In this document: piece by piece, positions 1-64,000 of the stretch | Layout of the letters: the number at the start of each line of letters is the position of its first letter | Numbering within the stretch: the stretch's first letter is position 1 | Assembly (NCBI RefSeq): GCF_003259895.1 | Contig: NZ_QLME01000015.1 | Location: forward strand, 1 to 64,000 | Direction of reading: 5' to 3' | From: Halanaerobium saccharolyticum | GTDB lineage: Bacteria; Bacillota; Halanaerobiia; Halanaerobiales; Halanaerobiaceae | DNA length: 64,000 bases | The notes under the pieces: model-generated | Databases searched by the model: none | What the model saw: the letters and a program-made list of their open reading frames with translations, nothing else | Told to the model about the DNA's origin: nothing | Translations under genes and position numbers: made by a program

Positions 1-9
1 CATTTTCTC

Positions 10-38
10 ATTCAATTTTTAAATTCTTAAAATTGAAT
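10..38. repeat. AT-rich inverted repeat downstream of rlmN
   Basis: A perfect 10-bp inverted repeat (ATTCAATTTT / AAAATTGAAT) encloses a 9-nt loop. It lies about 70 nt past the rlmN stop at the window edge. It has almost no G or C and no clear U-tract on the minus strand, so it may be a weak terminator or a leader structure for the next gene, whose ATG could be at positions 3-1. The function cannot be decided here. Confidence 0.35.
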
Positions 39-104
39 CCAATCTACTTATTTACAGTTTTTTACTATTTTCTTTGCCTATTTTGCAAACACCTATTTCA
101 GCTT

Positions 105-1148
105 CTATTTTTCTTTTCTTTTTAACTGACCACAGGCTGCATTAATCTGAGTTCCCATCTCTTTTCTCAGAGTAACCTGAATTCCATTACTCTGTAAAGT
201 TCCATAAAAACTATCTATTACCTTTTGTACAGGCCGTTCAATACCCAGTTCCGGCACTGGATTAGCAGGTATTAAGTTTACATGACAGTTTATTCCACGC
301 AGCAGTTCAGCCAGCTGCACAGACAGTTCTGGACTATCATTAACACTGTCCATTAACACATATTCGAAGGTTACTCTTCTGCCTGTTTTTTCAATATAGT
401 CCACTACAGCTGTTAAAAGCTGGTTTAAATTATATTTTTTATTGATGGGCATTATTTTATTTCTAAGACGATCATTTGGAGCATGCAGAGAGACAGCAAG
501 TCCAATTTGATCATTAAACTCCGCTAACTTTTTAATCTCAGGAACTAAACCGGCTGTAGAAATAGTCATTTTCCGCATTCCAATATTTAAACCATTATCA
601 GCGTTTATAATCTCTACTGCTTTCATTAAATTATTAAAATTAGCAAGTGGTTCTCCCATTCCCATAAAAACAACATTGCTTAATCTTGGGTCAGCAAAAT
701 TGGAACCGCTGATATCTTTCTGAACCTTAATTACCTGATCAACAATTTCTCCTGCGGTTAAATTTCTTTTTAAACCATCAATTCCAGTGGCGCAAAAAGA
801 ACATCCAAGTCCACAACCTACCTGAGTAGAAATACAGGCACTGTGACGTCCTGACTCAGGGAAAGGAAGATAAACTCCCTCAATATTTTCTCCATCAGAT
901 AACTGCCATAAGTATTTAACAGTACCATCAGCAGCTACACTTCTATTTATTTCTTCTAGATCAGTCAAATTATAGTTTTCATCGAGAAAATTACGCATCT
1001 TTTTAGGAATGTTTTTCATGTCTTCTGTACTGGATACACCATTCTTATAAAGCCAATTAAAAATTTGTTCACCTCTATAAGAAGGAAAACCTGCCTCTTT
1101 TAATTCATCTATTAATTCACTTCTATTTAATTCTTTTAAATCCTTCAT
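105..1148 (-). CDS. rlmN: 23S rRNA/tRNA adenosine-C2 methyltransferase RlmN
   Basis: Radical-SAM enzyme that methylates C2 of A2503 in 23S rRNA and A37 of some tRNAs through a methyl-cysteine intermediate. The CxxxCxxC cluster motif is at about residues 112-119 (GCGLGCSFC). The two family cysteines are present, one in SACISTQ (about 105) and one near the C-terminus (AACGQL, about 339). The length of 347 aa is normal. I chose the internal ATG at 1148 (MKDLKELNRS). The longer frame starts at a GTG inside the GGAGAGTG Shine-Dalgarno. The gene overlaps the end of rsmB by a few bases beyond its start, suggesting translational coupling in the priA-def-fmt-yugP-rsmB-rlmN series. Confidence 0.95.
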   Translation of the reverse strand: MKDLKELNRSELIDELKEAGFPSYRGEQIFNWLYKNGVSSTEDMKNIPKKMRNFLDENYNLTDLEEINRSVAADGTVKYLWQLSDGENIEGVYLPFPESGRHSACISTQVGCGLGCSFCATGIDGLKRNLTAGEIVDQVIKVQKDISGSNFADPRLSNVVFMGMGEPLANFNNLMKAVEIINADNGLNIGMRKMTISTAGLVPEIKKLAEFNDQIGLAVSLHAPNDRLRNKIMPINKKYNLNQLLTAVVDYIEKTGRRVTFEYVLMDSVNDSPELSVQLAELLRGINCHVNLIPANPVPELGIERPVQKVIDSFYGTLQSNGIQVTLRKEMGTQINAACGQLKRKEK

Positions 1149-1155
1149 CGTAAAT

Positions 1156-2505
1156 TTAATCACTCTCCACTTTTTTTAATAATGCATAGAAAAAGCCTTC
1201 TGAATCGACTTCTCCCGGCAAAAGTTCTAAAAATTCATTATTCTTTTCCAGGTTTAAACTACTTACTTTACTCAATTTTTTATTAATATCTATCAATTCA
1301 AAATCTTTATTTTCAGATAAAATTCTTTTTATTAAATCCTGGTTTTCTTCCCTGGTTAAAGTACAGGTGGAATATAATAATTCTCCCCCAATTTTAAGTT
1401 TATCCAGATTATTACTCAGAATCTTATACTGCAGTTCAGCCATCCTCTTGATAACTTGTTCATCTTTATCCCACTTAATCTCCGGCTTAGAAGCAATAAG
1501 TCCCAGGCCTGAACATGGTAAGTCTGCCAGAATTTTATCATATTTTTTGTTATCCTCATATTCAGCAGCATCACCCTTTTTTAAATTAACATTTTTAACT
1601 CCCAGTCTGGACAAATTTTCTTTAACCAGATTTAAACGATGCTGACTGATATCCAGGGCTGTAATCTGACCGGTGTTGTTCATTAACTCAGCTAAATGCG
1701 AGGTTTTTCCGCCCGGAGCAGCAGCAAGATCAAGGACCTCCATATCTACTTGAGGATCTAATAATAAAGAAGCAAGTCCTGCAGATGTTCCCTGAATATA
1801 GGCAGCTCCTGTTTTAAAAGCCCGGGTAGCTGCAGGATTATTAACTTCCTTAAGCCTATAAAAAGAATTTAAAAAAGTATTTTCATATTTTATTTGATCT
1901 TCTGCCAGCAAATCAATAAATTCCTTTTGGTCCACTTTTAAAGAATTATGGCGATAAATCACTTCTGCCCTCTTATTTCCTGCCTTTAAAATCATTTCAG
2001 TTTTGCTTAAACCATAATCTTTAATAAAACGTCTGACAAGCCAGATAGGATAAGAATATTTTATTGATAAAAATTTTTCAGGATCATCTTTTTTAAGGGG
2101 AAGTTGTATCTCTTCCTGTTTTCGATTAATATTTCTTAAAACACCATTGGTGAAAGAAACAGCTCCCTTTCTGCTGACAGGTAGTAAAATTTTTACAGCT
2201 TCTACACTTTCAAAAATTGCTGCTCTTGCCGGTATCTTATCAAGAAAAAAGAGCTGATATACACCAATTCTCAGCCCCATTAAAACTTCTTCATCCATTT
2301 TTGACAGTGGAGTCTTAGAAAATTGTTTAACTATATAATCAAGATACAATTTATTTCTAATTACACCATAAAAAATTTCTGTAAATAAATTTTTATCTCT
2401 CTGATCATCAATATTTTCCAATTTAGAATTTAGCAGCAAATTGGAATAACTCCCTTTTTCAACTCTAAGCAGTGCCTTTAAAATTTCCAGTCTCAAATTC
2501 TTCAA
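1156..2505 (-). CDS. rsmB: 16S rRNA m5C967 methyltransferase RsmB
   Basis: Methylates C967 of 16S rRNA. An N-terminal NusB-like helical RNA-binding domain (about residues 1-130) precedes a SAM-dependent methyltransferase domain. The SAM-binding motif AAAPGGKT is at 261-268. Both family cysteines are present, Cys331 in DLPCSG and Cys381 in STCTLT. The start is TTG with AGGTGAT upstream. It abuts the YugP-like gene with no gap and follows fmt/def as in other Firmicutes. The length of 449 aa is normal. Confidence 0.95.
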   Translation of the reverse strand: MKNLRLEILKALLRVEKGSYSNLLLNSKLENIDDQRDKNLFTEIFYGVIRNKLYLDYIVKQFSKTPLSKMDEEVLMGLRIGVYQLFFLDKIPARAAIFESVEAVKILLPVSRKGAVSFTNGVLRNINRKQEEIQLPLKKDDPEKFLSIKYSYPIWLVRRFIKDYGLSKTEMILKAGNKRAEVIYRHNSLKVDQKEFIDLLAEDQIKYENTFLNSFYRLKEVNNPAATRAFKTGAAYIQGTSAGLASLLLDPQVDMEVLDLAAAPGGKTSHLAELMNNTGQITALDISQHRLNLVKENLSRLGVKNVNLKKGDAAEYEDNKKYDKILADLPCSGLGLIASKPEIKWDKDEQVIKRMAELQYKILSNNLDKLKIGGELLYSTCTLTREENQDLIKRILSENKDFELIDINKKLSKVSSLNLEKNNEFLELLPGEVDSEGFFYALLKKVESD

Positions 2506-3195
2506 TTAATCATCACCTAAACCTGCTAAAAGTAAAATTCTGATCATATTTGCCAGGGCGACCAGAGTTGTAGCTACATAGGTAAACGCTGCTGCTTTTA
2601 GAACCTTTTTGGCGCCTTTAATTTCTGACTCAGTTAGTAAGTCTGTACTTTTTAAATTACTAATTGCTCTGTTGCTGGCATTAAATTCTACAGGTAAAGT
2701 TATCAGATGAAACAAAAATGCAGCAGAAAAAAGCACGAATCCAGTCATAATCAAAAAGTCAGCTCGAATAAAAAAACCGAATATAGCAAGCGGCAGTCCA
2801 AAACTGGAACCAATATTAGCAGCGGGAACTAAAGATGCCCTTAAAGAAAGTGGTTTATAATCTTCTTTATCCTGGATAGCATGTCCCACCTCATGGGCAG
2901 CTACTCCAACAGCTGCAATTGAATTATTGTTATAAACATCAGATGATAAATTAAGAGTTTTATTTTTCGGATCATAGTGATCACTTAATTTACCATCAGT
3001 TTTTTGAATTTCGATATTTTTTAAGTTATTATTTGATAAAATTTTTCTGGCTGCCTCAGCACCAGTTAGATTTGAATTAAGTTTGATCTCATTGTATTTA
3101 CTAAATGTGTGTTTAACCTTATACTGTGCATATACCGCAAGTAATAAAGCGGGAATAATTATAATCATTGTTGGATCAAAGAATAATGGATACAT
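2506..3195 (-). CDS. YugP-type membrane zinc metallopeptidase
   Basis: Predicted inner-membrane neutral zinc metallopeptidase of the YugP family (229 aa). It has an N-terminal membrane helix (about residues 8-24). The zinc motif HEVGH is at 101-105, and three or more hydrophobic segments follow (about 115-160 and 205-225). The family is conserved next to fmt and rsmB in many clostridia, but its substrate is unknown. A strong GGAGGTAGATCT precedes the ATG. I recognise the fold from the HExxH context and gene order; I do not know its cellular target. Confidence 0.85.
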   Translation of the reverse strand: MYPLFFDPTMIIIIPALLLAVYAQYKVKHTFSKYNEIKLNSNLTGAEAARKILSNNNLKNIEIQKTDGKLSDHYDPKNKTLNLSSDVYNNNSIAAVGVAAHEVGHAIQDKEDYKPLSLRASLVPAANIGSSFGLPLAIFGFFIRADFLIMTGFVLFSAAFLFHLITLPVEFNASNRAISNLKSTDLLTESEIKGAKKVLKAAAFTYVATTLVALANMIRILLLAGLGDD

Positions 3196-3215
3196 AGATC
3201 TACCTCCTTTATAAA

Positions 3216-4160
3216 TTAAGCACTAGTAAATTTATTTCCTGTTTCGATTTGATGTCCATTTAAAAAATCCTGAACATTCATTTTTTTTCCACCGGGAAGC
3301 TGCAGTTTTTCTATTGATAAAACCCCAGCAGCTGTTTGAACCTGTATCCCATCAGCATGATTTGCTCGGATAATTGTTCCCGGCTCAAAATCACTATCTT
3401 CAAGATCACTGATTTTGCTTTCCCAGATCTTAATTTTTCTACCATCAAGCTCTGTGTAAGCTCCAGGCCAGGGATTAACCCCTCTAATTAAATTATAGAT
3501 ATCCTCTACCCTTTGATTCCAATCAATTTCACCCAGAGATTTATCAATTTTATAGGCAAATGTTGCTTCAGAATCAGACTGGGGAATTCGGGGAGCCTCT
3601 CCTGCCTTAACATCTTTTAGTGTCCTAAGCAGCAGTTCAGCTCCTCTATCTGCCAGTTCATCATGCAGATCGCCCACAGTATAATCTTCTTTGATTTCAA
3701 CTTCCTGCTGATAAATAATATCTCCATCATCCCAGCCTTCGTCCATATACATGGTAGTATTTCCAGTAACTTTTTTTCCATCTATTATTGCTTTATGAAT
3801 TGGACTGGAACCCCTGTATTCAGGCAGTAAAGAAGCATGAAGATTAATACATCCGCATTCCGGTATTGCCAGTAATTCCGGGCTTAACTTCTGCCCAAAG
3901 GCTACTACCACTATAAAATCAGGTTCCATTGCTCTTAATTTAGCCAGAAAATCTGGTTGATTTACATTTTCACTCTGTAAAATTTTCAAATTCAAAGTCC
4001 GTGCTTTCTTTTTAATATCAGAATAATGAACTTTCTGGCCTCTCCCACTTTTACGATCAGGTTGAGTAATTACAGCTTCAATTTCAACCTGCTGGTCATT
4101 ATTTAATTTTAACAGGGAAGGAACTGCAAATTCAGGTGTTCCCATAAATATAATCTTCAT
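3216..4160 (-). CDS. fmt: Methionyl-tRNA formyltransferase
   Basis: Transfers a formyl group from 10-formyl-THF to Met-tRNAfMet for translation initiation. The N-terminal catalytic domain opens with MKIIFMGTPEFAVPSL. The catalytic signature reads HASLLPEYRGSSPIHKAI; the usual AAPI is SSPI here. The C-terminal OB-like domain occupies about residues 205-310. Start ATG 4160 has GGAGTGATTTG upstream and overlaps neither neighbour. A longer frame would overlap def. It is paired with def, the deformylase that removes the same group. Confidence 0.96.
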   Translation of the reverse strand: MKIIFMGTPEFAVPSLLKLNNDQQVEIEAVITQPDRKSGRGQKVHYSDIKKKARTLNLKILQSENVNQPDFLAKLRAMEPDFIVVVAFGQKLSPELLAIPECGCINLHASLLPEYRGSSPIHKAIIDGKKVTGNTTMYMDEGWDDGDIIYQQEVEIKEDYTVGDLHDELADRGAELLLRTLKDVKAGEAPRIPQSDSEATFAYKIDKSLGEIDWNQRVEDIYNLIRGVNPWPGAYTELDGRKIKIWESKISDLEDSDFEPGTIIRANHADGIQVQTAAGVLSIEKLQLPGGKKMNVQDFLNGHQIETGNKFTSA

Positions 4161-4164
4161 CAAA

Positions 4165-4617
4165 TCACTCCGCAATTTTTACAATTTTATCAACAAATAA
4201 GACTCCATCTAAATGATCAATTTCATGTTGAATTGCTCTGGCTTCAAACCCTTCTGCTTCAAATTCAACTTCTTTACCTTCTCTATCTAAACTTTTTACT
4301 TTAATTTTTTCAGCTCTAATTACATCACCAGTTTCACCGGGAATACTGAGACAACCCTCTTCCATAATTGCCTTACCCTCGGTTTCTATAATTTCAGGAT
4401 TTATTAAAACAATTTTATTTTCTTCTCTGATATCTACTACAGCTATTCTTTTTAAAATTCCAACCTGGGGAGCTGCTAGACCCACCCCATCTTCTGCATA
4501 CATTGTATCAAAAAGATTATCTATTAAATCATTAGTTTTTTTACTTACAGCATCTATTTCTTTTGCTTTACTTCTTAAAACTGGATCTCCAATCTCTCTT
4601 ACCTTTAAAAGAGCCAT
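4165..4617 (-). CDS. def: Peptide deformylase
   Basis: Removes the N-formyl group from nascent proteins; metal-dependent. All three family motifs are present: GVGLAAPQ (44-51), EEGCLS with the metal-ligand Cys89, and HEIDH (131-135) with two metal-ligand histidines and the catalytic Glu. The length of 150 aa is normal. A strong GGAGGTAGATATC precedes the ATG. It lies just upstream of fmt and 22 bp downstream of priA, so probably in the same operon. Confidence 0.97.
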   Translation of the reverse strand: MALLKVREIGDPVLRSKAKEIDAVSKKTNDLIDNLFDTMYAEDGVGLAAPQVGILKRIAVVDIREENKIVLINPEIIETEGKAIMEEGCLSIPGETGDVIRAEKIKVKSLDREGKEVEFEAEGFEARAIQHEIDHLDGVLFVDKIVKIAE

Positions 4618-4639
4618 GATATCTACCTCCTAAATTATA

Positions 4640-6865
4640 TTATAACATTTGATAGGGATCTACATCAATACGAATTTCAACCGAATCACTGTCATTTTTT
4701 TCAATAAACTTTTTTTCTATTAACTGAATAATATATTCCCGATTGCGCATCGAATTAAACTTTAAAATCAACTGCCAGCGATATTTATTTCTAATTTTAC
4801 TTAAAACTGCAGGTGAAGCACCCAATTTCTCCAGATACTTATCTTTATAATTATCCAAAAAAGTTGATAACTTTTTACTTTGAGCTGCAGCCTTTTCTTC
4901 AGCTTCTGCACTAATTATAATATTTAGAAGTCTGCAAAAAGGAGGATAATTCCTCTGCTTTCTAATTTTAATTTCTTTCTGATAAAAAGAATATTTATCA
5001 GGGGCTAAAGCAGCCTGAATACTGTAATGATCAGGATCATAACTCTGCAGCCAAAACTTGCTGTCTGACTTATTTAGTAGCAGGGATTTTAATTCCATTA
5101 ACAGAGAATAATTATTTTCAGCAGCTCTAAAATCAGAACTGTTTAAAGCGGTATCTGCAGAAATAACAGCTAAAAATTTAAGCTGATCATAAAATTGATT
5201 TTTTATCAAAATTGAAGTTCCAACTAAAATATCAATTTCTCCTTTTTTAAAATTCTTTAACCTCTGTTTTACTACCCTTTCTTTTAAATCACTATCAACT
5301 CTGACAATCTTTAAATCCTGATAAAGAGTTTTTAACTGTTCAATAATTTTTTCAGTTCCAACTCCAGCTTGCGAAATAAAACGACTTCCACATTCCGGAC
5401 AGTTATCAGGCACTTCTTTTTTTAAACCACAATAATGACAGCGGAGTTGATGCTGCTCCCTGTGATAATTTAAAGAAATATCACAGTTATCACATTTAAG
5501 CACATGACCGCATTTTCTGCAGATTAGATAATTTGCAGAACCACGTCGATTTAAAAATAAGATTATTTTATTATTTTTTTTTAGCTGATTTTTGATTTCT
5601 GTTATTAAATCCTGACTCAAATCACCAAGATTACCCTTTTCTACTTCCTTTTTCATATCAATAATCTTTGTCAGTATTTTACTTTTTTTGGGGTTCAATT
5701 TCATTTGCTGATACTCCCCTGCCAAAGCATGATATTGACTTTCCAGAGACGGAAAAGGTGATTCCAGAAGCAGAAGTGAATTATTCTTTTTTAAACGTTT
5801 AACTGCAATCTGTCTGGCATGATATAAGGGATGTTCCTGAGCTTTATAACTTTCATTATTTTCTTCCATAATAATTACAGCATTCAGCTCAGAAAAAGGA
5901 GCAAAGATAGCCGATCTAGCACCTACAGCAATTTTTACCTTTCCATTTTTTATCTGCTGCCACTGATCAAAACGTTCACCTCTGGATAATTGACTGTGGA
6001 TAAAGGCTATATTATCACCAAACTGATTATTTAATTGTGCCAGAAATATCTGATCTTTTTCGATCTCTGGAATTAAGAGTATAATATTTTTCTTTTCTGC
6101 CAGCAGTTTTACCAGCAGTTTAATAATAAAGTTATACCGTCTCTGGCCATTTTCTGTAGTTAAAAGATATGAATTGTTTTCTGAATCATTATCTGTGAGC
6201 TGGTCTATAAGTTCTTTTTCCTGCTGCTGAAGCGGAAAATTATATTCATCTGCTTCTTTTAAATAAATATTCATCTCTGGAATTCTTTCTTCAACATCAG
6301 TATATAAAGTTATTAAATCTTTGTCTATTAAACGGAAAACAGTTTGACGAGAAGTTTCTGCAGATTCAACAACTTTTTTCAATTTATGTTTTTGTTCACT
6401 GTTTTCCAATAAATATTTTAGAATTAAATATTGTTTCGGTGCTCGTATTTTTAATTTATCAAGCTCATTTTTATAATCAGTAATTTCTGAGTTTAATTTA
6501 AGGAATTCCACCTCTTTTTTTCTGATTTTTTGTTCAGTAATTCCAGGTGGTAAAGCTTTTTTAATAACCTGAGCCAGATAAGCATGGTAATAAGCTGCTG
6601 TCCAGTAAAATAGTTTTAATAATTCGTCCCCAAAAAAACTCTGTTTATATAAGAGCGACTCGATCTCTTTTAATTTTGACTTTTTTATATCTGTTTTGGC
6701 TTTAAACCCAGTCACAAAAGCTGACAATTTTCTGCGTCCAAAAGGAACTCTGACAATCTGCCCCACTTCTAACTCAGATTTTAACTTTTCTGGCAAAAGA
6801 TAATCAAATTCTCTATTTATTGTTTTTAAAGGTAGATCAACCACAACCTTTACTATATCCTTCAT
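4640..6865 (-). CDS. priA: PriA (primosomal protein N') with degenerate helicase motifs
   Basis: Replication-restart protein, full length (741 aa). The N-terminal 3'-DNA-end-binding domain is about residues 1-105. The eight zinc cysteines are intact (449, 452, 458, 461, 476, 479, 489, 492), and the C-terminal domain ends in VDPYQML. The helicase motifs are altered: Walker A GxxGSGKT reads TTENGQRR (236-243); the DEEH box reads MEEN (333-336); motif III GSATPS reads LESPFPS (367-373); motif V KGHD reads KNQF (555-558); the motif VI QVAGRAGR region reads ELKSLLLN (591-598). The frame is open and surrounding family sequence is conserved, so this looks like a maintained loader without ATPase rather than a pseudogene. 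Confidence 0.9.
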   Translation of the reverse strand: MKDIVKVVVDLPLKTINREFDYLLPEKLKSELEVGQIVRVPFGRRKLSAFVTGFKAKTDIKKSKLKEIESLLYKQSFFGDELLKLFYWTAAYYHAYLAQVIKKALPPGITEQKIRKKEVEFLKLNSEITDYKNELDKLKIRAPKQYLILKYLLENSEQKHKLKKVVESAETSRQTVFRLIDKDLITLYTDVEERIPEMNIYLKEADEYNFPLQQQEKELIDQLTDNDSENNSYLLTTENGQRRYNFIIKLLVKLLAEKKNIILLIPEIEKDQIFLAQLNNQFGDNIAFIHSQLSRGERFDQWQQIKNGKVKIAVGARSAIFAPFSELNAVIIMEENNESYKAQEHPLYHARQIAVKRLKKNNSLLLLESPFPSLESQYHALAGEYQQMKLNPKKSKILTKIIDMKKEVEKGNLGDLSQDLITEIKNQLKKNNKIILFLNRRGSANYLICRKCGHVLKCDNCDISLNYHREQHQLRCHYCGLKKEVPDNCPECGSRFISQAGVGTEKIIEQLKTLYQDLKIVRVDSDLKERVVKQRLKNFKKGEIDILVGTSILIKNQFYDQLKFLAVISADTALNSSDFRAAENNYSLLMELKSLLLNKSDSKFWLQSYDPDHYSIQAALAPDKYSFYQKEIKIRKQRNYPPFCRLLNIIISAEAEEKAAAQSKKLSTFLDNYKDKYLEKLGASPAVLSKIRNKYRWQLILKFNSMRNREYIIQLIEKKFIEKNDSDSVEIRIDVDPYQML

Positions 6866-6939
6866 AATTTTTCCCTTCTTAATTTAGTAAATAAATATTA
6901 TAAAATAAAATCATTTTCGTTTTTCCTGAATTGTAAAAA

Positions 6940-6961
6940 GCCGAAGGTAAAAACCTTCGGC
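6940..6961 (-). terminator. Rho-independent terminator of metK
   Basis: GCCGAAGGT and ACCTTCGGC form a 9-bp stem with a short A/T loop. On the minus strand it is followed by TTTTT. It starts 32 nt after the metK stop and separates metK from priA. Confidence 0.9.
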
Positions 6962-6992
6962 ATCTTAAGCAATAATTATGATCTTTACTTTA

Positions 6993-8174
6993 TTATAAAT
7001 CAGCTTTTTTTCGCAAACTATCCACTCGATCAGTTTTTTCCCACGGTAAATCTAAATCATGGCGTCCAAAATGACCATAAGCCGCTACCTGTTTATAAAT
7101 TGGATTTCTTAAATTTAGATTTTTAATTATCTGGGCCGGTCTTAAATCAAATTCTTCTTTTATAATTTTTTCTAATTTGTTTTCAGAAATCTTTGCAGTA
7201 CCAAAAGTATCAACCATTACGGAAAGAGGTTTTGCTACTCCAATTGCATATGCAATTTGAACCTCACATCTTTCTGCTAACTCGGCTGCTACTATATTTT
7301 TAGCAATATAACGAGCGGCATAAGATGCTGAACGGTCAACCTTAGTTGGATCCTTGCCAGAAAAAGCTCCTCCACCGTGATGAGCAGTTCCTCCATATGT
7401 ATCAACTATTATTTTTCTACCGGTTAAACCAGCATCTCCATTCGGACCTCCAATAACAAATCTCCCGGTTGGATTAACTAAAATTTCAGTATTATCATCT
7501 AATAAATCAGCATCAATAATTTCTTTGATTACATATTCTGTAATATCCTTTTTTATCTGTTCCTGACTTATTTTAGAACTGTGCTGAGAAGAAATTAAAA
7601 CTTTATCTACCGCTACTGGCTTATCATCTTCATAAGCCACAGTAACCTGAGTTTTACCATCAGGTCGCAGATATTTTAAAGGTCCATTTTTTCTAACTTC
7701 AGCCAACCTGCGTGCAAGTTTATGTGACAGCATAATTGGCAGAGGCATTAACTCTTCAGTTTCATTAGAAGCATAACCAAACATTAAACCCTGATCTCCA
7801 GCCCCAAGATCTGAATCGGATTTACCCTCTTTTTCCTCAAGAGAATGATCTACTCCCAGAGCAATATCACCAGACTGCTCATCAATAGCTGTTAAAACTG
7901 CACAGGTCTCTCCATCAAAACCATATTTAGCTCTTGTATAACCAATCTCCTTTACTGTCTGACGAGCAATTTTCTTTAAATCAACATAACAGGAGGTAGT
8001 TATTTCTCCTGCAATCAAAATTAAACCTGTTGTAACTATTGTTTCACAGGCAACTCTGGCATCCGGATCTTTTGTGAGGATTGCATCCAGAACAGCATCA
8101 GATATCTGATCAGCAACTTTATCAGGATGTCCCTCAGTTACAGACTCTGAGCTAAACAAATATTTCCGTGTCAT
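6993..8174 (-). CDS. metK: S-adenosylmethionine synthetase
   Basis: Makes SAM from methionine and ATP. Family motifs are present: [11 protein letters not shown] at the N-terminus, [12 protein letters not shown], and the phosphate-binding loop [17 protein letters not shown]. The length is 393 aa from the chosen ATG at 8174, which gives the usual [11 protein letters not shown] start and has AGGTGAT 5 nt upstream. It is a single transcription unit with its own strong promoter and terminator. The 5' region is too short for a SAM riboswitch. A palindrome between -35 and -10 suggests repressor control (see the promoter entry). Confidence 0.97.
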
Positions 8175-8243
8175 ATTATCACCTTTCATCTATTCATATT
8201 CAATTCTTAGAATTATATTTAAGAAATTACAGTTAATAAATTT

Positions 8244-8272
8244 AGTTTAGCATATAAAGTTTATGCTGTCAA
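8244..8272 (-). promoter_or_regulatory. metK promoter with palindromic operator-like spacer
   Basis: On the minus strand TTGACA (8272-8267), a 17-bp spacer and TAAACT (8249-8244) form a near-consensus sigma-A promoter. The inverted repeat AGCATA-N7-TATGCT (8249-8267) fills the spacer. That position suits a repressor operator, but the regulator is unknown. Confidence 0.8.
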
Positions 8273-8282
8273 TTTAGTCAAG

Positions 8283-9065
8283 TTAGACAGAATTTTGCAC
8301 TTTGCGAATGTAATAGAATAAAGAAAGTCCGATAAATATCAAAACTAAGCTGATTAATTTTGCAACTTTAAAATCAGCAATAAATAAACTATCTGTTCGC
8401 TGTTCTTCTATAAAAAATCTAATTACAGAATAAAAAATCAGGTAAAGAGAGAATACTTCTCCATCTTTTTTAAAATCAGAACGCAGATAAAATAGCAAGA
8501 AAACAAATAGCATAAAATCTGCTGCTGACTCATATAAAAAAGTTGGCTCTCTATATAAATCTTCAATATACATTTGTCTTTTTATAAAATCCGGGAAAAT
8601 ATCATAATAGCCTTCACTGACAATTTGACCATAAGCTTCCTGATTAACAAAATTACCCCAGCGTCCAACTGATTGAGAAAAAGCAGTCAGAGGAGCTAAA
8701 TAATCCAGTGCCAGCAGAATTTTTTTATCTCTTTTTCTCGCCAACAGATAAAGAACTATTACTCCCACTATCAATCCACCGTGGATTGCCAGGCCTCCAT
8801 CAGTGATGGCCAGAATTTTTGCCGGCCTCTTAATATAATATTCAAAATTAAAAACCACATAATATAATCTGGCTCCAAGTATTCCCAGAGGAAAAGCTAA
8901 TATTATAAAGTCTAAAAAGAATTCGAAATTTACTTTTTTCTCTTTTTTTAAAAGATAATTTAAAATAAAAAGCGAGATAAGAAGGGCTGATACAATCAGA
9001 AAACCATACCACCTTATCTCCAGAGAAAAAAATGTAATCATAACTGGATCAATAATTTTAATCAC
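8283..9065 (-). CDS. lgt: Prolipoprotein diacylglyceryl transferase
   Basis: First step of lipoprotein maturation: transfers diacylglyceryl from phosphatidylglycerol to the lipobox Cys. It is a multi-pass membrane protein of about 260 aa. The conserved His is in LAIHGG (about residue 95), and the Lgt signature GRWGNFVNQE is at 134-143. The start is uncertain. The annotated GTG lies inside the only Shine-Dalgarno-like run (AGGGTGAT). The next in-frame ATG is residue 9, and an ATT start a few bases past the SD is possible. It follows dppC by 15 bp and partners functionally with lspA at 23.2 kb. Confidence 0.95.
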   Translation of the reverse strand: MIKIIDPVMITFFSLEIRWYGFLIVSALLISLFILNYLLKKEKKVNFEFFLDFIILAFPLGILGARLYYVVFNFEYYIKRPAKILAITDGGLAIHGGLIVGVIVLYLLARKRDKKILLALDYLAPLTAFSQSVGRWGNFVNQEAYGQIVSEGYYDIFPDFIKRQMYIEDLYREPTFLYESAADFMLFVFLLFYLRSDFKKDGEVFSLYLIFYSVIRFFIEEQRTDSLFIADFKVAKLISLVLIFIGLSLFYYIRKVQNSV

Positions 9066-9080
9066 CCTGCTTAAGACTAT

Positions 9081-9962
9081 TTAAACATTTTTCATTTTTG
9101 GATCCAGTGCATCACGTAAACCATCACCGAGTAAATTAAAACCTAAAACACCAAAAATTATTGCCAGACCTGGAAAAGTTGCTACCCAGGGGGCTCTCTG
9201 TAAAGAACTCCGGGCATCACTCAACATAGCACCCCATTCTGGAGATGGTGGTTGTGCACCAAGTCCAAGAAAACTTAAAGCTGCAGCTTCCAGGATAGCA
9301 GTTGCTATACTTAAAGTTGTCTGAACAATTAACGGGGCCATTGCATTTGGCAGTAGATGTTTAAAAATAATTCTGAAATCACCAGCACCTAAGGCACGGG
9401 CGGCACTAATATATTCACTTTCTTTAATTGAAAGAACTGATGACCTTACAATTCTGGCAAAACGAGGAACATTAATTATTCCAATTGCAATCATCGCATT
9501 TTTTAATTGCGGACCCAAAATTGCTACAATTCCAATTGCTAATAAGATACTCGGAAAGGCGAGCATAATATCCATAAACCTCATAATCAACATATCCAGT
9601 TTACCGCCATAATAACCTGCTATTAAACCAAAACTTACCCCAAATACTAAAGCGATAGCTACAGAAAGCAAACCAACCTGCAGAGAAATTCTGGATCCAT
9701 AAATAATACGGCTTAAAATATCTCTTCCCATTTCATCTGTACCCAGTAAATGTTCTGAGGATGGCGCCTTATATCTAGCCAAAATATTCTGTTCGAAAGG
9801 ATCATAAGGTGCCAAAACCGGGGCCAGTAAAGCAACAAGAATTAAAAATATAATAACAGCTAATCCAGCTATCCCAATCTTACTCTGTAATAATCTCCGC
9901 CAGGCTTCAAACCAGGGGTTTGTGTTTTTAGTCATTACTCTGTTCTCTTTTTTATCTGACAT
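9081..9962 (-). CDS. dppC: Peptide ABC transporter permease, DppC/OppC type
   Basis: Second permease subunit of a dipeptide/oligopeptide (or nickel-peptide) importer, 293 aa. One membrane helix near residues 30-52 is followed by an OppC_N-type segment (PYDPFEQN...HLLGTDEMGRDILSR) and five more helices. The ATPase-coupling EAA loop appears around residues 185-205 (EYISAARALGAGDFRIIFKH). It is 17 bp downstream of dppB and followed by lgt rather than by dppD/dppF ATPase genes. The substrate cannot be told from sequence. Confidence 0.93.
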   Translation of the reverse strand: MSDKKENRVMTKNTNPWFEAWRRLLQSKIGIAGLAVIIFLILVALLAPVLAPYDPFEQNILARYKAPSSEHLLGTDEMGRDILSRIIYGSRISLQVGLLSVAIALVFGVSFGLIAGYYGGKLDMLIMRFMDIMLAFPSILLAIGIVAILGPQLKNAMIAIGIINVPRFARIVRSSVLSIKESEYISAARALGAGDFRIIFKHLLPNAMAPLIVQTTLSIATAILEAAALSFLGLGAQPPSPEWGAMLSDARSSLQRAPWVATFPGLAIIFGVLGFNLLGDGLRDALDPKMKNV

Positions 9963-9979
9963 CTACTTATTCTCCTCTC

Positions 9980-10984
9980 CTACTCATACTGAATTCTTGG
10001 ATCTACTAAAGCATATGATAGATCAACAATTAAATTTACTATAACAAAAACTCCTGCAAAAAATAAGATTCCTCCCTGTACAATTGGAAAATCCCTGGCA
10101 TATATTGCATCTACAAGATATTTGCCAAGTCCAGGCCAGGAAAATATTGTTTCAGTCATCACAGCCCCACCGAGTAGAACTCCAAACTGAAGTCCAACAA
10201 CAGTAATAATTGGGACCATTGCATTTTTTAGAGCATGTTTAAAAATAACCATTTTCTTCTTTAGACCTTTGGCAAAAGCAGTTCTGATATAATCTTTTTT
10301 TAGAACCTCCAACATTGAAGAGCGTGTCATTCTGGCTATTATTGCCATCGGTATTGTACCTAAAGCAACTGCCGGCAAAACAAGATGATGCAAAACATTT
10401 TTAAAAGCAGCAAAATTTTGCTGAATAATACTATCAATAACATATAAATTTGTAATAGGAACAAACTCCAGACCTACCCCGATTCTCGAGGAAGGAGGAA
10501 ACCAGCCTAATTCTACAGCAAAAAGCCAGATAAACATTAAACCTAACCAAAAGATTGGCATCGAGACACCAATTAAAGCTATCATCATACTCATATTATC
10601 AAACCAGGAATTCTGCTTTATTGAAGCAAATATCCCAGCCGGAACTCCGACTAAAACTGCAAATAGCATTGCAAAAAATGATAATTCTAAAGTTGCCGGA
10701 AATCTCTGTGCTAATTCTGTACTAACCGGATTATTGCTCATTATAGATCTTCCAAAATCTCCTCTTAAAAGGTCTTTAACATAACGCCAGAATTGAACCG
10801 GCAGAGGATCATTCAGCCCCATTTGTTCTCGTAATCGCTCCAACGCTGCATCCGTAGCTCTTTCTCCAAGCATCGTTTGAGCAGGATCTCCAGGAATTAA
10901 ATGGACAATCAAAAAAACTATAATCGCCACCCCAATCAAGATCGGAATTAAGGCAAGTAATCTTTTAATAATATAGTTAATCAT
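9980..10984 (-). CDS. dppB: Peptide ABC transporter permease, DppB/OppB type
   Basis: First permease subunit of the importer, 334 aa. It has the typical N-terminus (MINYIIKRLLALIPILIGV), the IPGDPA loop of OppB/DppB proteins and six predicted helices. The EAA loop is around residues 235-255 (LEVLKKDYIRTAFAKGLKKK). It is separated from dppA by a GC-rich hairpin without a clear U-tract, a common way to keep binding protein more abundant than permease. Confidence 0.94.
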   Translation of the reverse strand: MINYIIKRLLALIPILIGVAIIVFLIVHLIPGDPAQTMLGERATDAALERLREQMGLNDPLPVQFWRYVKDLLRGDFGRSIMSNNPVSTELAQRFPATLELSFFAMLFAVLVGVPAGIFASIKQNSWFDNMSMMIALIGVSMPIFWLGLMFIWLFAVELGWFPPSSRIGVGLEFVPITNLYVIDSIIQQNFAAFKNVLHHLVLPAVALGTIPMAIIARMTRSSMLEVLKKDYIRTAFAKGLKKKMVIFKHALKNAMVPIITVVGLQFGVLLGGAVMTETIFSWPGLGKYLVDAIYARDFPIVQGGILFFAGVFVIVNLIVDLSYALVDPRIQYE

Positions 10985-11015
10985 TTCCTTATTACACCTT
11001 CCTATTCAAAGTTAA

Positions 11016-11039
11016 TCTGCGGCCTAAAAAGGCCGCAGA
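11016..11039 (-). terminator. Intercistronic hairpin between dppA and dppB
   Basis: TCTGCGGCC and GGCCGCAGA form a 9-bp GC-rich stem with a 6-nt loop. No U-run follows on the minus strand (TTAACTTTG). It is therefore better read as an attenuator or 3'-end stabiliser for dppA mRNA than as a full terminator. Confidence 0.7.
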
Positions 11040-11067
11040 CTAATTTTATTATTAAATTATATTCTTC

Positions 11068-12630
11068 CTACTCTTCTAACCAAACTCTATGCAGCTTTTC
11101 TGTACCAGTTGGATTAGGAATATAATTTTGTATATCAGTTTTTAAAGCAATTGGTGGTGTAGAGTGAACTAAAGGTACCCACGGAGCATCTTTGTGGATA
11201 ATTTCCTGAGCTTCCATGTAAAGTTCTACTCTTCTTTCATGATCCATAGTCTTTTGTGCTTCAACTAATACCTCATGCAGTTCATCACTTTCATAGGCAT
11301 TATTACTATTTGTTTTATCTAACAGCACATATAAGAAGTTATCTGGATCACCATTATCACCAGTCCAACCTAACATATATGTCGGAGCTTCCTGATGTTC
11401 AGTTTTATCAAGATAGGTACTCCAATCATAAGTAACCAGGTTAGCTGTTACTCCAATATCGCTTAAATAACTTTGAATAGCCTGACCAATAAATTTACCC
11501 TGAGGAATATATGGTCTTGGCACAGGTAAATACCAGAGATCAAATTCAAAACCATCTTCATAACCAGCTTCTGCTAATAATTCTTCTGCTCTTTCCGGAT
11601 TATATTCATAAGGTTCTATATTATCGTTATAGCCCCAGATAGAAGGCGGCATTGGATTCTTTGCTGGCTCTGCCAACCCTGCATAAAAAGCATCAATAAT
11701 TGCCTGTTTATCAATTGCGTGGTTGAAAGCCCTTCTAACTCTTACATCATCAAAAGGCTCAAAATTAAAGTTCATAGCAAAATAACCAACATTCATACTT
11801 GGTCTTAAAGAAAGTTTAAGTTCATCAGAACTTTCTACACTTTCAACATCTTCTGGACTTACTCCATCCATCATATCAATAGATCCGGACTGTAATTCCA
11901 TATATCTAGCAGAGTTATCAGGAATTGAACGGAAAACAATTTCATCAAGATAAGCACGTTCTTTCCAGTAATTCTCATTAGCTTTTAAAATAACTCTGTC
12001 TCCCTGACGCCATTCTTCTAATGTATAAGCACCAGTTCCTACAGGGTTCTTAAAGTAATCTTCCCCATGCTCTTTTACAGCTTCTGGACTTGCGATTCCA
12101 AAAGGAACCATAGCCAGATTGTTTAAGAAAGGAGCCTGTTTTTCAGAAAGAACAAATTCTACTGTATAGTCATCTACTACATTAACTTCCTGAATAATTC
12201 CGGGGAACCCCTGGAACATATAACCATAATAGGTAAACTCTCCCCCAATATGATAGGGATGATCTTCTAAACGCCAGCGGTCAAAGTTCCACTTGACATC
12301 TTCTGCAGTAAAAGGATTACCATCGTGAAATTCTACATTTTCTCTTAAATTAAATGTCCATGTTAATCCATCTTCCGATACTTCCCAGTCTGTTGCCAGA
12401 GCTGGTTCTACTTCAGTTGTGCCGGGTGTATAGTCAACAAGGGTATCATAAATTTGCTGGGTTACTTTAAATGATTCACCATCAGTAACCTGAATAGGAT
12501 CTAAGCCTACTGTATCTCCTCCACGACCAAAAACTAAGGTTCCACCCTGCTCCTGTGCCATAACCCCTGTTACAAAGACCGACATAATTAATGCTAAAAT
12601 AATAAAAGTTGTTAAAGTAATTTTTTTCAT
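11068..12630 (-). CDS. dppA: Periplasmic peptide-binding protein, DppA/OppA family (SBP family 5)
   Basis: Extracytoplasmic solute-binding subunit, 520 aa. The N-terminal signal peptide (basic MKK, hydrophobic TFIILALIMSVFVTGV) ends in VMA before QEQGG, a signal-peptidase-I site. There is no lipobox Cys, so the protein should be free in a periplasm, fitting a diderm cell. SBP_bac_5 features include FNLRENVEFHDGNPFTAEDV and VRRAFNHAIDKQAI. It is the first gene of dppABC-lgt, with a strong promoter and an unusual leader. Peptide, nickel or sugar ligands are all possible for this family. Confidence 0.93.
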   Translation of the reverse strand: MKKITLTTFIILALIMSVFVTGVMAQEQGGTLVFGRGGDTVGLDPIQVTDGESFKVTQQIYDTLVDYTPGTTEVEPALATDWEVSEDGLTWTFNLRENVEFHDGNPFTAEDVKWNFDRWRLEDHPYHIGGEFTYYGYMFQGFPGIIQEVNVVDDYTVEFVLSEKQAPFLNNLAMVPFGIASPEAVKEHGEDYFKNPVGTGAYTLEEWRQGDRVILKANENYWKERAYLDEIVFRSIPDNSARYMELQSGSIDMMDGVSPEDVESVESSDELKLSLRPSMNVGYFAMNFNFEPFDDVRVRRAFNHAIDKQAIIDAFYAGLAEPAKNPMPPSIWGYNDNIEPYEYNPERAEELLAEAGYEDGFEFDLWYLPVPRPYIPQGKFIGQAIQSYLSDIGVTANLVTYDWSTYLDKTEHQEAPTYMLGWTGDNGDPDNFLYVLLDKTNSNNAYESDELHEVLVEAQKTMDHERRVELYMEAQEIIHKDAPWVPLVHSTPPIALKTDIQNYIPNPTGTEKLHRVWLEE

Positions 12631-12695
12631 ACTATCTTCTTCCTCCTCTTTTTTGGTATAAAATTTATTTAATTTTTACTTATTTGTTTTTTAAA

Positions 12696-12704
12696 ATCAC
12701 CTCC
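12696..12704 (-). promoter_or_regulatory. Orphan Shine-Dalgarno (STAB-SD-like) in the dppA leader
   Basis: The minus strand reads GAAAGCGGAGGTGAT here, a 9-nt perfect anti-SD match. No usable start codon follows before the real dppA SD (GAGGAGG) about 60 nt downstream. It lies about 40 nt inside the predicted transcript. It resembles the STAB-SD of Bacillus thuringiensis cry3A, which stabilises mRNA by binding 30S subunits. Confidence 0.45.
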
Positions 12705-12752
12705 GCTTTCAATTAATAGAATATTTACAAAAATAATTTTAGACTTATATAC

Positions 12753-12781
12753 ATTATATTTGATTTTTCAACCTAAGTCAA
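12753..12781 (-). promoter_or_regulatory. dppA promoter
   Basis: On the minus strand TTGACT (12781-12776), exactly 17 bp and TATAAT (12758-12753) form a near-consensus sigma-A promoter. The spacer contains TTGAAAAATCAA, a weak dyad. The predicted start is near 12746, leaving a leader of about 115 nt. Confidence 0.85.
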
Positions 12782-12835
12782 TTATTGTTTATTTAATTTT
12801 GTCATAAAATATAATAAATGTAAATTGAGTATTTT

Positions 12836-14020
12836 TTATTTTCTTTCTGCATCAATTATATAATTAAAAATCTTATCGGCCAGTTTATCTTTTTCCATTA
12901 ATGGCAATTTAGTACTGCCTTCTTCACTTAAAATGCTGACCTGATTTTTATCACTGCCAAATGCAGTGTTTTTATCGCTAATCTCATTTGCAATAATATA
13001 ATCCGCCTGCTTTTTTCTCAACTTCTGCTGGGCATTTTCCAATAAATTTTCACTTTCAGCTGCAAAACCTATTAATAACTGTGAGGTTTTTTTCTTTTTC
13101 CCAAGCTCAGTTAATATATCAGCTGTTCTTTCCAAGTCCAGGCTTAAATCTCTGCTCTGTTTTTTTATTTTCTGAGTACTGTATACCTGAGGTCGATAAT
13201 CAGCGACTGCTGCAGCCATAATAATAATATCTGCAGTGTCAGCTTCTTTAAATACCTCTTTTTTCATGTCGGCAGCACTTTCTATTTTTATTAGATCCAC
13301 ACCTAAAGGGCACTCCAGTTCAGTTGGTCCAGAAACCAGCTTTACTTCTGCACCTCTATAGGAGGCAGCCTTAGCTAAAGCATAACCCATTTTCCCACTG
13401 GAGTAATTTGTTAGAAAACGAACAGGGTCTATTGCTTCCCTTGTCGGACCCGCTGTAATAAGTACTTTTTTATCTTGAAGATCCTTCTGAGAAAGTTCTT
13501 TTTTTATTTCTTCTACCAACCTTTGAGGGTCAGGTAAACGTCCCTGACCTGTATAACCACAGGCTAAATAGCCTGCTTCAGGTGTAATGATTTTATATCC
13601 TAACTCCTCTAAAGCCAGCATATTTCGCTGCACCACAGGATTCTCGAACATATGGACATTCATCGAGGGTGCAATCATAATTGGAGCCTGGGTAGCCAAA
13701 ATTACTGTTGTTAACAAATCATCTGCAATACCGGCAGCTGCTTTCGCAATAAAATTAGCAGTAGCAGGTGCTATTAAAAACAAATCTGCTTTATCTGCCA
13801 GACCTATATGTTTAACTTCACTGGTCGTAGTACTAAATAATTTACTCTCTACCGGCAGGTGAGTTAGCGAATGAAATGTAATTGGCTTAATAAATTCTGT
13901 TGCGGCTTCAGTCATAATGGTGTAGACATTATGATCTAGTTTTGTTAACATGCTTGCAACCTGTAAAGATTTATAAGCTGCTATTCCACCAGTCACTCCT
14001 AAAACAATATTTGCAGACAT
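12836..14020 (-). CDS. coaBC: Bifunctional phosphopantothenoylcysteine decarboxylase / phosphopantothenate-cysteine ligase
   Basis: Two consecutive steps of coenzyme A synthesis in one 394-aa protein. The N-terminal flavoprotein decarboxylase (CoaC, about 1-185) starts VLGVTGGIAAYKS and contains the PSMNVHMFENP motif and ACGYTGQGR, which carries the active-site Cys. The C-terminal ligase (CoaB, about 190-390) shows TAGPTREAIDPVRFLTNYSSGKMG and IIANEISDKNTAFGSDKN. It is the last gene of remA-gmk-rpoZ-coaBC, the usual order in Firmicutes. Confidence 0.96.
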   Translation of the reverse strand: MSANIVLGVTGGIAAYKSLQVASMLTKLDHNVYTIMTEAATEFIKPITFHSLTHLPVESKLFSTTTSEVKHIGLADKADLFLIAPATANFIAKAAAGIADDLLTTVILATQAPIMIAPSMNVHMFENPVVQRNMLALEELGYKIITPEAGYLACGYTGQGRLPDPQRLVEEIKKELSQKDLQDKKVLITAGPTREAIDPVRFLTNYSSGKMGYALAKAASYRGAEVKLVSGPTELECPLGVDLIKIESAADMKKEVFKEADTADIIIMAAAVADYRPQVYSTQKIKKQSRDLSLDLERTADILTELGKKKKTSQLLIGFAAESENLLENAQQKLRKKQADYIIANEISDKNTAFGSDKNQVSILSEEGSTKLPLMEKDKLADKIFNYIIDAERK

Positions 14021-14079
14021 TTTATTACTCCTTTACAATGTAATTTCAAGAAATAGGTTATTGAATAATCTTAATTAAT

Positions 14080-14289
14080 CTATAAATCCTCACTTTTCTT
14101 TTCATATGTCAGCTTATCCTTTTCAATTTCTTCTAAACTCCGGGAAACTAACTTATGACTGCGATAATTTTCCATGATTTCTGGTCCGCCTTCATTAAGA
14201 TGTCTTGCTCTCTTTGATGCTAAAATAATAACTGTATATAAACTATCCGCTTTGTCCATTAACTGTTCTGCAGAGGGTTCAGTAATCAT
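14080..14289 (-). CDS. rpoZ: RNA polymerase omega subunit
   Basis: Small RNA polymerase assembly subunit, 69 aa. The conserved region covers KADSLYTVIILASKRARHL and the later SHKLVSRSLEEI. The start overlaps the gmk stop by 4 nt (ATGA), giving translational coupling. The remA-gmk-rpoZ-coaBC order supports the call despite the short length. Confidence 0.92.
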   Translation of the reverse strand: MITEPSAEQLMDKADSLYTVIILASKRARHLNEGGPEIMENYRSHKLVSRSLEEIEKDKLTYEKKSEDL

Positions 14290-14861
14290 TGCGAATCTCT
14301 CCTTTTTTGTTCTTTAATGATGATTTTTTTTATTTTTCTAACTGTATCAGTTAGATTATCATTAATAACTTCATAGTCATAATTATGTACTTCTTTTAAT
14401 TCCTGACGAGCATTTTTTAAACGAATATTTTTGCTTTTATCACTTTCTGATCCTCTTTTATCAAGTCGATTTTCTAACTCTTCTAAAGATGGAGGCAGCA
14501 GGAAAATATAAACTGCTTCTGGGTACTTTTTTCTAACCTGCTCAGCACCCTGAGTATCAATTTCTAAAATTATATCTTCTCCCTCTTCTAATTTCTGATC
14601 TACAAATTTTTTAGGAGTTCCATAATAATGGCCGTGTACAACTGCACTTTCTATAAAACCATCATCTTCACTAATTTCCTTAAATTCTTCTTCAGAAATA
14701 AAGAAATAATCCTCTCCCTCAACTTCACCATCTCTTCTTTCTCTTGTCGTTGCAGAAACAGAATATGAAACTCCATCAAAATCTTTAAATAATTCGTCCA
14801 GTACTGTATTTTTCCCCACACCTGATGGCCCGGATAATACAAATAGTAAGCCCTTTGTCAT
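14286..14861 (-). CDS. gmk: Guanylate kinase
   Basis: Phosphorylates GMP to GDP. The P-loop is GPSGVGKNT (about 10-18), where most family members have GKGT. The GMP-binding region SVSATTRERRDGEVEGEDYFF follows, then a lid region, in a 191-aa protein of usual length. It sits between remA and rpoZ, overlapping rpoZ by 4 nt. Confidence 0.96.
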   Translation of the reverse strand: MTKGLLFVLSGPSGVGKNTVLDELFKDFDGVSYSVSATTRERRDGEVEGEDYFFISEEEFKEISEDDGFIESAVVHGHYYGTPKKFVDQKLEEGEDIILEIDTQGAEQVRKKYPEAVYIFLLPPSLEELENRLDKRGSESDKSKNIRLKNARQELKEVHNYDYEVINDNLTDTVRKIKKIIIKEQKRRDSQ

Positions 14862-14878
14862 TTATTTATACCTCCACT

Positions 14879-15124
14879 TTATTTATCGTCTTCTAAACGA
14901 TGTGAGACAGTCTCTGGCTGAATTGCAGATAATACCACATGGTCACTATCTGTAATAATAACTGCTCTTGTCCGACGTCCATAAGTAGCATCTATTAACA
15001 TTCCTCGTTCGCGTGCTTCCTGAATAATTCTTTTTATAGGTGCTGATTCTGGACTTACTACTGCGATCACCCTGTTTGCTGCAATAATATTACCAAAACC
15101 AATATTAATTAAATTAACATCCAT
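14879..15124 (-). CDS. remA: RemA-family DNA-binding regulator (DUF370)
   Basis: Small 81-aa protein of the RemA/DUF370 family. In Bacillus subtilis, RemA is a DNA-binding activator of biofilm-matrix and osmoprotection genes that forms oligomeric rings. Family features are the N-terminal NIGFGN and the central [23 protein letters not shown]. It is the first gene of its operon, with a strong promoter and GGGAGG upstream. The yicC gene that often precedes it is absent. Its targets in this organism are unknown. Confidence 0.9.
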
Positions 15125-15183
15125 TTATTTATACCTCCCAAAAACTTATTTAACTAAAATAATTTCGCTCCTTATCTTTATTA

Positions 15184-15212
15184 ATGATACCACAGCATTA
15201 CTTTTTTGACAA
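15184..15212 (-). promoter_or_regulatory. remA-gmk-rpoZ-coaBC promoter
   Basis: On the minus strand TTGTCA (15212-15207), a 17-bp spacer and TATCAT (15189-15184) form a good sigma-A promoter. It faces away from the rqcH promoter in the same intergenic region. Confidence 0.8.
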
Positions 15213-15253
15213 GGGATGAACGAGTTCTTTGTCTCAAACAATAGTTTGTTTGA

Positions 15254-15282
15254 TTGACTCTGAGCTTAGTTTCTTTTATACT
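15254..15282 (+). promoter_or_regulatory. rqcH promoter
   Basis: TTGACT (15254-15259), 17 bp and TATACT (15277-15282) form a near-consensus sigma-A promoter about 35 bp before the gene. The inverted repeat CAAAC-AATA-GTTTG lies just upstream of the -35, between the two divergent promoters. Confidence 0.8.
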
Positions 15283-15315
15283 TAAAGAAATATATTAAAG
15301 AATGGAGTGATCTTG

Positions 15316-17067
15316 ATGGCCTTTGATGGAATTATGTTGTCTGCACTTAAAGATAATTTAAAAGAAAAAATAACAGGTGCCCGAATCGAAAAGGCTTACC
15401 AAATAGACAAAAAGTATCTAATTATCCGTTTAAGAAATAATAATCAGAATTTAGAACTATTAATTTCTACTGATCCTCAGGGAGCAAGAATGAATTTAAC
15501 TAAATTAGATTTTGACTTTCCCTCTTATCCACCTGACTTCTGTATGATGCTCCGCAAATACTTAAAGAATTCATATATTCAGCAGATAGTGCAGCCTAAA
15601 TTTGAAAGAATGATCAGAATTGATATTGAAAAAAGAGGAAAAAAATTCAGTTTAATTGCCGAACTTATGGGTAAATACAGTAATGTAATTCTTTTAGATG
15701 ATAATGAAATGGTACTTGATGCAATGAAAAGAATTACTGAAAAGCAAAACTCTGAGCGGCAGTTATATCCAGGAATAAAATATCAATATCCACCGGGTCA
15801 GGATAAGTTAAACCCACTTGAACTAAACAGCAAAGAAGAATTTAGACAAATCATTGAAGAAGAATTTTCTCAAGCAGCTTTTAGAGCCGTGATGTATAAC
15901 TTTAGAGGAATTGGCCCCTATTCAGCTCGCGAAGTAGTTTTCAGAGCTGGTATTGACCCCTCTGAAAATTATAATGATTTATCTGATTCAGAAAAAAATA
16001 AAATTGCTGAATCAATGCTCGCTCTTTTTGCTCAGTTTAAAAAGGGTATTTATAATCCAGTTATTGGTATAACAAAAGAGGAAGTAGACTATATTTCTGC
16101 CTTTATCCTTAAACATAGAAACCCGGAAGAGCTCAAAGAATTTGACGACCTTGACCAGATGATGGATTATTATTTTAGAGAATTTTTAAAAGATAAAGAA
16201 TTGAACCGGGGAATTAGAGAATTAAATAAAGTAGTTAACAATTATTTAAATAAAAATCTTAAAAAACAGAAAAAATTAAAAAAACAGCTGCAGGAAAGCA
16301 AAAATGCAGAAAAATACAAAAAAATGGGAGAGTTAATTACGGCTAATATTTACCAGATAGATCGAGGTGATAAAAAAGTTGTAGTCAATGATTATTACAG
16401 TGAAGATCAAAATGAGATAGAAATTCAACTTGATCCTTCCAAATCTGCTTCTGAAAATGCTCAAAAGTATTATAAAAAATACAATAAACTTAAAAAGAGT
16501 GTTAAACATCTAAAAAGAGAAATTGCTAAACTCAGGCATGAAGAAAAATATTTAAAACAGGTCAGTATGAATATTGAACAGGCAGAAAATTTAGATGACT
16601 TAGAAGAGATTAAAGAAGAATTGAAAGAAGAAAATTATATTAAAAAACAGAAACAGAATAAAAGAAATAAGAGCAATAAAAAACTTCCGCCCCGAAAATT
16701 CATTTCCAGTGATGGTTACCAGATTCTGGTGGGTAGAAATAATAAGCAAAATGATCGACTGACTAAAAAAGTTGCCAATGATGGTGATATCTGGCTGCAT
16801 ACTAAAGTAATAGCTGGCTCTCATGTAATTATTAAAAGAGACACTGATAAAGATGTTCCGGATCAAACATTAACTGAAGCAGCAGCAGTTGCCGCCTATT
16901 ACAGCAAAGCAAGAGAATCTACAAATGTACCGATAGATTACACTCCCGTAGAAAATGTAAATAAACCTAAAGGAGCAAAACCAGGCCTAGTTTACTACGA
17001 AAAATATCAAACAATTTATATTGACCCGGCTGATAAAACATTATTAAAAAAATTAGCAGCAGATTAA
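15316..17067 (+). CDS. rqcH: RqcH (NFACT-family ribosome quality control protein)
   Basis: Binds stalled 50S subunits and recruits tRNA-Ala to add C-terminal alanine tails; formerly called a fibronectin-binding protein (FbpA/YloA). From ATG 15316 the protein is 583 aa. It has the NFACT-N domain (MAFDGIMLSALKDNL... to about 200), HhH and long coiled-coil regions (about 280-440), and the NFACT-R domain near the C-terminus (DIWLHTKVIAGSHVII, PIDYTPVENVNKPKGAKPG). GGAGTG 6 nt before ATG 15316 supports that start over the GTG at 15307. It is convergent with lnt, sharing a TTAA at the ends. Confidence 0.93.
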   Translation: MAFDGIMLSALKDNLKEKITGARIEKAYQIDKKYLIIRLRNNNQNLELLISTDPQGARMNLTKLDFDFPSYPPDFCMMLRKYLKNSYIQQIVQPKFERMIRIDIEKRGKKFSLIAELMGKYSNVILLDDNEMVLDAMKRITEKQNSERQLYPGIKYQYPPGQDKLNPLELNSKEEFRQIIEEEFSQAAFRAVMYNFRGIGPYSAREVVFRAGIDPSENYNDLSDSEKNKIAESMLALFAQFKKGIYNPVIGITKEEVDYISAFILKHRNPEELKEFDDLDQMMDYYFREFLKDKELNRGIRELNKVVNNYLNKNLKKQKKLKKQLQESKNAEKYKKMGELITANIYQIDRGDKKVVVNDYYSEDQNEIEIQLDPSKSASENAQKYYKKYNKLKKSVKHLKREIAKLRHEEKYLKQVSMNIEQAENLDDLEEIKEELKEENYIKKQKQNKRNKSNKKLPPRKFISSDGYQILVGRNNKQNDRLTKKVANDGDIWLHTKVIAGSHVIIKRDTDKDVPDQTLTEAAAVAAYYSKARESTNVPIDYTPVENVNKPKGAKPGLVYYEKYQTIYIDPADKTLLKKLAAD

Positions 17068-17078
17068 TTTCTGCTGCT
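17055..17078. terminator. Bidirectional terminator with both stop codons in its loop
   Basis: AGCAGCAGA and TCTGCTGCT form a perfect 9-bp stem around the 6-nt loop TTAATT. The loop contains the rqcH stop (TAA, plus) and the lnt stop (TAA, minus). On the minus strand it is followed by AATTTTTTTAA, a strong U-tract. The plus side has a weaker CCATTTATTCTT. Confidence 0.85.
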
Positions 17079-18569
17079 CCATTTATTCTTAACTATAATA
17101 ATAATTTTAATTAAAGAAATTGCAGAAAAAAGAATAATGATGATATTAATTATTCTGGCTGGATATTTCTGGTAATAACTTTCCTTTTTTTGTAAAACAA
17201 GATCAAACGTTTCCCTGCTGTTTTTTATTCTAAGCTTCTTTACTACCTTTCCCCGTTCATTTATATAACCACTAAAACCACCTCTAATAGCTCTAATCAA
17301 ATCAGTATTAGTTTCTGCAGCTCTATAGACTGCTGCCGCAAAGCTAAAATTATTATACACTGCAGAATTAATTTTAGCTTCAGCTGCTGAATGAACAATT
17401 AGATTCTGTCCCTGAGTATAGCTTTTTTCTCTGGAAACAAGGGGAATGAAAATTTCTTCTGCAAAAAGATTGATATAATGGAGCTCTTCTGCTTCAACAA
17501 CAACTGCCGTATCAGGAGATTCAGTCTGCTTTACACTGAAATTTAAATAATCTGTCAGAAAATCAGTTATCTCCCTTAAATAAGGGAAATTAAGACCTGC
17601 AATAATATTTCTGTCCTGATTATTGCGATTAATAACTTCCATTTCTCCTGAGATTAAGAAAAGCGAGTTAAGAACTTCAGCATTGTAGCTTTCCTCTGCT
17701 GCTGCCTGAGCACCTAACTGTAAATAGAAAGGTTCTGTAATATTTCCCAGTTGAGAAAAAAACTGATCTCTATAATAATTATTTCTAATTAAATCAAAGC
17801 TGAGACTTTTTTCAGGGGTAAAAATAAATTTACTCTCGCTATTTTCTACCAGAACTGAGAGCTTATCAATCTCTGTTTCTATTTTTTCAAAAATATTATT
17901 TCCCTGCTCAGAATTAGAGACCAGTAAGTCAACTGACTGGCTATTTATTTCTGCATCAGTAGCTGGTTGTATAAAAAAAGGAACAGCGATTAAAATCAAA
18001 AAAATTAAAAGCAGCGGCAGAAATTTTTTCCAGGCAGGTTCTAAATAAATCTTTACAAAATAAGAAGCAATTAAAACTGAAATAAAGGAAACAATAAAGA
18101 TTCCACCATAGGAAGCATACTGAACAATTAAAGCAAAAGAACTTTGAGTATAGGCAAAATAATTAAACGGATTAAAATTAAAAAATTCAAAACGTAAATA
18201 TTCTAAAACTGTCCAGCTTAAAGCAGCAATAAACGGGCTGTACGAATGTTCCGGCTGCAAAAATTTATTCACTAAAACCCAGACAGCAAGTGGTAAAGCT
18301 GAAAGTAAAAAATAAATAAATAAAATGAATAAGTTAAAAGAAAATGGCATTTTAAGGGCTGTACTGAGGGGATGATAAAGCCAGTAAAAAGAAAAAACAG
18401 AGTTTAAAAACCCTACCAGTAAAGCAATGATAAAAGAATGATTGTAATCATAATCTCTAATCAAATAGACTAAAGGGATAAAAGCAAACCAGCTTAAAAA
18501 AAATAAAGCGGGGAAATAGTATGGTATTGTAAATAGTAATGATGATAAAATAATTAAAATAAATTCCAT
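17064..18569 (-). CDS. lnt: Apolipoprotein N-acyltransferase homologue lacking the catalytic Cys
   Basis: Lnt-like membrane protein, 501 aa. Six or so N-terminal helices (to about 200) precede a nitrilase-fold domain, ending in RAIRGGFSGYINERG (426-440) and a last helix. Start ATG 18569 has GGAGG upstream; the longer frame runs into the upstream terminator. Glu253 (FTPEKS) matches the nucleophile-activating Glu. The K..LVPFGE motif is replaced by NRNNQDRNIIAG (314-325). The ICYE motif carrying the catalytic Cys reads INLFAEE (366-372), and the protein contains no Cys at all. It is probably not a standard Lnt enzyme. Confidence 0.82.
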   Translation of the reverse strand: MEFILIILSSLLFTIPYYFPALFFLSWFAFIPLVYLIRDYDYNHSFIIALLVGFLNSVFSFYWLYHPLSTALKMPFSFNLFILFIYFLLSALPLAVWVLVNKFLQPEHSYSPFIAALSWTVLEYLRFEFFNFNPFNYFAYTQSSFALIVQYASYGGIFIVSFISVLIASYFVKIYLEPAWKKFLPLLLIFLILIAVPFFIQPATDAEINSQSVDLLVSNSEQGNNIFEKIETEIDKLSVLVENSESKFIFTPEKSLSFDLIRNNYYRDQFFSQLGNITEPFYLQLGAQAAAEESYNAEVLNSLFLISGEMEVINRNNQDRNIIAGLNFPYLREITDFLTDYLNFSVKQTESPDTAVVVEAEELHYINLFAEEIFIPLVSREKSYTQGQNLIVHSAAEAKINSAVYNNFSFAAAVYRAAETNTDLIRAIRGGFSGYINERGKVVKKLRIKNSRETFDLVLQKKESYYQKYPARIINIIIILFSAISLIKIIIIVKNKWSSRN

Positions 18570-18610
18570 ATCTCTGCCTCCAGCAATTATTATATAATAT
18601 AAACTGAAAA

Positions 18611-18635
18611 AAGACCAGCTGTGAAAGCTGGTCTT
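18611..18635 (-). terminator. Terminator of the EF-G paralogue
   Basis: AAGACCAGCT and AGCTGGTCTT form a 10-bp stem with a 5-nt loop. On the minus strand the arm runs straight into a T-run (TTTTTT). It lies 20 nt past the stop. A TATAAT-like stretch between it and the lnt SD may serve lnt. Confidence 0.88.
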
Positions 18636-18654
18636 GATTATTTTTATTTTATGG

Positions 18655-20727
18655 TTATGATTTTTTTCCATTAACCTCTTCTATAATTTTTTCACTGATA
18701 TCTCCTGGAACTTTATCATAATGAGAAAATTCCATATCAAATGAACCATAACCACCCGTAATTGATTTCAGCTCTACAGCGTAGTTAAACATTTCTGACT
18801 GCGGCACCTTAGCTTTAATAATCTGAACTCCATCCTGAGGCTCCATACCTTCAATTCTACCACGTCTGGAGTTGAAATCACCCATTATATCTCCCATAAA
18901 GTCCTGAGGAACCGTAACCTTAACAGACATAATTGGCTCTAATAAAACGCATTTGGACTGAGCCAGTGCTTTTCTAAATGCTTTAGAAGCTGCAATTTTA
19001 AAGGCCATTTCTGAAGAATCAACATCATGATAAGAACCATCATATAAAATAACTTTAAAATCAACTACAGGATAACCAGCCAGTACTCCCTCTTCTTTGG
19101 CTTCAATAATTCCTTTTTCGACACCAGGTATATACTGTCCTGGAATTGCACCACCAAAAATTTCTTCTTGAAACTCAAAACCTCTACCTCGTGGAAGCGG
19201 CTCAACCTTCATCAGTACATGTCCATACTGACCACGTCCACCGGATTGCTTTTTATATTTTTCTTCTACATCTGCCTTTTTTTGAATAGTTTCTCTATAA
19301 GCAACATCTGGCTCCTGAATTGTAAAATCAATATCATATTTGCGCTGACATTCTTCTTTAACCATAGTAAAATGGATTGTACCCATTCCATCACAAATTA
19401 ATTCCTTGGTCACTTTATTATAATTAACATTAAATGTTGGATCGGAATCACTATACCGATGTAAAGCAGAAGCCATTTTTTCTTCATCGATTCCTTCAGC
19501 TGGAAAGGCAGCCCGGCTGTACATTGGCTTGGGGAATTCTAATTCATGATAATAGATATCTGTTGCTGGGTCTCTCATAGTAAAGGAAGTTTCCAGCTCC
19601 TCTAACTTTGCTACAGCTCCAATTTCTCCTGCAGTTAAGTCATCAACATTATCCTGGTCTTTTCCATTAAGTTTATACAGTTTAGTAACTTTAATTTCCT
19701 CATCAATATTTGGAATATAAACTAAATCGTCCCTTTCTAATTTACCAGAAAAGACTCTAAAGATAGATAATTTACCAATGTAGGGATCAACCATTGTTTT
19801 ACATACCTGAGCACTGAATTTACTATCCGGTTCTGGTGTCAGTGTTTTTCCTGATTCAACTAAATGATCGGAATGTACTTCAGATGCTGAAGGGAATATT
19901 TTTGTTAAATCATCTAAAAATTTAGCTACCCCACAGTTTTCTATTGCAGATCCTGCAAAAACAGGAACTAACTGTTCACTTGCAACCTCTTCTTCAAAAG
20001 CTTTAGTTAATTCTTTAATAGTTATTTTTTCACCATCAAGATATTTAATCATTAAATCTTCCTTTAATTCAACTATCTCTTCGGTTAGTTTTAATTCATA
20101 ATCTTCTACTCTTTCTTTTTCTGAATCTGGTACCGGAAAAGCCTTATGTTTTCCGTCTACATTTTTATATAATTTTTCATCTAATAAATCAATTATCCCT
20201 TCGAATTTTCCATTCTCATAATGCGGGATAGTTACAATCGCAAAACTGTCATCATATGTAGAACGAAGTTCATCAACAACTTTATCAAAATCTGCATCCT
20301 CTTTATCAATTTTATTAATAAATACAGCCTTTGCCAGATCATTTTTCTCTGCTAAATCCCAGACATAGCCTGTATTAACTTCGATTCCGGCTGCTGCATC
20401 AACTAAAAGCACCGCACTCTCTACCATTCTTAAGGCACTGATTACTTCACTTCGAAAATCAGCATAACCGGGTGTATCAATAAAATGAAATAATTTATTA
20501 TGCCATTCAAAATTAAAATAACTATTATGAACTGAATGATGATGTTCTTTCTCAACTGCACTAAAATCGGATTGGGAATTTCCTTTATCAACACTGCCGG
20601 GCTCATTAATCACTCCTGCATTATAGAGCAGCATCTCAGTCAGTGTTGATTTACCCGCACCTCCATGTGATATAAAGCAAAAATTTCTAATGTCCTTACT
20701 AGTAATTTTACTCAATTTTTCCACCAA
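18655..20727 (-). CDS. EF-G family translational GTPase (EF-G2 / FusA2 type)
   Basis: Five-domain EF-G paralogue, 690 aa. The GTPase motifs are HGGAGKST (21-28), DTPGYAD (84-90) and NKID (138-141). The catalytic-loop GHVD of ordinary EF-G is GYAD here, as in the EF-G2/EF-G-like subgroup. Later domains match EF-G, including GRGQYGHV and FMGDIMGDFNSRRGRIEGME. Canonical fusA usually sits with rpsL/rpsG/tuf, and here no such genes are near. Its job is uncertain, perhaps a stress- or growth-phase variant. The start is ambiguous among the TTG at 20727, the next GTG, and a TTG three codons on. Confidence 0.88.
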   Translation of the reverse strand: MVEKLSKITSKDIRNFCFISHGGAGKSTLTEMLLYNAGVINEPGSVDKGNSQSDFSAVEKEHHHSVHNSYFNFEWHNKLFHFIDTPGYADFRSEVISALRMVESAVLLVDAAAGIEVNTGYVWDLAEKNDLAKAVFINKIDKEDADFDKVVDELRSTYDDSFAIVTIPHYENGKFEGIIDLLDEKLYKNVDGKHKAFPVPDSEKERVEDYELKLTEEIVELKEDLMIKYLDGEKITIKELTKAFEEEVASEQLVPVFAGSAIENCGVAKFLDDLTKIFPSASEVHSDHLVESGKTLTPEPDSKFSAQVCKTMVDPYIGKLSIFRVFSGKLERDDLVYIPNIDEEIKVTKLYKLNGKDQDNVDDLTAGEIGAVAKLEELETSFTMRDPATDIYYHELEFPKPMYSRAAFPAEGIDEEKMASALHRYSDSDPTFNVNYNKVTKELICDGMGTIHFTMVKEECQRKYDIDFTIQEPDVAYRETIQKKADVEEKYKKQSGGRGQYGHVLMKVEPLPRGRGFEFQEEIFGGAIPGQYIPGVEKGIIEAKEEGVLAGYPVVDFKVILYDGSYHDVDSSEMAFKIAASKAFRKALAQSKCVLLEPIMSVKVTVPQDFMGDIMGDFNSRRGRIEGMEPQDGVQIIKAKVPQSEMFNYAVELKSITGGYGSFDMEFSHYDKVPGDISEKIIEEVNGKKS

Positions 20728-20870
20728 CCTTTCAGTTTTTTATTGAATATGATGTGATGATAATTGATTTAAATATTCTGACATTGTACTTTAAAGAAAT
20801 TTCCGTATTTTATTACTTCTACAATAGTTAATTGAATTCCTTTAATTTTTTGAATATTATTTTAAAAAAA

Positions 20871-20930
20871 TAATCTACTCTGTTCAATTTGCTCTTTTTA
20901 GAAATATTATAGAGCAAACAGAGTAGATTA
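20871..20930 (-). terminator. Long hairpin terminator of the flavodiiron protein gene
   Basis: A 12-bp outer stem (TAATCTACTCTG / CAGAGTAGATTA) and an 8-bp inner stem (TTTGCTCT / AGAGCAAA) are separated by a 5-nt bulge and closed by a 15-nt loop. On the minus strand TTTTTTTAAAA follows. It starts about 30 nt after the fprA stop. Confidence 0.85.
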
Positions 20931-20960
20931 ATTAATATTTTAATTCCAAGATGATTAAAT

Positions 20961-22163
20961 TTAATTATTTTCTTTTACCTGTTCAGCAACATTTTTGCCC
21001 AGTAGATAACATTTTTCTAAAATATCGCCTCCAGGGGCAAATTGTGATTCAATTACAGGCTCCACCAGATCACAGTTAACTTTTTCTTTGAAATCTTCTA
21101 ATCTGTCTAGAGCACCACCACTCCAGCTGTAAGAACCAAATATTCCAAGTACTCGTGCTTTTAAGTTTCTGCTTTCTAAACTCTTAAGCAGATATTCCAT
21201 TGGTGGAAAGATTTTAGTATTATAGGTGCAGCTTCCTAAAACAATACCATTATATTTCCAGATATCATTGATTATAAATGAAACATCTTTGCGGGAAACA
21301 TCAAATAATTTAATCTGCTCAATTCCATTTTCAGATAAAGAACGAGCTACTGCTTCTGCCATTACTTTTGTATTTCCATACATTGATCCATAAACTACTA
21401 CCACACCTTTTTCTGTCTGCTGCTGACTCCATTTATCATATTCATCAATTATATGAGCAGGATCATTGCGCCAGACAAGTCCGTGGGTAGAGGCAACCAT
21501 TCCGATTTCATCAATTTCCTGACGCAATCTGGAAATAGACCTATGCACAACCGGACCATATTTACCAATAATATTAGAAAAATACCTTCTAATTTCTTCT
21601 TCAAAATGTTTAATATTAACCTCATCATCAAATAAATATCCATTTAAGGAGCCAAAACCTCCGAAAGCATCTCCAGAAAATAAAATTTTATCCTTTTGAT
21701 CAAAGGTCATCATAGTTTCCGGCCAGTGAACCATTGGAGTCAGATAAAATTTGAGAGTTCTGGATCCTAAATCAAGTTCATCTCCGTCTTCAATAACCAT
21801 GGTACCTTCTGTAATTCCGTAAAATCCTTCTAAAAAATTCATTGTTTTAGCATTTCCTACAATTTTCATTTCCGGAAAGGTCTCCCGCATAGATTTAATT
21901 GAACCCGAATGATCTGGTTCCATATGATTGATAATTAAATAATCAACCTTTTTGTCTCCAATTACATCTTTTACTTTTTCTAAATAGGTGTCTGTATAAT
22001 TAATTTTAACTGTGTCTATTAATGCTACCTTATCATCATTAATCACATATGAATTATAAGAAATCCCCTCCGGTAAAGGCCACAAAGACTCAAATAAATC
22101 AGTTTCTTTATCATTGACTCCAACCCAGTGTACATTTTCGCTAAGTTTAATTGAATTATACAA
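20961..22163 (-). CDS. fprA: Flavodiiron protein (FprA, O2/NO reductase)
   Basis: Soluble FMN/di-iron enzyme that reduces O2 to water, or NO, in anaerobes; 400 aa. The beta-lactamase-like domain holds the iron ligands His80-x-Glu82-x-Asp84-His85, His146, Asp165 and His227 (STHGLVW). The flavodoxin domain (about 255-395) has the FMN loop YGSMYGNT. No rubredoxin domain is fused, so an external electron donor is needed. The start is TTG, 8 nt after GAGGAGG. It is probably a single gene ending in the long hairpin. Confidence 0.95.
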   Translation of the reverse strand: MYNSIKLSENVHWVGVNDKETDLFESLWPLPEGISYNSYVINDDKVALIDTVKINYTDTYLEKVKDVIGDKKVDYLIINHMEPDHSGSIKSMRETFPEMKIVGNAKTMNFLEGFYGITEGTMVIEDGDELDLGSRTLKFYLTPMVHWPETMMTFDQKDKILFSGDAFGGFGSLNGYLFDDEVNIKHFEEEIRRYFSNIIGKYGPVVHRSISRLRQEIDEIGMVASTHGLVWRNDPAHIIDEYDKWSQQQTEKGVVVVYGSMYGNTKVMAEAVARSLSENGIEQIKLFDVSRKDVSFIINDIWKYNGIVLGSCTYNTKIFPPMEYLLKSLESRNLKARVLGIFGSYSWSGGALDRLEDFKEKVNCDLVEPVIESQFAPGGDILEKCYLLGKNVAEQVKENN

Positions 22164-22235
22164 TCTAATCTCCTCCTCAAATTATTTTCTATAAATTATT
22201 TTCTATCAAACTCTAAATTTTCCTGCCTTAAAATT

Positions 22236-23147
22236 TTATTTTTTTGTTCTTAACTTATCAAGTACTGCTTTGAAATCAGATTTTAAAGAAGCCTCAAACT
22301 CCATTTTTTCTCCGCTAAAGGGATGTGTAATAATCAATTTTTTAGCATGTAAAAGCTGTCTTCTGGCCCCCAGCTGATTTTTAGAGCCGTATCGTTTATC
22401 CCCAACCACGGGATGTCCAAGATAAGAAAAATGAACTCTGATTTGATGAGTTCTACCAGTTTCGATTTTTACTTCTACTAAAGTATGATGTTTAAATTCT
22501 TCAATAATTTTAAAACGGCTAACTGCATTTTTGCTGTTGTGTTTACGAACCGCCATTTTTTTGCGATTATTGGGGTCTCTACCAATCGGTGCATCAATTT
22601 TTCCTTTTTCGTAAGCTAAATTTCCTTCAACTAAGGCATAATAATATTTTTCTACACTTCTGTTTTTAAATTGCCGCGCCAGTTCCTTGTGACTTTTATC
22701 GTTTTTAGCCACTATCAAAAGTCCTGATGTATCCTTGTCTAATCGGTGAACAATCCCCGGTCTTTTCACCCCATTGATTGCAGATAAATTATCCACATGT
22801 GCCAGCAGAGCATTAACAATGGTATCATCATAATGGCCTGGTGCCGGATGAACAACTCGATCTGCATTTTTATTAATAACGACTATATCTGAATCTTCAT
22901 ATACTATATCCAGCTCCATCTCAACTGCCTTAATTTCGCTTTCTTTTTCTTCTATAAATATTTTTAAAAAATCATCTGCAGTAATTTTATAACTTTTATC
23001 AACTTCATTTTCATTGACAGTTATTTTCCCGCTTTCGATCAGTTTTTGAATATAAGAGCGGGATAAATCATCTAACTCAGCTGCTAAAAATTTATCTATT
23101 CTCATTCCCTGAACTTTTTTATCTGCTTTTAGACTATATTCCTCCAT
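22236..23147 (-). CDS. rluD: RluD-family 23S rRNA pseudouridine synthase
   Basis: Converts uridines in 23S rRNA helix 69 to pseudouridine, by family. The N-terminal S4 RNA-binding domain (about 13-75) precedes a catalytic domain with the signature GIVHRLDKDTSGLLIVAKND, which carries the catalytic Asp. GRTHQIRVH is a further family motif. The length of 303 aa is normal. It is 9 bp downstream of lspA, the usual lspA-rluD pair of Firmicutes. The exact uridine target cannot be told from sequence. Confidence 0.94.
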   Translation of the reverse strand: MEEYSLKADKKVQGMRIDKFLAAELDDLSRSYIQKLIESGKITVNENEVDKSYKITADDFLKIFIEEKESEIKAVEMELDIVYEDSDIVVINKNADRVVHPAPGHYDDTIVNALLAHVDNLSAINGVKRPGIVHRLDKDTSGLLIVAKNDKSHKELARQFKNRSVEKYYYALVEGNLAYEKGKIDAPIGRDPNNRKKMAVRKHNSKNAVSRFKIIEEFKHHTLVEVKIETGRTHQIRVHFSYLGHPVVGDKRYGSKNQLGARRQLLHAKKLIITHPFSGEKMEFEASLKSDFKAVLDKLRTKK

Positions 23148-23156
23148 TTAAACACC

Positions 23157-23606
23157 TCAATCCACCGAAAAAAGTAATTTATAAATTAGTATCAAAACTC
23201 CATAAAATATAAAAACATCTGCAATATTAATAACCGGAAGCTGGTAAAAATCAAATAGATTAAAAGCAATAAAATCAGTCACATAATGCAGCAACAACCG
23301 GTCAATGAGGTTTGAGATGCTCCCCCCCAGTAAAAAAACAATTGCTGTTTTAACTGCAGGTGTCTGTTTCAACTCACTTTGATAAATATAAATAATAAAT
23401 ATTAAAAAAAAGACTGTTATTAAAATGAAGAAACTACGCTGACCTTTAAGAATTCCAAAAGCTGCTCCTCTATTTTTAATAAAAGTTATATGTAAATAAT
23501 CACCAACAATTGATAATCGCTCAAATTGATGAAAATTACTCCGAATAAAAAATTTACTTAACTGATCAATTAAAATAATAATCATAGATAAAACAGCAAT
23601 CAACAT
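23157..23606 (-). CDS. lspA: Lipoprotein signal peptidase II
   Basis: Cuts prolipoprotein signal peptides before the lipidated Cys. It is a four-helix membrane aspartyl protease of 149 aa from ATG 23606, which gives the usual helix start (MLIAVLSMIIILIDQLSKFF) and has GGAG upstream. The conserved motifs are NRGAAFG, NLIDR and NIADVF, the last two with the catalytic Asp residues. It works downstream of Lgt (8.3-9.1 kb). Confidence 0.95.
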   Translation of the reverse strand: MLIAVLSMIIILIDQLSKFFIRSNFHQFERLSIVGDYLHITFIKNRGAAFGILKGQRSFFILITVFFLIFIIYIYQSELKQTPAVKTAIVFLLGGSISNLIDRLLLHYVTDFIAFNLFDFYQLPVINIADVFIFYGVLILIYKLLFSVD

Positions 23607-23671
23607 AATCTCAACTCCATCTATAATTTTAACATACAAAAATAATTTAAACAATTAAAAATTGCTCTTTT

Positions 23672-23701
23672 ATATTATTATATTATATGCTAAGATAAGA
23701 G
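23672..23701 (+). promoter_or_regulatory. Possible MATE gene promoter
   Basis: TTGCTC (23672-23677), 18 bp and TATGCT (23696-23701) lie about 60 bp before the gene. AAGGA precedes the ATG. The hexamers are only moderate matches. Confidence 0.35.
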
Positions 23702-23761
23702 ATGGATGATTATTATTCATGTCCTCTCACATCCAACTAGATAAATAAAGGATGAAAGATT

Positions 23762-25135
23762 ATGAAATTAGAACTAACTAAAAACAGCAGCCGCAGAGCA
23801 AAAACAATTTTTATGCTGGCTCTACCGGCTATGCTTGAAATGTCACTGAATACCCTTGTCGGTATGGCAGACACCATAATGATCAGCCGCTTTATCGGTA
23901 AGGAAGCTCTGGCAGCAGTTGGCTTTGCCAATCAAATTATTTTTACTTTGATTTTTGTTTTTTCTGCTTTTAATGCAGGAGCTACTGCAATGGTATCCCG
24001 CAGTTATGGTGAGGGTAACAAAAACCGAATGAACAAAATAATGAATGAAAATTTAACTTTAAACTTAATTTTAGGAATAATAGTTACTTTATTCACTTTC
24101 TTTTTTGCCGACCTGATTTTAAATGTTTATGATATTACGGCTGTTGTTAAAGCTTTTGGAACAACATATTTAAAATATATAGCTATTGGTCAGGTTTTTA
24201 TGTTTATTTCCTTTGCCTCAGCAGCATCATTAAGAGGAGCTGGAGACACTAAAACCCCGATGTATATCACAGGTGTTGCCAATATACTAAATATTATTGG
24301 TAACTATATTTTAATTACTGGTTTCTGGATTTTCCCAGAACTGGGTATTGCAGGAGCCGCTATTTCAACTGCTTTTGCCCGCTTCGTCGCAGCAGTTCTC
24401 TATTTAGGCTTATTTGCCAGCAATAAAGGAATCTTAAAGCTTCATCCCAGTTGGATGAAAATCAGCAGTAAAATATTTAAACCATTAATTAATTTAAGTT
24501 ATGCTGCTGGAATTGAACAGCTTTTTATGCAGATAGCATTTTTTCTTAATGGTATCTTTATTTCTAAACTTGATACAACTGCAGAAGCATCATTTAGAAT
24601 CTTATTAAATATCGAATCACTGTCATTTATGCCAGCAATTGGAATTGCGATTGCTGCAACTACAATTGTGGGTAAACATCTGGGAGAAGATAAACCAGAA
24701 GAATCATTAAAAAGCGGCTTAACCGCTGCAGTTATGGGGGCTTTACTTGGAACTGGACTTGCTCTAATTTATCTTGTTTTTCCAGTTTTTGCCCTCAGTA
24801 TTTTTACAACCGAGGCAGAAGTTATCAATTACTCTGCACCTGTACTCAGGATTGTGGCTTTAAATCAGGCCTTTTTAGCATTTGTTATTATTATGGTTGG
24901 AGCATTAAGAGGAGCTGGAGATACAAAAGGAGCCATGTATATTACAATTATCAGGCTCTGGGTTATTTTTATTCCCCTCTCCTATTATTTAATTGTTGTT
25001 TCTAATTATGGGGTAGCGGGAGTCTGGATTGCCGAGATAATTTCATTTTTAATTGTTGCTTTAATTGTAATTAGAAGATTTATTAAAATGGAATGGGCAA
25101 AAATAGAGTTTTTTGCAGAATCTGAAACTCCATAA
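23762..25135 (+). CDS. MATE-family multidrug/cation efflux transporter
   Basis: Twelve-helix inner-membrane antiporter of the MATE (NorM/DinF-like) family, 457 aa. The two halves each carry the family pattern: LRGAGDTKTPMY near residue 160 and LRGAGDTKGAMY near residue 382, reflecting internal duplication. It usually exports drugs or cations against Na+ or H+. The substrate is not predictable. It is one of only three plus-strand genes and has its own terminator. Confidence 0.92.
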   Translation: MKLELTKNSSRRAKTIFMLALPAMLEMSLNTLVGMADTIMISRFIGKEALAAVGFANQIIFTLIFVFSAFNAGATAMVSRSYGEGNKNRMNKIMNENLTLNLILGIIVTLFTFFFADLILNVYDITAVVKAFGTTYLKYIAIGQVFMFISFASAASLRGAGDTKTPMYITGVANILNIIGNYILITGFWIFPELGIAGAAISTAFARFVAAVLYLGLFASNKGILKLHPSWMKISSKIFKPLINLSYAAGIEQLFMQIAFFLNGIFISKLDTTAEASFRILLNIESLSFMPAIGIAIAATTIVGKHLGEDKPEESLKSGLTAAVMGALLGTGLALIYLVFPVFALSIFTTEAEVINYSAPVLRIVALNQAFLAFVIIMVGALRGAGDTKGAMYITIIRLWVIFIPLSYYLIVVSNYGVAGVWIAEIISFLIVALIVIRRFIKMEWAKIEFFAESETP

Positions 25136-25176
25136 AATCAAAATAAGATTCAGACATTTGAAAGACATTAAAACTG

Positions 25177-25204
25177 AACCTCTCTCTTAATTAAGAGAGA
25201 GGTT
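25177..25204. terminator. Bidirectional terminator between the MATE gene and ntpD
   Basis: AACCTCTCTCTTAA/TTAAGAGAGAGGTT is a 28-bp perfect palindrome, so the actual loop uses its central A/T bases. TTTTGTTT follows on the plus strand, a good U-tract for the MATE gene. ntpD ends 4 nt away on the other strand. Confidence 0.85.
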
Positions 25205-25208
25205 TTGT

Positions 25209-25829
25209 TTATAATTTTTCTTTTAACAGCTTCATTCTAAAAAATTCCTCTCTTTCTTTCTCTTCCAATCTTTCTTCAATAAACTTGACCGTATTTTTAT
25301 AACGAGGAATTAAAATGTTGTCTAAAGCATTTGCTCGTTTTTGAGTCTTTTTAATTGAAGCTGCAAGTCTGTAGACAGAAGTTTCAATTTCAGCAAGTCT
25401 GCTGATTAAATAGACTACTCTTTGAAAATTTTTATAGGCCCTATCTAAAGCCAGATTGGTTTTATAAAAACTATAGTGTGGAGATATTTCTTCTGACAGT
25501 TCTTCTACCTCTGGTATTTCAACACCCATTACACTGTAAGTTCTGATCTTCAAATTATCTATCAAATCAATACCTGCTGCTATTTCTTCTACGGTTTTTA
25601 TTCCCTGGGTAATATCCACAATTTGCAGAGCTTCATAAGCATTATAAAAATACTGATTGATTTGAGACTGTATTTCTTTTGCTTCATCTATCCTTTCCAT
25701 CATTTCCTTAATTAAAACATTTCTTTTCTTATCTAGAAGCTCATAACCTTCTTCAGCAAGTTCAAGTGAACTTTTTGTAGATAAAAGATTGCTTTTAGTT
25801 GGAGATATTTTAAGTTTCTCCATTTTCAT
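25209..25829 (-). CDS. ntpD: V-type ATPase subunit D (central rotor stalk)
   Basis: Rotor-axle subunit linking the catalytic head to the membrane ring. It is a long two-helix coiled coil, 206 aa, with the family N-terminus [10 protein letters not shown] and a C-terminal helix ending near [22 protein letters not shown]. It is the last gene of the operon and overlaps the end of ntpB by about 20 bp. AGGAGG precedes ATG 25829; a second ATG two codons later is possible. Confidence 0.95.
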
Positions 25830-27204
25830 CTTTCCTCCTATAATATTTGTCGATTAACTCTTCTGATAATCTATCCAGTTCATGTTCGGGGAGTTCTGAA
25901 ATAAGATCCCAGGCTAAAGAAAGAGTTTTTTCAATATTACGATTGGTCTTTTTATCCTGATTGAGAAATTTAGCTTCAAATTCACTGCCAAATTTAAGAT
26001 ATTTTTGATCTATTTCTGAAAGCTCATCTTCCCCAATTACTGAAGCTAATGATTTTACTTCATTAACATGAGAATAAATAGCATATAATTGGCTGGAAAC
26101 ATCAGCATGATCCTCACGTGTGTATTCAGCACCAATGCCATCCTTCATCAGACGAGAAAGTGAAGGCAAAATATTAATAGGAGGATAAATATCTCTCTGA
26201 AATAAATCTCTTTCTAAAACTATCTGACCTTCTGTTATATATCCTGTTAGATCAGGTATTGGATGAGTTATATCATCATTAGGCATTGTTAAAATTGGAA
26301 TCTGGGTTATTGAACCTTCTCTTCCTTTGATCATTCCTGCTCTTTCATAAAGACTGGCTAGGTCACTGTAAAGATAACCTGGATAACCTTTTCTACCAGG
26401 CACCTCTCCTCTTCGAGATGAAAGTTCTCTTAAGGCTTCAGAATAACTTGTCATATCAGTCATTACAACTAAGATATGCATATTTTCTTCAAAAGCAAGA
26501 TATTCAGCGGCGGTCAGTGCCACCCTGGGGGCAATAATTCTTTCTACAGACGGGTCATCCGCTAAATTAACATACATTACAACATTCTGTAAAACTCCAC
26601 TTTCTTCAAAACTATTTATAAAATATCTTGCATCATCATGCTTTATTCCCATTGCTACAAATACAATCGCAAATTTTTCATCCTCCTTACCCAATTTTGC
26701 CTGTCTTGTTATCTGAGCTGCAAGCTGATTATGGGGAAGACCATTACCAGAAAAAATAGGTAATTTCTGACCTCTGATTAAGGTCATCAACCCATCAATT
26801 GCAGATACTCCTGTCTGAATATAATTTCTTGGATACTGCCGCGAATAAGGGTTCATTGGGTTAGAGTTTATATCATATTTATTCTCCGAGTAAATCTGGC
26901 CTCCATTATCAGTTGCTTCGCCGACACCATTAAAAACTCTGCCTAAAATATCCTTACTTAAAGCTATTTTCATTGGTTCCTGCAAAAATTTAACTCTTGT
27001 TTCGTTAATATTTAAACCGGTACTACCTTCAAAAACCTGAACTACAGCTCTATTCGAAGCCACCTGTAAAACTCTTCCTTTTCTTACTTTACCATTGGGA
27101 GCTGTCACTTCGACCATCTCATCATAAGCTACATCATCTATATTTTCTACTACAATTAGTGGACCATTAATATTAGCAAGTCCAGTATATTCTTTTTTTA
27201 ACAT
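25810..27204 (-). CDS. ntpB: V-type ATPase subunit B (non-catalytic head subunit)
   Basis: Regulatory nucleotide-binding-fold subunit of the A3B3 head, 464 aa. Family features are [27 protein letters not shown] and [25 protein letters not shown]. It lacks a catalytic Walker A, as expected. ATG 27204 follows GGGGGAG by 6 nt and gives the usual [15 protein letters not shown] start. It is placed between A and D as in enterococcal and clostridial V-ATPases. Confidence 0.96.
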
Positions 27205-27221
27205 TATATACTCCCCCACTA

Positions 27222-28991
27222 TTATTGATAATCATCAGCAAGCTGCTGATAAAAATCGTCTATTTCATTCTGAAAATCTTTAATTTTATCTACTTCATCA
27301 TTAGCAACTGTACTCTTTAACCTCAATAATCTGTTAAATAACTCATTATTTTTTAGCTGACTGATTGGAACATTTTTCTTAACCAGCGGCTTTGCCTGAT
27401 CATAAAGATAAAGAATAATTTTTAAAAGCCAGTATTGTTTTTTGATATCAGAATATCTATCAATGTCATCAAAAGCATTCTGCTGTAAAAAACCAACTTT
27501 TATCAGTTTTGCTATTTCTAAAATCAAACGCTGATTATCCGGTAACACATCTTCGCCGACCAGTTGAACTATATCCTGCAGTCTTGATTCTTCTTTCAAT
27601 AAAGACATTGCCCGACTTCTTAACTCAAGCCATTCCCGGTTAACATTGTCTTTAAACCAGGGCTCCAGGTCTGTTAGATATTCACTATAACTATCAAGCC
27701 AACTTACTGCTGGAAAATGTCTAGAAGCAGCCAGTGATTTATCAAGAGCCCAGAAACAGCGAACAAATCTTTTGGTATTCTGAGTAACAGGTTCAGAAAA
27801 GTCTGCACCTGGAGGTGATACTGCTCCAATAAGTGAGATGGATCCTTCATTTTCACCGGCAAGGGTTTTTACATAACCTGCCCTTTCATAAAATTCTGCC
27901 AGTCGAGTTGGAAGATAGGCTGGAAAACCTTCTTCGGCAGGCATTTCTTCCAGACGGCCCGAAATTTCTCTTAAAGCTTCCGCCCATCTCGAAGTAGAAT
28001 CAGCCATAATTGCTACATTATATCCCATATCACGATAATATTCTCCCAGAGTAATTCCGGTATAAATACTGGCCTCTCTTGCAGAAACAGGCATATTTGA
28101 AGTGTTAGCAATTAAAACTGTCCTTTCCATCATTGATTTACCAGTTCTAGGATCTGTTAGTTCTGGAAACTCTTCTAAAACATCTGTCATTTCATTTCCA
28201 CGTTCTCCACAGCCAATATAGATAATTAAATCCGCGTCTGACCATTTGGCCAGCTGATGTTGAGTCATTGTTTTGCCGGCTCCAAAACCCCCGGGAATAG
28301 CAGCTGTACCACCTTTAGCAATTGGAAAAAAAGTATCAAGTACCCGCTGACCTGTAAGTAATGGCTCTCCTAATTCAAGTCTATCACTGTAAGGCCTTGG
28401 TTCTCTAATCGGCCATTCTTGATAAAGTTTTATTTCAGTTATATTTTCTTCTTCATCCCTTATTTTAGCGATTACATGATCAATAGAGTATCTACCATCA
28501 GGTACCAGGTCAATAATTTCTCCTTCTTTTCCAGGAGGAACCATAATTTTATGAACAATGACTGAAGTCTCATCAATTTCTGCTATTATCTGACCTGACT
28601 TAAGATAATCACCCTCTTCAACCAGGACTTTTAATTCCCATTCTTCATCCGGATTTAAAGCACTCACCTTGGCACCTCTTTCTATAAAAGGACCACTTTT
28701 TTTCTCTAAAAATGGCAGAGGTCTCTGAATACCATCAAATATATTTCCAATTATACCTGGACCAAGCTGAACTGAAAGTGGATGACCGGTAGAAAACACT
28801 GGTTCACCAGGCTTCATTCCACTCGTTTCTTCATAAACCTGAATAGTAGCTGAATCGCCATCAAGTTCAATTATCTCACCAACTAATTTTAATTCTCCAA
28901 CATAAACAAGCTCTCGCATAATATAACCGGACATACCTTTCGCCTCAACAACCGGGCCATTTATAAAAGTTATTTTTCCCTGTTTTTCCAT
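27222..28991 (-). CDS. ntpA: V-type ATPase subunit A (catalytic)
   Basis: Catalytic head subunit, 589 aa. The Walker A loop is GGFGAGKT. The A-subunit bulge domain (about 110-200) precedes the nucleotide-binding fold, and [22 protein letters not shown] carries the Walker B region. ATG 28991 is supported by AGGAG and gives [13 protein letters not shown]. It could run as ATP hydrolase or synthase. Confidence 0.97.
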
Positions 28992-29017
28992 ACTCACCAA
29001 CTCCTAATCCATTTATC

Positions 29018-29635
29018 CTACTTCTGTGTTAAAATATTATTCTTTAATTCTATAGCTATCTCTTCTCTAAATGAACCAATTAAGGCCGCAAAAGTATTTT
29101 CTAGCAGCTGCTGATTATTTTTGGCTTTAATTATAAAGCCACCGGATTTAATTTTCTCAGTTAGTATCATATCGAATTTGTAATCATCCATTTCTTTCTC
29201 CAGCAGTTCCTCTAAATCAGATTTGAATTCACTGTCTTTTTTTCTTAATAAAACGGTAAATTCACGATCCGGCAATTCTTTAGCAGCTGCTTTGATAGAA
29301 TTAAAAATAAATAAACAATAATCTTTTTCAGCTGTAAATTCATCCAGTATCTCATGTAATTCCTGAATAAAGTTATTAATCAAATCATTTAGTTTTTTTC
29401 TCTTGAGATTTTTCTTTTCTAAAATGGCTCTTGAAATTATCTGTTCTCTTTTTTGTTCCGCCATATTTTCATAATTATTTACAATATTTTTCTGCTTATT
29501 ATCCAGCTCTTCTTGAAAATCATCATATTTTTTCTGTAATTCTTTACGTTTCTTTTCAATTTGATTGTTATTTTCCTGCTTAACCTCATCAATAATCTCA
29601 GTTTTAATGGTCATGATTTTTTCTGCAATATCCAC
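29018..29635 (-). CDS. ntpE: V-type ATPase subunit E (peripheral stalk)
   Basis: Peripheral-stalk subunit that pairs with the G/H subunit, 205 aa. It has a long N-terminal charged coiled coil (to about residue 90) and a globular C-terminal domain. The start is GTG at 29635, about 7 nt after GAGGTGAT. An out-of-frame ATG lies 4 nt upstream of this GTG and opens a frame of only 11 codons (MSGYCRKNHDH), which could compete for ribosomes. The 5' side holds a 59-bp tandem repeat. Confidence 0.9.
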   Translation of the reverse strand: MDIAEKIMTIKTEIIDEVKQENNNQIEKKRKELQKKYDDFQEELDNKQKNIVNNYENMAEQKREQIISRAILEKKNLKRKKLNDLINNFIQELHEILDEFTAEKDYCLFIFNSIKAAAKELPDREFTVLLRKKDSEFKSDLEELLEKEMDDYKFDMILTEKIKSGGFIIKAKNNQQLLENTFAALIGSFREEIAIELKNNILTQK

Positions 29636-29652
29636 TCATCTATCACCTCTTT

Positions 29653-29776
29653 TGCTGAGTTTTCTTTTATAAGCGCATGGTTAACTCTGCATTAATACAT
29701 CGAGCATGTCATGCTGAGTTTTCTTTTATAAGCGCATGGTTAACTCTGCATTAATACATCAAGTATGTCATGCTGA
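29653..29776 (-). repeat. 59-bp tandem repeat in the ntpF-ntpE gap
   Basis: Two copies (29653-29711 and 29712-29770) differ at 2 of 59 positions, and the first 6 bases of a third copy follow. In the transcribed strand each copy contains TGCAGAGTT and AACTCAGCA, able to pair as an 8-of-9 stem around a 21-nt loop. A 13-nt palindrome (AGCATGACATGCT) spans the copy junction. The unit is not a multiple of 3 and carries no ORF above 7 codons. Confidence 0.95.
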
Positions 29777-29782
29777 TCCTGA

Positions 29783-30094
29783 TTAAATTTTAATACCAAT
29801 CGATTCCTGGACATATTTTGTGATATATTCTGGCTCTTCCTCAGGATCAACATGTCGATCAGGAATCTCCAGCACCAGGGGGAGCTCCGCAGACAATTTC
29901 AAATCATCAATTAAATCAGGAACCAATTCTGCTAATTTCCTTGTAATTAAAAGTATCCCAATATCACTTTTTTGTCTAACCCGGTTAATCTCTTCTATTA
30001 CTTTTTCTTCTTCATGGATAACAACTCCATTTATTCCAACTAATCTTAAACCTATGTTGGTATCAATATTATCGCTAATGCAGTATATTTTCAT
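29783..30094 (-). CDS. ntpF: V-type ATPase subunit F (central stalk)
   Basis: Small Rossmann-like rotor subunit that binds D, 103 aa. The family N-terminus MKIYCISDNIDTNIGLRLVGI and the central GILLITRKLAELVPDLI are clear. It starts 11 bp after ntpK and is followed by the repeat-containing gap before ntpE. Confidence 0.93.
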   Translation of the reverse strand: MKIYCISDNIDTNIGLRLVGINGVVIHEEEKVIEEINRVRQKSDIGILLITRKLAELVPDLIDDLKLSAELPLVLEIPDRHVDPEEEPEYITKYVQESIGIKI

Positions 30095-30104
30095 AATAAA
30101 CCAC

Positions 30105-30524
30105 CTATAATCTTCCCAGGATCATTATAGAAATTATTAATCCATAAATTGCAATTCCCTCTCCTAAACCAATAATAATTAAGGCTCTACCTAAAATTTC
30201 AGGTTTTTCACTGATTGCTCCAATGGCAGCTGAACCAGCAATTCCTACTGCAATTCCAGCACCAATCGAGGCAATTCCTACTGCAAGACCTGCCGCCAGA
30301 TATCCCAGTCCTAAATTAGAAGCTGTATTAAGAGCTGGATCAGCAGCATATACTTTCGCCGGTACAACCAAATCCGATCCCAGAATTACCAGAGTAAATA
30401 ACAAAATTAAATTAATACTTAAAATTGAACACTTTAACCATTTTTTATCTGTTTTCTTAAACATAATTATTCCCCCTATAAGTGCTGTAATAAATAAACT
30501 TAATAAAGCTAATGTTAAAATCAT
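30105..30524 (-). CDS. ntpK: V-type ATPase subunit K (c-ring proteolipid)
   Basis: Membrane-ring subunit, 139 aa. The ion-carrying Glu122 is in LGEGIAIYG on the last helix. The ring hairpin covers about residues 70-138. The N-terminal part has one hydrophobic segment (1-20), then Met21, a basic stretch, a second hydrophobic segment (33-50) and VYA-ADP at 58-63, which reads like a signal peptide. GGGAGG supports Met1; a GGGGGA run before ATG 30464 would also allow Met21. The position after Glu122 is Gly, and the position matching Gln32 of Ilyobacter c-subunit is Val93, so typical Na+ ligands are not evident. Confidence 0.9.
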   Translation of the reverse strand: MILTLALLSLFITALIGGIIMFKKTDKKWLKCSILSINLILLFTLVILGSDLVVPAKVYAADPALNTASNLGLGYLAAGLAVGIASIGAGIAVGIAGSAAIGAISEKPEILGRALIIIGLGEGIAIYGLIISIMILGRL

Positions 30525-30596
30525 TTTTATTTCCTCCCATTATAATATTTATAATCTTTACCGAGTTTTTTAAAAAAAGTTAAATAATCCTAAAAA

Positions 30597-32516
30597 TCAT
30601 TTAATCTTAAGTGGTATTAATTCTCTTCCACTACCACTATAGAATTTAGCAAATATCTCAAAAAACTCCAGCCTTAAAATTTGAATTCCTACTACTACAC
30701 CTTCCAGAACCATAATAACAATGTTTCCGACAATTAAAACCAGAAGACTACCAGCGTAATTATTTATCATTTCTGATAAAATAATTACTGCCATAGACAG
30801 CCCAACATGATTTAAAGTAAAGGCTCCAACTCTTAAAAAAGATAGGGTGTTACTCAAATAACCTAAAACTGTATCAAAAAGTTCAAATGCAGATTCCAGT
30901 ATATACTCAGATATTTTTTTATCTATACTAAACCTCTGTTCAGTTAATAAATTGCCAAGTGGTTCTTTAAGAAATATAAGCAGTAATAATATTATAAACA
31001 CAGCAGCTATAACAGATGCCGGCATTAAGAGTTTACTCTGGATTCCATAAAAAGCTAAATTTACAAGTAAAAATAGATATAATATTAAACCACTTAAACC
31101 ACTATCAGAAAATAATGCCTCTGTATAATCTTTATTTTTAAAACTATTAAATAAATTAAAAATCATCGAGGTAATTAAAAGCAAAATACCAATCATCACA
31201 GTAAAACCGAGCCAAAACATAATATTATCCATCGGTCTAATAATAAGAGCAGGTATCAGATCTTCCAGTCCAAAAAGACTGCCATAAAATGTACCAAAAA
31301 GCATTGAAGAAAATCCAATTGAAATCAGAATATAGGCTGCATTCTTATTCTTAATGAAATCTATTTTATTTTTATAAATAGCAAACCCCAGACTGACAAA
31401 TACAAAGCCCTGTCCTAAATCTCCAAACATAATTCCAAATAATAAAATATAACTCAAAGCAAAAAATAGCGATGGATCAATTTCGTTATACTTCGGAAGA
31501 CCATAAAGTTTAACCAGAGATGAAAATGATTTAATCCACTCTGGATTTTCAATAATTGTTGGTGGATTCTCCTCTTCAACATTTTTAACTTCCTGGCTGC
31601 TATATATTACTTTTTTATATTTATTTGATATTAGTTTTTCAAATTCTTTCTCATTTTCTTCACTTATCCAGCCAGTTGTAATAAAAAAATAATCACTTTT
31701 ACCATAAAAATCATTATTAACATCTGTAATTTTATTAAAAACCAGTAACTGCTGATAATAATCTAATAACTGACTTTGATGGCGATGTTTTAATTTTTTA
31801 AATTCTAAACTGATTTGATCTCTGATAATTTCTATCTTATTAAGCCTGTGTCTGGCCTGATTTAATATCTCTCGAGGCTGCCCTTTGACTCTCTCAGGTA
31901 ATTCAATCCTCTGAAAATTTGCTGAGTTCAAAATATCAAGTGCTTTTTGTTGATAATTCTTTTTAGCAAATGTAAAGAACCATACTCTATCTTGATCTCT
32001 ATTAACTTCAAGAACAAGCACAGGAACCTCAGTAACATTCTCAATTAAGCGCTCATATCTTTCCTGACTTAAGCTACTAAAGATTAGAGTAATATAAGAT
32101 AAATTTTTTAAACTCTGAAGTTCTATATCAATATTTCTCATTACATAAACATGTTTAATAAGATTATTTAAACGTTTTTCCTCTGCATCCAATTTTTTTG
32201 TTATTCTTTCGAGTTTATCAATTTTTTGTTGAATTGGTCTAATAAAATCTTTGAACTTTTCCAGATCAACTTTATTTAACTTATCGAAATTAATATTTTC
32301 AATTATTTTATTTAAGTTTAAGCTATCCAGAATCCTATCTAATTTATTAAAACATGATTTATAAGAGTTTTTAATTTGACTGCTTTTGAAATTTTCATGA
32401 TATTTTTCAGTTTTTAAAAGTTCTATCTCTTTGTTCCTCATCATCTCCTCAGTTATAGAATCAATATTTCTTTTCAAACCAAGAATCTGAAATTTTTTCA
32501 TAATTTTAATTCCCAA
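30597..32516 (-). CDS. ntpI: V-type ATPase subunit I (membrane stator subunit a)
   Basis: Stator subunit with the ion half-channels. An N-terminal cytoplasmic coiled-coil arm (about 1-330) precedes a C-terminal membrane domain with about seven helices, starting near YILLFGIMFGDLGQG and including SFLRVGAFTLNHVGLS. About 639 aa. The start is probably TTG 32516, 7 nt after GGAGG. The longer frame would start at a GTG within the SD, and the next ATG (32501) is too far from it. Confidence 0.94.
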   Translation of the reverse strand: MGIKIMKKFQILGLKRNIDSITEEMMRNKEIELLKTEKYHENFKSSQIKNSYKSCFNKLDRILDSLNLNKIIENINFDKLNKVDLEKFKDFIRPIQQKIDKLERITKKLDAEEKRLNNLIKHVYVMRNIDIELQSLKNLSYITLIFSSLSQERYERLIENVTEVPVLVLEVNRDQDRVWFFTFAKKNYQQKALDILNSANFQRIELPERVKGQPREILNQARHRLNKIEIIRDQISLEFKKLKHRHQSQLLDYYQQLLVFNKITDVNNDFYGKSDYFFITTGWISEENEKEFEKLISNKYKKVIYSSQEVKNVEEENPPTIIENPEWIKSFSSLVKLYGLPKYNEIDPSLFFALSYILLFGIMFGDLGQGFVFVSLGFAIYKNKIDFIKNKNAAYILISIGFSSMLFGTFYGSLFGLEDLIPALIIRPMDNIMFWLGFTVMIGILLLITSMIFNLFNSFKNKDYTEALFSDSGLSGLILYLFLLVNLAFYGIQSKLLMPASVIAAVFIILLLLIFLKEPLGNLLTEQRFSIDKKISEYILESAFELFDTVLGYLSNTLSFLRVGAFTLNHVGLSMAVIILSEMINNYAGSLLVLIVGNIVIMVLEGVVVGIQILRLEFFEIFAKFYSGSGRELIPLKIK

Positions 32517-32518
32517 GA

Positions 32519-33574
32519 TCACACCTCCTTTCGAATCAAAAAGTTTTTAATCCTGTCTTTTGGAAGTGAATATCTAATTCCTTCCAGAACAGTTATTATA
32601 TCCCTTGATTCATATTCCCTGATATATAAATATGCAAGTATATTAGAGATAGTAAAAAAACTTTCTGTTTTAATCTGATGCAATTTTTTAAATATATAAT
32701 TTAAAAAGAATCTTTCAAAAATAACATTTTCATCTTTAATCGCTTTTTCTAGAAGCTGTTGATATGGTTGATAGGCAATATGTTTTACTAAGTTTTCCGA
32801 TTTGTTTTCCTGACTCATACTTTGTAATTCTTTTCTATTAATTTTAAAATGGTAAGGAATAATATAATTTAAAATTTCACCGGAAGATAAATTGTAATAT
32901 CTTTTAATTCTATAAATCCACTGGAGATTAAGTAAGTCTATGTGGGTTCCAATGATTTCATCAAAATATTTTTTATCTTTACTAGAAAAGCTCTCAGCCA
33001 GTCTATTGAGTTCAGAAAAATAATAAAAATCTAAAGTCATCTCAATTGGAAATAAGTTTTTGTTTTTCTGGTACTGGTCCGAAAATTCATCTAAAATTTC
33101 AGCATAATGGAGATTTTTTAGTACTTTTTTAATCTCATTATAAGAAGAAGCCTGAATAAGATTATTAAAATTAATCTTTTTATTTCGATCTATATAAATT
33201 AAATTATCAGTCAGATAATTTTCTTCGCTTTCCATTAAAATAGTTCTCAAAATAATTTTTAAATCTTCAATTTCAAATTTTTTGAAGTAATGCTTAATAA
33301 AAGTTTTCAAGTCAGAACTAGAAAACTTTTTTATAATATCTTCAGAAAGCACGAGGCTTTTTTTAAGATTCAGTTCAAGCTGACGTCTGTGAATTTCCTG
33401 ACCTGAAAATTTCTCTAAATGTTCTTGATAATAAGTATTATTATAAAGGTAATTAAACGCTTCCTGAACAGAATTTAACTCAATTAAATTTTGAAAGTCT
33501 TTTTCTTTAAGCATATTACTACTTAAAGCTTTTAATTTTGCATTTACAGCCGGGTATTGAAAAAAAGCTGGCAT
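32519..33574 (-). CDS. ntpC: V-type ATPase subunit C (central stalk socket)
   Basis: Couples the central stalk to the membrane ring (subunit C / archaeal d), 351 aa, mostly helical. The pattern of three similar domains is loose, with the N-terminal YPAVNAKLKALSSNML. ATG 33574 has AGGAAGG about 8 nt upstream and gives MPAFFQYPAV. The call rests on fold features and its fixed place between G/H and I. Confidence 0.9.
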   Translation of the reverse strand: MPAFFQYPAVNAKLKALSSNMLKEKDFQNLIELNSVQEAFNYLYNNTYYQEHLEKFSGQEIHRRQLELNLKKSLVLSEDIIKKFSSSDLKTFIKHYFKKFEIEDLKIILRTILMESEENYLTDNLIYIDRNKKINFNNLIQASSYNEIKKVLKNLHYAEILDEFSDQYQKNKNLFPIEMTLDFYYFSELNRLAESFSSKDKKYFDEIIGTHIDLLNLQWIYRIKRYYNLSSGEILNYIIPYHFKINRKELQSMSQENKSENLVKHIAYQPYQQLLEKAIKDENVIFERFFLNYIFKKLHQIKTESFFTISNILAYLYIREYESRDIITVLEGIRYSLPKDRIKNFLIRKEV

Positions 33575-33579
33575 TGTTT

Positions 33580-33900
33580 TCACCTTCCTGAACTAATTAT
33601 TTTATCAAAATATTTCTTTAATAAATCTGCTTTTACTTTTTGATAATCATTTTCAATTTTTTTGATCTCATTTTTACTTTCTTCCTCTAAGTTAGCTGCA
33701 AATTTTTTTGCTCCTGCTTTGCTTTCTGCCACTATCTCTTCGCCTTTCTTTGTGCTTTCTTCAATCTTTACCTTCTCTTCCCGGGCCATTCTTTTCTCAT
33801 ACTTTTCTTCCAGTTCTTTAATTTCCACTGTAAGATCATCCTTTAATCTCTGTGCCTGCTGCTCAATATTTACAACCTTTTCAATTAATTCTTCCTGCAA
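33580..33900 (-). CDS. V-type ATPase subunit G/H (peripheral stalk)
   Basis: Small, highly charged coiled-coil protein (about 106 aa) rich in Lys and Glu, with no membrane segment. It fits the G/H peripheral-stalk partner of subunit E. It is the first ATPase gene of the operon. A perfect GGAGGTGAT precedes TTG 33900 by about 8 nt, while the GTG at 33909 is within the SD. It begins 15 bp after the histidine-kinase gene ends. Sequence alone is low-complexity; position carries much of the call. Confidence 0.85.
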   Translation of the reverse strand: MQEELIEKVVNIEQQAQRLKDDLTVEIKELEEKYEKRMAREEKVKIEESTKKGEEIVAESKAGAKKFAANLEEESKNEIKKIENDYQKVKADLLKKYFDKIISSGR

Positions 33901-33915
33901 TTCAATCACCTCCAG

Positions 33916-35319
33916 TTATTCTTCAGGCAGCAATATTTCAAAGTCACTACCCTTTTTCAAAGAACTTTTTACATTGATTTCTCCACCATGAATTTTGACA
34001 ATCCAGCTGCAGATAGAAAGCCCCAGACCAGTACCTCCATATTCTCTGGATCTTGATTTATCAACTCGATAAAAACGTTTAAAAATATCATCTAAATCTT
34101 CTTCTGCGATGCCTATCCCATTATCAATAATATTTAATCTATAAAAACCATCAAGCTTAGTTAAAATTATTTTTATTTTTCCACCATCTTTACTATATTT
34201 GAGAGCGTTATCAATTAAATTTAATAAAAGCTGAGTAATCAGACTTAAATCTGCTTTTATTTTGAAATCCTTGCCTTCTCCTATTTCTTTTTTGATTGAA
34301 ATATTTTTTTCAGAAGCTAAATTATTCATTTCTTCTATTACCGTGTCTACTACAACATTTAAATCAAATTCTTCTTTATTAGGCTTAATATTTTTTCCAT
34401 CTACTTTTGCCAAAAGCAGCATTTGAGAAACTAATTGATTCATCTGATCTATCTGTTTTTTTATTGTCAATAAAATATTTTTTTGATCAGAAGTTAATTT
34501 TTCTTCTGAATCAATAGCTTCTTCAATCTGAGCCTTGATAACAGAAATAGGAGTTTTAAGTTCATGCGAAACATCAGCGTTGAACTGCTTTTGACGATAA
34601 AAAGAGTTTTCTAATCTATCTAAAAGGCTATTCAAAGTTTTAACAAGTCTGCCTATTTCATCTTCCCTCCCTTTATTAATCCTTATTCTTTGAGAGAGAT
34701 TACTCTGACTTATTTTTTCTGCAGTTACTGAAATCAAGTCAATTGCTTTTAAAGCTCTACTGGCCAAAAAATACCCTCCTTCACTGGCTAAAATTAAAGT
34801 CAGCGGAATCATAATAAGTAAAATAAGTATTAAATTATCTAGCATTTTCTGTTCTCTAGCAAAGGAATAAATAAGATTTATATAATAAACTTGAGTAAAA
34901 TCTTGATCAGTATCTGAATTGACAGCGGCTGTCAGCATGGCCCATTTTTGATTTTTATATTCTATTATTTTAAAGAATTTATTTTTCTTAACTGCCACTG
35001 AAATAATGTCCTGCATAAATTCAGATTCCAAATTTTTATTTATTAATTTTCCCTGACTGTTGTAAACAAAAATGCTTATATTTTCTTTGTTTACACTATT
35101 TATTAAATAATTAGAATTAATATCAGTTTCACCAATTTCTGATTTAAGCTTCTGCATCTCTATCTCTAATATACTTTTTACTTCTTCAAAAAGCTGAGTT
35201 TCCAGATAAAAATATAATATAGAACTGAAAAAAATTAAAACTAGAAATAAAATAACCATATACCAGATTGTTAGATTGATTTTTAAAGGATATTTTTTAT
35301 AATTAAAATTTTTATTCAT
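33916..35319 (-). CDS. Sensor histidine kinase upstream of the V-ATPase operon
   Basis: Membrane sensor kinase, 467 aa. Order: first helix (about 14-34), an extracytoplasmic region of roughly 110 residues, second helix (about 155-178), HAMP linker (to about 235), H-box FNADVSHELKTPISVIKAQ, and the ATPase domain with N-box NLIDNALKYSKDG and G-boxes GIGIAEEDL and GGTGLGLSI. It overlaps the response regulator by 8 bp and is followed within 15 bp by the V-ATPase genes, suggesting cotranscription. The signal is unknown; pH, salt or envelope stress are only guesses. Confidence 0.93.
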   Translation of the reverse strand: MNKNFNYKKYPLKINLTIWYMVILFLVLIFFSSILYFYLETQLFEEVKSILEIEMQKLKSEIGETDINSNYLINSVNKENISIFVYNSQGKLINKNLESEFMQDIISVAVKKNKFFKIIEYKNQKWAMLTAAVNSDTDQDFTQVYYINLIYSFAREQKMLDNLILILLIMIPLTLILASEGGYFLASRALKAIDLISVTAEKISQSNLSQRIRINKGREDEIGRLVKTLNSLLDRLENSFYRQKQFNADVSHELKTPISVIKAQIEEAIDSEEKLTSDQKNILLTIKKQIDQMNQLVSQMLLLAKVDGKNIKPNKEEFDLNVVVDTVIEEMNNLASEKNISIKKEIGEGKDFKIKADLSLITQLLLNLIDNALKYSKDGGKIKIILTKLDGFYRLNIIDNGIGIAEEDLDDIFKRFYRVDKSRSREYGGTGLGLSICSWIVKIHGGEINVKSSLKKGSDFEILLPEE

Positions 35320-35992
35320 CTTTAATAATCCTCATCCGATATCCACGACCTCTTACTGTCTCCAGAAACTTATTCTCATGTCCCTCATCAATTTTTTTTC
35401 TGAGAAATCTGATATAAACATCAACAATATTAGTATTATTGCCGCTCATATATCCCCATACATGTTCTTCAATTTGGGAACGACTTAAAATATTACCTCT
35501 ATTTCGCATTAAATACTCTAAAAGAGCATACTCTTTACTGGTCAGCTCAATCATTTCTTCTCCTCTTTTGACTGTATAATCTACAGTATTTACAATCAAA
35601 TCTCCATTTTTTAATGTATTGCTGTGTTCTTTAATTCCTCTTCGAAAAATCGTTTTTATTCTGGCTATTAGTTCTTCAAAAGCAAAGGGCTTTGTTAAAT
35701 AATCATCAGCCCCCATGTTTAACCCCTGCACTTTATCTTCGGTACTATCTCTAGCGGTTAAAATCAATACGGGGGTTTTATCTTTCCATTCTCGAAGTTC
35801 CGATAATACTTCCAGTCCATCTTTTTTGGGAATCATTATATCTAAGATAATTAAATCATATTCATTAATTATAGTTTTGTCCACTGCAGCTTCACCATCA
35901 TAAGCTATTTCTGCAGTAAAATTTTCTCGTTCCAATCTTTTCTTTATTATCTTAGCAAGATCTTTTTCATCTTCGACAATTAAGATATTCAT
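35312..35992 (-). CDS. OmpR/PhoB-family response regulator
   Basis: Two-domain DNA-binding regulator, 226 aa. The receiver domain (1-115) has the acidic pair Glu7-Asp8, the phospho-acceptor Asp in DLIILDIMIPKKDG (about 51) and Lys in YLTKPF. The winged-helix domain (about 130-222) contains LTSKEYALLEYLMRNRG and VDVYIRFLRKKID. It is the first gene of a unit that continues through the kinase into the V-ATPase operon, so it may control ion-pump expression as well as its own. Confidence 0.94.
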   Translation of the reverse strand: MNILIVEDEKDLAKIIKKRLERENFTAEIAYDGEAAVDKTIINEYDLIILDIMIPKKDGLEVLSELREWKDKTPVLILTARDSTEDKVQGLNMGADDYLTKPFAFEELIARIKTIFRRGIKEHSNTLKNGDLIVNTVDYTVKRGEEMIELTSKEYALLEYLMRNRGNILSRSQIEEHVWGYMSGNNTNIVDVYIRFLRKKIDEGHENKFLETVRGRGYRMRIIKDE

Positions 35993-36162
35993 TAAAACAC
36001 TTCCTTTGCTAAATTTAAAGCGTATTCTAAAAAATATAAATAAAATATTTAGACAGCAAATATAATAATTTCTCTTTTAGCTATTAAAATAGTAGATTTC
36101 TAATATCCAATCATTTGTTACTCAATGAGTATAGCAGCAAAAAATTAAAAAATGATTAAAAA

Positions 36163-36192
36163 AAAGCAGTCCCGAAATTTCAGGACTGCTTT
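36163..36192 (-). terminator. Terminator of ileS
   Basis: AAAGCAGTCC and GGACTGCTTT form a 10-bp stem around a 10-nt loop. On the minus strand the last arm merges into TTTTTTTT. It lies about 35 nt past the ileS stop. Confidence 0.92.
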
Positions 36193-36225
36193 AATATATA
36201 CTTTAGATTATATCCAATTATTTTC

Positions 36226-39021
36226 TTACTTTTCTGCTTCAATAACATCAGCACAGCGCTGACAAATATCCTCATGTTCTTCAAGTTCTCCAACTGTTTC
36301 GTCATACTTCCAGCAGCGGTCACATTTTTCTCCTCTGGCCTCACTAACTTTAACTAAAACAGAACTTTCTTCACCCTGATGGGCATTCTCTGCAGTTAAA
36401 TTATCATTAAGTTCAGCCTGAGAAACTATAAACAGATCAGCTAATTGTTCAATTTCTGAAATTAATAACTGCTGCTGATCTTCAGATGCTCCTTTAAGTT
36501 CTACCATTGCTTCTAGAGAATTACCAATTTTCTTGTCGGCTCTTGCCAATTCTAAAGCTTTTGAGACATCTTTTCTAACTGCCAGCAGCTTATCCCACTT
36601 AGCAATCAATTCCTGGTCATAGTAATTTTCCTTAACCTCTGGCCAGTCAGTTAAAAAGACACTTTCTTCAGATTTCATTTTCTCAGGTAAGAACTGCCAC
36701 ACCTCTTCTGATGTATGAGGAATTATCGGAGCAAGTGTAATAACTAGAGCCATCATTATATCATAAAGAGTACTCTGTGCAGAACGTCTGCTTAAAGAAT
36801 TTGTTCCGTCTGTATAAAGACGATCTTTAGTAATATCCATATAAAGCGAGCTCATCTCTACAGTACAGAAATTGTGAACATCATGATAAACCCTGTGATA
36901 TTCATACTTTTCATAGGCTGAAGTTATTTTTTCAATTAAATCCTGCAGCCGGATCATAATCCAGCGATCCAATTCTCTCCGCTCCTCATATTCTACATAA
37001 TTTTGTTCACTATCAAAATCGCTGATATTACCTAAAATGAAACGATAGGTATTTCTAATTCTTCTATAAGCTTCAGAACTCTGTTTTAAGATATTATCTG
37101 AAACTCTAATATCATTTTTAAAATCAGAAGATGCAACCCAGAGTCTTAAAATATCAGCACCATACTGGTCGATTACTTTATGGGGAGAAACTACATTACC
37201 TCTGGATTTAGACATTTTATTACCTTTTTTATCTACTGTAAACCCATTAGTAATTACCTCTTTATAGGGGGCTGTTCCTTCTGTAGCTACAGCTGTTAGA
37301 AGTGATGAATTGAACCAGCCACGGTACTGATCTGTACCTTCAAGATAAACCTGAGCTGGCCAGTTTAAATTATCTCTATTTTCTAAGACAGCTTTATGAC
37401 TGGAACCAGAATCAAACCAGACATCCATGATATCTTCTTCTTTAGTAAAGTTATTGCCTCCACAATGGGGACAGTTATACCCTTCTGGCAGTAATTCTTT
37501 TTCGGAAAGCTCGTACCAGGCAGCTGAACCTTTTTCTGCAAAAATCGATTTAACAGAATCTAAAGTGTCATCATTAATTACTGCCTCTCCACAATCATCA
37601 CAGAAGAAAATAGGAATAGGTACACCCCATTTTTTCTGACGGGAAATACACCAGTCTGAACGCTCAGAAATCATATTGGTCATTCTTTCTTCACCCCAGG
37701 CAGGATACCAGTCAACATCTGCAATTGCTGCCAGGGTTTCTTCTTTAATTGCATCGATTGAGGCAAACCACTGATCTGTAGCTCTAAAAATCAAATTATT
37801 TTTACAGCGCCAACAGTGAGGATAACGATGATCAATAAAGTCAAGGTTCATCAATAAATTCTTCTCTTTTAATTTATCTGTGACCATAATATTAGCTTCA
37901 TCATAATGTTTACCTGCAAAATCTCCAGCTTCTTCGGTAAAGTAACCCTTATTATCCATCGGGGCATAAACTTCCAGGTCATACTCCTGTCCCACTATAA
38001 AGTCATCATGTCCATGACCGGGAGCAGTATGAATACAACCCGAACCCTGTTCTAAGGTTACATGATCTGCAAGAATTAAAAGTGATTCTCGATCAAAGAA
38101 TGGATGTTTAGCTCTTTTATTTTCAAGTTCCCTGCCGCTAAATTCTTCACTAATAATCTCATAATTTTCAATTCCAGATTTAGACATCACTGAATCTACA
38201 AGTTCTTTGGCCATTACCAATTTTTCTCTTTCTGCTTCTACAACAACATAAGGATATTCAGGATGAAAAGCAATAGCCATATTAGAAGGAATAGTCCAGG
38301 GGGTAGTTGTCCAGATTACAATATAACTGTCTTCACTGCTTAAATTAACTCCACCAACTTCAACCTGATCCAGCATTGGAAACTTAACAAAAATAGAAGG
38401 AGCACGATCTTCACCATATTCTACTTCTGCTTCAGCCAGAGCTGTCTCACAGTGTGGACACCAGTGAACAGGTTTTTTACCTCGATAAAAAAGATCTTTT
38501 TTAGCCATTTCTCCAAAAACTTCTATCTGCTTTACTTCATATTCTTTATTTAAAGTTAGATAAGGATTATCCCATTCTCCCCAGACACCAAGCCGTTTAA
38601 ACTGCTCTCGCTGACGATCAATATATTTTAAAGCATAATTGGTACATTTTTCTCTTAATTCAGAGATAGAAAGTTCTGCTCTCTCCTGATCACTCATTAC
38701 ACTGGTTACCTGATGCTCAATTGGTAACCCATGTGTATCCCAGCCGGGTACATAAGGAGAATAATAACCGTTTAAGGTAGCAAAACGGGTCACAAAATCT
38801 TTTAAAATCTTATTTAAAGCATGACCAATATGGATATCCCCATTTGCATAGGGAGGTCCATCATGTAAAATAAAAGATTCATTACCCTCTCTGTTCTCTA
38901 CTGCTTTTTCGTAAATATCTTTTTCCTGCCATAATTTTTGAAAATCAACTTCTCTTTCACTTAGATTTGCCCGCATTGGGAAATCTGTATCAGGTAAATT
39001 AATTGTCTCTTTATAACTCAT
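36226..39021 (-). CDS. ileS: Isoleucyl-tRNA synthetase
   Basis: Charges tRNA-Ile; 931 aa, class I. The HIGH motif is in [16 protein letters not shown], and KMSKS is in [13 protein letters not shown]. Between them lies the CP1 editing domain (about 180-390). The C-terminal zinc finger is CDRCWKY...CQRC. It is the bacterial-type enzyme (C-terminal zinc, not the eukaryote-like form). Expression is under a T-box leader, and its terminator isolates it from the response-regulator gene. Confidence 0.97.
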
Positions 39022-39060
39022 TTACTTTTATAACCTCCTGTAAAAAATATATTAAAAAAT

Positions 39061-39300
39061 AAAAAAAGTCTCTTGTCCTGTAAGGGACGAGAGACCGCGG
39101 TACCACCCTAATTAAAATCAGTAATCAAAATTTAATAAACTTAAAATTACTAATTTTATCTTAGCAATCTTTAACGCAGAAATACGGGTATACTACTCTG
39201 TTCATATACCGACTCCAGGGTGATCTTCTCAATTTCTTGTTTCCCGGCTTCCACCAGACCCGGTTCGCTAAAAACAATTGAAATTTGATACTTTCCCCTT
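39061..39300 (-). promoter_or_regulatory. T-box riboswitch (isoleucine) before ileS
   Basis: The T-box core AGGGTGGTACCGCG is at 39109-39096 (minus). It is followed by a terminator hairpin, GTCTCTTGTCC / GGGACGAGAGAC (39068-39095), and a U-run at 39067-39061. Upstream, the distal-loop sequence GGTGGAAGCC and an ATC triplet (39224-39222) on the 3' side of Stem I fit an Ile specifier. The antiterminator forms by pairing with the T-box when uncharged tRNA-Ile binds. This fills the 390-bp gap between divIVA and ileS together with the promoter. Confidence 0.93.
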
Positions 39301-39333
39301 CAAAATCAATTTAATTATATAACATTTTTCTCA

Positions 39334-39362
39334 ATTATAAACTATCATTAAAAATAAGTCAA
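39334..39362 (-). promoter_or_regulatory. Promoter of the ileS T-box transcript
   Basis: On the minus strand TTGACT (39362-39357), 17 bp and TATAAT (39339-39334) form a near-consensus sigma-A promoter. The predicted start near 39327 places the whole T-box inside the transcript. Confidence 0.88.
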
Positions 39363-39413
39363 GTTTCACTCTTAGATATTGTTTATTAAAAATTGATAAG
39401 ATAGATAAAAATT

Positions 39414-39944
39414 TTAATTATTTTCTTCAGAATCTCTACTATTTTCAATTTCGCTTTCTATTTCCAAATTAGAATCATCAAAGTCTCCTCTTAGAGATTC
39501 TTCCTGATCCTCATTTAACATTTCCAGATGACTTTCCAGTAAAGTTTGAAAGCGAATTTTAAAGAAATTTCTCTGTTCCCGCAGCTGCTCCAGTTTCCTT
39601 TTTTCCGAAGCCACCTGATTTCTAGCATTTTCCTTGATTTCTTCTGCCTTCATTCTTGCTTCTTTTTTAATCATTCGGGCCTCATTATCAGCCTGTTCTA
39701 TTCTTTCAGAAACAGTTCCTTGAATTGAATCAAGGGTACTCTGGAGTTTATCTTCCATATCCTCATAACTATCAATTTTCTCTTTTAGTTCTTGATTCTC
39801 TTCCTGAAGATTATTTAGGTCTTTAAGTAAACGTTCATAAGCAACTCCTACATCATCTAAAAATTCATCAACCTGAGTTGTATTATAGCCAAAAGTTGAT
39901 TTCTTAAATTCTTTGTTATAGATATCAAGCGGGTTTAGTTTCAA
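39414..39944 (-). CDS. divIVA: DivIVA-family cell-pole/septum protein
   Basis: Coiled-coil scaffold that binds curved membrane at poles and septum, 176 aa. The conserved N-terminal membrane-binding segment (LNPLDIYNKEFKKSTFGYN to VDEFLDDV) is followed by long coiled coils (about 30-145) and an acidic tail. Its place after ylmH and before ileS is the usual Firmicute division order. Confidence 0.93.
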   Translation of the reverse strand: MKLNPLDIYNKEFKKSTFGYNTTQVDEFLDDVGVAYERLLKDLNNLQEENQELKEKIDSYEDMEDKLQSTLDSIQGTVSERIEQADNEARMIKKEARMKAEEIKENARNQVASEKRKLEQLREQRNFFKIRFQTLLESHLEMLNEDQEESLRGDFDDSNLEIESEIENSRDSEENN

Positions 39945-39962
39945 AATATCCCTCCTTTACAA

Positions 39963-40751
39963 CTAAGTTAATCTTTTTAAAGTTAACTTAATTCTTCCTT
40001 TATTTGAAATACCTCTTTCTGCTTCTACTTTGACTCTACCCCTGCCTCTAACCGAAATCAAATCACCAATCTCTACTTCTGCCGCAGGGTCTGATTCTAC
40101 TTTCCAGTTTAATTTAACTTTTTCGTTTTCTATATCTCTGGACATTTTACTGCGAGAATCACCAAAACCAGAACTGGCAACTGAATCCAGCCTCATAGAA
40201 GCAACTGTGGTTAATATTTCTTTTTCGTGCTGTACAGGTTTTACTATCTCAGATTCAGTAATTTCTTTAACTTCAATCGGAACCTGATGCACCTTGTCCA
40301 ATTTTAGTTCAATAATGTCCTCAATTTCTGCCGCTACTACAATCTGAGCAAAATCTGAATGAACAAGAATATCACCAATTACTTTTCTCTGCAGACCCAG
40401 CCCCATTAGAGCACCCAAAAAATCCCGGTGGCTTAATTTTTGAAAAGCAAAATTTCCATCAAGCTGATAAATCTTAATCTGTTTTTCAACTAAATCAGGA
40501 AAAAGATATTCTGGAAAAATTACCAATCTTTTTCTTTCAGCCTGCGGATAGCCACCTTCTTTTTTGAAATTAATATCTGCAAGCTGCTCAATTAACGGAA
40601 TAGCTATTTCTATTTGATAGGGATTCAAAAAATCCGTAGCCTGAGTTTTATGATATTTTAAAACCTGTTCACACTTATCTAAAACATGTGAACCCAGCCT
40701 TCTATCTTCTTCTCTGTGTAAATGATTTAACAATTTATCTTGATCAAACAT
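39963..40751 (-). CDS. ylmH: YlmH-family S4-domain RNA-binding protein
   Basis: RNA-binding protein of the ylm cluster, 262 aa. An N-terminal YlmH-specific domain (about 1-165) precedes a C-terminal S4 domain (about 180-245; SVASSGFGDSRSKMSRDI and GDLISVRGRGRVKV). Some YlmH proteins act with stalled 50S subunits, similar to RqcP. This is of interest because rqcH is present at 15.3 kb, but a link is inference. Confidence 0.88.
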   Translation of the reverse strand: MFDQDKLLNHLHREEDRRLGSHVLDKCEQVLKYHKTQATDFLNPYQIEIAIPLIEQLADINFKKEGGYPQAERKRLVIFPEYLFPDLVEKQIKIYQLDGNFAFQKLSHRDFLGALMGLGLQRKVIGDILVHSDFAQIVVAAEIEDIIELKLDKVHQVPIEVKEITESEIVKPVQHEKEILTTVASMRLDSVASSGFGDSRSKMSRDIENEKVKLNWKVESDPAAEVEIGDLISVRGRGRVKVEAERGISNKGRIKLTLKRLT

Positions 40752-40763
40752 AGATTCCCACCT

Positions 40764-41048
40764 TTAAATTGCTAGACTAATTAAAATATCTCTAATAAAA
40801 CCATGAATAATCTGTAAAGCAAAGATTGCGATCAATGGTGATATATCAATGCCCAAAATTCCACCCTGGGGCAATAACTCTCTAATCGGACCTAAAATCG
40901 GCTCAGTAGCATCGTAGATAAATTTAATTACTTTTTGCCAGCGCATATCACTGGGATTAGGTCTAATCCAGGAAAGAATTACCCGGCCAATAATTAATAA
41001 ATTTAAAATCTCAAAAACTGCACTTATTACTCTTACTAATATAAACAT
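40764..41048 (-). CDS. YggT-family membrane protein (YlmG)
   Basis: Small two-helix membrane protein of the YggT/YlmG family, 94 aa. The family linker IGRVILSWIRPNPSD and the following FIYDATEPILGPIRELLP are present. ATG 41048 has GGAGGCAAATC upstream; the longer frame overlaps yggS. Its role is unclear, with reported links to division, Fe-S or osmotic growth in other organisms. The sepF gene usually found just before it is absent. Confidence 0.88.
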   Translation of the reverse strand: MFILVRVISAVFEILNLLIIGRVILSWIRPNPSDMRWQKVIKFIYDATEPILGPIRELLPQGGILGIDISPLIAIFALQIIHGFIRDILISLAI

Positions 41049-41064
41049 TGATTTGCCTCCAAAA

Positions 41065-41769
41065 TTAGTATTCTCTTTCTCCAAATATTGCTGTACCAAC
41101 CCGGACTATAGTTGCCCCCTCTTCGACAGCAATCTGATAATCATTTGTCATACCCATTGACAGCTCTTTTAACTGAATAACATCCTCTGAAAGTTGATCA
41201 AATAATTTTTTCATATCTTTAAAATATGAGCGGAGTTTTTCTGGATTATCTAAATAGGGAAGAACAGTCATTAATCCTTCAACTTTTAAATGTTCAAAAT
41301 TAATTATCTTCCTTAAAAAAACCTCTGCCCGGTCAGGAGTTATACCAAATTTATTTTCATCACTGGCAATATTAATTTCAATTAATACCGAGGTTTTTCT
41401 CTCATTTTTTCTGGCTCTTTTATTTACTTCCTTAGCAAGTCTTAAGCTGTCAATTGATTCAATCATCCTACAATTTTCCATCCTCATAAGATATTTTACT
41501 TTATTTCTCTGTAAATGTCCAATAAAATGCCAGTCGAGTTCAATATTCTCAGAGATAAATTTATCATTCTTCTCTTCTAATTCCTGAACCCTATTTTCGC
41601 CAAAAATTTTAACTCCTGCTTCATTTAAAATTTTTATAGCATCTACCTTTTGATTTTTGCTTACAGCAAGCAGCTTTACTTCAGTATGATCTCTATCTAC
41701 AGCAGCTGCTGCTTTTTTTATATTTTCCTTAACTTTATTTAAATTAGATATTATTTTATCTTTCTGCAT
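41065..41769 (-). CDS. YggS-family PLP homeostasis protein (YlmE)
   Basis: Pyridoxal-phosphate-binding TIM-barrel protein with no known enzymatic reaction; it balances B6 vitamers and amino acids. 234 aa. The PLP lysine is in LLAVSKNQKV; other family motifs are IFGENRVQEL, WHFIGHLQRNK, and the phosphate site SMGMTNDYQIAVEEGATIVRVG. The usual SMGMSxD is SMGMTND. ATG 41769 has GGGAGG upstream. Confidence 0.93.
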   Translation of the reverse strand: MQKDKIISNLNKVKENIKKAAAAVDRDHTEVKLLAVSKNQKVDAIKILNEAGVKIFGENRVQELEEKNDKFISENIELDWHFIGHLQRNKVKYLMRMENCRMIESIDSLRLAKEVNKRARKNERKTSVLIEINIASDENKFGITPDRAEVFLRKIINFEHLKVEGLMTVLPYLDNPEKLRSYFKDMKKLFDQLSEDVIQLKELSMGMTNDYQIAVEEGATIVRVGTAIFGEREY

Positions 41770-41773
41770 AAGC

Positions 41774-42676
41774 TTAAGCCTCCCTGCCGTAATCAAAGTC
41801 TTCAGGATTCGTAATTATTTCTTCTCCAATTTCTAACCCACTCACTATTACATACTCGTCATTTCCATCTAAAATGACAACTTCCTGAAATTCATATTTA
41901 TTATAGCCACTAACCTTTAGGACCCCCTGTCCAGATGGTTGATTAAATACTGCTTTACGGGGGATTTTAATACCTCTATAAATATTTTTGATAATATTTA
42001 GTTCAATTCTTCTTCTATTTGTCCACTGAGGAATAAACTGTTCCAGCTCAATTAAGAAAAAAGTGGCTTCTAGATTAGGGCGAATGTCAACAATTCTGGC
42101 TTCAAAAAGTTCATCAGAATTATTCTGTTCTATAAATAATAATTCATTTATTCTAAATCTATCTACTTGAGAATCCGGAACCTGAACTAGCAAGAAAAGT
42201 TCAAAATTATTAATTATTCTATACAGTGCTTCATTCTTTTTAATCCTATCTCCAGATAAAAGATGCTCATAATTTCCATTCAAATCAGCAAAATTATTTA
42301 AGTTGATCTGATTTAAATTATCAACATTAACTTCACTTTCCAGACCATCAACAGCAAAACTGACTATCCCTGCTTCTTTGTTAAATATTTTTTGCTGTTG
42401 ATTTGAGGATTCAATTTCTGCCAGTTTTCTACCGGAAGCAAGTCGATCTCCTTCACCAACCAGAAGCTCTACTCTACCTGAAATTGGAGATTTAATAACT
42501 TTTTCATCTCTAACAATCATCGCTTCTGACCAAAAACCGTCTATAACTTCTCCCTGAGCAGCCAGAATTGTTTCAAATCTTGCCGCTCCAAAAATCTGAA
42601 TACCTATTATAAAAGCAATTATTAAAATAAAGATTATAACAAAAGGTTTAAAATTAGTATCATTTTTTTTTGTCAT
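41774..42676 (-). CDS. HlyD-like membrane-anchored protein of unknown role
   Basis: About 300 aa with one N-terminal membrane helix (about 13-35) and a periplasmic or external part resembling HlyD/efflux-adaptor proteins. A biotinyl-lipoyl-like segment (IKSPISGRVELLVGEGDRLASG) is followed by a barrel-like region. It lacks the long coiled-coil hairpin of true tripartite adaptors. It lies between ftsZ and yggS, a place where related clostridial lineages also carry such a gene. Its position hints at an envelope or division function, but I cannot name one. ATG 42676 follows AAGGTGAT. Confidence 0.7.
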   Translation of the reverse strand: MTKKNDTNFKPFVIIFILIIAFIIGIQIFGAARFETILAAQGEVIDGFWSEAMIVRDEKVIKSPISGRVELLVGEGDRLASGRKLAEIESSNQQQKIFNKEAGIVSFAVDGLESEVNVDNLNQINLNNFADLNGNYEHLLSGDRIKKNEALYRIINNFELFLLVQVPDSQVDRFRINELLFIEQNNSDELFEARIVDIRPNLEATFFLIELEQFIPQWTNRRRIELNIIKNIYRGIKIPRKAVFNQPSGQGVLKVSGYNKYEFQEVVILDGNDEYVIVSGLEIGEEIITNPEDFDYGREA

Positions 42677-42706
42677 CAGCATCACCTTAAAAGAAAGAGA
42701 TAATCT

Positions 42707-42735
42707 AAATCCTGATGTGTTTTACATCAGGATTT
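42707..42735 (-). terminator. Hairpin after ftsZ
   Basis: AAATCCTGATGT and ACATCAGGATTT form a 12-bp stem with a 5-nt loop. On the minus strand it is followed by AGATTATC, a poor U-tract. It may reduce readthrough from ftsZ or protect its 3' end rather than stop all transcription. Confidence 0.7.
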
Positions 42736-42743
42736 AATTATTA

Positions 42744-43820
42744 TTATCCTTTTTTATTTCTTAAAAAAGCCGGTATATCAAGATCATCACCGGAAAAACT
42801 TTCCATTTCAAAGTCCTCTTCCGGCATTTCTTTATCTTTAGTATTTTTTATTTCTTTTTTAGAAGATCCCGAATCAAAGCCGGTTGCAATGACTGTAACT
42901 TTAACTTCATTGTCTAATTCCTCGTCAATTACAGCCCCTAAAATAATATTCGCATCAGGATCAGCTACCTCCTGAATAACCCTTGCCGCTTCATTGGCCT
43001 CATGGATTCCCAGATCCAGTCCACCGGTAATATTAATTAATACTCCTCTAGTCCCATCGATAGAAGCTTCTAATAGTGGAGAAGCAATAGCCAGTTTTGC
43101 AGCCTCAGTTGCTCGATTATCACCATCTGCTCTTCCAATTCCCATTAATGCAGAACCAGCATCAGTCATAATAGTTTTTACATCAGCAAAGTCAAGGTTG
43201 ATAATACCAGTAATTGTGATTAAGTCAGAAATCCCCTGCACACCCTGTCTTAGTACATTATCAGCAATTTTAAAAGCATCCATTAAACTTGTCTGTTTTT
43301 CGGCAACTTCTAACAAACGATCATTAGGGATTACAATTAAAGTATCTACTTTATTTTTTAATTCTTCTATACCTGAAATAGCATTATTCATTCTTTTTTT
43401 TCCTTCTACTGTCAGCGGTTTAGTTACAACACCAACAGTTAGCGCTCCCTGTTTCTTTGCTGTTTCAGCAACTACAGGGGCAGCTCCAGTACCTGTTCCA
43501 CCACCCATTCCAGCAGTTATAAATACCATGTCTGCACCATCAATGGCCTGAGCAATTTCTTCTCTATTTTCTTCAGCTGCTTCAAAACCAATTTCGGGGT
43601 CTGAACCAGCCCCCAGACCTCTGGTTATTTTCTCACCAATTCGGATTGTTACTCCAGCATTGGAAGCCATTAAAGCCTGAGCATCGGTATTTATTGCAAT
43701 AAATTCAACCCCATCCAGACCTTCTTCGATCATTCTATTGACGGCATTATTACCGCCTCCACCTACACCAACAACTTTTATATTTGCAAATTGTTCAATT
43801 TCTGTTCCAATATCAAACAC
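42744..43820 (-). CDS. ftsZ: Cell division GTPase FtsZ
   Basis: Tubulin-like protein that forms the Z-ring, 358 aa. The N-terminal GTP-binding domain has [14 protein letters not shown] and the tubulin signature [10 protein letters not shown] (about 107-116). The C-terminal domain ends in a short linker and a DIPAFLRNK tail, the conserved peptide that binds FtsA and other partners. The start is GTG after GGGGAGGG. It follows ftsA by 57 bp. Confidence 0.98.
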
Positions 43821-43877
43821 TAATATTCCCTCCCCGTTAAGGATAATATGTAAGCTTAGAAAATAATTTCCCGGTTA

Positions 43878-45164
43878 TTAAAAAAACTCACTAAACCAGT
43901 TTTTTAATTTTGTAAAAAACCCACTTACAATCTCTTTACTATTATTATTGCTATTACTACTTACTTTACTATTCTTGGCATCTCCATTTTCTAGAGCAAA
44001 TTCTATCAGACCTACTGCTGTAGAGAATATTGCTCGTGGTATAGTATCACCCTTTTTTATATATACGGGATTATCAATAACATTAGACAGCCCACTAACA
44101 TAATCAGGTTCTCCAATTCTAACCGGTAATTCTGTAATATCAGATGCAAGCTTTTCAGAACCCTCCAATAAAGAGGCTCCTCCGGTTAAAATCATGCCTG
44201 CAGGTGTCAAATCAGCAGAACCAGCACTATCCAGTTCCTTTTTAATCAGTGAAAACACTTCGCTCATCCGCGGCTCAATTACCTGACAGAGCATTTTGCG
44301 TGAAAGTTTCTTTCTTTCCTTTCCGCTTGCGGCCAGAACCTCAATTTTTTCGCTTTCATCAATTTCTGATGGTAAAACTGATCCATGCATTATCTTTATT
44401 TTTTCAGCTTCAGAAACAGGAGTTCTCAAACCAACTGCTATATCATTGCTGACATGGTTGCCCCCAACAGGTATAACTGCTGTATGGGCTATACTGCCTT
44501 CATGAAAAACAATTACATCAGTGGTTCCACCACCAATATCCACTAAAACAGCTCCTAAATCTTTTTCATCATCAGATAGTACTGCCTGGCTGGAAGCCAG
44601 AGGTTCTAACACTACCTCATCAACACTTAAACCGGCTCTCAAAACACTTTTTACCAGGTTTTGAATTGAGGTTGAAGCCCCCTTAATAATATGAGTTTCG
44701 ACCTCAAGCCGAACTCCAGACATCCCTAAAGGATCCTGAATCCCGGGACTACCATCTACTATAAATTCTCTGGGCAGAACATGTAAAATATCCTCCTCAG
44801 CTGATACAGGAATTATTCTTGCTGCATCAATAACTCTTTTTATATCACTCTCTTTAATTTCCTTTTCGTCTCCAGTAACTGCAACAACTCCATGACTGTT
44901 GATAGACTTGATATGTGAACCAGCAATACCAACATAAGCAGAATCAACTTTCTGACCGGCCATTCTTTCTGCTTTTTGAATAGCACTTTTAATTGCATGG
45001 CTGGTTTTATCTATATCAACTACAATTCCTTTGCGGAGGCCGTTAGATGGAGCTAAACCAATTCCTATAATCTCTATATTATTATCTCCACTTACTTCTG
45101 CTATTAGTGCACATATCTTGGTAGTACCAATATCAAGTCCGGTAACTATCTTTCTTCTTTTCAC
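43878..45164 (-). CDS. ftsA: Cell division protein FtsA
   Basis: Actin-like membrane anchor for FtsZ, 428 aa. The ATP-binding motifs are TGLDIGTTKICALIAE (N-terminus), LVDIGGGTTDVIVF and MILTGGASLLEG. The SHS2-type insertion (about 85-165) and a C-terminal amphipathic helix (FFTKLKNWFSEFF) are visible. The start is GTG about 9 nt after AAGGAGG. Both FtsA and the DIPAFLRNK tail of FtsZ are intact, which may explain how the cell manages without a sepF gene here. Confidence 0.97.
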   Translation of the reverse strand: MKRRKIVTGLDIGTTKICALIAEVSGDNNIEIIGIGLAPSNGLRKGIVVDIDKTSHAIKSAIQKAERMAGQKVDSAYVGIAGSHIKSINSHGVVAVTGDEKEIKESDIKRVIDAARIIPVSAEEDILHVLPREFIVDGSPGIQDPLGMSGVRLEVETHIIKGASTSIQNLVKSVLRAGLSVDEVVLEPLASSQAVLSDDEKDLGAVLVDIGGGTTDVIVFHEGSIAHTAVIPVGGNHVSNDIAVGLRTPVSEAEKIKIMHGSVLPSEIDESEKIEVLAASGKERKKLSRKMLCQVIEPRMSEVFSLIKKELDSAGSADLTPAGMILTGGASLLEGSEKLASDITELPVRIGEPDYVSGLSNVIDNPVYIKKGDTIPRAIFSTAVGLIEFALENGDAKNSKVSSNSNNNSKEIVSGFFTKLKNWFSEFF

Positions 45165-45226
45165 AACAGTCTACCTCCTTTCTTATCCAAACATTTCTTT
45201 TTTTATCTTCTTTTAATTAATAAGGC

Positions 45227-45274
45227 TCAATTTAAATAATTCAATATAAATTTTGTTATTCCTTTATTATTCAT
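45227..45274 (-). CDS. Possible 15-codon leader peptide between ftsQ and ftsA
   Basis: A short frame (MNNKGITKFILNYLN) has AAGGA about 8 nt before its ATG and lies in the 120-bp ftsQ-ftsA gap. No attenuator hairpin or codon bias for one amino acid is obvious, so it may be chance. Confidence 0.2.
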   Translation of the reverse strand: MNNKGITKFILNYLN

Positions 45275-45285
45275 AAAAATTTTCC

Positions 45286-45981
45286 TTATTTTAACTTAAT
45301 TACAGGGTGTTTTGTAACCTGCAAATTAATGTAATCAATTTCAGCTTCCTGATTATTGTTTAAAATAGAGTTTAAAATCGCAAATTTTTCTTCCAAATTT
45401 TCATTTCTACCTAAGTTGACCCCGCCGCCTTCTTCCAAATATAATTTATAAACATTATCCTGATAAATAACTTTTTTTATCTTTTTTAAATAGGTTGGAT
45501 CAAGGTTATTAAAAATATTTAAAATATCGTCTGTCACAGGAGGTAATAGAATTTTATGGTTATCAAAATAATAGGCAAAACCCTCAAGCTGTGGCAAATT
45601 TATTTCTGCTGCTAAATCCTCTTCTCTTAAGATAATGCCATCTGCAGAAAACATTAATTTCTGCTCATTGTTTTTCAGCCAGGCTACTGCTTTTCTTGCT
45701 TCAATTACAACATGAACTGTTGAGGGAAATGACTTTTCTATTTGAACAGAAGATATCAAATTATGTTTTAATAAATCATTTTTTAACTCCTCTTCATTCA
45801 AAAACAACAAATTATTACCATAAAATTTAGTAATGTTTGATCTTAACTCATTTTTGTTCATCTCAGTTCTGGAATGAAAAACGAAATCCCTGACATGAAA
45901 AAAAGGAGAAAAAAGAAAAGATAAAAAAGTTAAAAATATAAAAAATAGAAGCATCAGCACAATCTGATATTTTTTCTCCAT
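45286..45981 (-). CDS. ftsQ: Cell division protein FtsQ/DivIB
   Basis: Bitopic divisome protein, 231 aa. A short cytoplasmic tail and one membrane helix (about 6-26) precede a POTRA domain (about 30-100; RDFVFHSRTEMNKNELRS to VVIEARKAVAWLK) and a beta domain (to about 225). It acts with FtsL and DivIC in regulating septal peptidoglycan synthesis. It is directly downstream of murC; the murB that often sits between them is absent. Confidence 0.92.
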   Translation of the reverse strand: MEKKYQIVLMLLFFIFLTFLSFLFSPFFHVRDFVFHSRTEMNKNELRSNITKFYGNNLLFLNEEELKNDLLKHNLISSVQIEKSFPSTVHVVIEARKAVAWLKNNEQKLMFSADGIILREEDLAAEINLPQLEGFAYYFDNHKILLPPVTDDILNIFNNLDPTYLKKIKKVIYQDNVYKLYLEEGGGVNLGRNENLEEKFAILNSILNNNQEAEIDYINLQVTKHPVIKLK

Positions 45982-46017
45982 TAATCATCCCTCACAAAAT
46001 TGAGTCATTCCAATGTT

Positions 46018-47382
46018 TTAATAACCTTTTAAAATCAGATCAGGAAGCTCAGTAATATCGCCTGCTCCCACAGTTAAAATAATATCTCCCGCTTCAGCTT
46101 CAGCTAATAATCTGGCCGCTATTTTGTTAAAATCATCCAGATAGCAGCATTCAACCTCAGATTTTTTTGCAATTTCTTCTGCAAAATCCGTTAAAGATAT
46201 ATCATAGTTCATTTTTTCGGATGCAGAAAAAATATCTGTTAGATACACCTGATCTGCATTAATAAATGAATGACTAAATTCTTCTAAAAACTTATGGGTT
46301 CTGCTGTATCTATGCGGCTGAAAAACAACTCTAATTTTATTATAATCCATATTTTTTACTGTTTTTAAAAGCTCTTTAATCTCAGTTGGATGATGTGCAT
46401 AATCATCAACAATATCAACAGCAGAATTTAAAACTTTCCCCTTAAAATCAAATCTGCGACCAACCCCACTAAATTCTTTAAGAGCAGTCTTAATTGCTTC
46501 AATATCTATTTCTAAATGCCGGGCCGCGGCTGCTGCAGCCAGAGCATTATAAAGATTATATTCTCCCGGAACTGAAAGCTCAATTGAAGCAGCAAATTCT
46601 TCTGAATCATAAAAATCAAAGCAGCTGTTAAAATTATTGTATTCAATATTTTTTGCTGTAAATTTCCCTTTTTTTAAGGAGAAGCTACTGCATTTATTTC
46701 TGTTTAAAAAAATAGAATCTAAGTTTTTATCGTCTTTATTATATAATAGAAATGCCTGCTTGTCATTTTTATCGGCAAATCTTTTGAAAATCTTCATAAA
46801 TTCATCCAGATTCTGATAATAATCAGGGTGGTCAAGCTCCAAATTGTTTAATAATAATAAATCTGGATTAAAATAGAGAAAAGATCCATCACTCTCATCA
46901 GCTTCGGTTATAAAATATTTTCCAGCACCATCTGCCATATTTCCATTTAATTCTTTGAGAAATCCACCTACCATTACTGCAGGATCTTTTTGAGCTTTTT
47001 TGAAAATTGCAGCCAGCATCGCTGTAACAGTTGTTTTGCCATGAGTTCCAGCAACTGCAATAGTTTTTTTATCTCTCATTAAATAGGAAAGCATTTCTGC
47101 TCTTTTAACTATTTTTAAACCTTTTTTTCGGGCTGCCTGAATCTCAGGATTATTATCGGGAATAGCACTGGTTTTTACTATTAGATCAGCACCATCAATG
47201 TTAGAAGCAGCATGACCTATAAAAAGTTTGACCTGGTACTTTCTAAGCAGATCCAGGTATTTACTTTCATTTAAGTCTGAACCACTTACTTTGTATCCTC
47301 TTTCGGCCAGTATTTCTGCTATACCACTCATAGAAACTCCACCAATACCGATCAAATGAATATGCGAATTTTTATTTAACAA
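46018..47382 (-). CDS. murC: UDP-N-acetylmuramate-L-alanine ligase
   Basis: Adds L-Ala to UDP-MurNAc, the first peptide step of wall precursor synthesis; cytoplasmic. Family motifs are HLIGIGGVSMSGIAEIL at the N-terminus, the ATP loop GTHGKTTVTAML and DDYAHHPTEI near residue 335. About 454 aa. The start is probably TTG 47382, 4 nt after AGGGTGAT; the frame-opening GTG is in the SD. Confidence 0.96.
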   Translation of the reverse strand: MLNKNSHIHLIGIGGVSMSGIAEILAERGYKVSGSDLNESKYLDLLRKYQVKLFIGHAASNIDGADLIVKTSAIPDNNPEIQAARKKGLKIVKRAEMLSYLMRDKKTIAVAGTHGKTTVTAMLAAIFKKAQKDPAVMVGGFLKELNGNMADGAGKYFITEADESDGSFLYFNPDLLLLNNLELDHPDYYQNLDEFMKIFKRFADKNDKQAFLLYNKDDKNLDSIFLNRNKCSSFSLKKGKFTAKNIEYNNFNSCFDFYDSEEFAASIELSVPGEYNLYNALAAAAAARHLEIDIEAIKTALKEFSGVGRRFDFKGKVLNSAVDIVDDYAHHPTEIKELLKTVKNMDYNKIRVVFQPHRYSRTHKFLEEFSHSFINADQVYLTDIFSASEKMNYDISLTDFAEEIAKKSEVECCYLDDFNKIAARLLAEAEAGDIILTVGAGDITELPDLILKGY

Positions 47383-47430
47383 AATTATCACCCTAAATCA
47401 AATTTTATTATAAATGCAGCAGTAATTTTC

Positions 47431-48528
47431 TCAAATCAGTTTTTCTATAACTTTAATAATATTTGCCAGAGAATCTTTTTGTGACATTGATTCTGCTGCT
47501 GCTGACATAGATTTTAATTTTTCTGTGTCTTCAATAATTGTTTTTACTTTATCCAATAACAGCTTATCATTTAACTCAGATTCTTCAATAACTAGAGCTG
47601 CATTATTTTCTTGAAGTGTTTGGGCATTAACAAGCTGATGATTTTCTGCAGCAGCTGCAAAAGGAATTAAAATAGAGGGCTTTGCACAGCTTGTTATTTC
47701 TGCAAGCCCAGTTGCCCCAGCTCTGGCAATAATTAAATCAGCAGCTGCCAGGGCATATTCCATTTCATCTAAATAGTCAATAATCTTTAATAATGAATTC
47801 TCTGGTTCTAAATTATTATTTTTAAGTTTAGCCAGCAGCTGACTATAATTTTTTTTGCCGCTTAAATGCAAAATTTGAATCTTATTCTGAACTGCATATT
47901 TATATAGAGCTATAATATTTTGATTAATTATCTCTGCTCCCAGACTTCCACCTGTAATTAAAATAGTCTTTAGCTCTGGATTTAATTTTAATTCTTTATA
48001 AGCTTTATCCCGGTTAACTTTTAAAATTCTGGGACGGACTGGATTACCTGTAATTTCAATTTTATCTTCTTCCACCTTTAAATAATCTGCTGCTTCGGAG
48101 AAATTCAGACAGATTTTATCAACTACTCTGGCCAGCAGCTTATTTGTAATACCTGGATAGGCATTTTGTTCGTGAATTATTGTTTTTTTTCTCAGCAAAC
48201 TTCCGGCCAGAACAACAGGTCCAGCCACAAAACCTCCGGTACCAATAACAAAATCCGCTTTAAAATCTTTAATTATTTTTAAAGCTTTGAAAAAAGCTCT
48301 GGTATTAAAATATAAAGAACTAAAAATCTTTGTTGACATTTTTCTGGGTAGGGGTCTCACAGAAAAAGCTTTAAATTCAAATCCAGCTCCTGGCACAATT
48401 TCAGCTTCCATTCTATGATCAGAGCCAAGATATAAAATCTCCCAGCCTCTTTTCTGCAGCTCTTCAGCTACAGCAAGTGCCGGATAAATATGTCCTCCTG
48501 TTCCTCCACCAGTAATTACTGCTTTCAT
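47431..48528 (-). CDS. murG: UDP-GlcNAc:lipid I GlcNAc transferase
   Basis: Makes lipid II from lipid I at the inner membrane face. GT-B fold, 365 aa. The N-terminal motif is GGGTGGHIYPALAVAEEL; further motifs are GTGGFVAGPVVLAG, EQNAYPGITNKLL, TGGSLGAEIIN and the C-terminal AGATGLAEI. It lies between ftsW and murC in the dcw cluster, 8 bp after ftsW. Confidence 0.97.
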   Translation of the reverse strand: MKAVITGGGTGGHIYPALAVAEELQKRGWEILYLGSDHRMEAEIVPGAGFEFKAFSVRPLPRKMSTKIFSSLYFNTRAFFKALKIIKDFKADFVIGTGGFVAGPVVLAGSLLRKKTIIHEQNAYPGITNKLLARVVDKICLNFSEAADYLKVEEDKIEITGNPVRPRILKVNRDKAYKELKLNPELKTILITGGSLGAEIINQNIIALYKYAVQNKIQILHLSGKKNYSQLLAKLKNNNLEPENSLLKIIDYLDEMEYALAAADLIIARAGATGLAEITSCAKPSILIPFAAAAENHQLVNAQTLQENNAALVIEESELNDKLLLDKVKTIIEDTEKLKSMSAAAESMSQKDSLANIIKVIEKLI

Positions 48529-48536
48529 AATTTATC

Positions 48537-49631
48537 TCATCCTTCAACATATCGCGAAATATTTAATAATAGAGCCAGCCCTACTAAATTAATAACTAAA
48601 GAAGATCCACCGTAACTAATTAGGGGCAAAGTAATACCAGTAACAGGCATCAATGAAGTTACAACTGCTATATTTATTAAAGCCTGAATAATAATCATTG
48701 AGGTTATACCTACTGCCAGAATTGAACCAAATGTATCATCAATTCGGGTAGCAATTTTTAAACCTCTCCAGGCAAGTAAAAAATAGAGACTGATAATAAA
48801 TAAGGTTCCAAGCAGTCCAAATTCTTCTCCAAGAACTGCAAAAATAAAATCAGTCCCCGGCTCTGGCAAATATAAAAATTTCTGATGGCTGTTACCCGCA
48901 CCTACTCCAAATAATCCACCGGATCCAAGTGCCAGCAAAGATTGGATAATATGGTAACCACTATCCAGCGGATCCTGCCAGGGATTAAGAAAGGTAAATA
49001 GTCTTTCTCTCCGGTAGGGCTCAGCCATGATTGCTGCCAGTGATAAGAACAAAGAAACTATCCCCAGAACAATGAAGGTAGAAATTTTAATACCACCTAT
49101 AAATATCATAGTGGCCGCAACTGCAGCCAGAGTAACGGCTGTACCAAGATCAGGTTCCAGTAAAATTAAAAACGATATTAAACTGATTACTACCAGAGGT
49201 GGAAAAATCCCATTTTTAAAATTTTTCATTTTACCTTTATTTTTATCTATATAAGCAGCCAGATAAATAACTACAGTAAATTTGGCCAGTTCTGATGGTT
49301 GAAAACTAATTGGTCCTAAAGGTAACCATCTCCGGGACCCTCCGGCCATTGTTCCCACCCCGGGAATTAAAACCAGAATCAAAGTGCCCAGGGAAATCAA
49401 AAGCAGATAAGGAGCTAATTCCTTTAATTTTTTATACTTTAGTTTGTAAATGACTGCAGCTAATACCAGTGCTACTCCTAAATACTTAAGCTGATTATTA
49501 AAAAAGTAATAGCTGTTAGAAAAAAGTTGCTCAGCCTTAACAGAGCTGGCTGAAAGAATCATTATTAATCCGCTTAAAACAAGAGCTATAATTGTAAATA
49601 ACAAAATAAAATCAGGCAGCTTTTTTCGCAT
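48537..49631 (-). CDS. ftsW: Peptidoglycan polymerase FtsW (SEDS family)
   Basis: SEDS-family glycosyltransferase that polymerises lipid II at the septum with its partner PBP. About ten membrane helices in 364 aa. The SEDS pattern is clear: GSRRWLPLGPISFQPSELAK in the large loop region, the RRERLFTFLNPWQDP stretch, and MPVTGITLPLISYGGSS near the C-terminus. It is placed after murD and before murG as usual. Confidence 0.95.
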   Translation of the reverse strand: MRKKLPDFILLFTIIALVLSGLIMILSASSVKAEQLFSNSYYFFNNQLKYLGVALVLAAVIYKLKYKKLKELAPYLLLISLGTLILVLIPGVGTMAGGSRRWLPLGPISFQPSELAKFTVVIYLAAYIDKNKGKMKNFKNGIFPPLVVISLISFLILLEPDLGTAVTLAAVAATMIFIGGIKISTFIVLGIVSLFLSLAAIMAEPYRRERLFTFLNPWQDPLDSGYHIIQSLLALGSGGLFGVGAGNSHQKFLYLPEPGTDFIFAVLGEEFGLLGTLFIISLYFLLAWRGLKIATRIDDTFGSILAVGITSMIIIQALINIAVVTSLMPVTGITLPLISYGGSSLVINLVGLALLLNISRYVEG

Positions 49632-49640
49632 AACTTCTCC

Positions 49641-50990
49641 TTAATCAATATTTTTTATAACATTCTTTTGAAAAATATTACCTCTTTCTTTATAACTGGA
49701 ATACATATCCCAGCTGGGACAGGCAGGAGATAAAAGCAAAATTTTATCCTGAGATAATTTTTTTGCTCCAATTTGAGCAGCAGCTTCCATTGTTTCAGCT
49801 TTTATTATTTCCAGACCGGAGTCAGTCAGAAGAGAAGCTATTTTATCTGCAGTCTCTCCCAGTAAAATTAAAGTCTTGACTTTCTCTTTAATCACAGGTA
49901 ACAAATTTGAAAAATCAGCATTTCTATCCTGCCCTCCAGCTATTAGAATAACATCCTGCTCAAGACTTGTAAGTGCTTTTAAAGCTGCATCAGGGTTAGT
50001 TGCTTTTGAATCGTCAATAATTAAATAGTCTTTTTGGTTTCCTACAACTTCCATTCTATGTGATTGTAGTTTATAATTTTCCGCAGCCTGCTGTATTTTG
50101 TCTATTTTCTGACCGGCAAGATAAGCTGCTAGAGCTGCGAAAGCAGCGTTTTTGCGGTTGTGTTCTCCTGGTAAATCAATTTTATCAAAATTAAGCAGAC
50201 TAAGATTCTCTTTCCGAAAATAAGCTTGCTGTTGATTAATCAATAAATCAGCAGCTTCAAATTCAGAACTGATACCTAAAACATCTGCTTTTAGTTCATC
50301 TTTTAATTTTAAAAGATAGGGATCGTCATAGTTAAGAATCGCAAAATCATCTTCTTTTTGATTTTTGAAAATATTTTTTTTGGCTTTCTGATAATTAGCC
50401 TCAGTCTGATGTCGATCCAGATGATCTGGACTGTAATTTAAATAAAGAGCTATTTTTGCTTTAAATTGCTCAACCGCTTCTAACTGAAAAGAACTTAATT
50501 CCAGAACAACTTTTTCTCCAGGCTGCAGTTGATCAATAATAGAGATAAAAGGAATCCCTATATTCCCTGCCACTTTGACCTGGTTGCCCTCTAAGTCACT
50601 CAGCATTGCCCCCAGCAGCTCAGTGGTGGTAGTTTTACCATTGGTCCCTGTAACAGCTATAATTTCGGCTTCTGACTGTCTAAAGGCAAATTCGATCTCA
50701 CTAATAGTTTCAATCCCCTTTTTTCTGGCCTCTTTTAATATCTCTAAGTCATAAGGAACCCCGGGACTTAAAATAATTAACTCGCTTTCTAAAATTTTTT
50801 CTCCATTAGTGCCCAGATCAAATTCTGTTTTTTTACTTTCAACCTGAACTATCAAATCCTTTAATTCTTCTCTATTTTTTGAATCAGCAACAATAATTTT
50901 TAAATCAAATTTTGATAAATATTTTACTACTTCCAGGCCGGTTCGGGGGCTAAAACCCAACACAGCAACTTTTTTATAATCTAAAGACAA
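49641..50990 (-). CDS. murD: UDP-MurNAc-L-Ala:D-Glu ligase
   Basis: Adds D-glutamate to UDP-MurNAc-L-Ala; 449 aa. The ATP loop is VTGTNGKTTTTELL, followed by ELSSFQLE and NYSPDHLDRH. DDSKATNPDA is near residue 330 and LLSPACPSWDMY near the C-terminus, all MurD-type. The start is TTG with GGAG 10 nt upstream. Confidence 0.97.
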   Translation of the reverse strand: MSLDYKKVAVLGFSPRTGLEVVKYLSKFDLKIIVADSKNREELKDLIVQVESKKTEFDLGTNGEKILESELIILSPGVPYDLEILKEARKKGIETISEIEFAFRQSEAEIIAVTGTNGKTTTTELLGAMLSDLEGNQVKVAGNIGIPFISIIDQLQPGEKVVLELSSFQLEAVEQFKAKIALYLNYSPDHLDRHQTEANYQKAKKNIFKNQKEDDFAILNYDDPYLLKLKDELKADVLGISSEFEAADLLINQQQAYFRKENLSLLNFDKIDLPGEHNRKNAAFAALAAYLAGQKIDKIQQAAENYKLQSHRMEVVGNQKDYLIIDDSKATNPDAALKALTSLEQDVILIAGGQDRNADFSNLLPVIKEKVKTLILLGETADKIASLLTDSGLEIIKAETMEAAAQIGAKKLSQDKILLLSPACPSWDMYSSYKERGNIFQKNVIKNID

Positions 50991-51025
50991 TAGAATCTAA
51001 CTCCTTTTTTAAGTTTGAATTTTTA

Positions 51026-51976
51026 TTAAACTAAAGAAAGTAGAGCAAAAAGTGATAATAAAATTGTAATAATCACAAATCTAAAAACAATTTTATTTTC
51101 TGCCAGTCCACTTAATTCGAAGTGATGATGAATTGGGGTCATCTTAAAAACTCGTTTACCATCTGTAATTTTATAGTATGGTACCTGAATTATAACAGAA
51201 AGAGTTTCGATAACATAAATACCACCAATAATTAATAAATAAAGCTCAGTGGCTGTAAAAACTGCTGCTGCTCCAAGCAAAGCACCAATTGCCAGTGAAC
51301 CGACATCTCCCATAAATACTGATGCTGGACTGGCATTAAACCAGAGAAAGGCAGTTGTACTCCCTGCCATAATCAGCATCAAAAGAGTGTATTCTGGTAG
51401 GTTAATCAAATATAATAACAGGGCAAAAGCTAGAGTAACCACAGTGGTTATTCCAGCTGCCAGACCATCCAGTCCATCAGTAAGATTAACTGCATTAGAG
51501 CTGCCAATAACTACAATAAATGCCAGTATAAATTTAGCAGCTGTACCTAAATTATAAGAAGCATAAAAAGGAATCAATATACTGTGTTGATTAACTACAA
51601 AAACAGCCACCACTGCTGTTACTGCTGCTGCAGCTGTCTGCAGCACAATTTTTTGCCAGGCCCGAAGCCCCAGGGATCGTTCAAATTTTATTTTCAAAAA
51701 ATCATCTAAAAAACCGGTTAAAGACATTATAAAAGTTGTCAGCAAAATTGCTGTCATTTCAAAATTTAGCGGCAAAATAAAAACCGAGATAAGTAAGAAT
51801 ACCGAAATAATTAAAAGCCCACCCATCGTTGGAATTCCTGCCTTTTTTAAATGGCTTTTAGGGCCATACTCCCGCACCTGCTGACCAAAATTAATTTTTT
51901 TTATATAATTAATAAAAAGATTACCACTAATAATTATTAAAACTAATGGTAAAAGATATGCTAGAATATATTGCAT
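51026..51976 (-). CDS. mraY: Phospho-MurNAc-pentapeptide transferase
   Basis: Membrane enzyme making lipid I on undecaprenyl phosphate; about ten helices in 316 aa. The MraY signatures are GIPTMGGL, the Asp pair in MSLTGFLDDFLK, the loop NAVNLTDGLDGLA, and the His motif PIHHHFELSGL. It abuts murF (1-bp gap) and precedes murD. Confidence 0.97.
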   Translation of the reverse strand: MQYILAYLLPLVLIIISGNLFINYIKKINFGQQVREYGPKSHLKKAGIPTMGGLLIISVFLLISVFILPLNFEMTAILLTTFIMSLTGFLDDFLKIKFERSLGLRAWQKIVLQTAAAAVTAVVAVFVVNQHSILIPFYASYNLGTAAKFILAFIVVIGSSNAVNLTDGLDGLAAGITTVVTLAFALLLYLINLPEYTLLMLIMAGSTTAFLWFNASPASVFMGDVGSLAIGALLGAAAVFTATELYLLIIGGIYVIETLSVIIQVPYYKITDGKRVFKMTPIHHHFELSGLAENKIVFRFVIITILLSLFALLSLV

Positions 51977-51977
51977 T

Positions 51978-53375
51978 TTAGAGCTCCTTATTTTGTAATT
52001 CAGCTGCTATTTCTTCCAATTTATTGGCTCTTGAACCTTTAATTAAAATTAAATCATCTCTCTTTATTTCAGCAGCAAGAAAATCAATGCATTCCTGATT
52101 ATTATTCAGAATTATAATTTTTTTTGATTGGATTTTAGTCTCGGCTCCAGCTGCGATATTTTTGGCTTGACTACCAATTGTTATCAATAAATCTACTTCT
52201 TTTGCTGCAGCATAAGCCCCAATTTCCTGATGTTTAACTTTACTTTCAGAACCCAATTCCAGCATAGAAGCCAGAACAGATATTTTCCTCTCTGCCTTTA
52301 ACTCAGCTAGAACATCAAGAGCAGCCTTTACTGCCAGCGGATTTGCATTATAACTATCATTTATAATTCGGGCCCCATTATTTAGTTCAATAAACTCCAT
52401 TCGATTGGAAGAAAACTTTGTCTGCAAGAGCCCCTGCTGTATTTCAGATACCCTAAGATTTAGTTTAAATGCTAAAATTATAGCTGCCATTGCATTATAA
52501 ACATTATGTTTACCGGCTTTATTAAATTTAAAATTATAAACCTCATCACCATATTCTACTTTGAAATTTAAGCTTTCTTTTTTTTTATCAAAATAATAAT
52601 CTACTGTCTGCAGATCTGCCCCAGTTTCAAAACCAAAATATATTACTTCTGCTGCTGTAGTTTCTCCCATATTTCTGGTATATTGGTTATCATAATTTAA
52701 GATAGCTGTCTCAGATTCTTTGAGCTGATCAATTAACTCTTTTTTTGCCCGGGCAATATTTTCCAGACTGCCCAGCTGTTTTAGATGAGCTGCAGCGACA
52801 TTTGTTACAATCCCAAAATCTGGTTTTGCTATTTTGGCAAGCAGTTCAATTTCTCCCAGAGCACTCATTCCCATTTCCAGGATAGCAAATTCTTGGTCAG
52901 CTGTTAAACGTAATAGAGTTAAAGGAAGTCCAATATGATTATTATAGTTTCCCTCAGTTTTTAAACAATTATATTTTTGAGATAGTACAGAATATATCAA
53001 ATCTTTAGTAGTAGTTTTGCCAGCACTTCCGGTTACAGCTACCACTTTTAAATCAGCAAATCTTTTTCTATAATTATGAGCAATATTCTGCAGGGCTTCG
53101 GTAGTATCAGAGACTCTCAATACAGCTACCTCTGATTTTTTTAAAAAATCGCTTTTAATTTCCCGATCAACAATCACTGCCCTGGCTCCATTTTTCACAG
53201 CATCCTCCAGATAAAGATGTCCATCCTGATCTTCACCAATAATTGCAATAAACAAATAATTATCCTTAACTTCCCTGCTGTCGATTACAATTTCTTCTAT
53301 TGTCTGCTCCCCAGTTCCCTGAAGTAATTCTGCTCCAGAAAAATCAATTATTTTATTTAAATTTAAATTCTCCAT
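51978..53375 (-). CDS. murF: UDP-MurNAc-tripeptide:D-Ala-D-Ala ligase
   Basis: Adds D-Ala-D-Ala (from Ddl, at 60.2 kb) to the precursor. 465 aa. The Mur ATP loop is VTGSAGKTTTKDLIY, with the GNYNNHIGLPLTLL segment typical of MurF, and NDSYNANPLAVKAAL near residue 335. It is contiguous with murE with no spacing. Confidence 0.96.
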   Translation of the reverse strand: MENLNLNKIIDFSGAELLQGTGEQTIEEIVIDSREVKDNYLFIAIIGEDQDGHLYLEDAVKNGARAVIVDREIKSDFLKKSEVAVLRVSDTTEALQNIAHNYRKRFADLKVVAVTGSAGKTTTKDLIYSVLSQKYNCLKTEGNYNNHIGLPLTLLRLTADQEFAILEMGMSALGEIELLAKIAKPDFGIVTNVAAAHLKQLGSLENIARAKKELIDQLKESETAILNYDNQYTRNMGETTAAEVIYFGFETGADLQTVDYYFDKKKESLNFKVEYGDEVYNFKFNKAGKHNVYNAMAAIILAFKLNLRVSEIQQGLLQTKFSSNRMEFIELNNGARIINDSYNANPLAVKAALDVLAELKAERKISVLASMLELGSESKVKHQEIGAYAAAKEVDLLITIGSQAKNIAAGAETKIQSKKIIILNNNQECIDFLAAEIKRDDLILIKGSRANKLEEIAAELQNKEL

Positions 53376-54851
53376 TTAAATCCCTTTCACTTCTGCTGCT
53401 GCCTGTGCTGCCTGATAGGCAACTTTTCGATCATCAAGTTCTATTTTTTTGTTTTTAAAAATTTGATACCTCTCATGACCTCTGCCCAGAAGCATGACTA
53501 AATCGTCTTTTTCAGCCAGCTTGATCGTTCTTTTAATTGCCTTTATGCGATCAGCAATAATTTCATAATTATTAAATCCCTTACTAAAGCCAGTTTCTAT
53601 TTCAGCAAAAATCTCTGCTGGATCTTCACTGCGTGGATTATCATTACTGATAACTGTATAGTCAGCATATTTTTCTGCCAGAGCAGCCATTGCAGCTCTT
53701 TTGCTGTGATCTCTATCTCCACCACAGCCAAAAAGAACAATTAATTTATTCTTATCCATTGCAGCAGCTGTTTTTAAGACATTTTCCATCCCATCAGGAG
53801 TATGAGCATAATCAACAACTATCTGAAAATCCTGGCCTGCATTTATAATTTCAAAACGTCCTGGCACAGCAGAGATATTAGTTAAAGCTTTTTTGATAGT
53901 TTCCTGGTCAACTCCCAGCAGATCAGCTGTTAAAATAGCAGCCAAAGAATTATAAATATTAAAAACTCCACCTAAATTCAGTTTAAATAGGGTCTCAACT
54001 CTACCGGCTGTTCTGTATTCCATACCCCTTTGATGAAGTTGATAATCAGAAGCATATAAATCTGCTTTTGAAGAAGATAAACTATAAAAATAATTCTTTG
54101 CCCCTGATTTTTCCTGAATATAATCCGCATTCGGGTCATCAAGATTAATCACCGCATATTGATCTGAATTTAACTGAGCAAATAATTGAGATTTAACTGC
54201 TAGATAATTCTCCAGATTTTTGTGATAATCCAGATGCTCGGGACTAATATTAGTAAATATGGCTCCAGCAAATTCCATACCTTCTACTCTGTATAAATCC
54301 AGAGCATGAGAAGATACTTCCATTACCCCGTATTTAACTCCCTTTTTTCTCATTTGAGAGAAATATCTGTATAAATCTATTGATTCTGGAGTTGTTCTGC
54401 TTGAATCAAGTGCCTGGTCTCCAATGATATTTTTAATAGTACCAAAAAGAGCTGCGTTTCCGCTGTATTCTTTTAAAATCTTATATAACAAATAGGCAGT
54501 CGTTGTCTTACCATTAGTTCCGGTAATTCCAACTAACTCAATATCTGCAAGTGGATTCTCAAAAAAAGTTTTACCAAGTTGAGCCATTATTTTTCTGCTG
54601 TCATCTACCTTGATATAACTGATACCATCCTGATAATTAGAAAGCTCTTTTTCTATAACTACTGCTGTGGCTCCTTTTTTGATAGCCTGGTCAATAAATT
54701 GATGTCCATCCACTTCGAAACCAGAAATAGCAATAAATAAATTGTCTTTTTCAATTTCCCGGGAATCATATTTGATTTCCGTAATTTCATTATTTAAATT
54801 TCCATTTTTTAATTTAAAATCTATATTATTTAATAATTTTTTTAACTTCAT
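53376..54851 (-). CDS. murE: UDP-MurNAc-L-Ala-D-Glu:meso-DAP ligase
   Basis: Adds the third residue of the stem peptide. 491 aa. The ATP loop is GITGTNGKTTTAYLL, and the C-terminal motif SNDNPRSEDP contains DNPR, the signature that selects meso-diaminopimelate rather than lysine. The peptidoglycan is therefore probably DAP-type. It is separated from the upstream PBP gene by 45 bp. Confidence 0.96.
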   Translation of the reverse strand: MKLKKLLNNIDFKLKNGNLNNEITEIKYDSREIEKDNLFIAISGFEVDGHQFIDQAIKKGATAVVIEKELSNYQDGISYIKVDDSRKIMAQLGKTFFENPLADIELVGITGTNGKTTTAYLLYKILKEYSGNAALFGTIKNIIGDQALDSSRTTPESIDLYRYFSQMRKKGVKYGVMEVSSHALDLYRVEGMEFAGAIFTNISPEHLDYHKNLENYLAVKSQLFAQLNSDQYAVINLDDPNADYIQEKSGAKNYFYSLSSSKADLYASDYQLHQRGMEYRTAGRVETLFKLNLGGVFNIYNSLAAILTADLLGVDQETIKKALTNISAVPGRFEIINAGQDFQIVVDYAHTPDGMENVLKTAAAMDKNKLIVLFGCGGDRDHSKRAAMAALAEKYADYTVISNDNPRSEDPAEIFAEIETGFSKGFNNYEIIADRIKAIKRTIKLAEKDDLVMLLGRGHERYQIFKNKKIELDDRKVAYQAAQAAAEVKGI

Positions 54852-54896
54852 CTTAAAGCTACCTCCACAGTTAATTGGTCAAATTATTAGATTAAA

Positions 54897-56966
54897 CTAC
54901 TGGAGTTTTAAATTTATCTTTTTAGAACTTTTAACTCTACTGCCAGGATAAACTGACTGGCCAACTACCTCCCCAGAACCATCTAAAATCAAATCAAGAC
55001 CTTTTTTCCCGGCAAGTTCTTCTGCTTCAATACCTGTCATACCTCTAAAGTCAGGTACTGAAATCATCATATTTTCTCTGCTTTTTTTCTCACTAAAAAG
55101 CCAGACTGTAGAATTATAATTTGTTTCTACTCCAGACGCAGGAAGCTGATTTTTTACTACTCCCTCATCTCCAATTAGTTTAACATTAAATCCTTTTTCT
55201 CTCAAACTTGTTTCTGCAGCTAAAAATTCGGTTCCTATTAAATCAGGCACCATTATTTTTCTTTGCTCCTGTTTATAATTAAAGTCGTTATTGCGGTCAG
55301 GCTTGATATTTAAATAATTTAAAATATTAGCTGTTAAATTCCTAAAAACAGGAGCGGCTGTCTGACTACCATAATAAGTTTCACCTTTAATATCATATAA
55401 AATAGTTAAAATAACTAAATCCCGACCTTCTGCAGGTACAATTCCAATAAATGAAGAATCATAAATATCCTCATTATAATGTTTTGCTGTACCCGTTTTA
55501 CCACCAATCTCATAGCCCTCAATAGCAGCCTGAGTTCCCGTTCCACTTTCTACTACCTGTTTTAATAATTCTTTTGTTTTGTCAGCAGTGCTTTTAGATA
55601 TAACCTGCCTCACCACCTGAGGCTCGTTGATTATATTTTTAGAATCACTGCCTGTATCGACCTTTTTTACCAGGCGTGGTCTCATTAATTTACCTTCATT
55701 GGCGACCGCTGACACAGCTGAAGCCAGCTGAATAGGTGTTACAGAAAGACCATGACCAAAAGAAAAAGTTGCCAGTTCCAGAGGACCAATCCTTTTATAT
55801 TCCGGGATAATTCCTGCTGCTTCTGCCGGCAGCCGAATCCCGGTCTGTTCTCCAAAACCAAAAGCTTTGATATAGGAATAAAAGGTTTCCTTATCCATTT
55901 TTAGACCAACTTCTACAAAGCCAGGATTACATGAATTTTTTACAACCTCAGCAAAACTCTGGCTGCCATGACCTACATTACTCCAGCAGCTTATTTCTTC
56001 ATTTTCTACATAAATATGACCTGGATCAGTTAAAATATCATTTTCAGTAATTACACCTTCCTCTAAAGCGGAAGCTGCTGTAATTATTTTAAAAGTAGAT
56101 CCAGGTTCAAAAACATCATTAATTGCTCTATTGCGCCAGTTTTTTTCAGGATAATCAGCAAAATTATTTGGATTATAAGCAGGAGTATTAGCCATTGCCA
56201 GCAGATCTCCATTCGACGAATCCATAACAATCACTGACCCACCCGAAAAATCAAATGTTTCAGCAGCATTTTTAAGTTCTTTTTCTGCCATATACTGAAT
56301 TACTTCATCGATGGTTAAGTGGACATTGTAGCCATCCCTACCTGGAACAGCCTCTCTTATCCCATTAGGAATTGTTCGGCCTTCAGCATCCTTTTCTACA
56401 ATCATTTTTCCAGCTTTACCGCTTAAATAGTTATTATAAGAAAGTTCCAGTCCGTTAAGACCATTATTATCTACCCCGGTAAATCCAATAATATGAGAAG
56501 CAAGCTCTCCTTCTGGGTAATATCTTTTACTTTCTTCGGTAAAAGTAATCCCTTTAAGATTTTTGTTTTCAATTTTTTGATATGTTTTTTCACTAACTTT
56601 GCGCTGCAAGAAAATTGCAGCTGCACTAGAAGTGATTCGTCTATAAATAGTATTATAATCATTATCCAGAATCTCAGCAAGTTCTGAAGCGGTTTTTTCT
56701 GGATTAATAATATTATCCGGCAGAGCAACCACAGTCTTTGCTGGTAAGCTGACTGCAAGTTTCCTGCCGGTATTATCATAAATTATTCCTCTTTCTGAAT
56801 TAACTACAAATTCTTTAACCCTCTGATTTAATGCTTTATGTTCATATTCTGCACTATTTATTACCTGGATCCAGACAAGTCTTAAAGCCAAAATAATAAA
56901 TAATATAAATATAATTGCAAAATAGAAGATCACTCTATTTTTGACACTCTTTTCAAGTTGCTGCAA
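54897..56966 (-). CDS. ftsI: Division transpeptidase PBP with PASTA domains (FtsI/SpoVD type)
   Basis: Class B penicillin-binding protein, 689 aa, that crosslinks septal peptidoglycan with FtsW. One N-terminal helix (about 10-32) is followed by a PBP dimerisation domain (about 50-215) and the transpeptidase domain. Active-site motifs are STFK (in EPGSTFKII), SCN (VKNSCNPGF) and KTGT (GGKTGTAKHY). Two C-terminal PASTA repeats start at IMVPDLIGTEF and MISVPDFRGMTG. PASTA tails are typical of SpoVD, but as the only such gene in this dcw cluster it most likely serves vegetative division. The start is TTG, 7 nt after AGGAGG. Confidence 0.94.
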   Translation of the reverse strand: MQQLEKSVKNRVIFYFAIIFILFIILALRLVWIQVINSAEYEHKALNQRVKEFVVNSERGIIYDNTGRKLAVSLPAKTVVALPDNIINPEKTASELAEILDNDYNTIYRRITSSAAAIFLQRKVSEKTYQKIENKNLKGITFTEESKRYYPEGELASHIIGFTGVDNNGLNGLELSYNNYLSGKAGKMIVEKDAEGRTIPNGIREAVPGRDGYNVHLTIDEVIQYMAEKELKNAAETFDFSGGSVIVMDSSNGDLLAMANTPAYNPNNFADYPEKNWRNRAINDVFEPGSTFKIITAASALEEGVITENDILTDPGHIYVENEEISCWSNVGHGSQSFAEVVKNSCNPGFVEVGLKMDKETFYSYIKAFGFGEQTGIRLPAEAAGIIPEYKRIGPLELATFSFGHGLSVTPIQLASAVSAVANEGKLMRPRLVKKVDTGSDSKNIINEPQVVRQVISKSTADKTKELLKQVVESGTGTQAAIEGYEIGGKTGTAKHYNEDIYDSSFIGIVPAEGRDLVILTILYDIKGETYYGSQTAAPVFRNLTANILNYLNIKPDRNNDFNYKQEQRKIMVPDLIGTEFLAAETSLREKGFNVKLIGDEGVVKNQLPASGVETNYNSTVWLFSEKKSRENMMISVPDFRGMTGIEAEELAGKKGLDLILDGSGEVVGQSVYPGSRVKSSKKINLKLQ

Positions 56967-56977
56967 ATTTATTCCTC

Positions 56978-57448
56978 CTATTCAAGAGATTCTGCCTGAA
57001 CAGTGGTAACTTCTCTTATTATTTTATCATAAATTTGCGCTAAGAAAAACTTTTCTTTTGGAAGATCAGCCATAAATTTTTCTTCTTTTTTGATTTGATT
57101 ATTATAAACCAGGGTTTCTTTTTTATCTGCTTCAATCATATTCAATTCTGTTTTTGCAATTTTTTCAACTTCTGCCAGAGATGTTTTGCTGGCCAATTCT
57201 ACTTCCAGTCTTTCATTTTTGGACTTAATAGTTTCTAATCTTTCTTCTAACTGCAGCAATTTAGAACTACTTTGATTAATATTTAAAACTTGAGAAATAT
57301 ATAACAAAATAGAAATACTAATAAAAACCATCATAAATATATATAATATTGTGAAGGCCTGTTTTTTTACATTAGTAAAATTATAGGATGATTCATTGAG
57401 ATAATTGCTCTGAGAAACTTCGCTTCCATAACCTGGTCCCGTATACAT
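56978..57448 (-). CDS. ftsL: Cell division protein FtsL-like
   Basis: Bitopic divisome protein, 156 aa. A cytoplasmic N-terminus of about 30 residues, one membrane helix (about 32-52) and a leucine-rich coiled coil (about 58-95) are visible. Similarity within this family is weak, so the call relies on architecture and the fixed position between rsmH and the PBP gene. Confidence 0.85.
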   Translation of the reverse strand: MYTGPGYGSEVSQSNYLNESSYNFTNVKKQAFTILYIFMMVFISISILLYISQVLNINQSSSKLLQLEERLETIKSKNERLEVELASKTSLAEVEKIAKTELNMIEADKKETLVYNNQIKKEEKFMADLPKEKFFLAQIYDKIIREVTTVQAESLE

Positions 57449-57466
57449 TTTACTACCTCCTTATTC

Positions 57467-58399
57467 TTAAATCTTCTCTGCTACTCTCATTTTCGCACTT
57501 CTTGAACGTGGATTTTCCTCTTTTTCTTCCTTAGAAGCCTGAACTGGACTTCTTGTTATAACCTTAACCTGCGCTTTTTTATCACAGACACAGATTGGAA
57601 AGTCCGGTGGACAGGTACAATCTTTTGCCAGATTTCGAAATTTATGTTTTACTATTCTATCTTCCAGTGAATGAAAGGTTATTATTACCAATCTGCCTCC
57701 TGGTTTTAAATAGGCAACTGCCTTATCAATTAGATTTTTAAGCTGTTCCAGTTCATTATTTGTTTCAATTCTTAATGCCTGAAAAGTTCTTCTGGCAGGA
57801 TGCCCCCCACTTCTCCTGACAGCTTTAGGTATAGCGGCTTTAATTACCTCAACCAGATCAGCTGTGGTTCTAATTTCTTCTTCTTCTCTCATTTTAACTA
57901 TAAATTCGGCTATTCGAGCAGCCCAATTTTCTTCTCCATACTCAGAAATTATTTTTTCCAATTCTGCCTGAGAATAATTGTTTACTATATCCCGTGCAGT
58001 TAGTTTTTGTTCGGGGTTCATTCTCATATCTAAAGGGCCTTCTTTTTGATAGCTAAAACCCCGCTCAGGATTATCCAGCTGTGGAGAAGAAACGCCTAAA
58101 TCAAAAAGCATTCCGTCAACCGCTTCCACTTCTAATTCTGAAAGTACCTGATCAAAATCTTGGAAATTTGAGTGAGCTAAAATTAAAGATTCTTCATCTG
58201 AAAAACGTTCTTTAACTGCCTCAATTGCAGCGGTGTCCCGATCAACTGCAATTAATTTACCGGCTTCAGATAAGTTTTTTAAAATTTCCGAACTATGTCC
58301 TGCTCTACCCAGAGTACCATCTAAATAAACTCCAGCTTCTTTAATGTTTAAATATTCAATTGCTGCTTCTAATAATACAGCCTGATGAGTATAATCCAT
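57467..58399 (-). CDS. rsmH: 16S rRNA m4C1402 N4-methyltransferase
   Basis: Methylates N4 of C1402 in the ribosomal decoding site (formerly MraW). 310 aa. It starts YTHQAVLLEAAIEYLN and has the SAM motif YLDGTLGRAGHS. Further family motifs are LFDLGVSSPQLDNPERGFSY and ITFHSLEDRIVKHKFR. It is the second gene of the dcw cluster, 13 bp after mraZ. Confidence 0.97.
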   Translation of the reverse strand: MDYTHQAVLLEAAIEYLNIKEAGVYLDGTLGRAGHSSEILKNLSEAGKLIAVDRDTAAIEAVKERFSDEESLILAHSNFQDFDQVLSELEVEAVDGMLFDLGVSSPQLDNPERGFSYQKEGPLDMRMNPEQKLTARDIVNNYSQAELEKIISEYGEENWAARIAEFIVKMREEEEIRTTADLVEVIKAAIPKAVRRSGGHPARRTFQALRIETNNELEQLKNLIDKAVAYLKPGGRLVIITFHSLEDRIVKHKFRNLAKDCTCPPDFPICVCDKKAQVKVITRSPVQASKEEKEENPRSRSAKMRVAEKI

Positions 58400-58412
58400 A
58401 TTATAATCCTTT

Positions 58413-58844
58413 CTAGATTCCTAATTCCTCCATTGCATCTGCAATATCTTCATAAGAATCTTCTACATCATCCATGTAGGTATTCCATTTTTCTTTGGCC
58501 CAGAGTTCAATTCTATTTGCCAGACCGATGATAACTATTTCATGATCAAAATCAGCATAATCTCTTAAATTTATTGGTAGGGAAACCCTTCCCTGTTTAT
58601 CTAATTCGCATTCGTTAGCTCCTGAAAAGAAAAAGCGGACAAAATTACGGGCATTTTTACTGGTCATTGGTAGGGAAGTTAATTTTTTTTCTAATTCTTT
58701 CCACTCAGCCATTGGATAAAGAAATAAACAATTGTCAAGCCCTCTAGTGATCACAAACTGCTCACTTAAGTCTTCTCTGAGCTTAGAAGGAATGATTAAA
58801 CGTCCTTTATTATCCATATTGTGAGTGTATTCTCCCATAAACAT
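58413..58844 (-). CDS. mraZ: Transcriptional regulator MraZ
   Basis: Ring-forming AbrB-fold repressor of the dcw cluster, 143 aa. Two SpoVT/AbrB-like repeats: [21 protein letters not shown] and [19 protein letters not shown] 58844 gives the conserved MFMGEY start. The frame-opening GTG at 58859 lies inside the last operator repeat. The four repeats just upstream indicate autoregulation. Confidence 0.95.
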
Positions 58845-58853
58845 AATATCACT

Positions 58854-58889
58854 TCCCACTTTCTACCCTTTTACTCCACTTTTCACCAC
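58854..58889 (-). promoter_or_regulatory. MraZ-box operator repeats
   Basis: Four hexamers spaced exactly 10 bp apart on the minus strand: GTGGTG (58889), GTGGAG (58879), AGGGTA (58869) and GTGGGA (58859). Three of four carry GTGG, matching known MraZ direct-repeat operators. They lie directly before the mraZ start codon. Confidence 0.85.
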
Positions 58890-59016
58890 TTAATAATTTT
58901 ATTCTACATCAAAGAGAAAAGTCCTTTATATTTATCAAAAAAATATTAAATTATTAAGAAAGAAAAAAAATAACTTATCAAAAGATAAATCATGAGCTAT
59001 AATTTTCTTGTTAATC

Positions 59017-59047
59017 AAAAAACCCACCGCAAATGGGTGGGTTTTTA
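59017..59047 (-). terminator. Terminator overlapping the dinB stop codon
   Basis: CCCACC / GGTGGG with flanking A6/T5 arms forms a strong hairpin with a 7-nt loop. The dinB TAA lies in the upstream arm. On the minus strand TTTTTTGATTAAC follows. It separates dinB from the mraZ operon. Confidence 0.9.
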
Positions 59048-60214
59048 GTCATCATTATTTAAATATAACTTTCTGGCTCGTGATATTTTATTAAATCCAT
59101 ATTTTCTTTTTAATTCATCTATAGTTTTATCCAGCTGATCTTCTTCCTCAGCAAATAAATTTAACTGTTCCTGTCCTTCCTGACAGAGATTTGAAACACC
59201 AAGGCCCAATAATCGCAGTGGTTTATTTAATAAATGATTTTGAGTTAGTAATTCTTTTGCCTTTTGATAAATTTCTTCACTGCTGTTTACAGCAACTTTG
59301 AGAGATTTTTGCCTGCTGTAAGTACTAAAATCTGAATACCTGACCTTAATAAAAACAGTACTACCCTTGAGAGAATTGCTGTGAAGCCTAAAAGAAACCT
59401 TTTCGCTCATTTTAAATAAATAAGCAAATAGCCTATCTCGGTCCTCAATATTATCAGCAAAAGTTTCCTCATGGCTGATCGATTTAATTTGACTTTGACT
59501 TTTTACTTCTCTTTTATCTATCCCCCGGGAAAGGAAAAATAATTTTACTCCAGCTTTTCCATATTTCTTTTTTAATTCTTCCAGAGAATAAGGCCAGATA
59601 TCGCTGGCTTTATAAATGTTTTCCTCTTCCAATTTAGAAGCAAAGACATCACCAACACCCCAGATTTTATCAATATCCAGCTTACGCATAAAATTTTTAA
59701 TGTCATTTCTTTTAATTACAGTCAGACCATCTGGCTTATCATAATCCGATGCCAGCTTAGCCAGAAATTTATTGACAGAAACACCAACAGAAATAGTAAG
59801 TTCAGTTTCTTTTTTTACTTCACTTTTTATTTTCCTGGCAATTTCTACTGCACTGCCATATAATCTGTCACAGCCTTTTACATCCAAAAAAGCTTCATCA
59901 ATAGATAGTTTTTCAACTAAAGGAGTATATTTTTTTAAGATAGCGAAAATTTCTCGAGAGGCATTTTTGTACAATTGATGTCTTGCTGGTAGATAGATTC
60001 CATCAGGACATAACTTTTTAGCCTGAGCAATAGGCATTGCCGAATGGACACCAAATTTTCGAGCCTCATAAGAGGCAGTAGAAACAACACCACGATTACT
60101 TAAGTTCACTCCACCTACAATTACAGCTTTACCTTTAAGTTCAGGATTCTCCCGCTGCTCAACCGCTGAAAAAAAAGCATCCATATCTGCATGTAAAATA
60201 TGAATTTTATTCAT
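59045..60214 (-). CDS. dinB: DNA polymerase IV (Y family)
   Basis: Translesion DNA polymerase, 389 aa. The catalytic acidic residues are in HADMDAFFSAVEQR and LSIDEAFLDV. The HhH region IWGVGDVFASKL and a little-finger domain (about 235-345) follow. The C-terminal QLNLF (EQLNLFAEE) is a beta-clamp-binding peptide. It is contiguous with ddl and trpS in one operon ending at the hairpin. No LexA box was recognised. Confidence 0.95.
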   Translation of the reverse strand: MNKIHILHADMDAFFSAVEQRENPELKGKAVIVGGVNLSNRGVVSTASYEARKFGVHSAMPIAQAKKLCPDGIYLPARHQLYKNASREIFAILKKYTPLVEKLSIDEAFLDVKGCDRLYGSAVEIARKIKSEVKKETELTISVGVSVNKFLAKLASDYDKPDGLTVIKRNDIKNFMRKLDIDKIWGVGDVFASKLEEENIYKASDIWPYSLEELKKKYGKAGVKLFFLSRGIDKREVKSQSQIKSISHEETFADNIEDRDRLFAYLFKMSEKVSFRLHSNSLKGSTVFIKVRYSDFSTYSRQKSLKVAVNSSEEIYQKAKELLTQNHLLNKPLRLLGLGVSNLCQEGQEQLNLFAEEEDQLDKTIDELKRKYGFNKISRARKLYLNNDD

Positions 60215-61267
60215 TTAACTTTTCCTTTTTAAAGCAAGCTCTACCAGGTCATCTAAAAGTTCAGTATATGTTATTCCACTTTCTTTAAAAAGTAAAGGAT
60301 ACATACTAAACTTTGTAAAACCCGGCATCGTATTAATTTCATTAACCAGAATCTGATCCTGCTCTTCGTTTACAAAAAAATCAAGTCGAGATATTCCTTC
60401 AGCTCCAACAGCTTTAAAAGCTTTAAGCGATAATTCTTTAATTTTCTCCTGGCTTGCTGATGAAATATCAGCTGGAATAATTAACTCTGTACTCTGATCT
60501 TCGTATTTAGCCTGATAGTCATAGAAATCATGAGTGGAAATGATTTCTCCTGCTGTAGAAACTTTAATATTATTTCCCGTACCCAAAACAGCAGATTCTA
60601 CCTCTCTGCCCTTAATACTGCTTTCTAAAATTATTTTTTTATCATATTTAAAAGCTTGATTAAGAGCATTTTCAAAAGAAGTTAAATTTCCAACACGACT
60701 AATTCCAATACTGGAACCCATATTAGCAGGTTTGATAAAAAATGGCAGACCTAAACTTTCTGCAAAATCTGCAAAAAGATCTGCAGTTTTTAGCTTATTA
60801 TATTCGTCTTTTTTTAGTATTTCAAATTCACTCTGAGGAATATTATAAAAGCTAAAAATCTGCTTCATCACAGCCTTATCCATTCCTACTGCCGAGGAAG
60901 TAAGATCACAGCCAATATATTTAATATTTAAAGTATCTAAAAAACCCTGGATCTTTCCGTCTTCTCCATAAGGTCCATGCAGCACAGGAAAAACTATATC
61001 AACTTTTTTTTCTAAAAATTGAAGAACTTCCTGCGGCAAAATATTATCCCTCTTAATCTCTGGAACTTTTTTCTCATCTCCCATTAAAATTTTCTTTGAT
61101 TCCTCTAAAGTACTAAAAAATCCTTTTTTGCTGATGGCAACTGGAAAAATATTGTATTTTTCCTGATTAAAGGCCTGATAAATCGAGCGGGCAGAGAGTA
61201 ATGAAACTTCATGCTCGGCTGATCGTCCACCAAAAAAAAGGGCAATATTTAACTTTGGCTTAAACAA
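60215..61267 (-). CDS. ddl: D-alanine-D-alanine ligase
   Basis: Makes D-Ala-D-Ala for MurF. ATP-grasp enzyme, 350 aa. Motifs: LFFGGRSAEHEVSLLSA at the N-terminus, PVLHGPYGEDGKIQGFLD, KPANMGSSIGI and EINTMPGFTKFSMYP. The start is TTG, 5 nt after GGGAGGGG. It lies between trpS and dinB rather than within the dcw cluster. Confidence 0.96.
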   Translation of the reverse strand: MFKPKLNIALFFGGRSAEHEVSLLSARSIYQAFNQEKYNIFPVAISKKGFFSTLEESKKILMGDEKKVPEIKRDNILPQEVLQFLEKKVDIVFPVLHGPYGEDGKIQGFLDTLNIKYIGCDLTSSAVGMDKAVMKQIFSFYNIPQSEFEILKKDEYNKLKTADLFADFAESLGLPFFIKPANMGSSIGISRVGNLTSFENALNQAFKYDKKIILESSIKGREVESAVLGTGNNIKVSTAGEIISTHDFYDYQAKYEDQSTELIIPADISSASQEKIKELSLKAFKAVGAEGISRLDFFVNEEQDQILVNEINTMPGFTKFSMYPLLFKESGITYTELLDDLVELALKRKS

Positions 61268-61287
61268 TAAAACCCCTCCCCTCTAAC

Positions 61288-62292
61288 TTAATTATTAAAA
61301 TAGTCTATTTTCATAACCTCTCTTACTTTTTTCAATGTTTTCTGCGCTTCTTTTCTTGCTTTTTCTGTACCCTCAATTAAAATCTGATCAACCAGCTCTG
61401 GATTTTCAAGATATTTCTTTCTTCTTTCCCGCATTGGTTCTAAAAAATCATTCAGTTTTTCAGCCATTAGCTTTTTACAGGCTACACAGCCAATTGTTCC
61501 TGTCCTACATTTTTCTGCAATTTCATCAGATCCTTCAGTATTAAATGCTTCGTGATAATGAAAAACTGTACAGACTTCTGGATGGCCCGGATCATCTTTA
61601 TGAATCCTGGCTGGATCAGTTTTAGCCTTCATTATTTTTTGAGCAACTTGATCTTTACTATCACTTAAATAAATTGCATTATTTAAACTTTTACTCATTT
61701 TATTTTTGCCATCAAGTCCCATTAATCTTGGGAAATCACTGATTAAAGCCTCTGGTTCCGGAAAAACTTCTCCATACATATTATTAAATTTACGTACAAT
61801 CTTTCTGGTCTGTTCAATATGTGGAATCTGGTCTTCTCCTACAGGAACTAGATTTGCCCGACAAAAAGTAATATCAGCAGCCTGGCTTACCGGATAACCC
61901 AAAAACCCATAAGACATTTCCTTATAACCATACTGTTCAGCTTCAGACTTAATAGTTGGATTATGACGTAACTGATTTACTGTAACTATCATAGAATAAA
62001 AAACTGTCAGCTCTGCAATTTCTGGTACAAGAGACTGCACAAAAATAGTTGTTTTTTTCGGATCAATTCCAGCAGCAAGATAATCTCTTGCTACCTGCCT
62101 TACATCTTCACTTAATTTATCGGGTTTATCAAAATTTGTAGTTAAAGCCTGCACATCTGCTATAATTAAAAATGTATCATATTCATTCTGTAATTCAACT
62201 CGATTCTGCAAACTCCCAACATAATGGCCTAAATGCAGTTTGCCTGTCGGTCTATCACCTGTTAAAATTCTTTTTTCTTTTTTCTTTGACAA
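61288..62292 (-). CDS. trpS: Tryptophanyl-tRNA synthetase with a four-cysteine motif
   Basis: Charges tRNA-Trp; class I, about 334 aa. The HIGH-type motif is GKLHLGHYVG and KMSKS is in DGKNKMSKSLNNA. Four cysteines arranged C-x20-C-x6-C-x2-C (about 241, 262, 269 and 272) resemble the [4Fe-4S]-binding motif of Thermotoga maritima TrpRS. The start is probably TTG 62292, 4 nt after AGGGTGAT. It is the first gene of trpS-ddl-dinB and divergent from perR; no T-box fits in the 100-bp gap. Confidence 0.95.
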   Translation of the reverse strand: MSKKKEKRILTGDRPTGKLHLGHYVGSLQNRVELQNEYDTFLIIADVQALTTNFDKPDKLSEDVRQVARDYLAAGIDPKKTTIFVQSLVPEIAELTVFYSMIVTVNQLRHNPTIKSEAEQYGYKEMSYGFLGYPVSQAADITFCRANLVPVGEDQIPHIEQTRKIVRKFNNMYGEVFPEPEALISDFPRLMGLDGKNKMSKSLNNAIYLSDSKDQVAQKIMKAKTDPARIHKDDPGHPEVCTVFHYHEAFNTEGSDEIAEKCRTGTIGCVACKKLMAEKLNDFLEPMRERRKKYLENPELVDQILIEGTEKARKEAQKTLKKVREVMKIDYFNN

Positions 62293-62327
62293 AATCATCA
62301 CCCTTTTTCTGAAATAATAAGTTTTAC

Positions 62328-62356
62328 TTGAATATCTAAATAATTTCTGCTAAAAT
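62328..62356 (+). promoter_or_regulatory. perR promoter
   Basis: TTGAAT (62328-62333), 17 bp and TAAAAT (62351-62356) precede perR. The -10 overlaps the TATAAT of the opposite trpS promoter by 2 bp, and the Fur/PerR-type box begins about 12 bp downstream. Confidence 0.7.
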
Positions 62357-62383
62357 TATATTAAAGATAATAATGATTATTAA
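62355..62383 (-). promoter_or_regulatory. Possible trpS-ddl-dinB promoter
   Basis: On the minus strand a perfect TATAAT (62360-62355) lies 17 bp from a weak TTAATA (62383-62378). The 7-1-7 box covers most of its spacer and -35. Confidence 0.5.
62368..62382. promoter_or_regulatory. Fur/PerR-type 7-1-7 operator
   Basis: TAATAATGATTATTA is a perfect 7-1-7 inverted repeat. It matches the PerR-box plan TTATAATNATTATAA at most positions. It lies between the perR promoter and its SD (AGGAGG), and over the -35 region of the divergent trpS promoter. Confidence 0.8.
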
Positions 62384-62403
62384 TAAATTTTAGGAGGATA
62401 AAT

Positions 62404-62796
62404 ATGGCTACGAATACTCGAATGACTAAACAGCGTAAGGCAATATTGAGGGTTTTAAAAAGTACTAAATCTCATCCTACAGCTGATTGGATATATGAAA
62501 AAGTTAGAAAAGAAATACCAAATATTAGTTTAGGTACTGTTTATCGGAATTTAAATGTTCTGGCTGAACATGGTGAAATTAATGTTTTAGATTATGGAAG
62601 TAACCATAGTCGCTACGATGGTAATCCCGATCATCATTACCATTTCCGCTGTCAAAAATGTGGGGGAGTTTATGATCTAGATCTCGATTTATGTGCAGAC
62701 TTAAATAACAAAATAAATACTAAAACTGAATTTATAGCTCATTCTCACCGCTTAGAGTTTAGCGGTATTTGCCCAAAATGTCAGCAGAAAAATTAA
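62404..62796 (+). CDS. perR: PerR-type peroxide-sensing repressor (Fur family)
   Basis: Fur-family DNA-binding metal regulator, 130 aa. A winged-helix domain (about 5-75) precedes a dimerisation domain. The regulatory-site residues of Bacillus PerR (His37, Asp85, His91, His93, Asp104) correspond in identity and spacing to His24, Asp72, His78, His80 and Asp91. The structural zinc site is two CxxC pairs (Cys83/86 and Cys123/126). These support PerR over Fur or Zur. A 7-1-7 box lies just upstream, suggesting autoregulation. Confidence 0.9.
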   Translation: MATNTRMTKQRKAILRVLKSTKSHPTADWIYEKVRKEIPNISLGTVYRNLNVLAEHGEINVLDYGSNHSRYDGNPDHHYHFRCQKCGGVYDLDLDLCADLNNKINTKTEFIAHSHRLEFSGICPKCQQKN

Positions 62797-62808
62797 ATTT
62801 TTTCTGCT
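62783..62808. terminator. Bidirectional terminator with both stop codons in its loop
   Basis: AGCAGAAAAA and TTTTTCTGCT form a 10-bp stem around a short loop that begins TTAA. The perR stop (plus) and the RNase HI fusion stop (minus) share that TTAA. The plan is the same as at 17055-17078. Confidence 0.8.
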
Positions 62809-63656
62809 TCTTTTTTTGCCAGTAGATCAACTTCATCATTAAATTGATCACCGCTGTGGCCTTTTACCTTCTGATAACTTAATTCAAAGTCAGAACTAAG
62901 CTGATCTAATTCCTGCCACAAATCCTGATTGGCCACTGCGTTTTTACTGGCTGTTTTCCATCCATTGCGCTTCCAGCCTTCTATCCAGCTTGATAAACCA
63001 TTAAGTACATAACTTGAATCACTGTAAAGTTCTATTTTGGTATTTTTAGGAATTATTTTTAGAGCTTCAATTACTGCTTTCAATTCCATTCTATTATTAG
63101 TGGAATCTTTTTCTGATCCTGAAACAGTTTTTAATTTTTGAGAATCTGGATCTAAAATAACCGCAGCATATCCTCCTGGGCCCGGGTTCCCAAGACAGGC
63201 TCCATCAGTATATACTTTAAACTCCTGAAATCTATCTAATTTTTTTATTTCTCGCTTATCAGACTCATCTGGACTTTCTTTTTTCTCAACTTCAGACTTC
63301 TCCTCTTTACTCTGCTCAGAGTTTAGTTCTTCTAAAAGCTTAGCAGCTCTTCTCAGATGAGGAATTACTATTGAGCCTCCAACAATTAAGGCAACATTCA
63401 TAGCTTCATATATTTCTTCTTTGGACCAGCCTGTTTTAACTGCTTCAATTATATGATATGTAATACAATCATCACATCTTAAAACCAGAGAGGAAACCAG
63501 TCCTAATAATTCTTTAGTTTTAGCCGGGAGTTTTCCATCCTGATAAACTTTATGATCCAGATTAAAAAATCTTTTTGTATTCAGATCTCCCTCTTCCAAT
63601 ATCAAATCGTTCATTTCAGATCTAAATTTATTGAATTCTTCCAAACTATCCTGCAT
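62793..63656 (-). CDS. AhpD-like (CMD) domain fused to ribonuclease HI
   Basis: Two-domain protein, 287 aa. Residues about 5-110 are an AhpD/carboxymuconolactone-decarboxylase-like helical domain with a redox-type CxxC at Cys61-Cys64 and His68 (LRCDDCITYH). A charged linker (112-143) leads to RNase HI (145-287). The RNase catalytic residues Asp151, Glu191, Asp213 and Asp277 and His267 are all present, so it should cut RNA in RNA:DNA hybrids. The reaction of the first domain is unknown. It overlaps the end of perR on the opposite strand. Confidence 0.9.
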   Translation of the reverse strand: MQDSLEEFNKFRSEMNDLILEEGDLNTKRFFNLDHKVYQDGKLPAKTKELLGLVSSLVLRCDDCITYHIIEAVKTGWSKEEIYEAMNVALIVGGSIVIPHLRRAAKLLEELNSEQSKEEKSEVEKKESPDESDKREIKKLDRFQEFKVYTDGACLGNPGPGGYAAVILDPDSQKLKTVSGSEKDSTNNRMELKAVIEALKIIPKNTKIELYSDSSYVLNGLSSWIEGWKRNGWKTASKNAVANQDLWQELDQLSSDFELSYQKVKGHSGDQFNDEVDLLAKKEAEKI

Positions 63657-63737
63657 TAAATCCCTCCTGGTTCAAATAGTCAATATATAGATACTTTAAA
63701 CAAATATACAGTAATAATACAAAAAAATTAAAAGAAA

Positions 63738-63760
63738 CCGGACAGCAAAATGCCGCCCGG
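63738..63760 (-). terminator. Terminator of ptsI
   Basis: CCGGGCGGC / GCTGTCCGG (minus) forms a 9-bp stem with two G-U pairs and a 5-nt loop. TTTCTTTT follows. It lies 15 nt past the ptsI stop. Confidence 0.85.
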
Positions 63761-63774
63761 ATTTAATTGTAATT

Positions 63775-64000
63775 TTATTTTTCAATTGTTTTAAGATAAG
63801 ATTTTACTGCTGTATCAGATTTTAATTCAAGTATTTTTTCGGCTTCTTTTTTGGCCTCTTCTATAGTCCATTTAGAAAGAATTTCTTTAGTTTTTAAAAT
63901 TGAAACCGCACTCATACTAAACTCATCTAATCCAACACCTAAAAGATATGGTATCAGATATTCATCACCAGCAGCTTCTCCACACATTCCTACCCAGATA
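63775..64000 (-). CDS. ptsI: PTS enzyme I, C-terminal fragment
   Basis: The last 75 or so residues of phosphoenolpyruvate-protein phosphotransferase (Enzyme I), which starts the PTS sugar-uptake phosphorelay. The PEP-binding C-terminal domain signature [11 protein letters not shown] and [15 protein letters not shown] match PtsI, including the catalytic Cys in MCGE. The reading frame runs off the window end, so this is a partial gene and not a truncation. PPDK/PEP synthase share the fold but lack this GLDEFSMS pattern. Confidence 0.9.

Follow-up and report, generated by a model that had tools for sequence, protein, structure and literature searches.

PriA is described as having helicase motifs that are well conserved among bacteria. 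Even so, Escherichia coli lives without that activity, which raises the question of what unwinding by PriA is for. Actinobacteria carry a divergent PriA that is putatively ATPase-deficient, a deficiency given in family annotation. An earlier note on the DNA analysed here had named actinobacteria as the precedent for its PriA; a very divergent and smaller protein does occur there (PMC1193525), but the best-proven precedent is Deinococcus radiodurans, whose PriA binds ssDNA, forks and DnaB but shows neither ATPase nor helicase activity (PMC4504706). In E. coli, the ATPase-dead mutants K230A and K230R still assemble primosomes and load DnaB (PMC10175261, PMC4504706), K230A doing so in vitro, and PriA-PriB restart in vivo needs no PriA ATPase (PMC10175261). 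The E. coli zinc region is a docking surface for loader proteins, and the aromatic loop wedges into the fork junction (PMC10175261). Fork binding swings the zinc region, which lets the lagging ssDNA pass through a pore and exposes the loader sites, and where the lagging strand is duplex, PriA must unwind it first (PMC10175261, PMC13377028).

The PriA of the genus Halanaerobium is, very probably, a pseudohelicase fixed in the genus, which would recognise forks and recruit the helicase without ATP-driven unwinding. Like D. radiodurans PriA (PMC4504706), it has degenerate Walker A and B motifs and would keep the expected DNA-binding role. The Deinococcus lineage is unrelated to Halanaerobium; motifs I and II are those stressed for Deinococcus-Thermus, with a K-to-R change in Walker A (PMC4504706), whereas Halanaerobium has lost motifs I, II, III, V and VI, and Deinococcus-Thermus control genomes carry DciA, while Halanaerobium has a DnaI-type loader and no DciA. 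The E. coli K230A and K230R proteins are ATPase-dead through an engineered single change and not a natural loss of five motifs, and E. coli restart uses PriB and DnaT in place of Firmicute-type loaders. With canonical Bacillota PriA (from G021 of the same family, Halothermothrix and Bacillus) the Halanaerobium protein shares the orthologous locus, domains and zinc region, and with G021 also the loader operon; in canonical proteins, however, the motor motifs are intact and the lobes are conserved above the ends, the opposite of Halanaerobium. PriA pseudohelicases are a known kind. What this case adds is the lineage, how far the loss has gone, a setting with loaders of the DnaI type, and additional degenerate lineages in Bacillota. 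No description of a pseudohelicase PriA in Halanaerobiales or with DnaI-type loaders was found in the open-access literature, in which co-mentions of Halanaerobium and PriA appeared incidental by title, one being a match to 'PRIAM'.

The priA locus of H. saccharolyticum and its motor motifs

In the window (the whole stretch of H. saccharolyticum DNA analysed, 64,000 nucleotides), priA is a single intact ORF of 741 codons with an ATG start and zero internal stops. The gene, its parts and its conserved neighbours are:

4640..6865, minus strand: priA, putative pseudohelicase form, 741 aa (TIGR00595 at 452 bits, PF17764, PF18074, PF18319)
6548..6865, minus strand: 3'-DNA-binding domain, aa 1-106 (PF17764; 11/11 near-invariant canonical residues kept)
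6251..6547, minus strand: winged-helix region and linker, aa 107-205 (bounds from alignment to PriA; weakest constraint of the protein)
6137..6160, minus strand: lost motif I (Walker A), TTENGQRR at aa 236 for canonical HGVTGSGK(T)
5858..5869, minus strand: lost motif II (Walker B), MEEN at aa 333 for canonical DEEH
5813..5839, minus strand: retained loop QEHPLYHAR (E. coli QQEGWRYHAR), which we take to be the aromatic-rich loop from the alignment to E. coli; genus per-site identity 0.90
5747..5767, minus strand: lost motif III, LESPFPS at aa 367 for canonical LGSATPS
5540..5563, minus strand: retained motif IV, ILFLNRRG
5390..5521, minus strand: cysteine-rich zinc region with 8 Cys, aa 449-492 (PF18319 and invariant columns)
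5192..5203, minus strand: lost motif V, KNQF at aa 555 for canonical KGHD
5072..5095, minus strand: lost motif VI (arginine finger), ELKSLLLN at aa 591 for canonical QVAGRTGRG
4643..4945, minus strand: C-terminal domain, aa 641-741 (PF18074; 13/14 near-invariant canonical residues kept)
4165..4617, minus strand: def, peptide deformylase, conserved neighbour of priA (TIGR00079)
3216..4175, minus strand: fmt, methionyl-tRNA formyltransferase, conserved neighbour of priA (TIGR00460)
1156..2505, minus strand: rsmB, conserved neighbour (NF011494, TIGR00563)

The product is a full-length PriA homologue with the domain order 3'-DNA-binding domain, winged helix, lobe 1, lobe 2 with the zinc region, and C-terminal domain. 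Its 452 bits to the NCBIfam profile TIGR00595 (cut-off 230) and its full length set it apart from the actinobacterial proteins. The Pfam matches are PriA_3primeBD, PriA_C and Zn_ribbon_PriA; against the NCBIfam and Pfam profiles the Helicase_C match is weak, and lobe 1 gives no DEAD or ResIII match. Current family models label Halanaerobium PriA a helicase. All eight zinc cysteines (aa 449, 452, 458, 461, 476, 479, 489 and 492) are invariant in a 14-sequence alignment, and these, together with the counts given above for the two ends, bear out the earlier observation that the zinc site and both ends are kept. The gene lies in the classic order priA-def-fmt-(Zn peptidase)-rsmB-rlmN, with synteny to def, fmt and rsmB retained.

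It had been stated that all visible helicase motifs are lost. Five of them, I, II, III, V and VI, are indeed lost as quoted, but motif Ia (LLIPEI), a GARSAIFAP stretch, motif IV and the fork-junction loop remain. The motifs that mark an active SF2 (DEEH) helicase (I, II, III, V and VI) are lacking from the window protein, and we infer that Halanaerobium PriA would be unable to hydrolyse ATP or unwind DNA. The retained motifs Ia and IV and the kept lobe fold might be taken to favour ATP hydrolysis through a non-canonical site; this is highly improbable, since neither the Walker A lysine nor the Walker B Asp survives, motif V and the two motif VI arginines have gone as well, and a lone K-to-R change abolishes the ATPase and helicase activities of E. 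coli PriA (PMC4504706).

Modelling with AlphaFold2 (32-sequence alignment, mean pLDDT 87) predicts an intact full-length PriA fold. Its superposition on E. coli PriA bound to a fork and PriB (8fak) covers 629 residues at 2.8 A (Z 33.2), a closer fit than that to the apo form (4nl4, 4.6 A). A special loading-competent conformation gains no support from this, because a canonical control of the same order (L060) prefers the fork-bound shape likewise (3.1 A to 8fak, Z 34.8, versus 4.8 A to 4nl4).

The H. saccharolyticum genome (99.97% complete) holds one PriA, and the search for a second, proposed in the earlier note, found none there or in two closed Halanaerobium genomes. A second canonical copy elsewhere was rejected, as the remaining TIGR00595 matches are RecG (G000:C38), Mfd (C21, called by protein size and its match to the RecG model) and a weaker one, a 676-aa ORF (C6) that is probably UvrB judging by its size.

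Distribution and phylogeny of the loss

The loss of the five motifs was found in 10/10 Halanaerobium members with a full-length priA, H. praevalens included; the other two of the 12 genus genomes are drafts without the full gene (G019 has a fragment only, and in G020 no gene was found). A motif comparison over Halanaerobiales, in line with a check suggested with the original observation, confined the loss among the full-length genes of the order to Halanaerobium and one genome of a neighbouring genus (G022), while the other genera keep GVTGSGKT, DEEH, G(S/T)ATPS, KGHD and AGRTGR or close variants. The same division is seen in the TIGR00595 scores over 38 genomes of the order: 430-486 bits for full-length Halanaerobium proteins, 499 for G022 and 630-690 for the other full-length ones. 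In the G022 protein (G022:C1:63314-64804, L030), motifs V and VI have gone together with Walker A, but DQEH and SSPTPS stay near canonical; it is an intermediate stage in a stepwise erosion of the motor. Chance or a sequencing artefact is ruled out, because the same loss recurs in 10 congeners and G022 and the other genera are canonical.

In the phylogenetic tree, the 11 degenerate proteins (10 from Halanaerobium and that of G022) form one clade with support of 100/100, which joins canonical G021 of the same family at 100/97. This placement of one fully supported clade beside a canonical family member indicates a single vertical loss inside one family, and agrees with the earlier proposal that the event is independent of actinobacteria. 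Nested within a canonical clade, the window protein descends from an active helicase whose catalytic residues were lost. A horizontal origin was rejected, as the tree places the genus within its own family.

A profile survey gave a PriA match in 394/398 Bacillota genomes. Outside Halanaerobiaceae, the only full-length, clearly degenerate proteins found were those of G267 (G267:C48, L144) and G418 (G418:C36, L147), both of family f113, and G290 (G290:C28, L141) of family f116, which share a conserved gmk/priA/def/rsmB locus, the same one as in Halanaerobium; because the survey used profile scores, single-residue losses would escape it. In the tree, these proteins from f113 and f116 group together; the grouping is flagged as long-branch attraction, so that they may stem from one loss or from two. 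Low-scoring matches in G078, G126, G253 and G310 were rejected as losses, being contig-end fragments. No PriA match was obtained at 1e-40 in G274 (96% complete), G193, G351 and G423, nor at 1e-20 in G274 and G193, which could reflect draft gaps or true absence.

Selection and the shift of constraint

Pairwise dN/dS values (Nei-Gojobori, Jukes-Cantor corrected) for Halanaerobium priA are 0.135 in the closest pair (dS 0.45) and 0.15-0.21 in the remaining close pairs, as against 0.08-0.09 for canonical pairs of the order. The gene as a whole is under purifying selection and is not decaying (dN/dS 0.13-0.21), which bears on the question of selection raised in the earlier note, although constraint is somewhat relaxed, with dN/dS about twice that of canonical PriA of the order.

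The usual order of conservation is inverted in Halanaerobium, constraint having moved from the motor lobes to the DNA-binding ends. Per-site identity in the genus core is 0.749 in the ends versus 0.659 in the lobes, a difference (lobes minus ends) of -0.091 (95% CI -0.145 to -0.036, bootstrap over sites); in canonical families it is +0.146 to +0.184, the motor lobes being better conserved. Near-invariant canonical residues are kept in the window protein at 42/73 positions in lobe 1, 28/55 in the C-terminal part of lobe 2 and 17/19 in the zinc region. Identity of the aromatic loop is 0.90 in Halanaerobium versus 0.66 in canonical proteins order-wide, and conservation of this loop without the ATPase points to fork recognition. 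Among genus members, motifs I and VI are variable, at identities of 0.49 and 0.54, and some lobe sites conserved in canonical PriA now carry new fixed residues (V246F, L270K, G368E, A593K and others).

The doubled dN/dS and the variable motifs I and VI are what a decaying pseudogene drifting to loss might display. Such a fate is scarcely credible for a gene whose ORF is intact in all full-length members with dN/dS far below 1, whose ends and aromatic loop are strongly conserved, and which is the sole PriA copy in a conserved gene order. With motor parts lost and fork-gripping parts guarded, Halanaerobium PriA would most likely be only a landing platform for the proteins of replication.

Loaders, other helicases and the proposed role

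Contig C14 of the H. saccharolyticum genome (G000) encodes, head to tail, a protein with a DnaB_2 domain (373 aa), a DnaI/IstB-like AAA+ protein (356 aa) and a DnaB-family replicative helicase (460 aa), with scores at this locus (L152) of 41.7 bits for DnaB_2, 58 bits for IstB/DnaI-like and 282 bits for DnaB_C. The trio is also present in G022, and in G021, whose PriA is canonical; G014 and G031 have adjacent ORFs that match it in size and start. The loader set apparently lies complete in one operon. DciA is absent from Halanaerobium, and the DnaD_N domain gives only matches below the curated cut-off in the genus, which leaves the direct partner of PriA uncertain. A switch of loader as the cause of the motor loss was rejected, there being no DciA and the same DnaB/DnaD-like/DnaI-like/helicase operon in canonical G021. 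Family f1 has the DnaI-like gene between the DnaB/DnaD-like and replicative helicase genes (L152, L153, L154); in G008 (family f3, L157) the DnaB/DnaD-like gene adjoins the helicase gene and no DnaI-like gene lies between them. The SSB tip DDFDVPF is identical across Halanaerobium and reads DDYNVPF in G021.

The earlier suggestion that this PriA acts as a scaffold for a DnaB/DnaC loader gains support, as to the scaffold role, from the sole copy, the purifying selection, the shift of constraint to the ends and the loader operon at the replicative helicase gene; the loaders themselves belong to the Firmicute type, with a DnaB/DnaD-like and a DnaI-like protein. In the mechanism proposed, four parts of PriA would recognise abandoned forks and D-loops: the 3'-end-binding domain, the winged helix, the aromatic loop and the C-terminal domain. 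The last of these and the zinc region would expose docking surfaces for the DnaB/DnaD-like protein, which with the DnaI-like AAA+ loader would set the replicative helicase onto single-stranded DNA of the lagging strand. A fork with a lagging arm that is double-stranded right to the junction would need another enzyme to open it (the genus has RecG and PcrA), or would not be a substrate. PriA would be confined to recognition and recruitment, acting on lagging arms that are already single-stranded or have been opened by another helicase.

Outsourcing of duplex lagging-strand unwinding in trans to one particular helicase (RecG, PcrA, the second UvrD-like protein or RecQ) is a possible, though not the favoured, addition. 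RecG and PcrA-like proteins are encoded in all 12 Halanaerobium genomes, and RecG has been proposed to ready forks for PriA in Bacillus subtilis (PMC12748557), but none of the four tracks the motor loss: RecG and PcrA also occur in relatives with canonical PriA, RecQ is missing in G011, G013, G018 and G022, and no 683-aa second UvrD-like protein was seen in G011, G013 and G022, although each of these has a degenerate PriA. A helicase gained along with the motor loss was likewise rejected, since RecG and PcrA are present either way and RecQ and the second UvrD-like protein are patchy; the survey covered these four helicases.

The new residues fixed at conserved lobe sites, as for a new surface, would also suit a PriA that has left helicase loading for another role, e.g. 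as a passive fork protector or a gate against polymerase access. This is unlikely, however, given that the zinc region and the C-terminal docking domain are among the best-kept parts and that the genus still has a helicase-loader operon and the SSB tip.

If Halanaerobium PriA is such a recognition and recruitment platform, the motorless genus and its canonical relative of the same family would form a natural experiment on the functions that need PriA unwinding, and the 3'-DNA-binding domain, aromatic loop, zinc region and C-terminal domain would be marked as surfaces that may suffice for restart. A broader and rather doubtful extension is that the PriA motor is dispensable often enough for a non-ATPase loading platform to have evolved several times independently (in Halanaerobiaceae, f113, f116, Deinococcus-Thermus and probably actinobacteria), with the Halanaerobium lobes remodelled either into a fixed clamp on the fork or into a new surface where the DnaB/DnaD-like and DnaI-like loaders dock, and with strictly ATP-independent fork recognition.

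Elsewhere in the window, an unusual 287-aa fusion (62793-63656, minus strand) pairs a carboxymuconolactone-decarboxylase/AhpD-like domain (aa 28-106) with RNase HI (aa 146-284). A 535-aa protein (17064-18671, minus strand) matches LNT_N (the N-domain of apolipoprotein N-acyltransferase) with no CN_hydrolase match in its C-terminal half, and is possibly a degenerate Lnt. A near-perfect (96%) 59-bp tandem duplication lies at 29653-29776, in a gap among the genes of an apparent V/A-type ATPase cluster (25209-33583).
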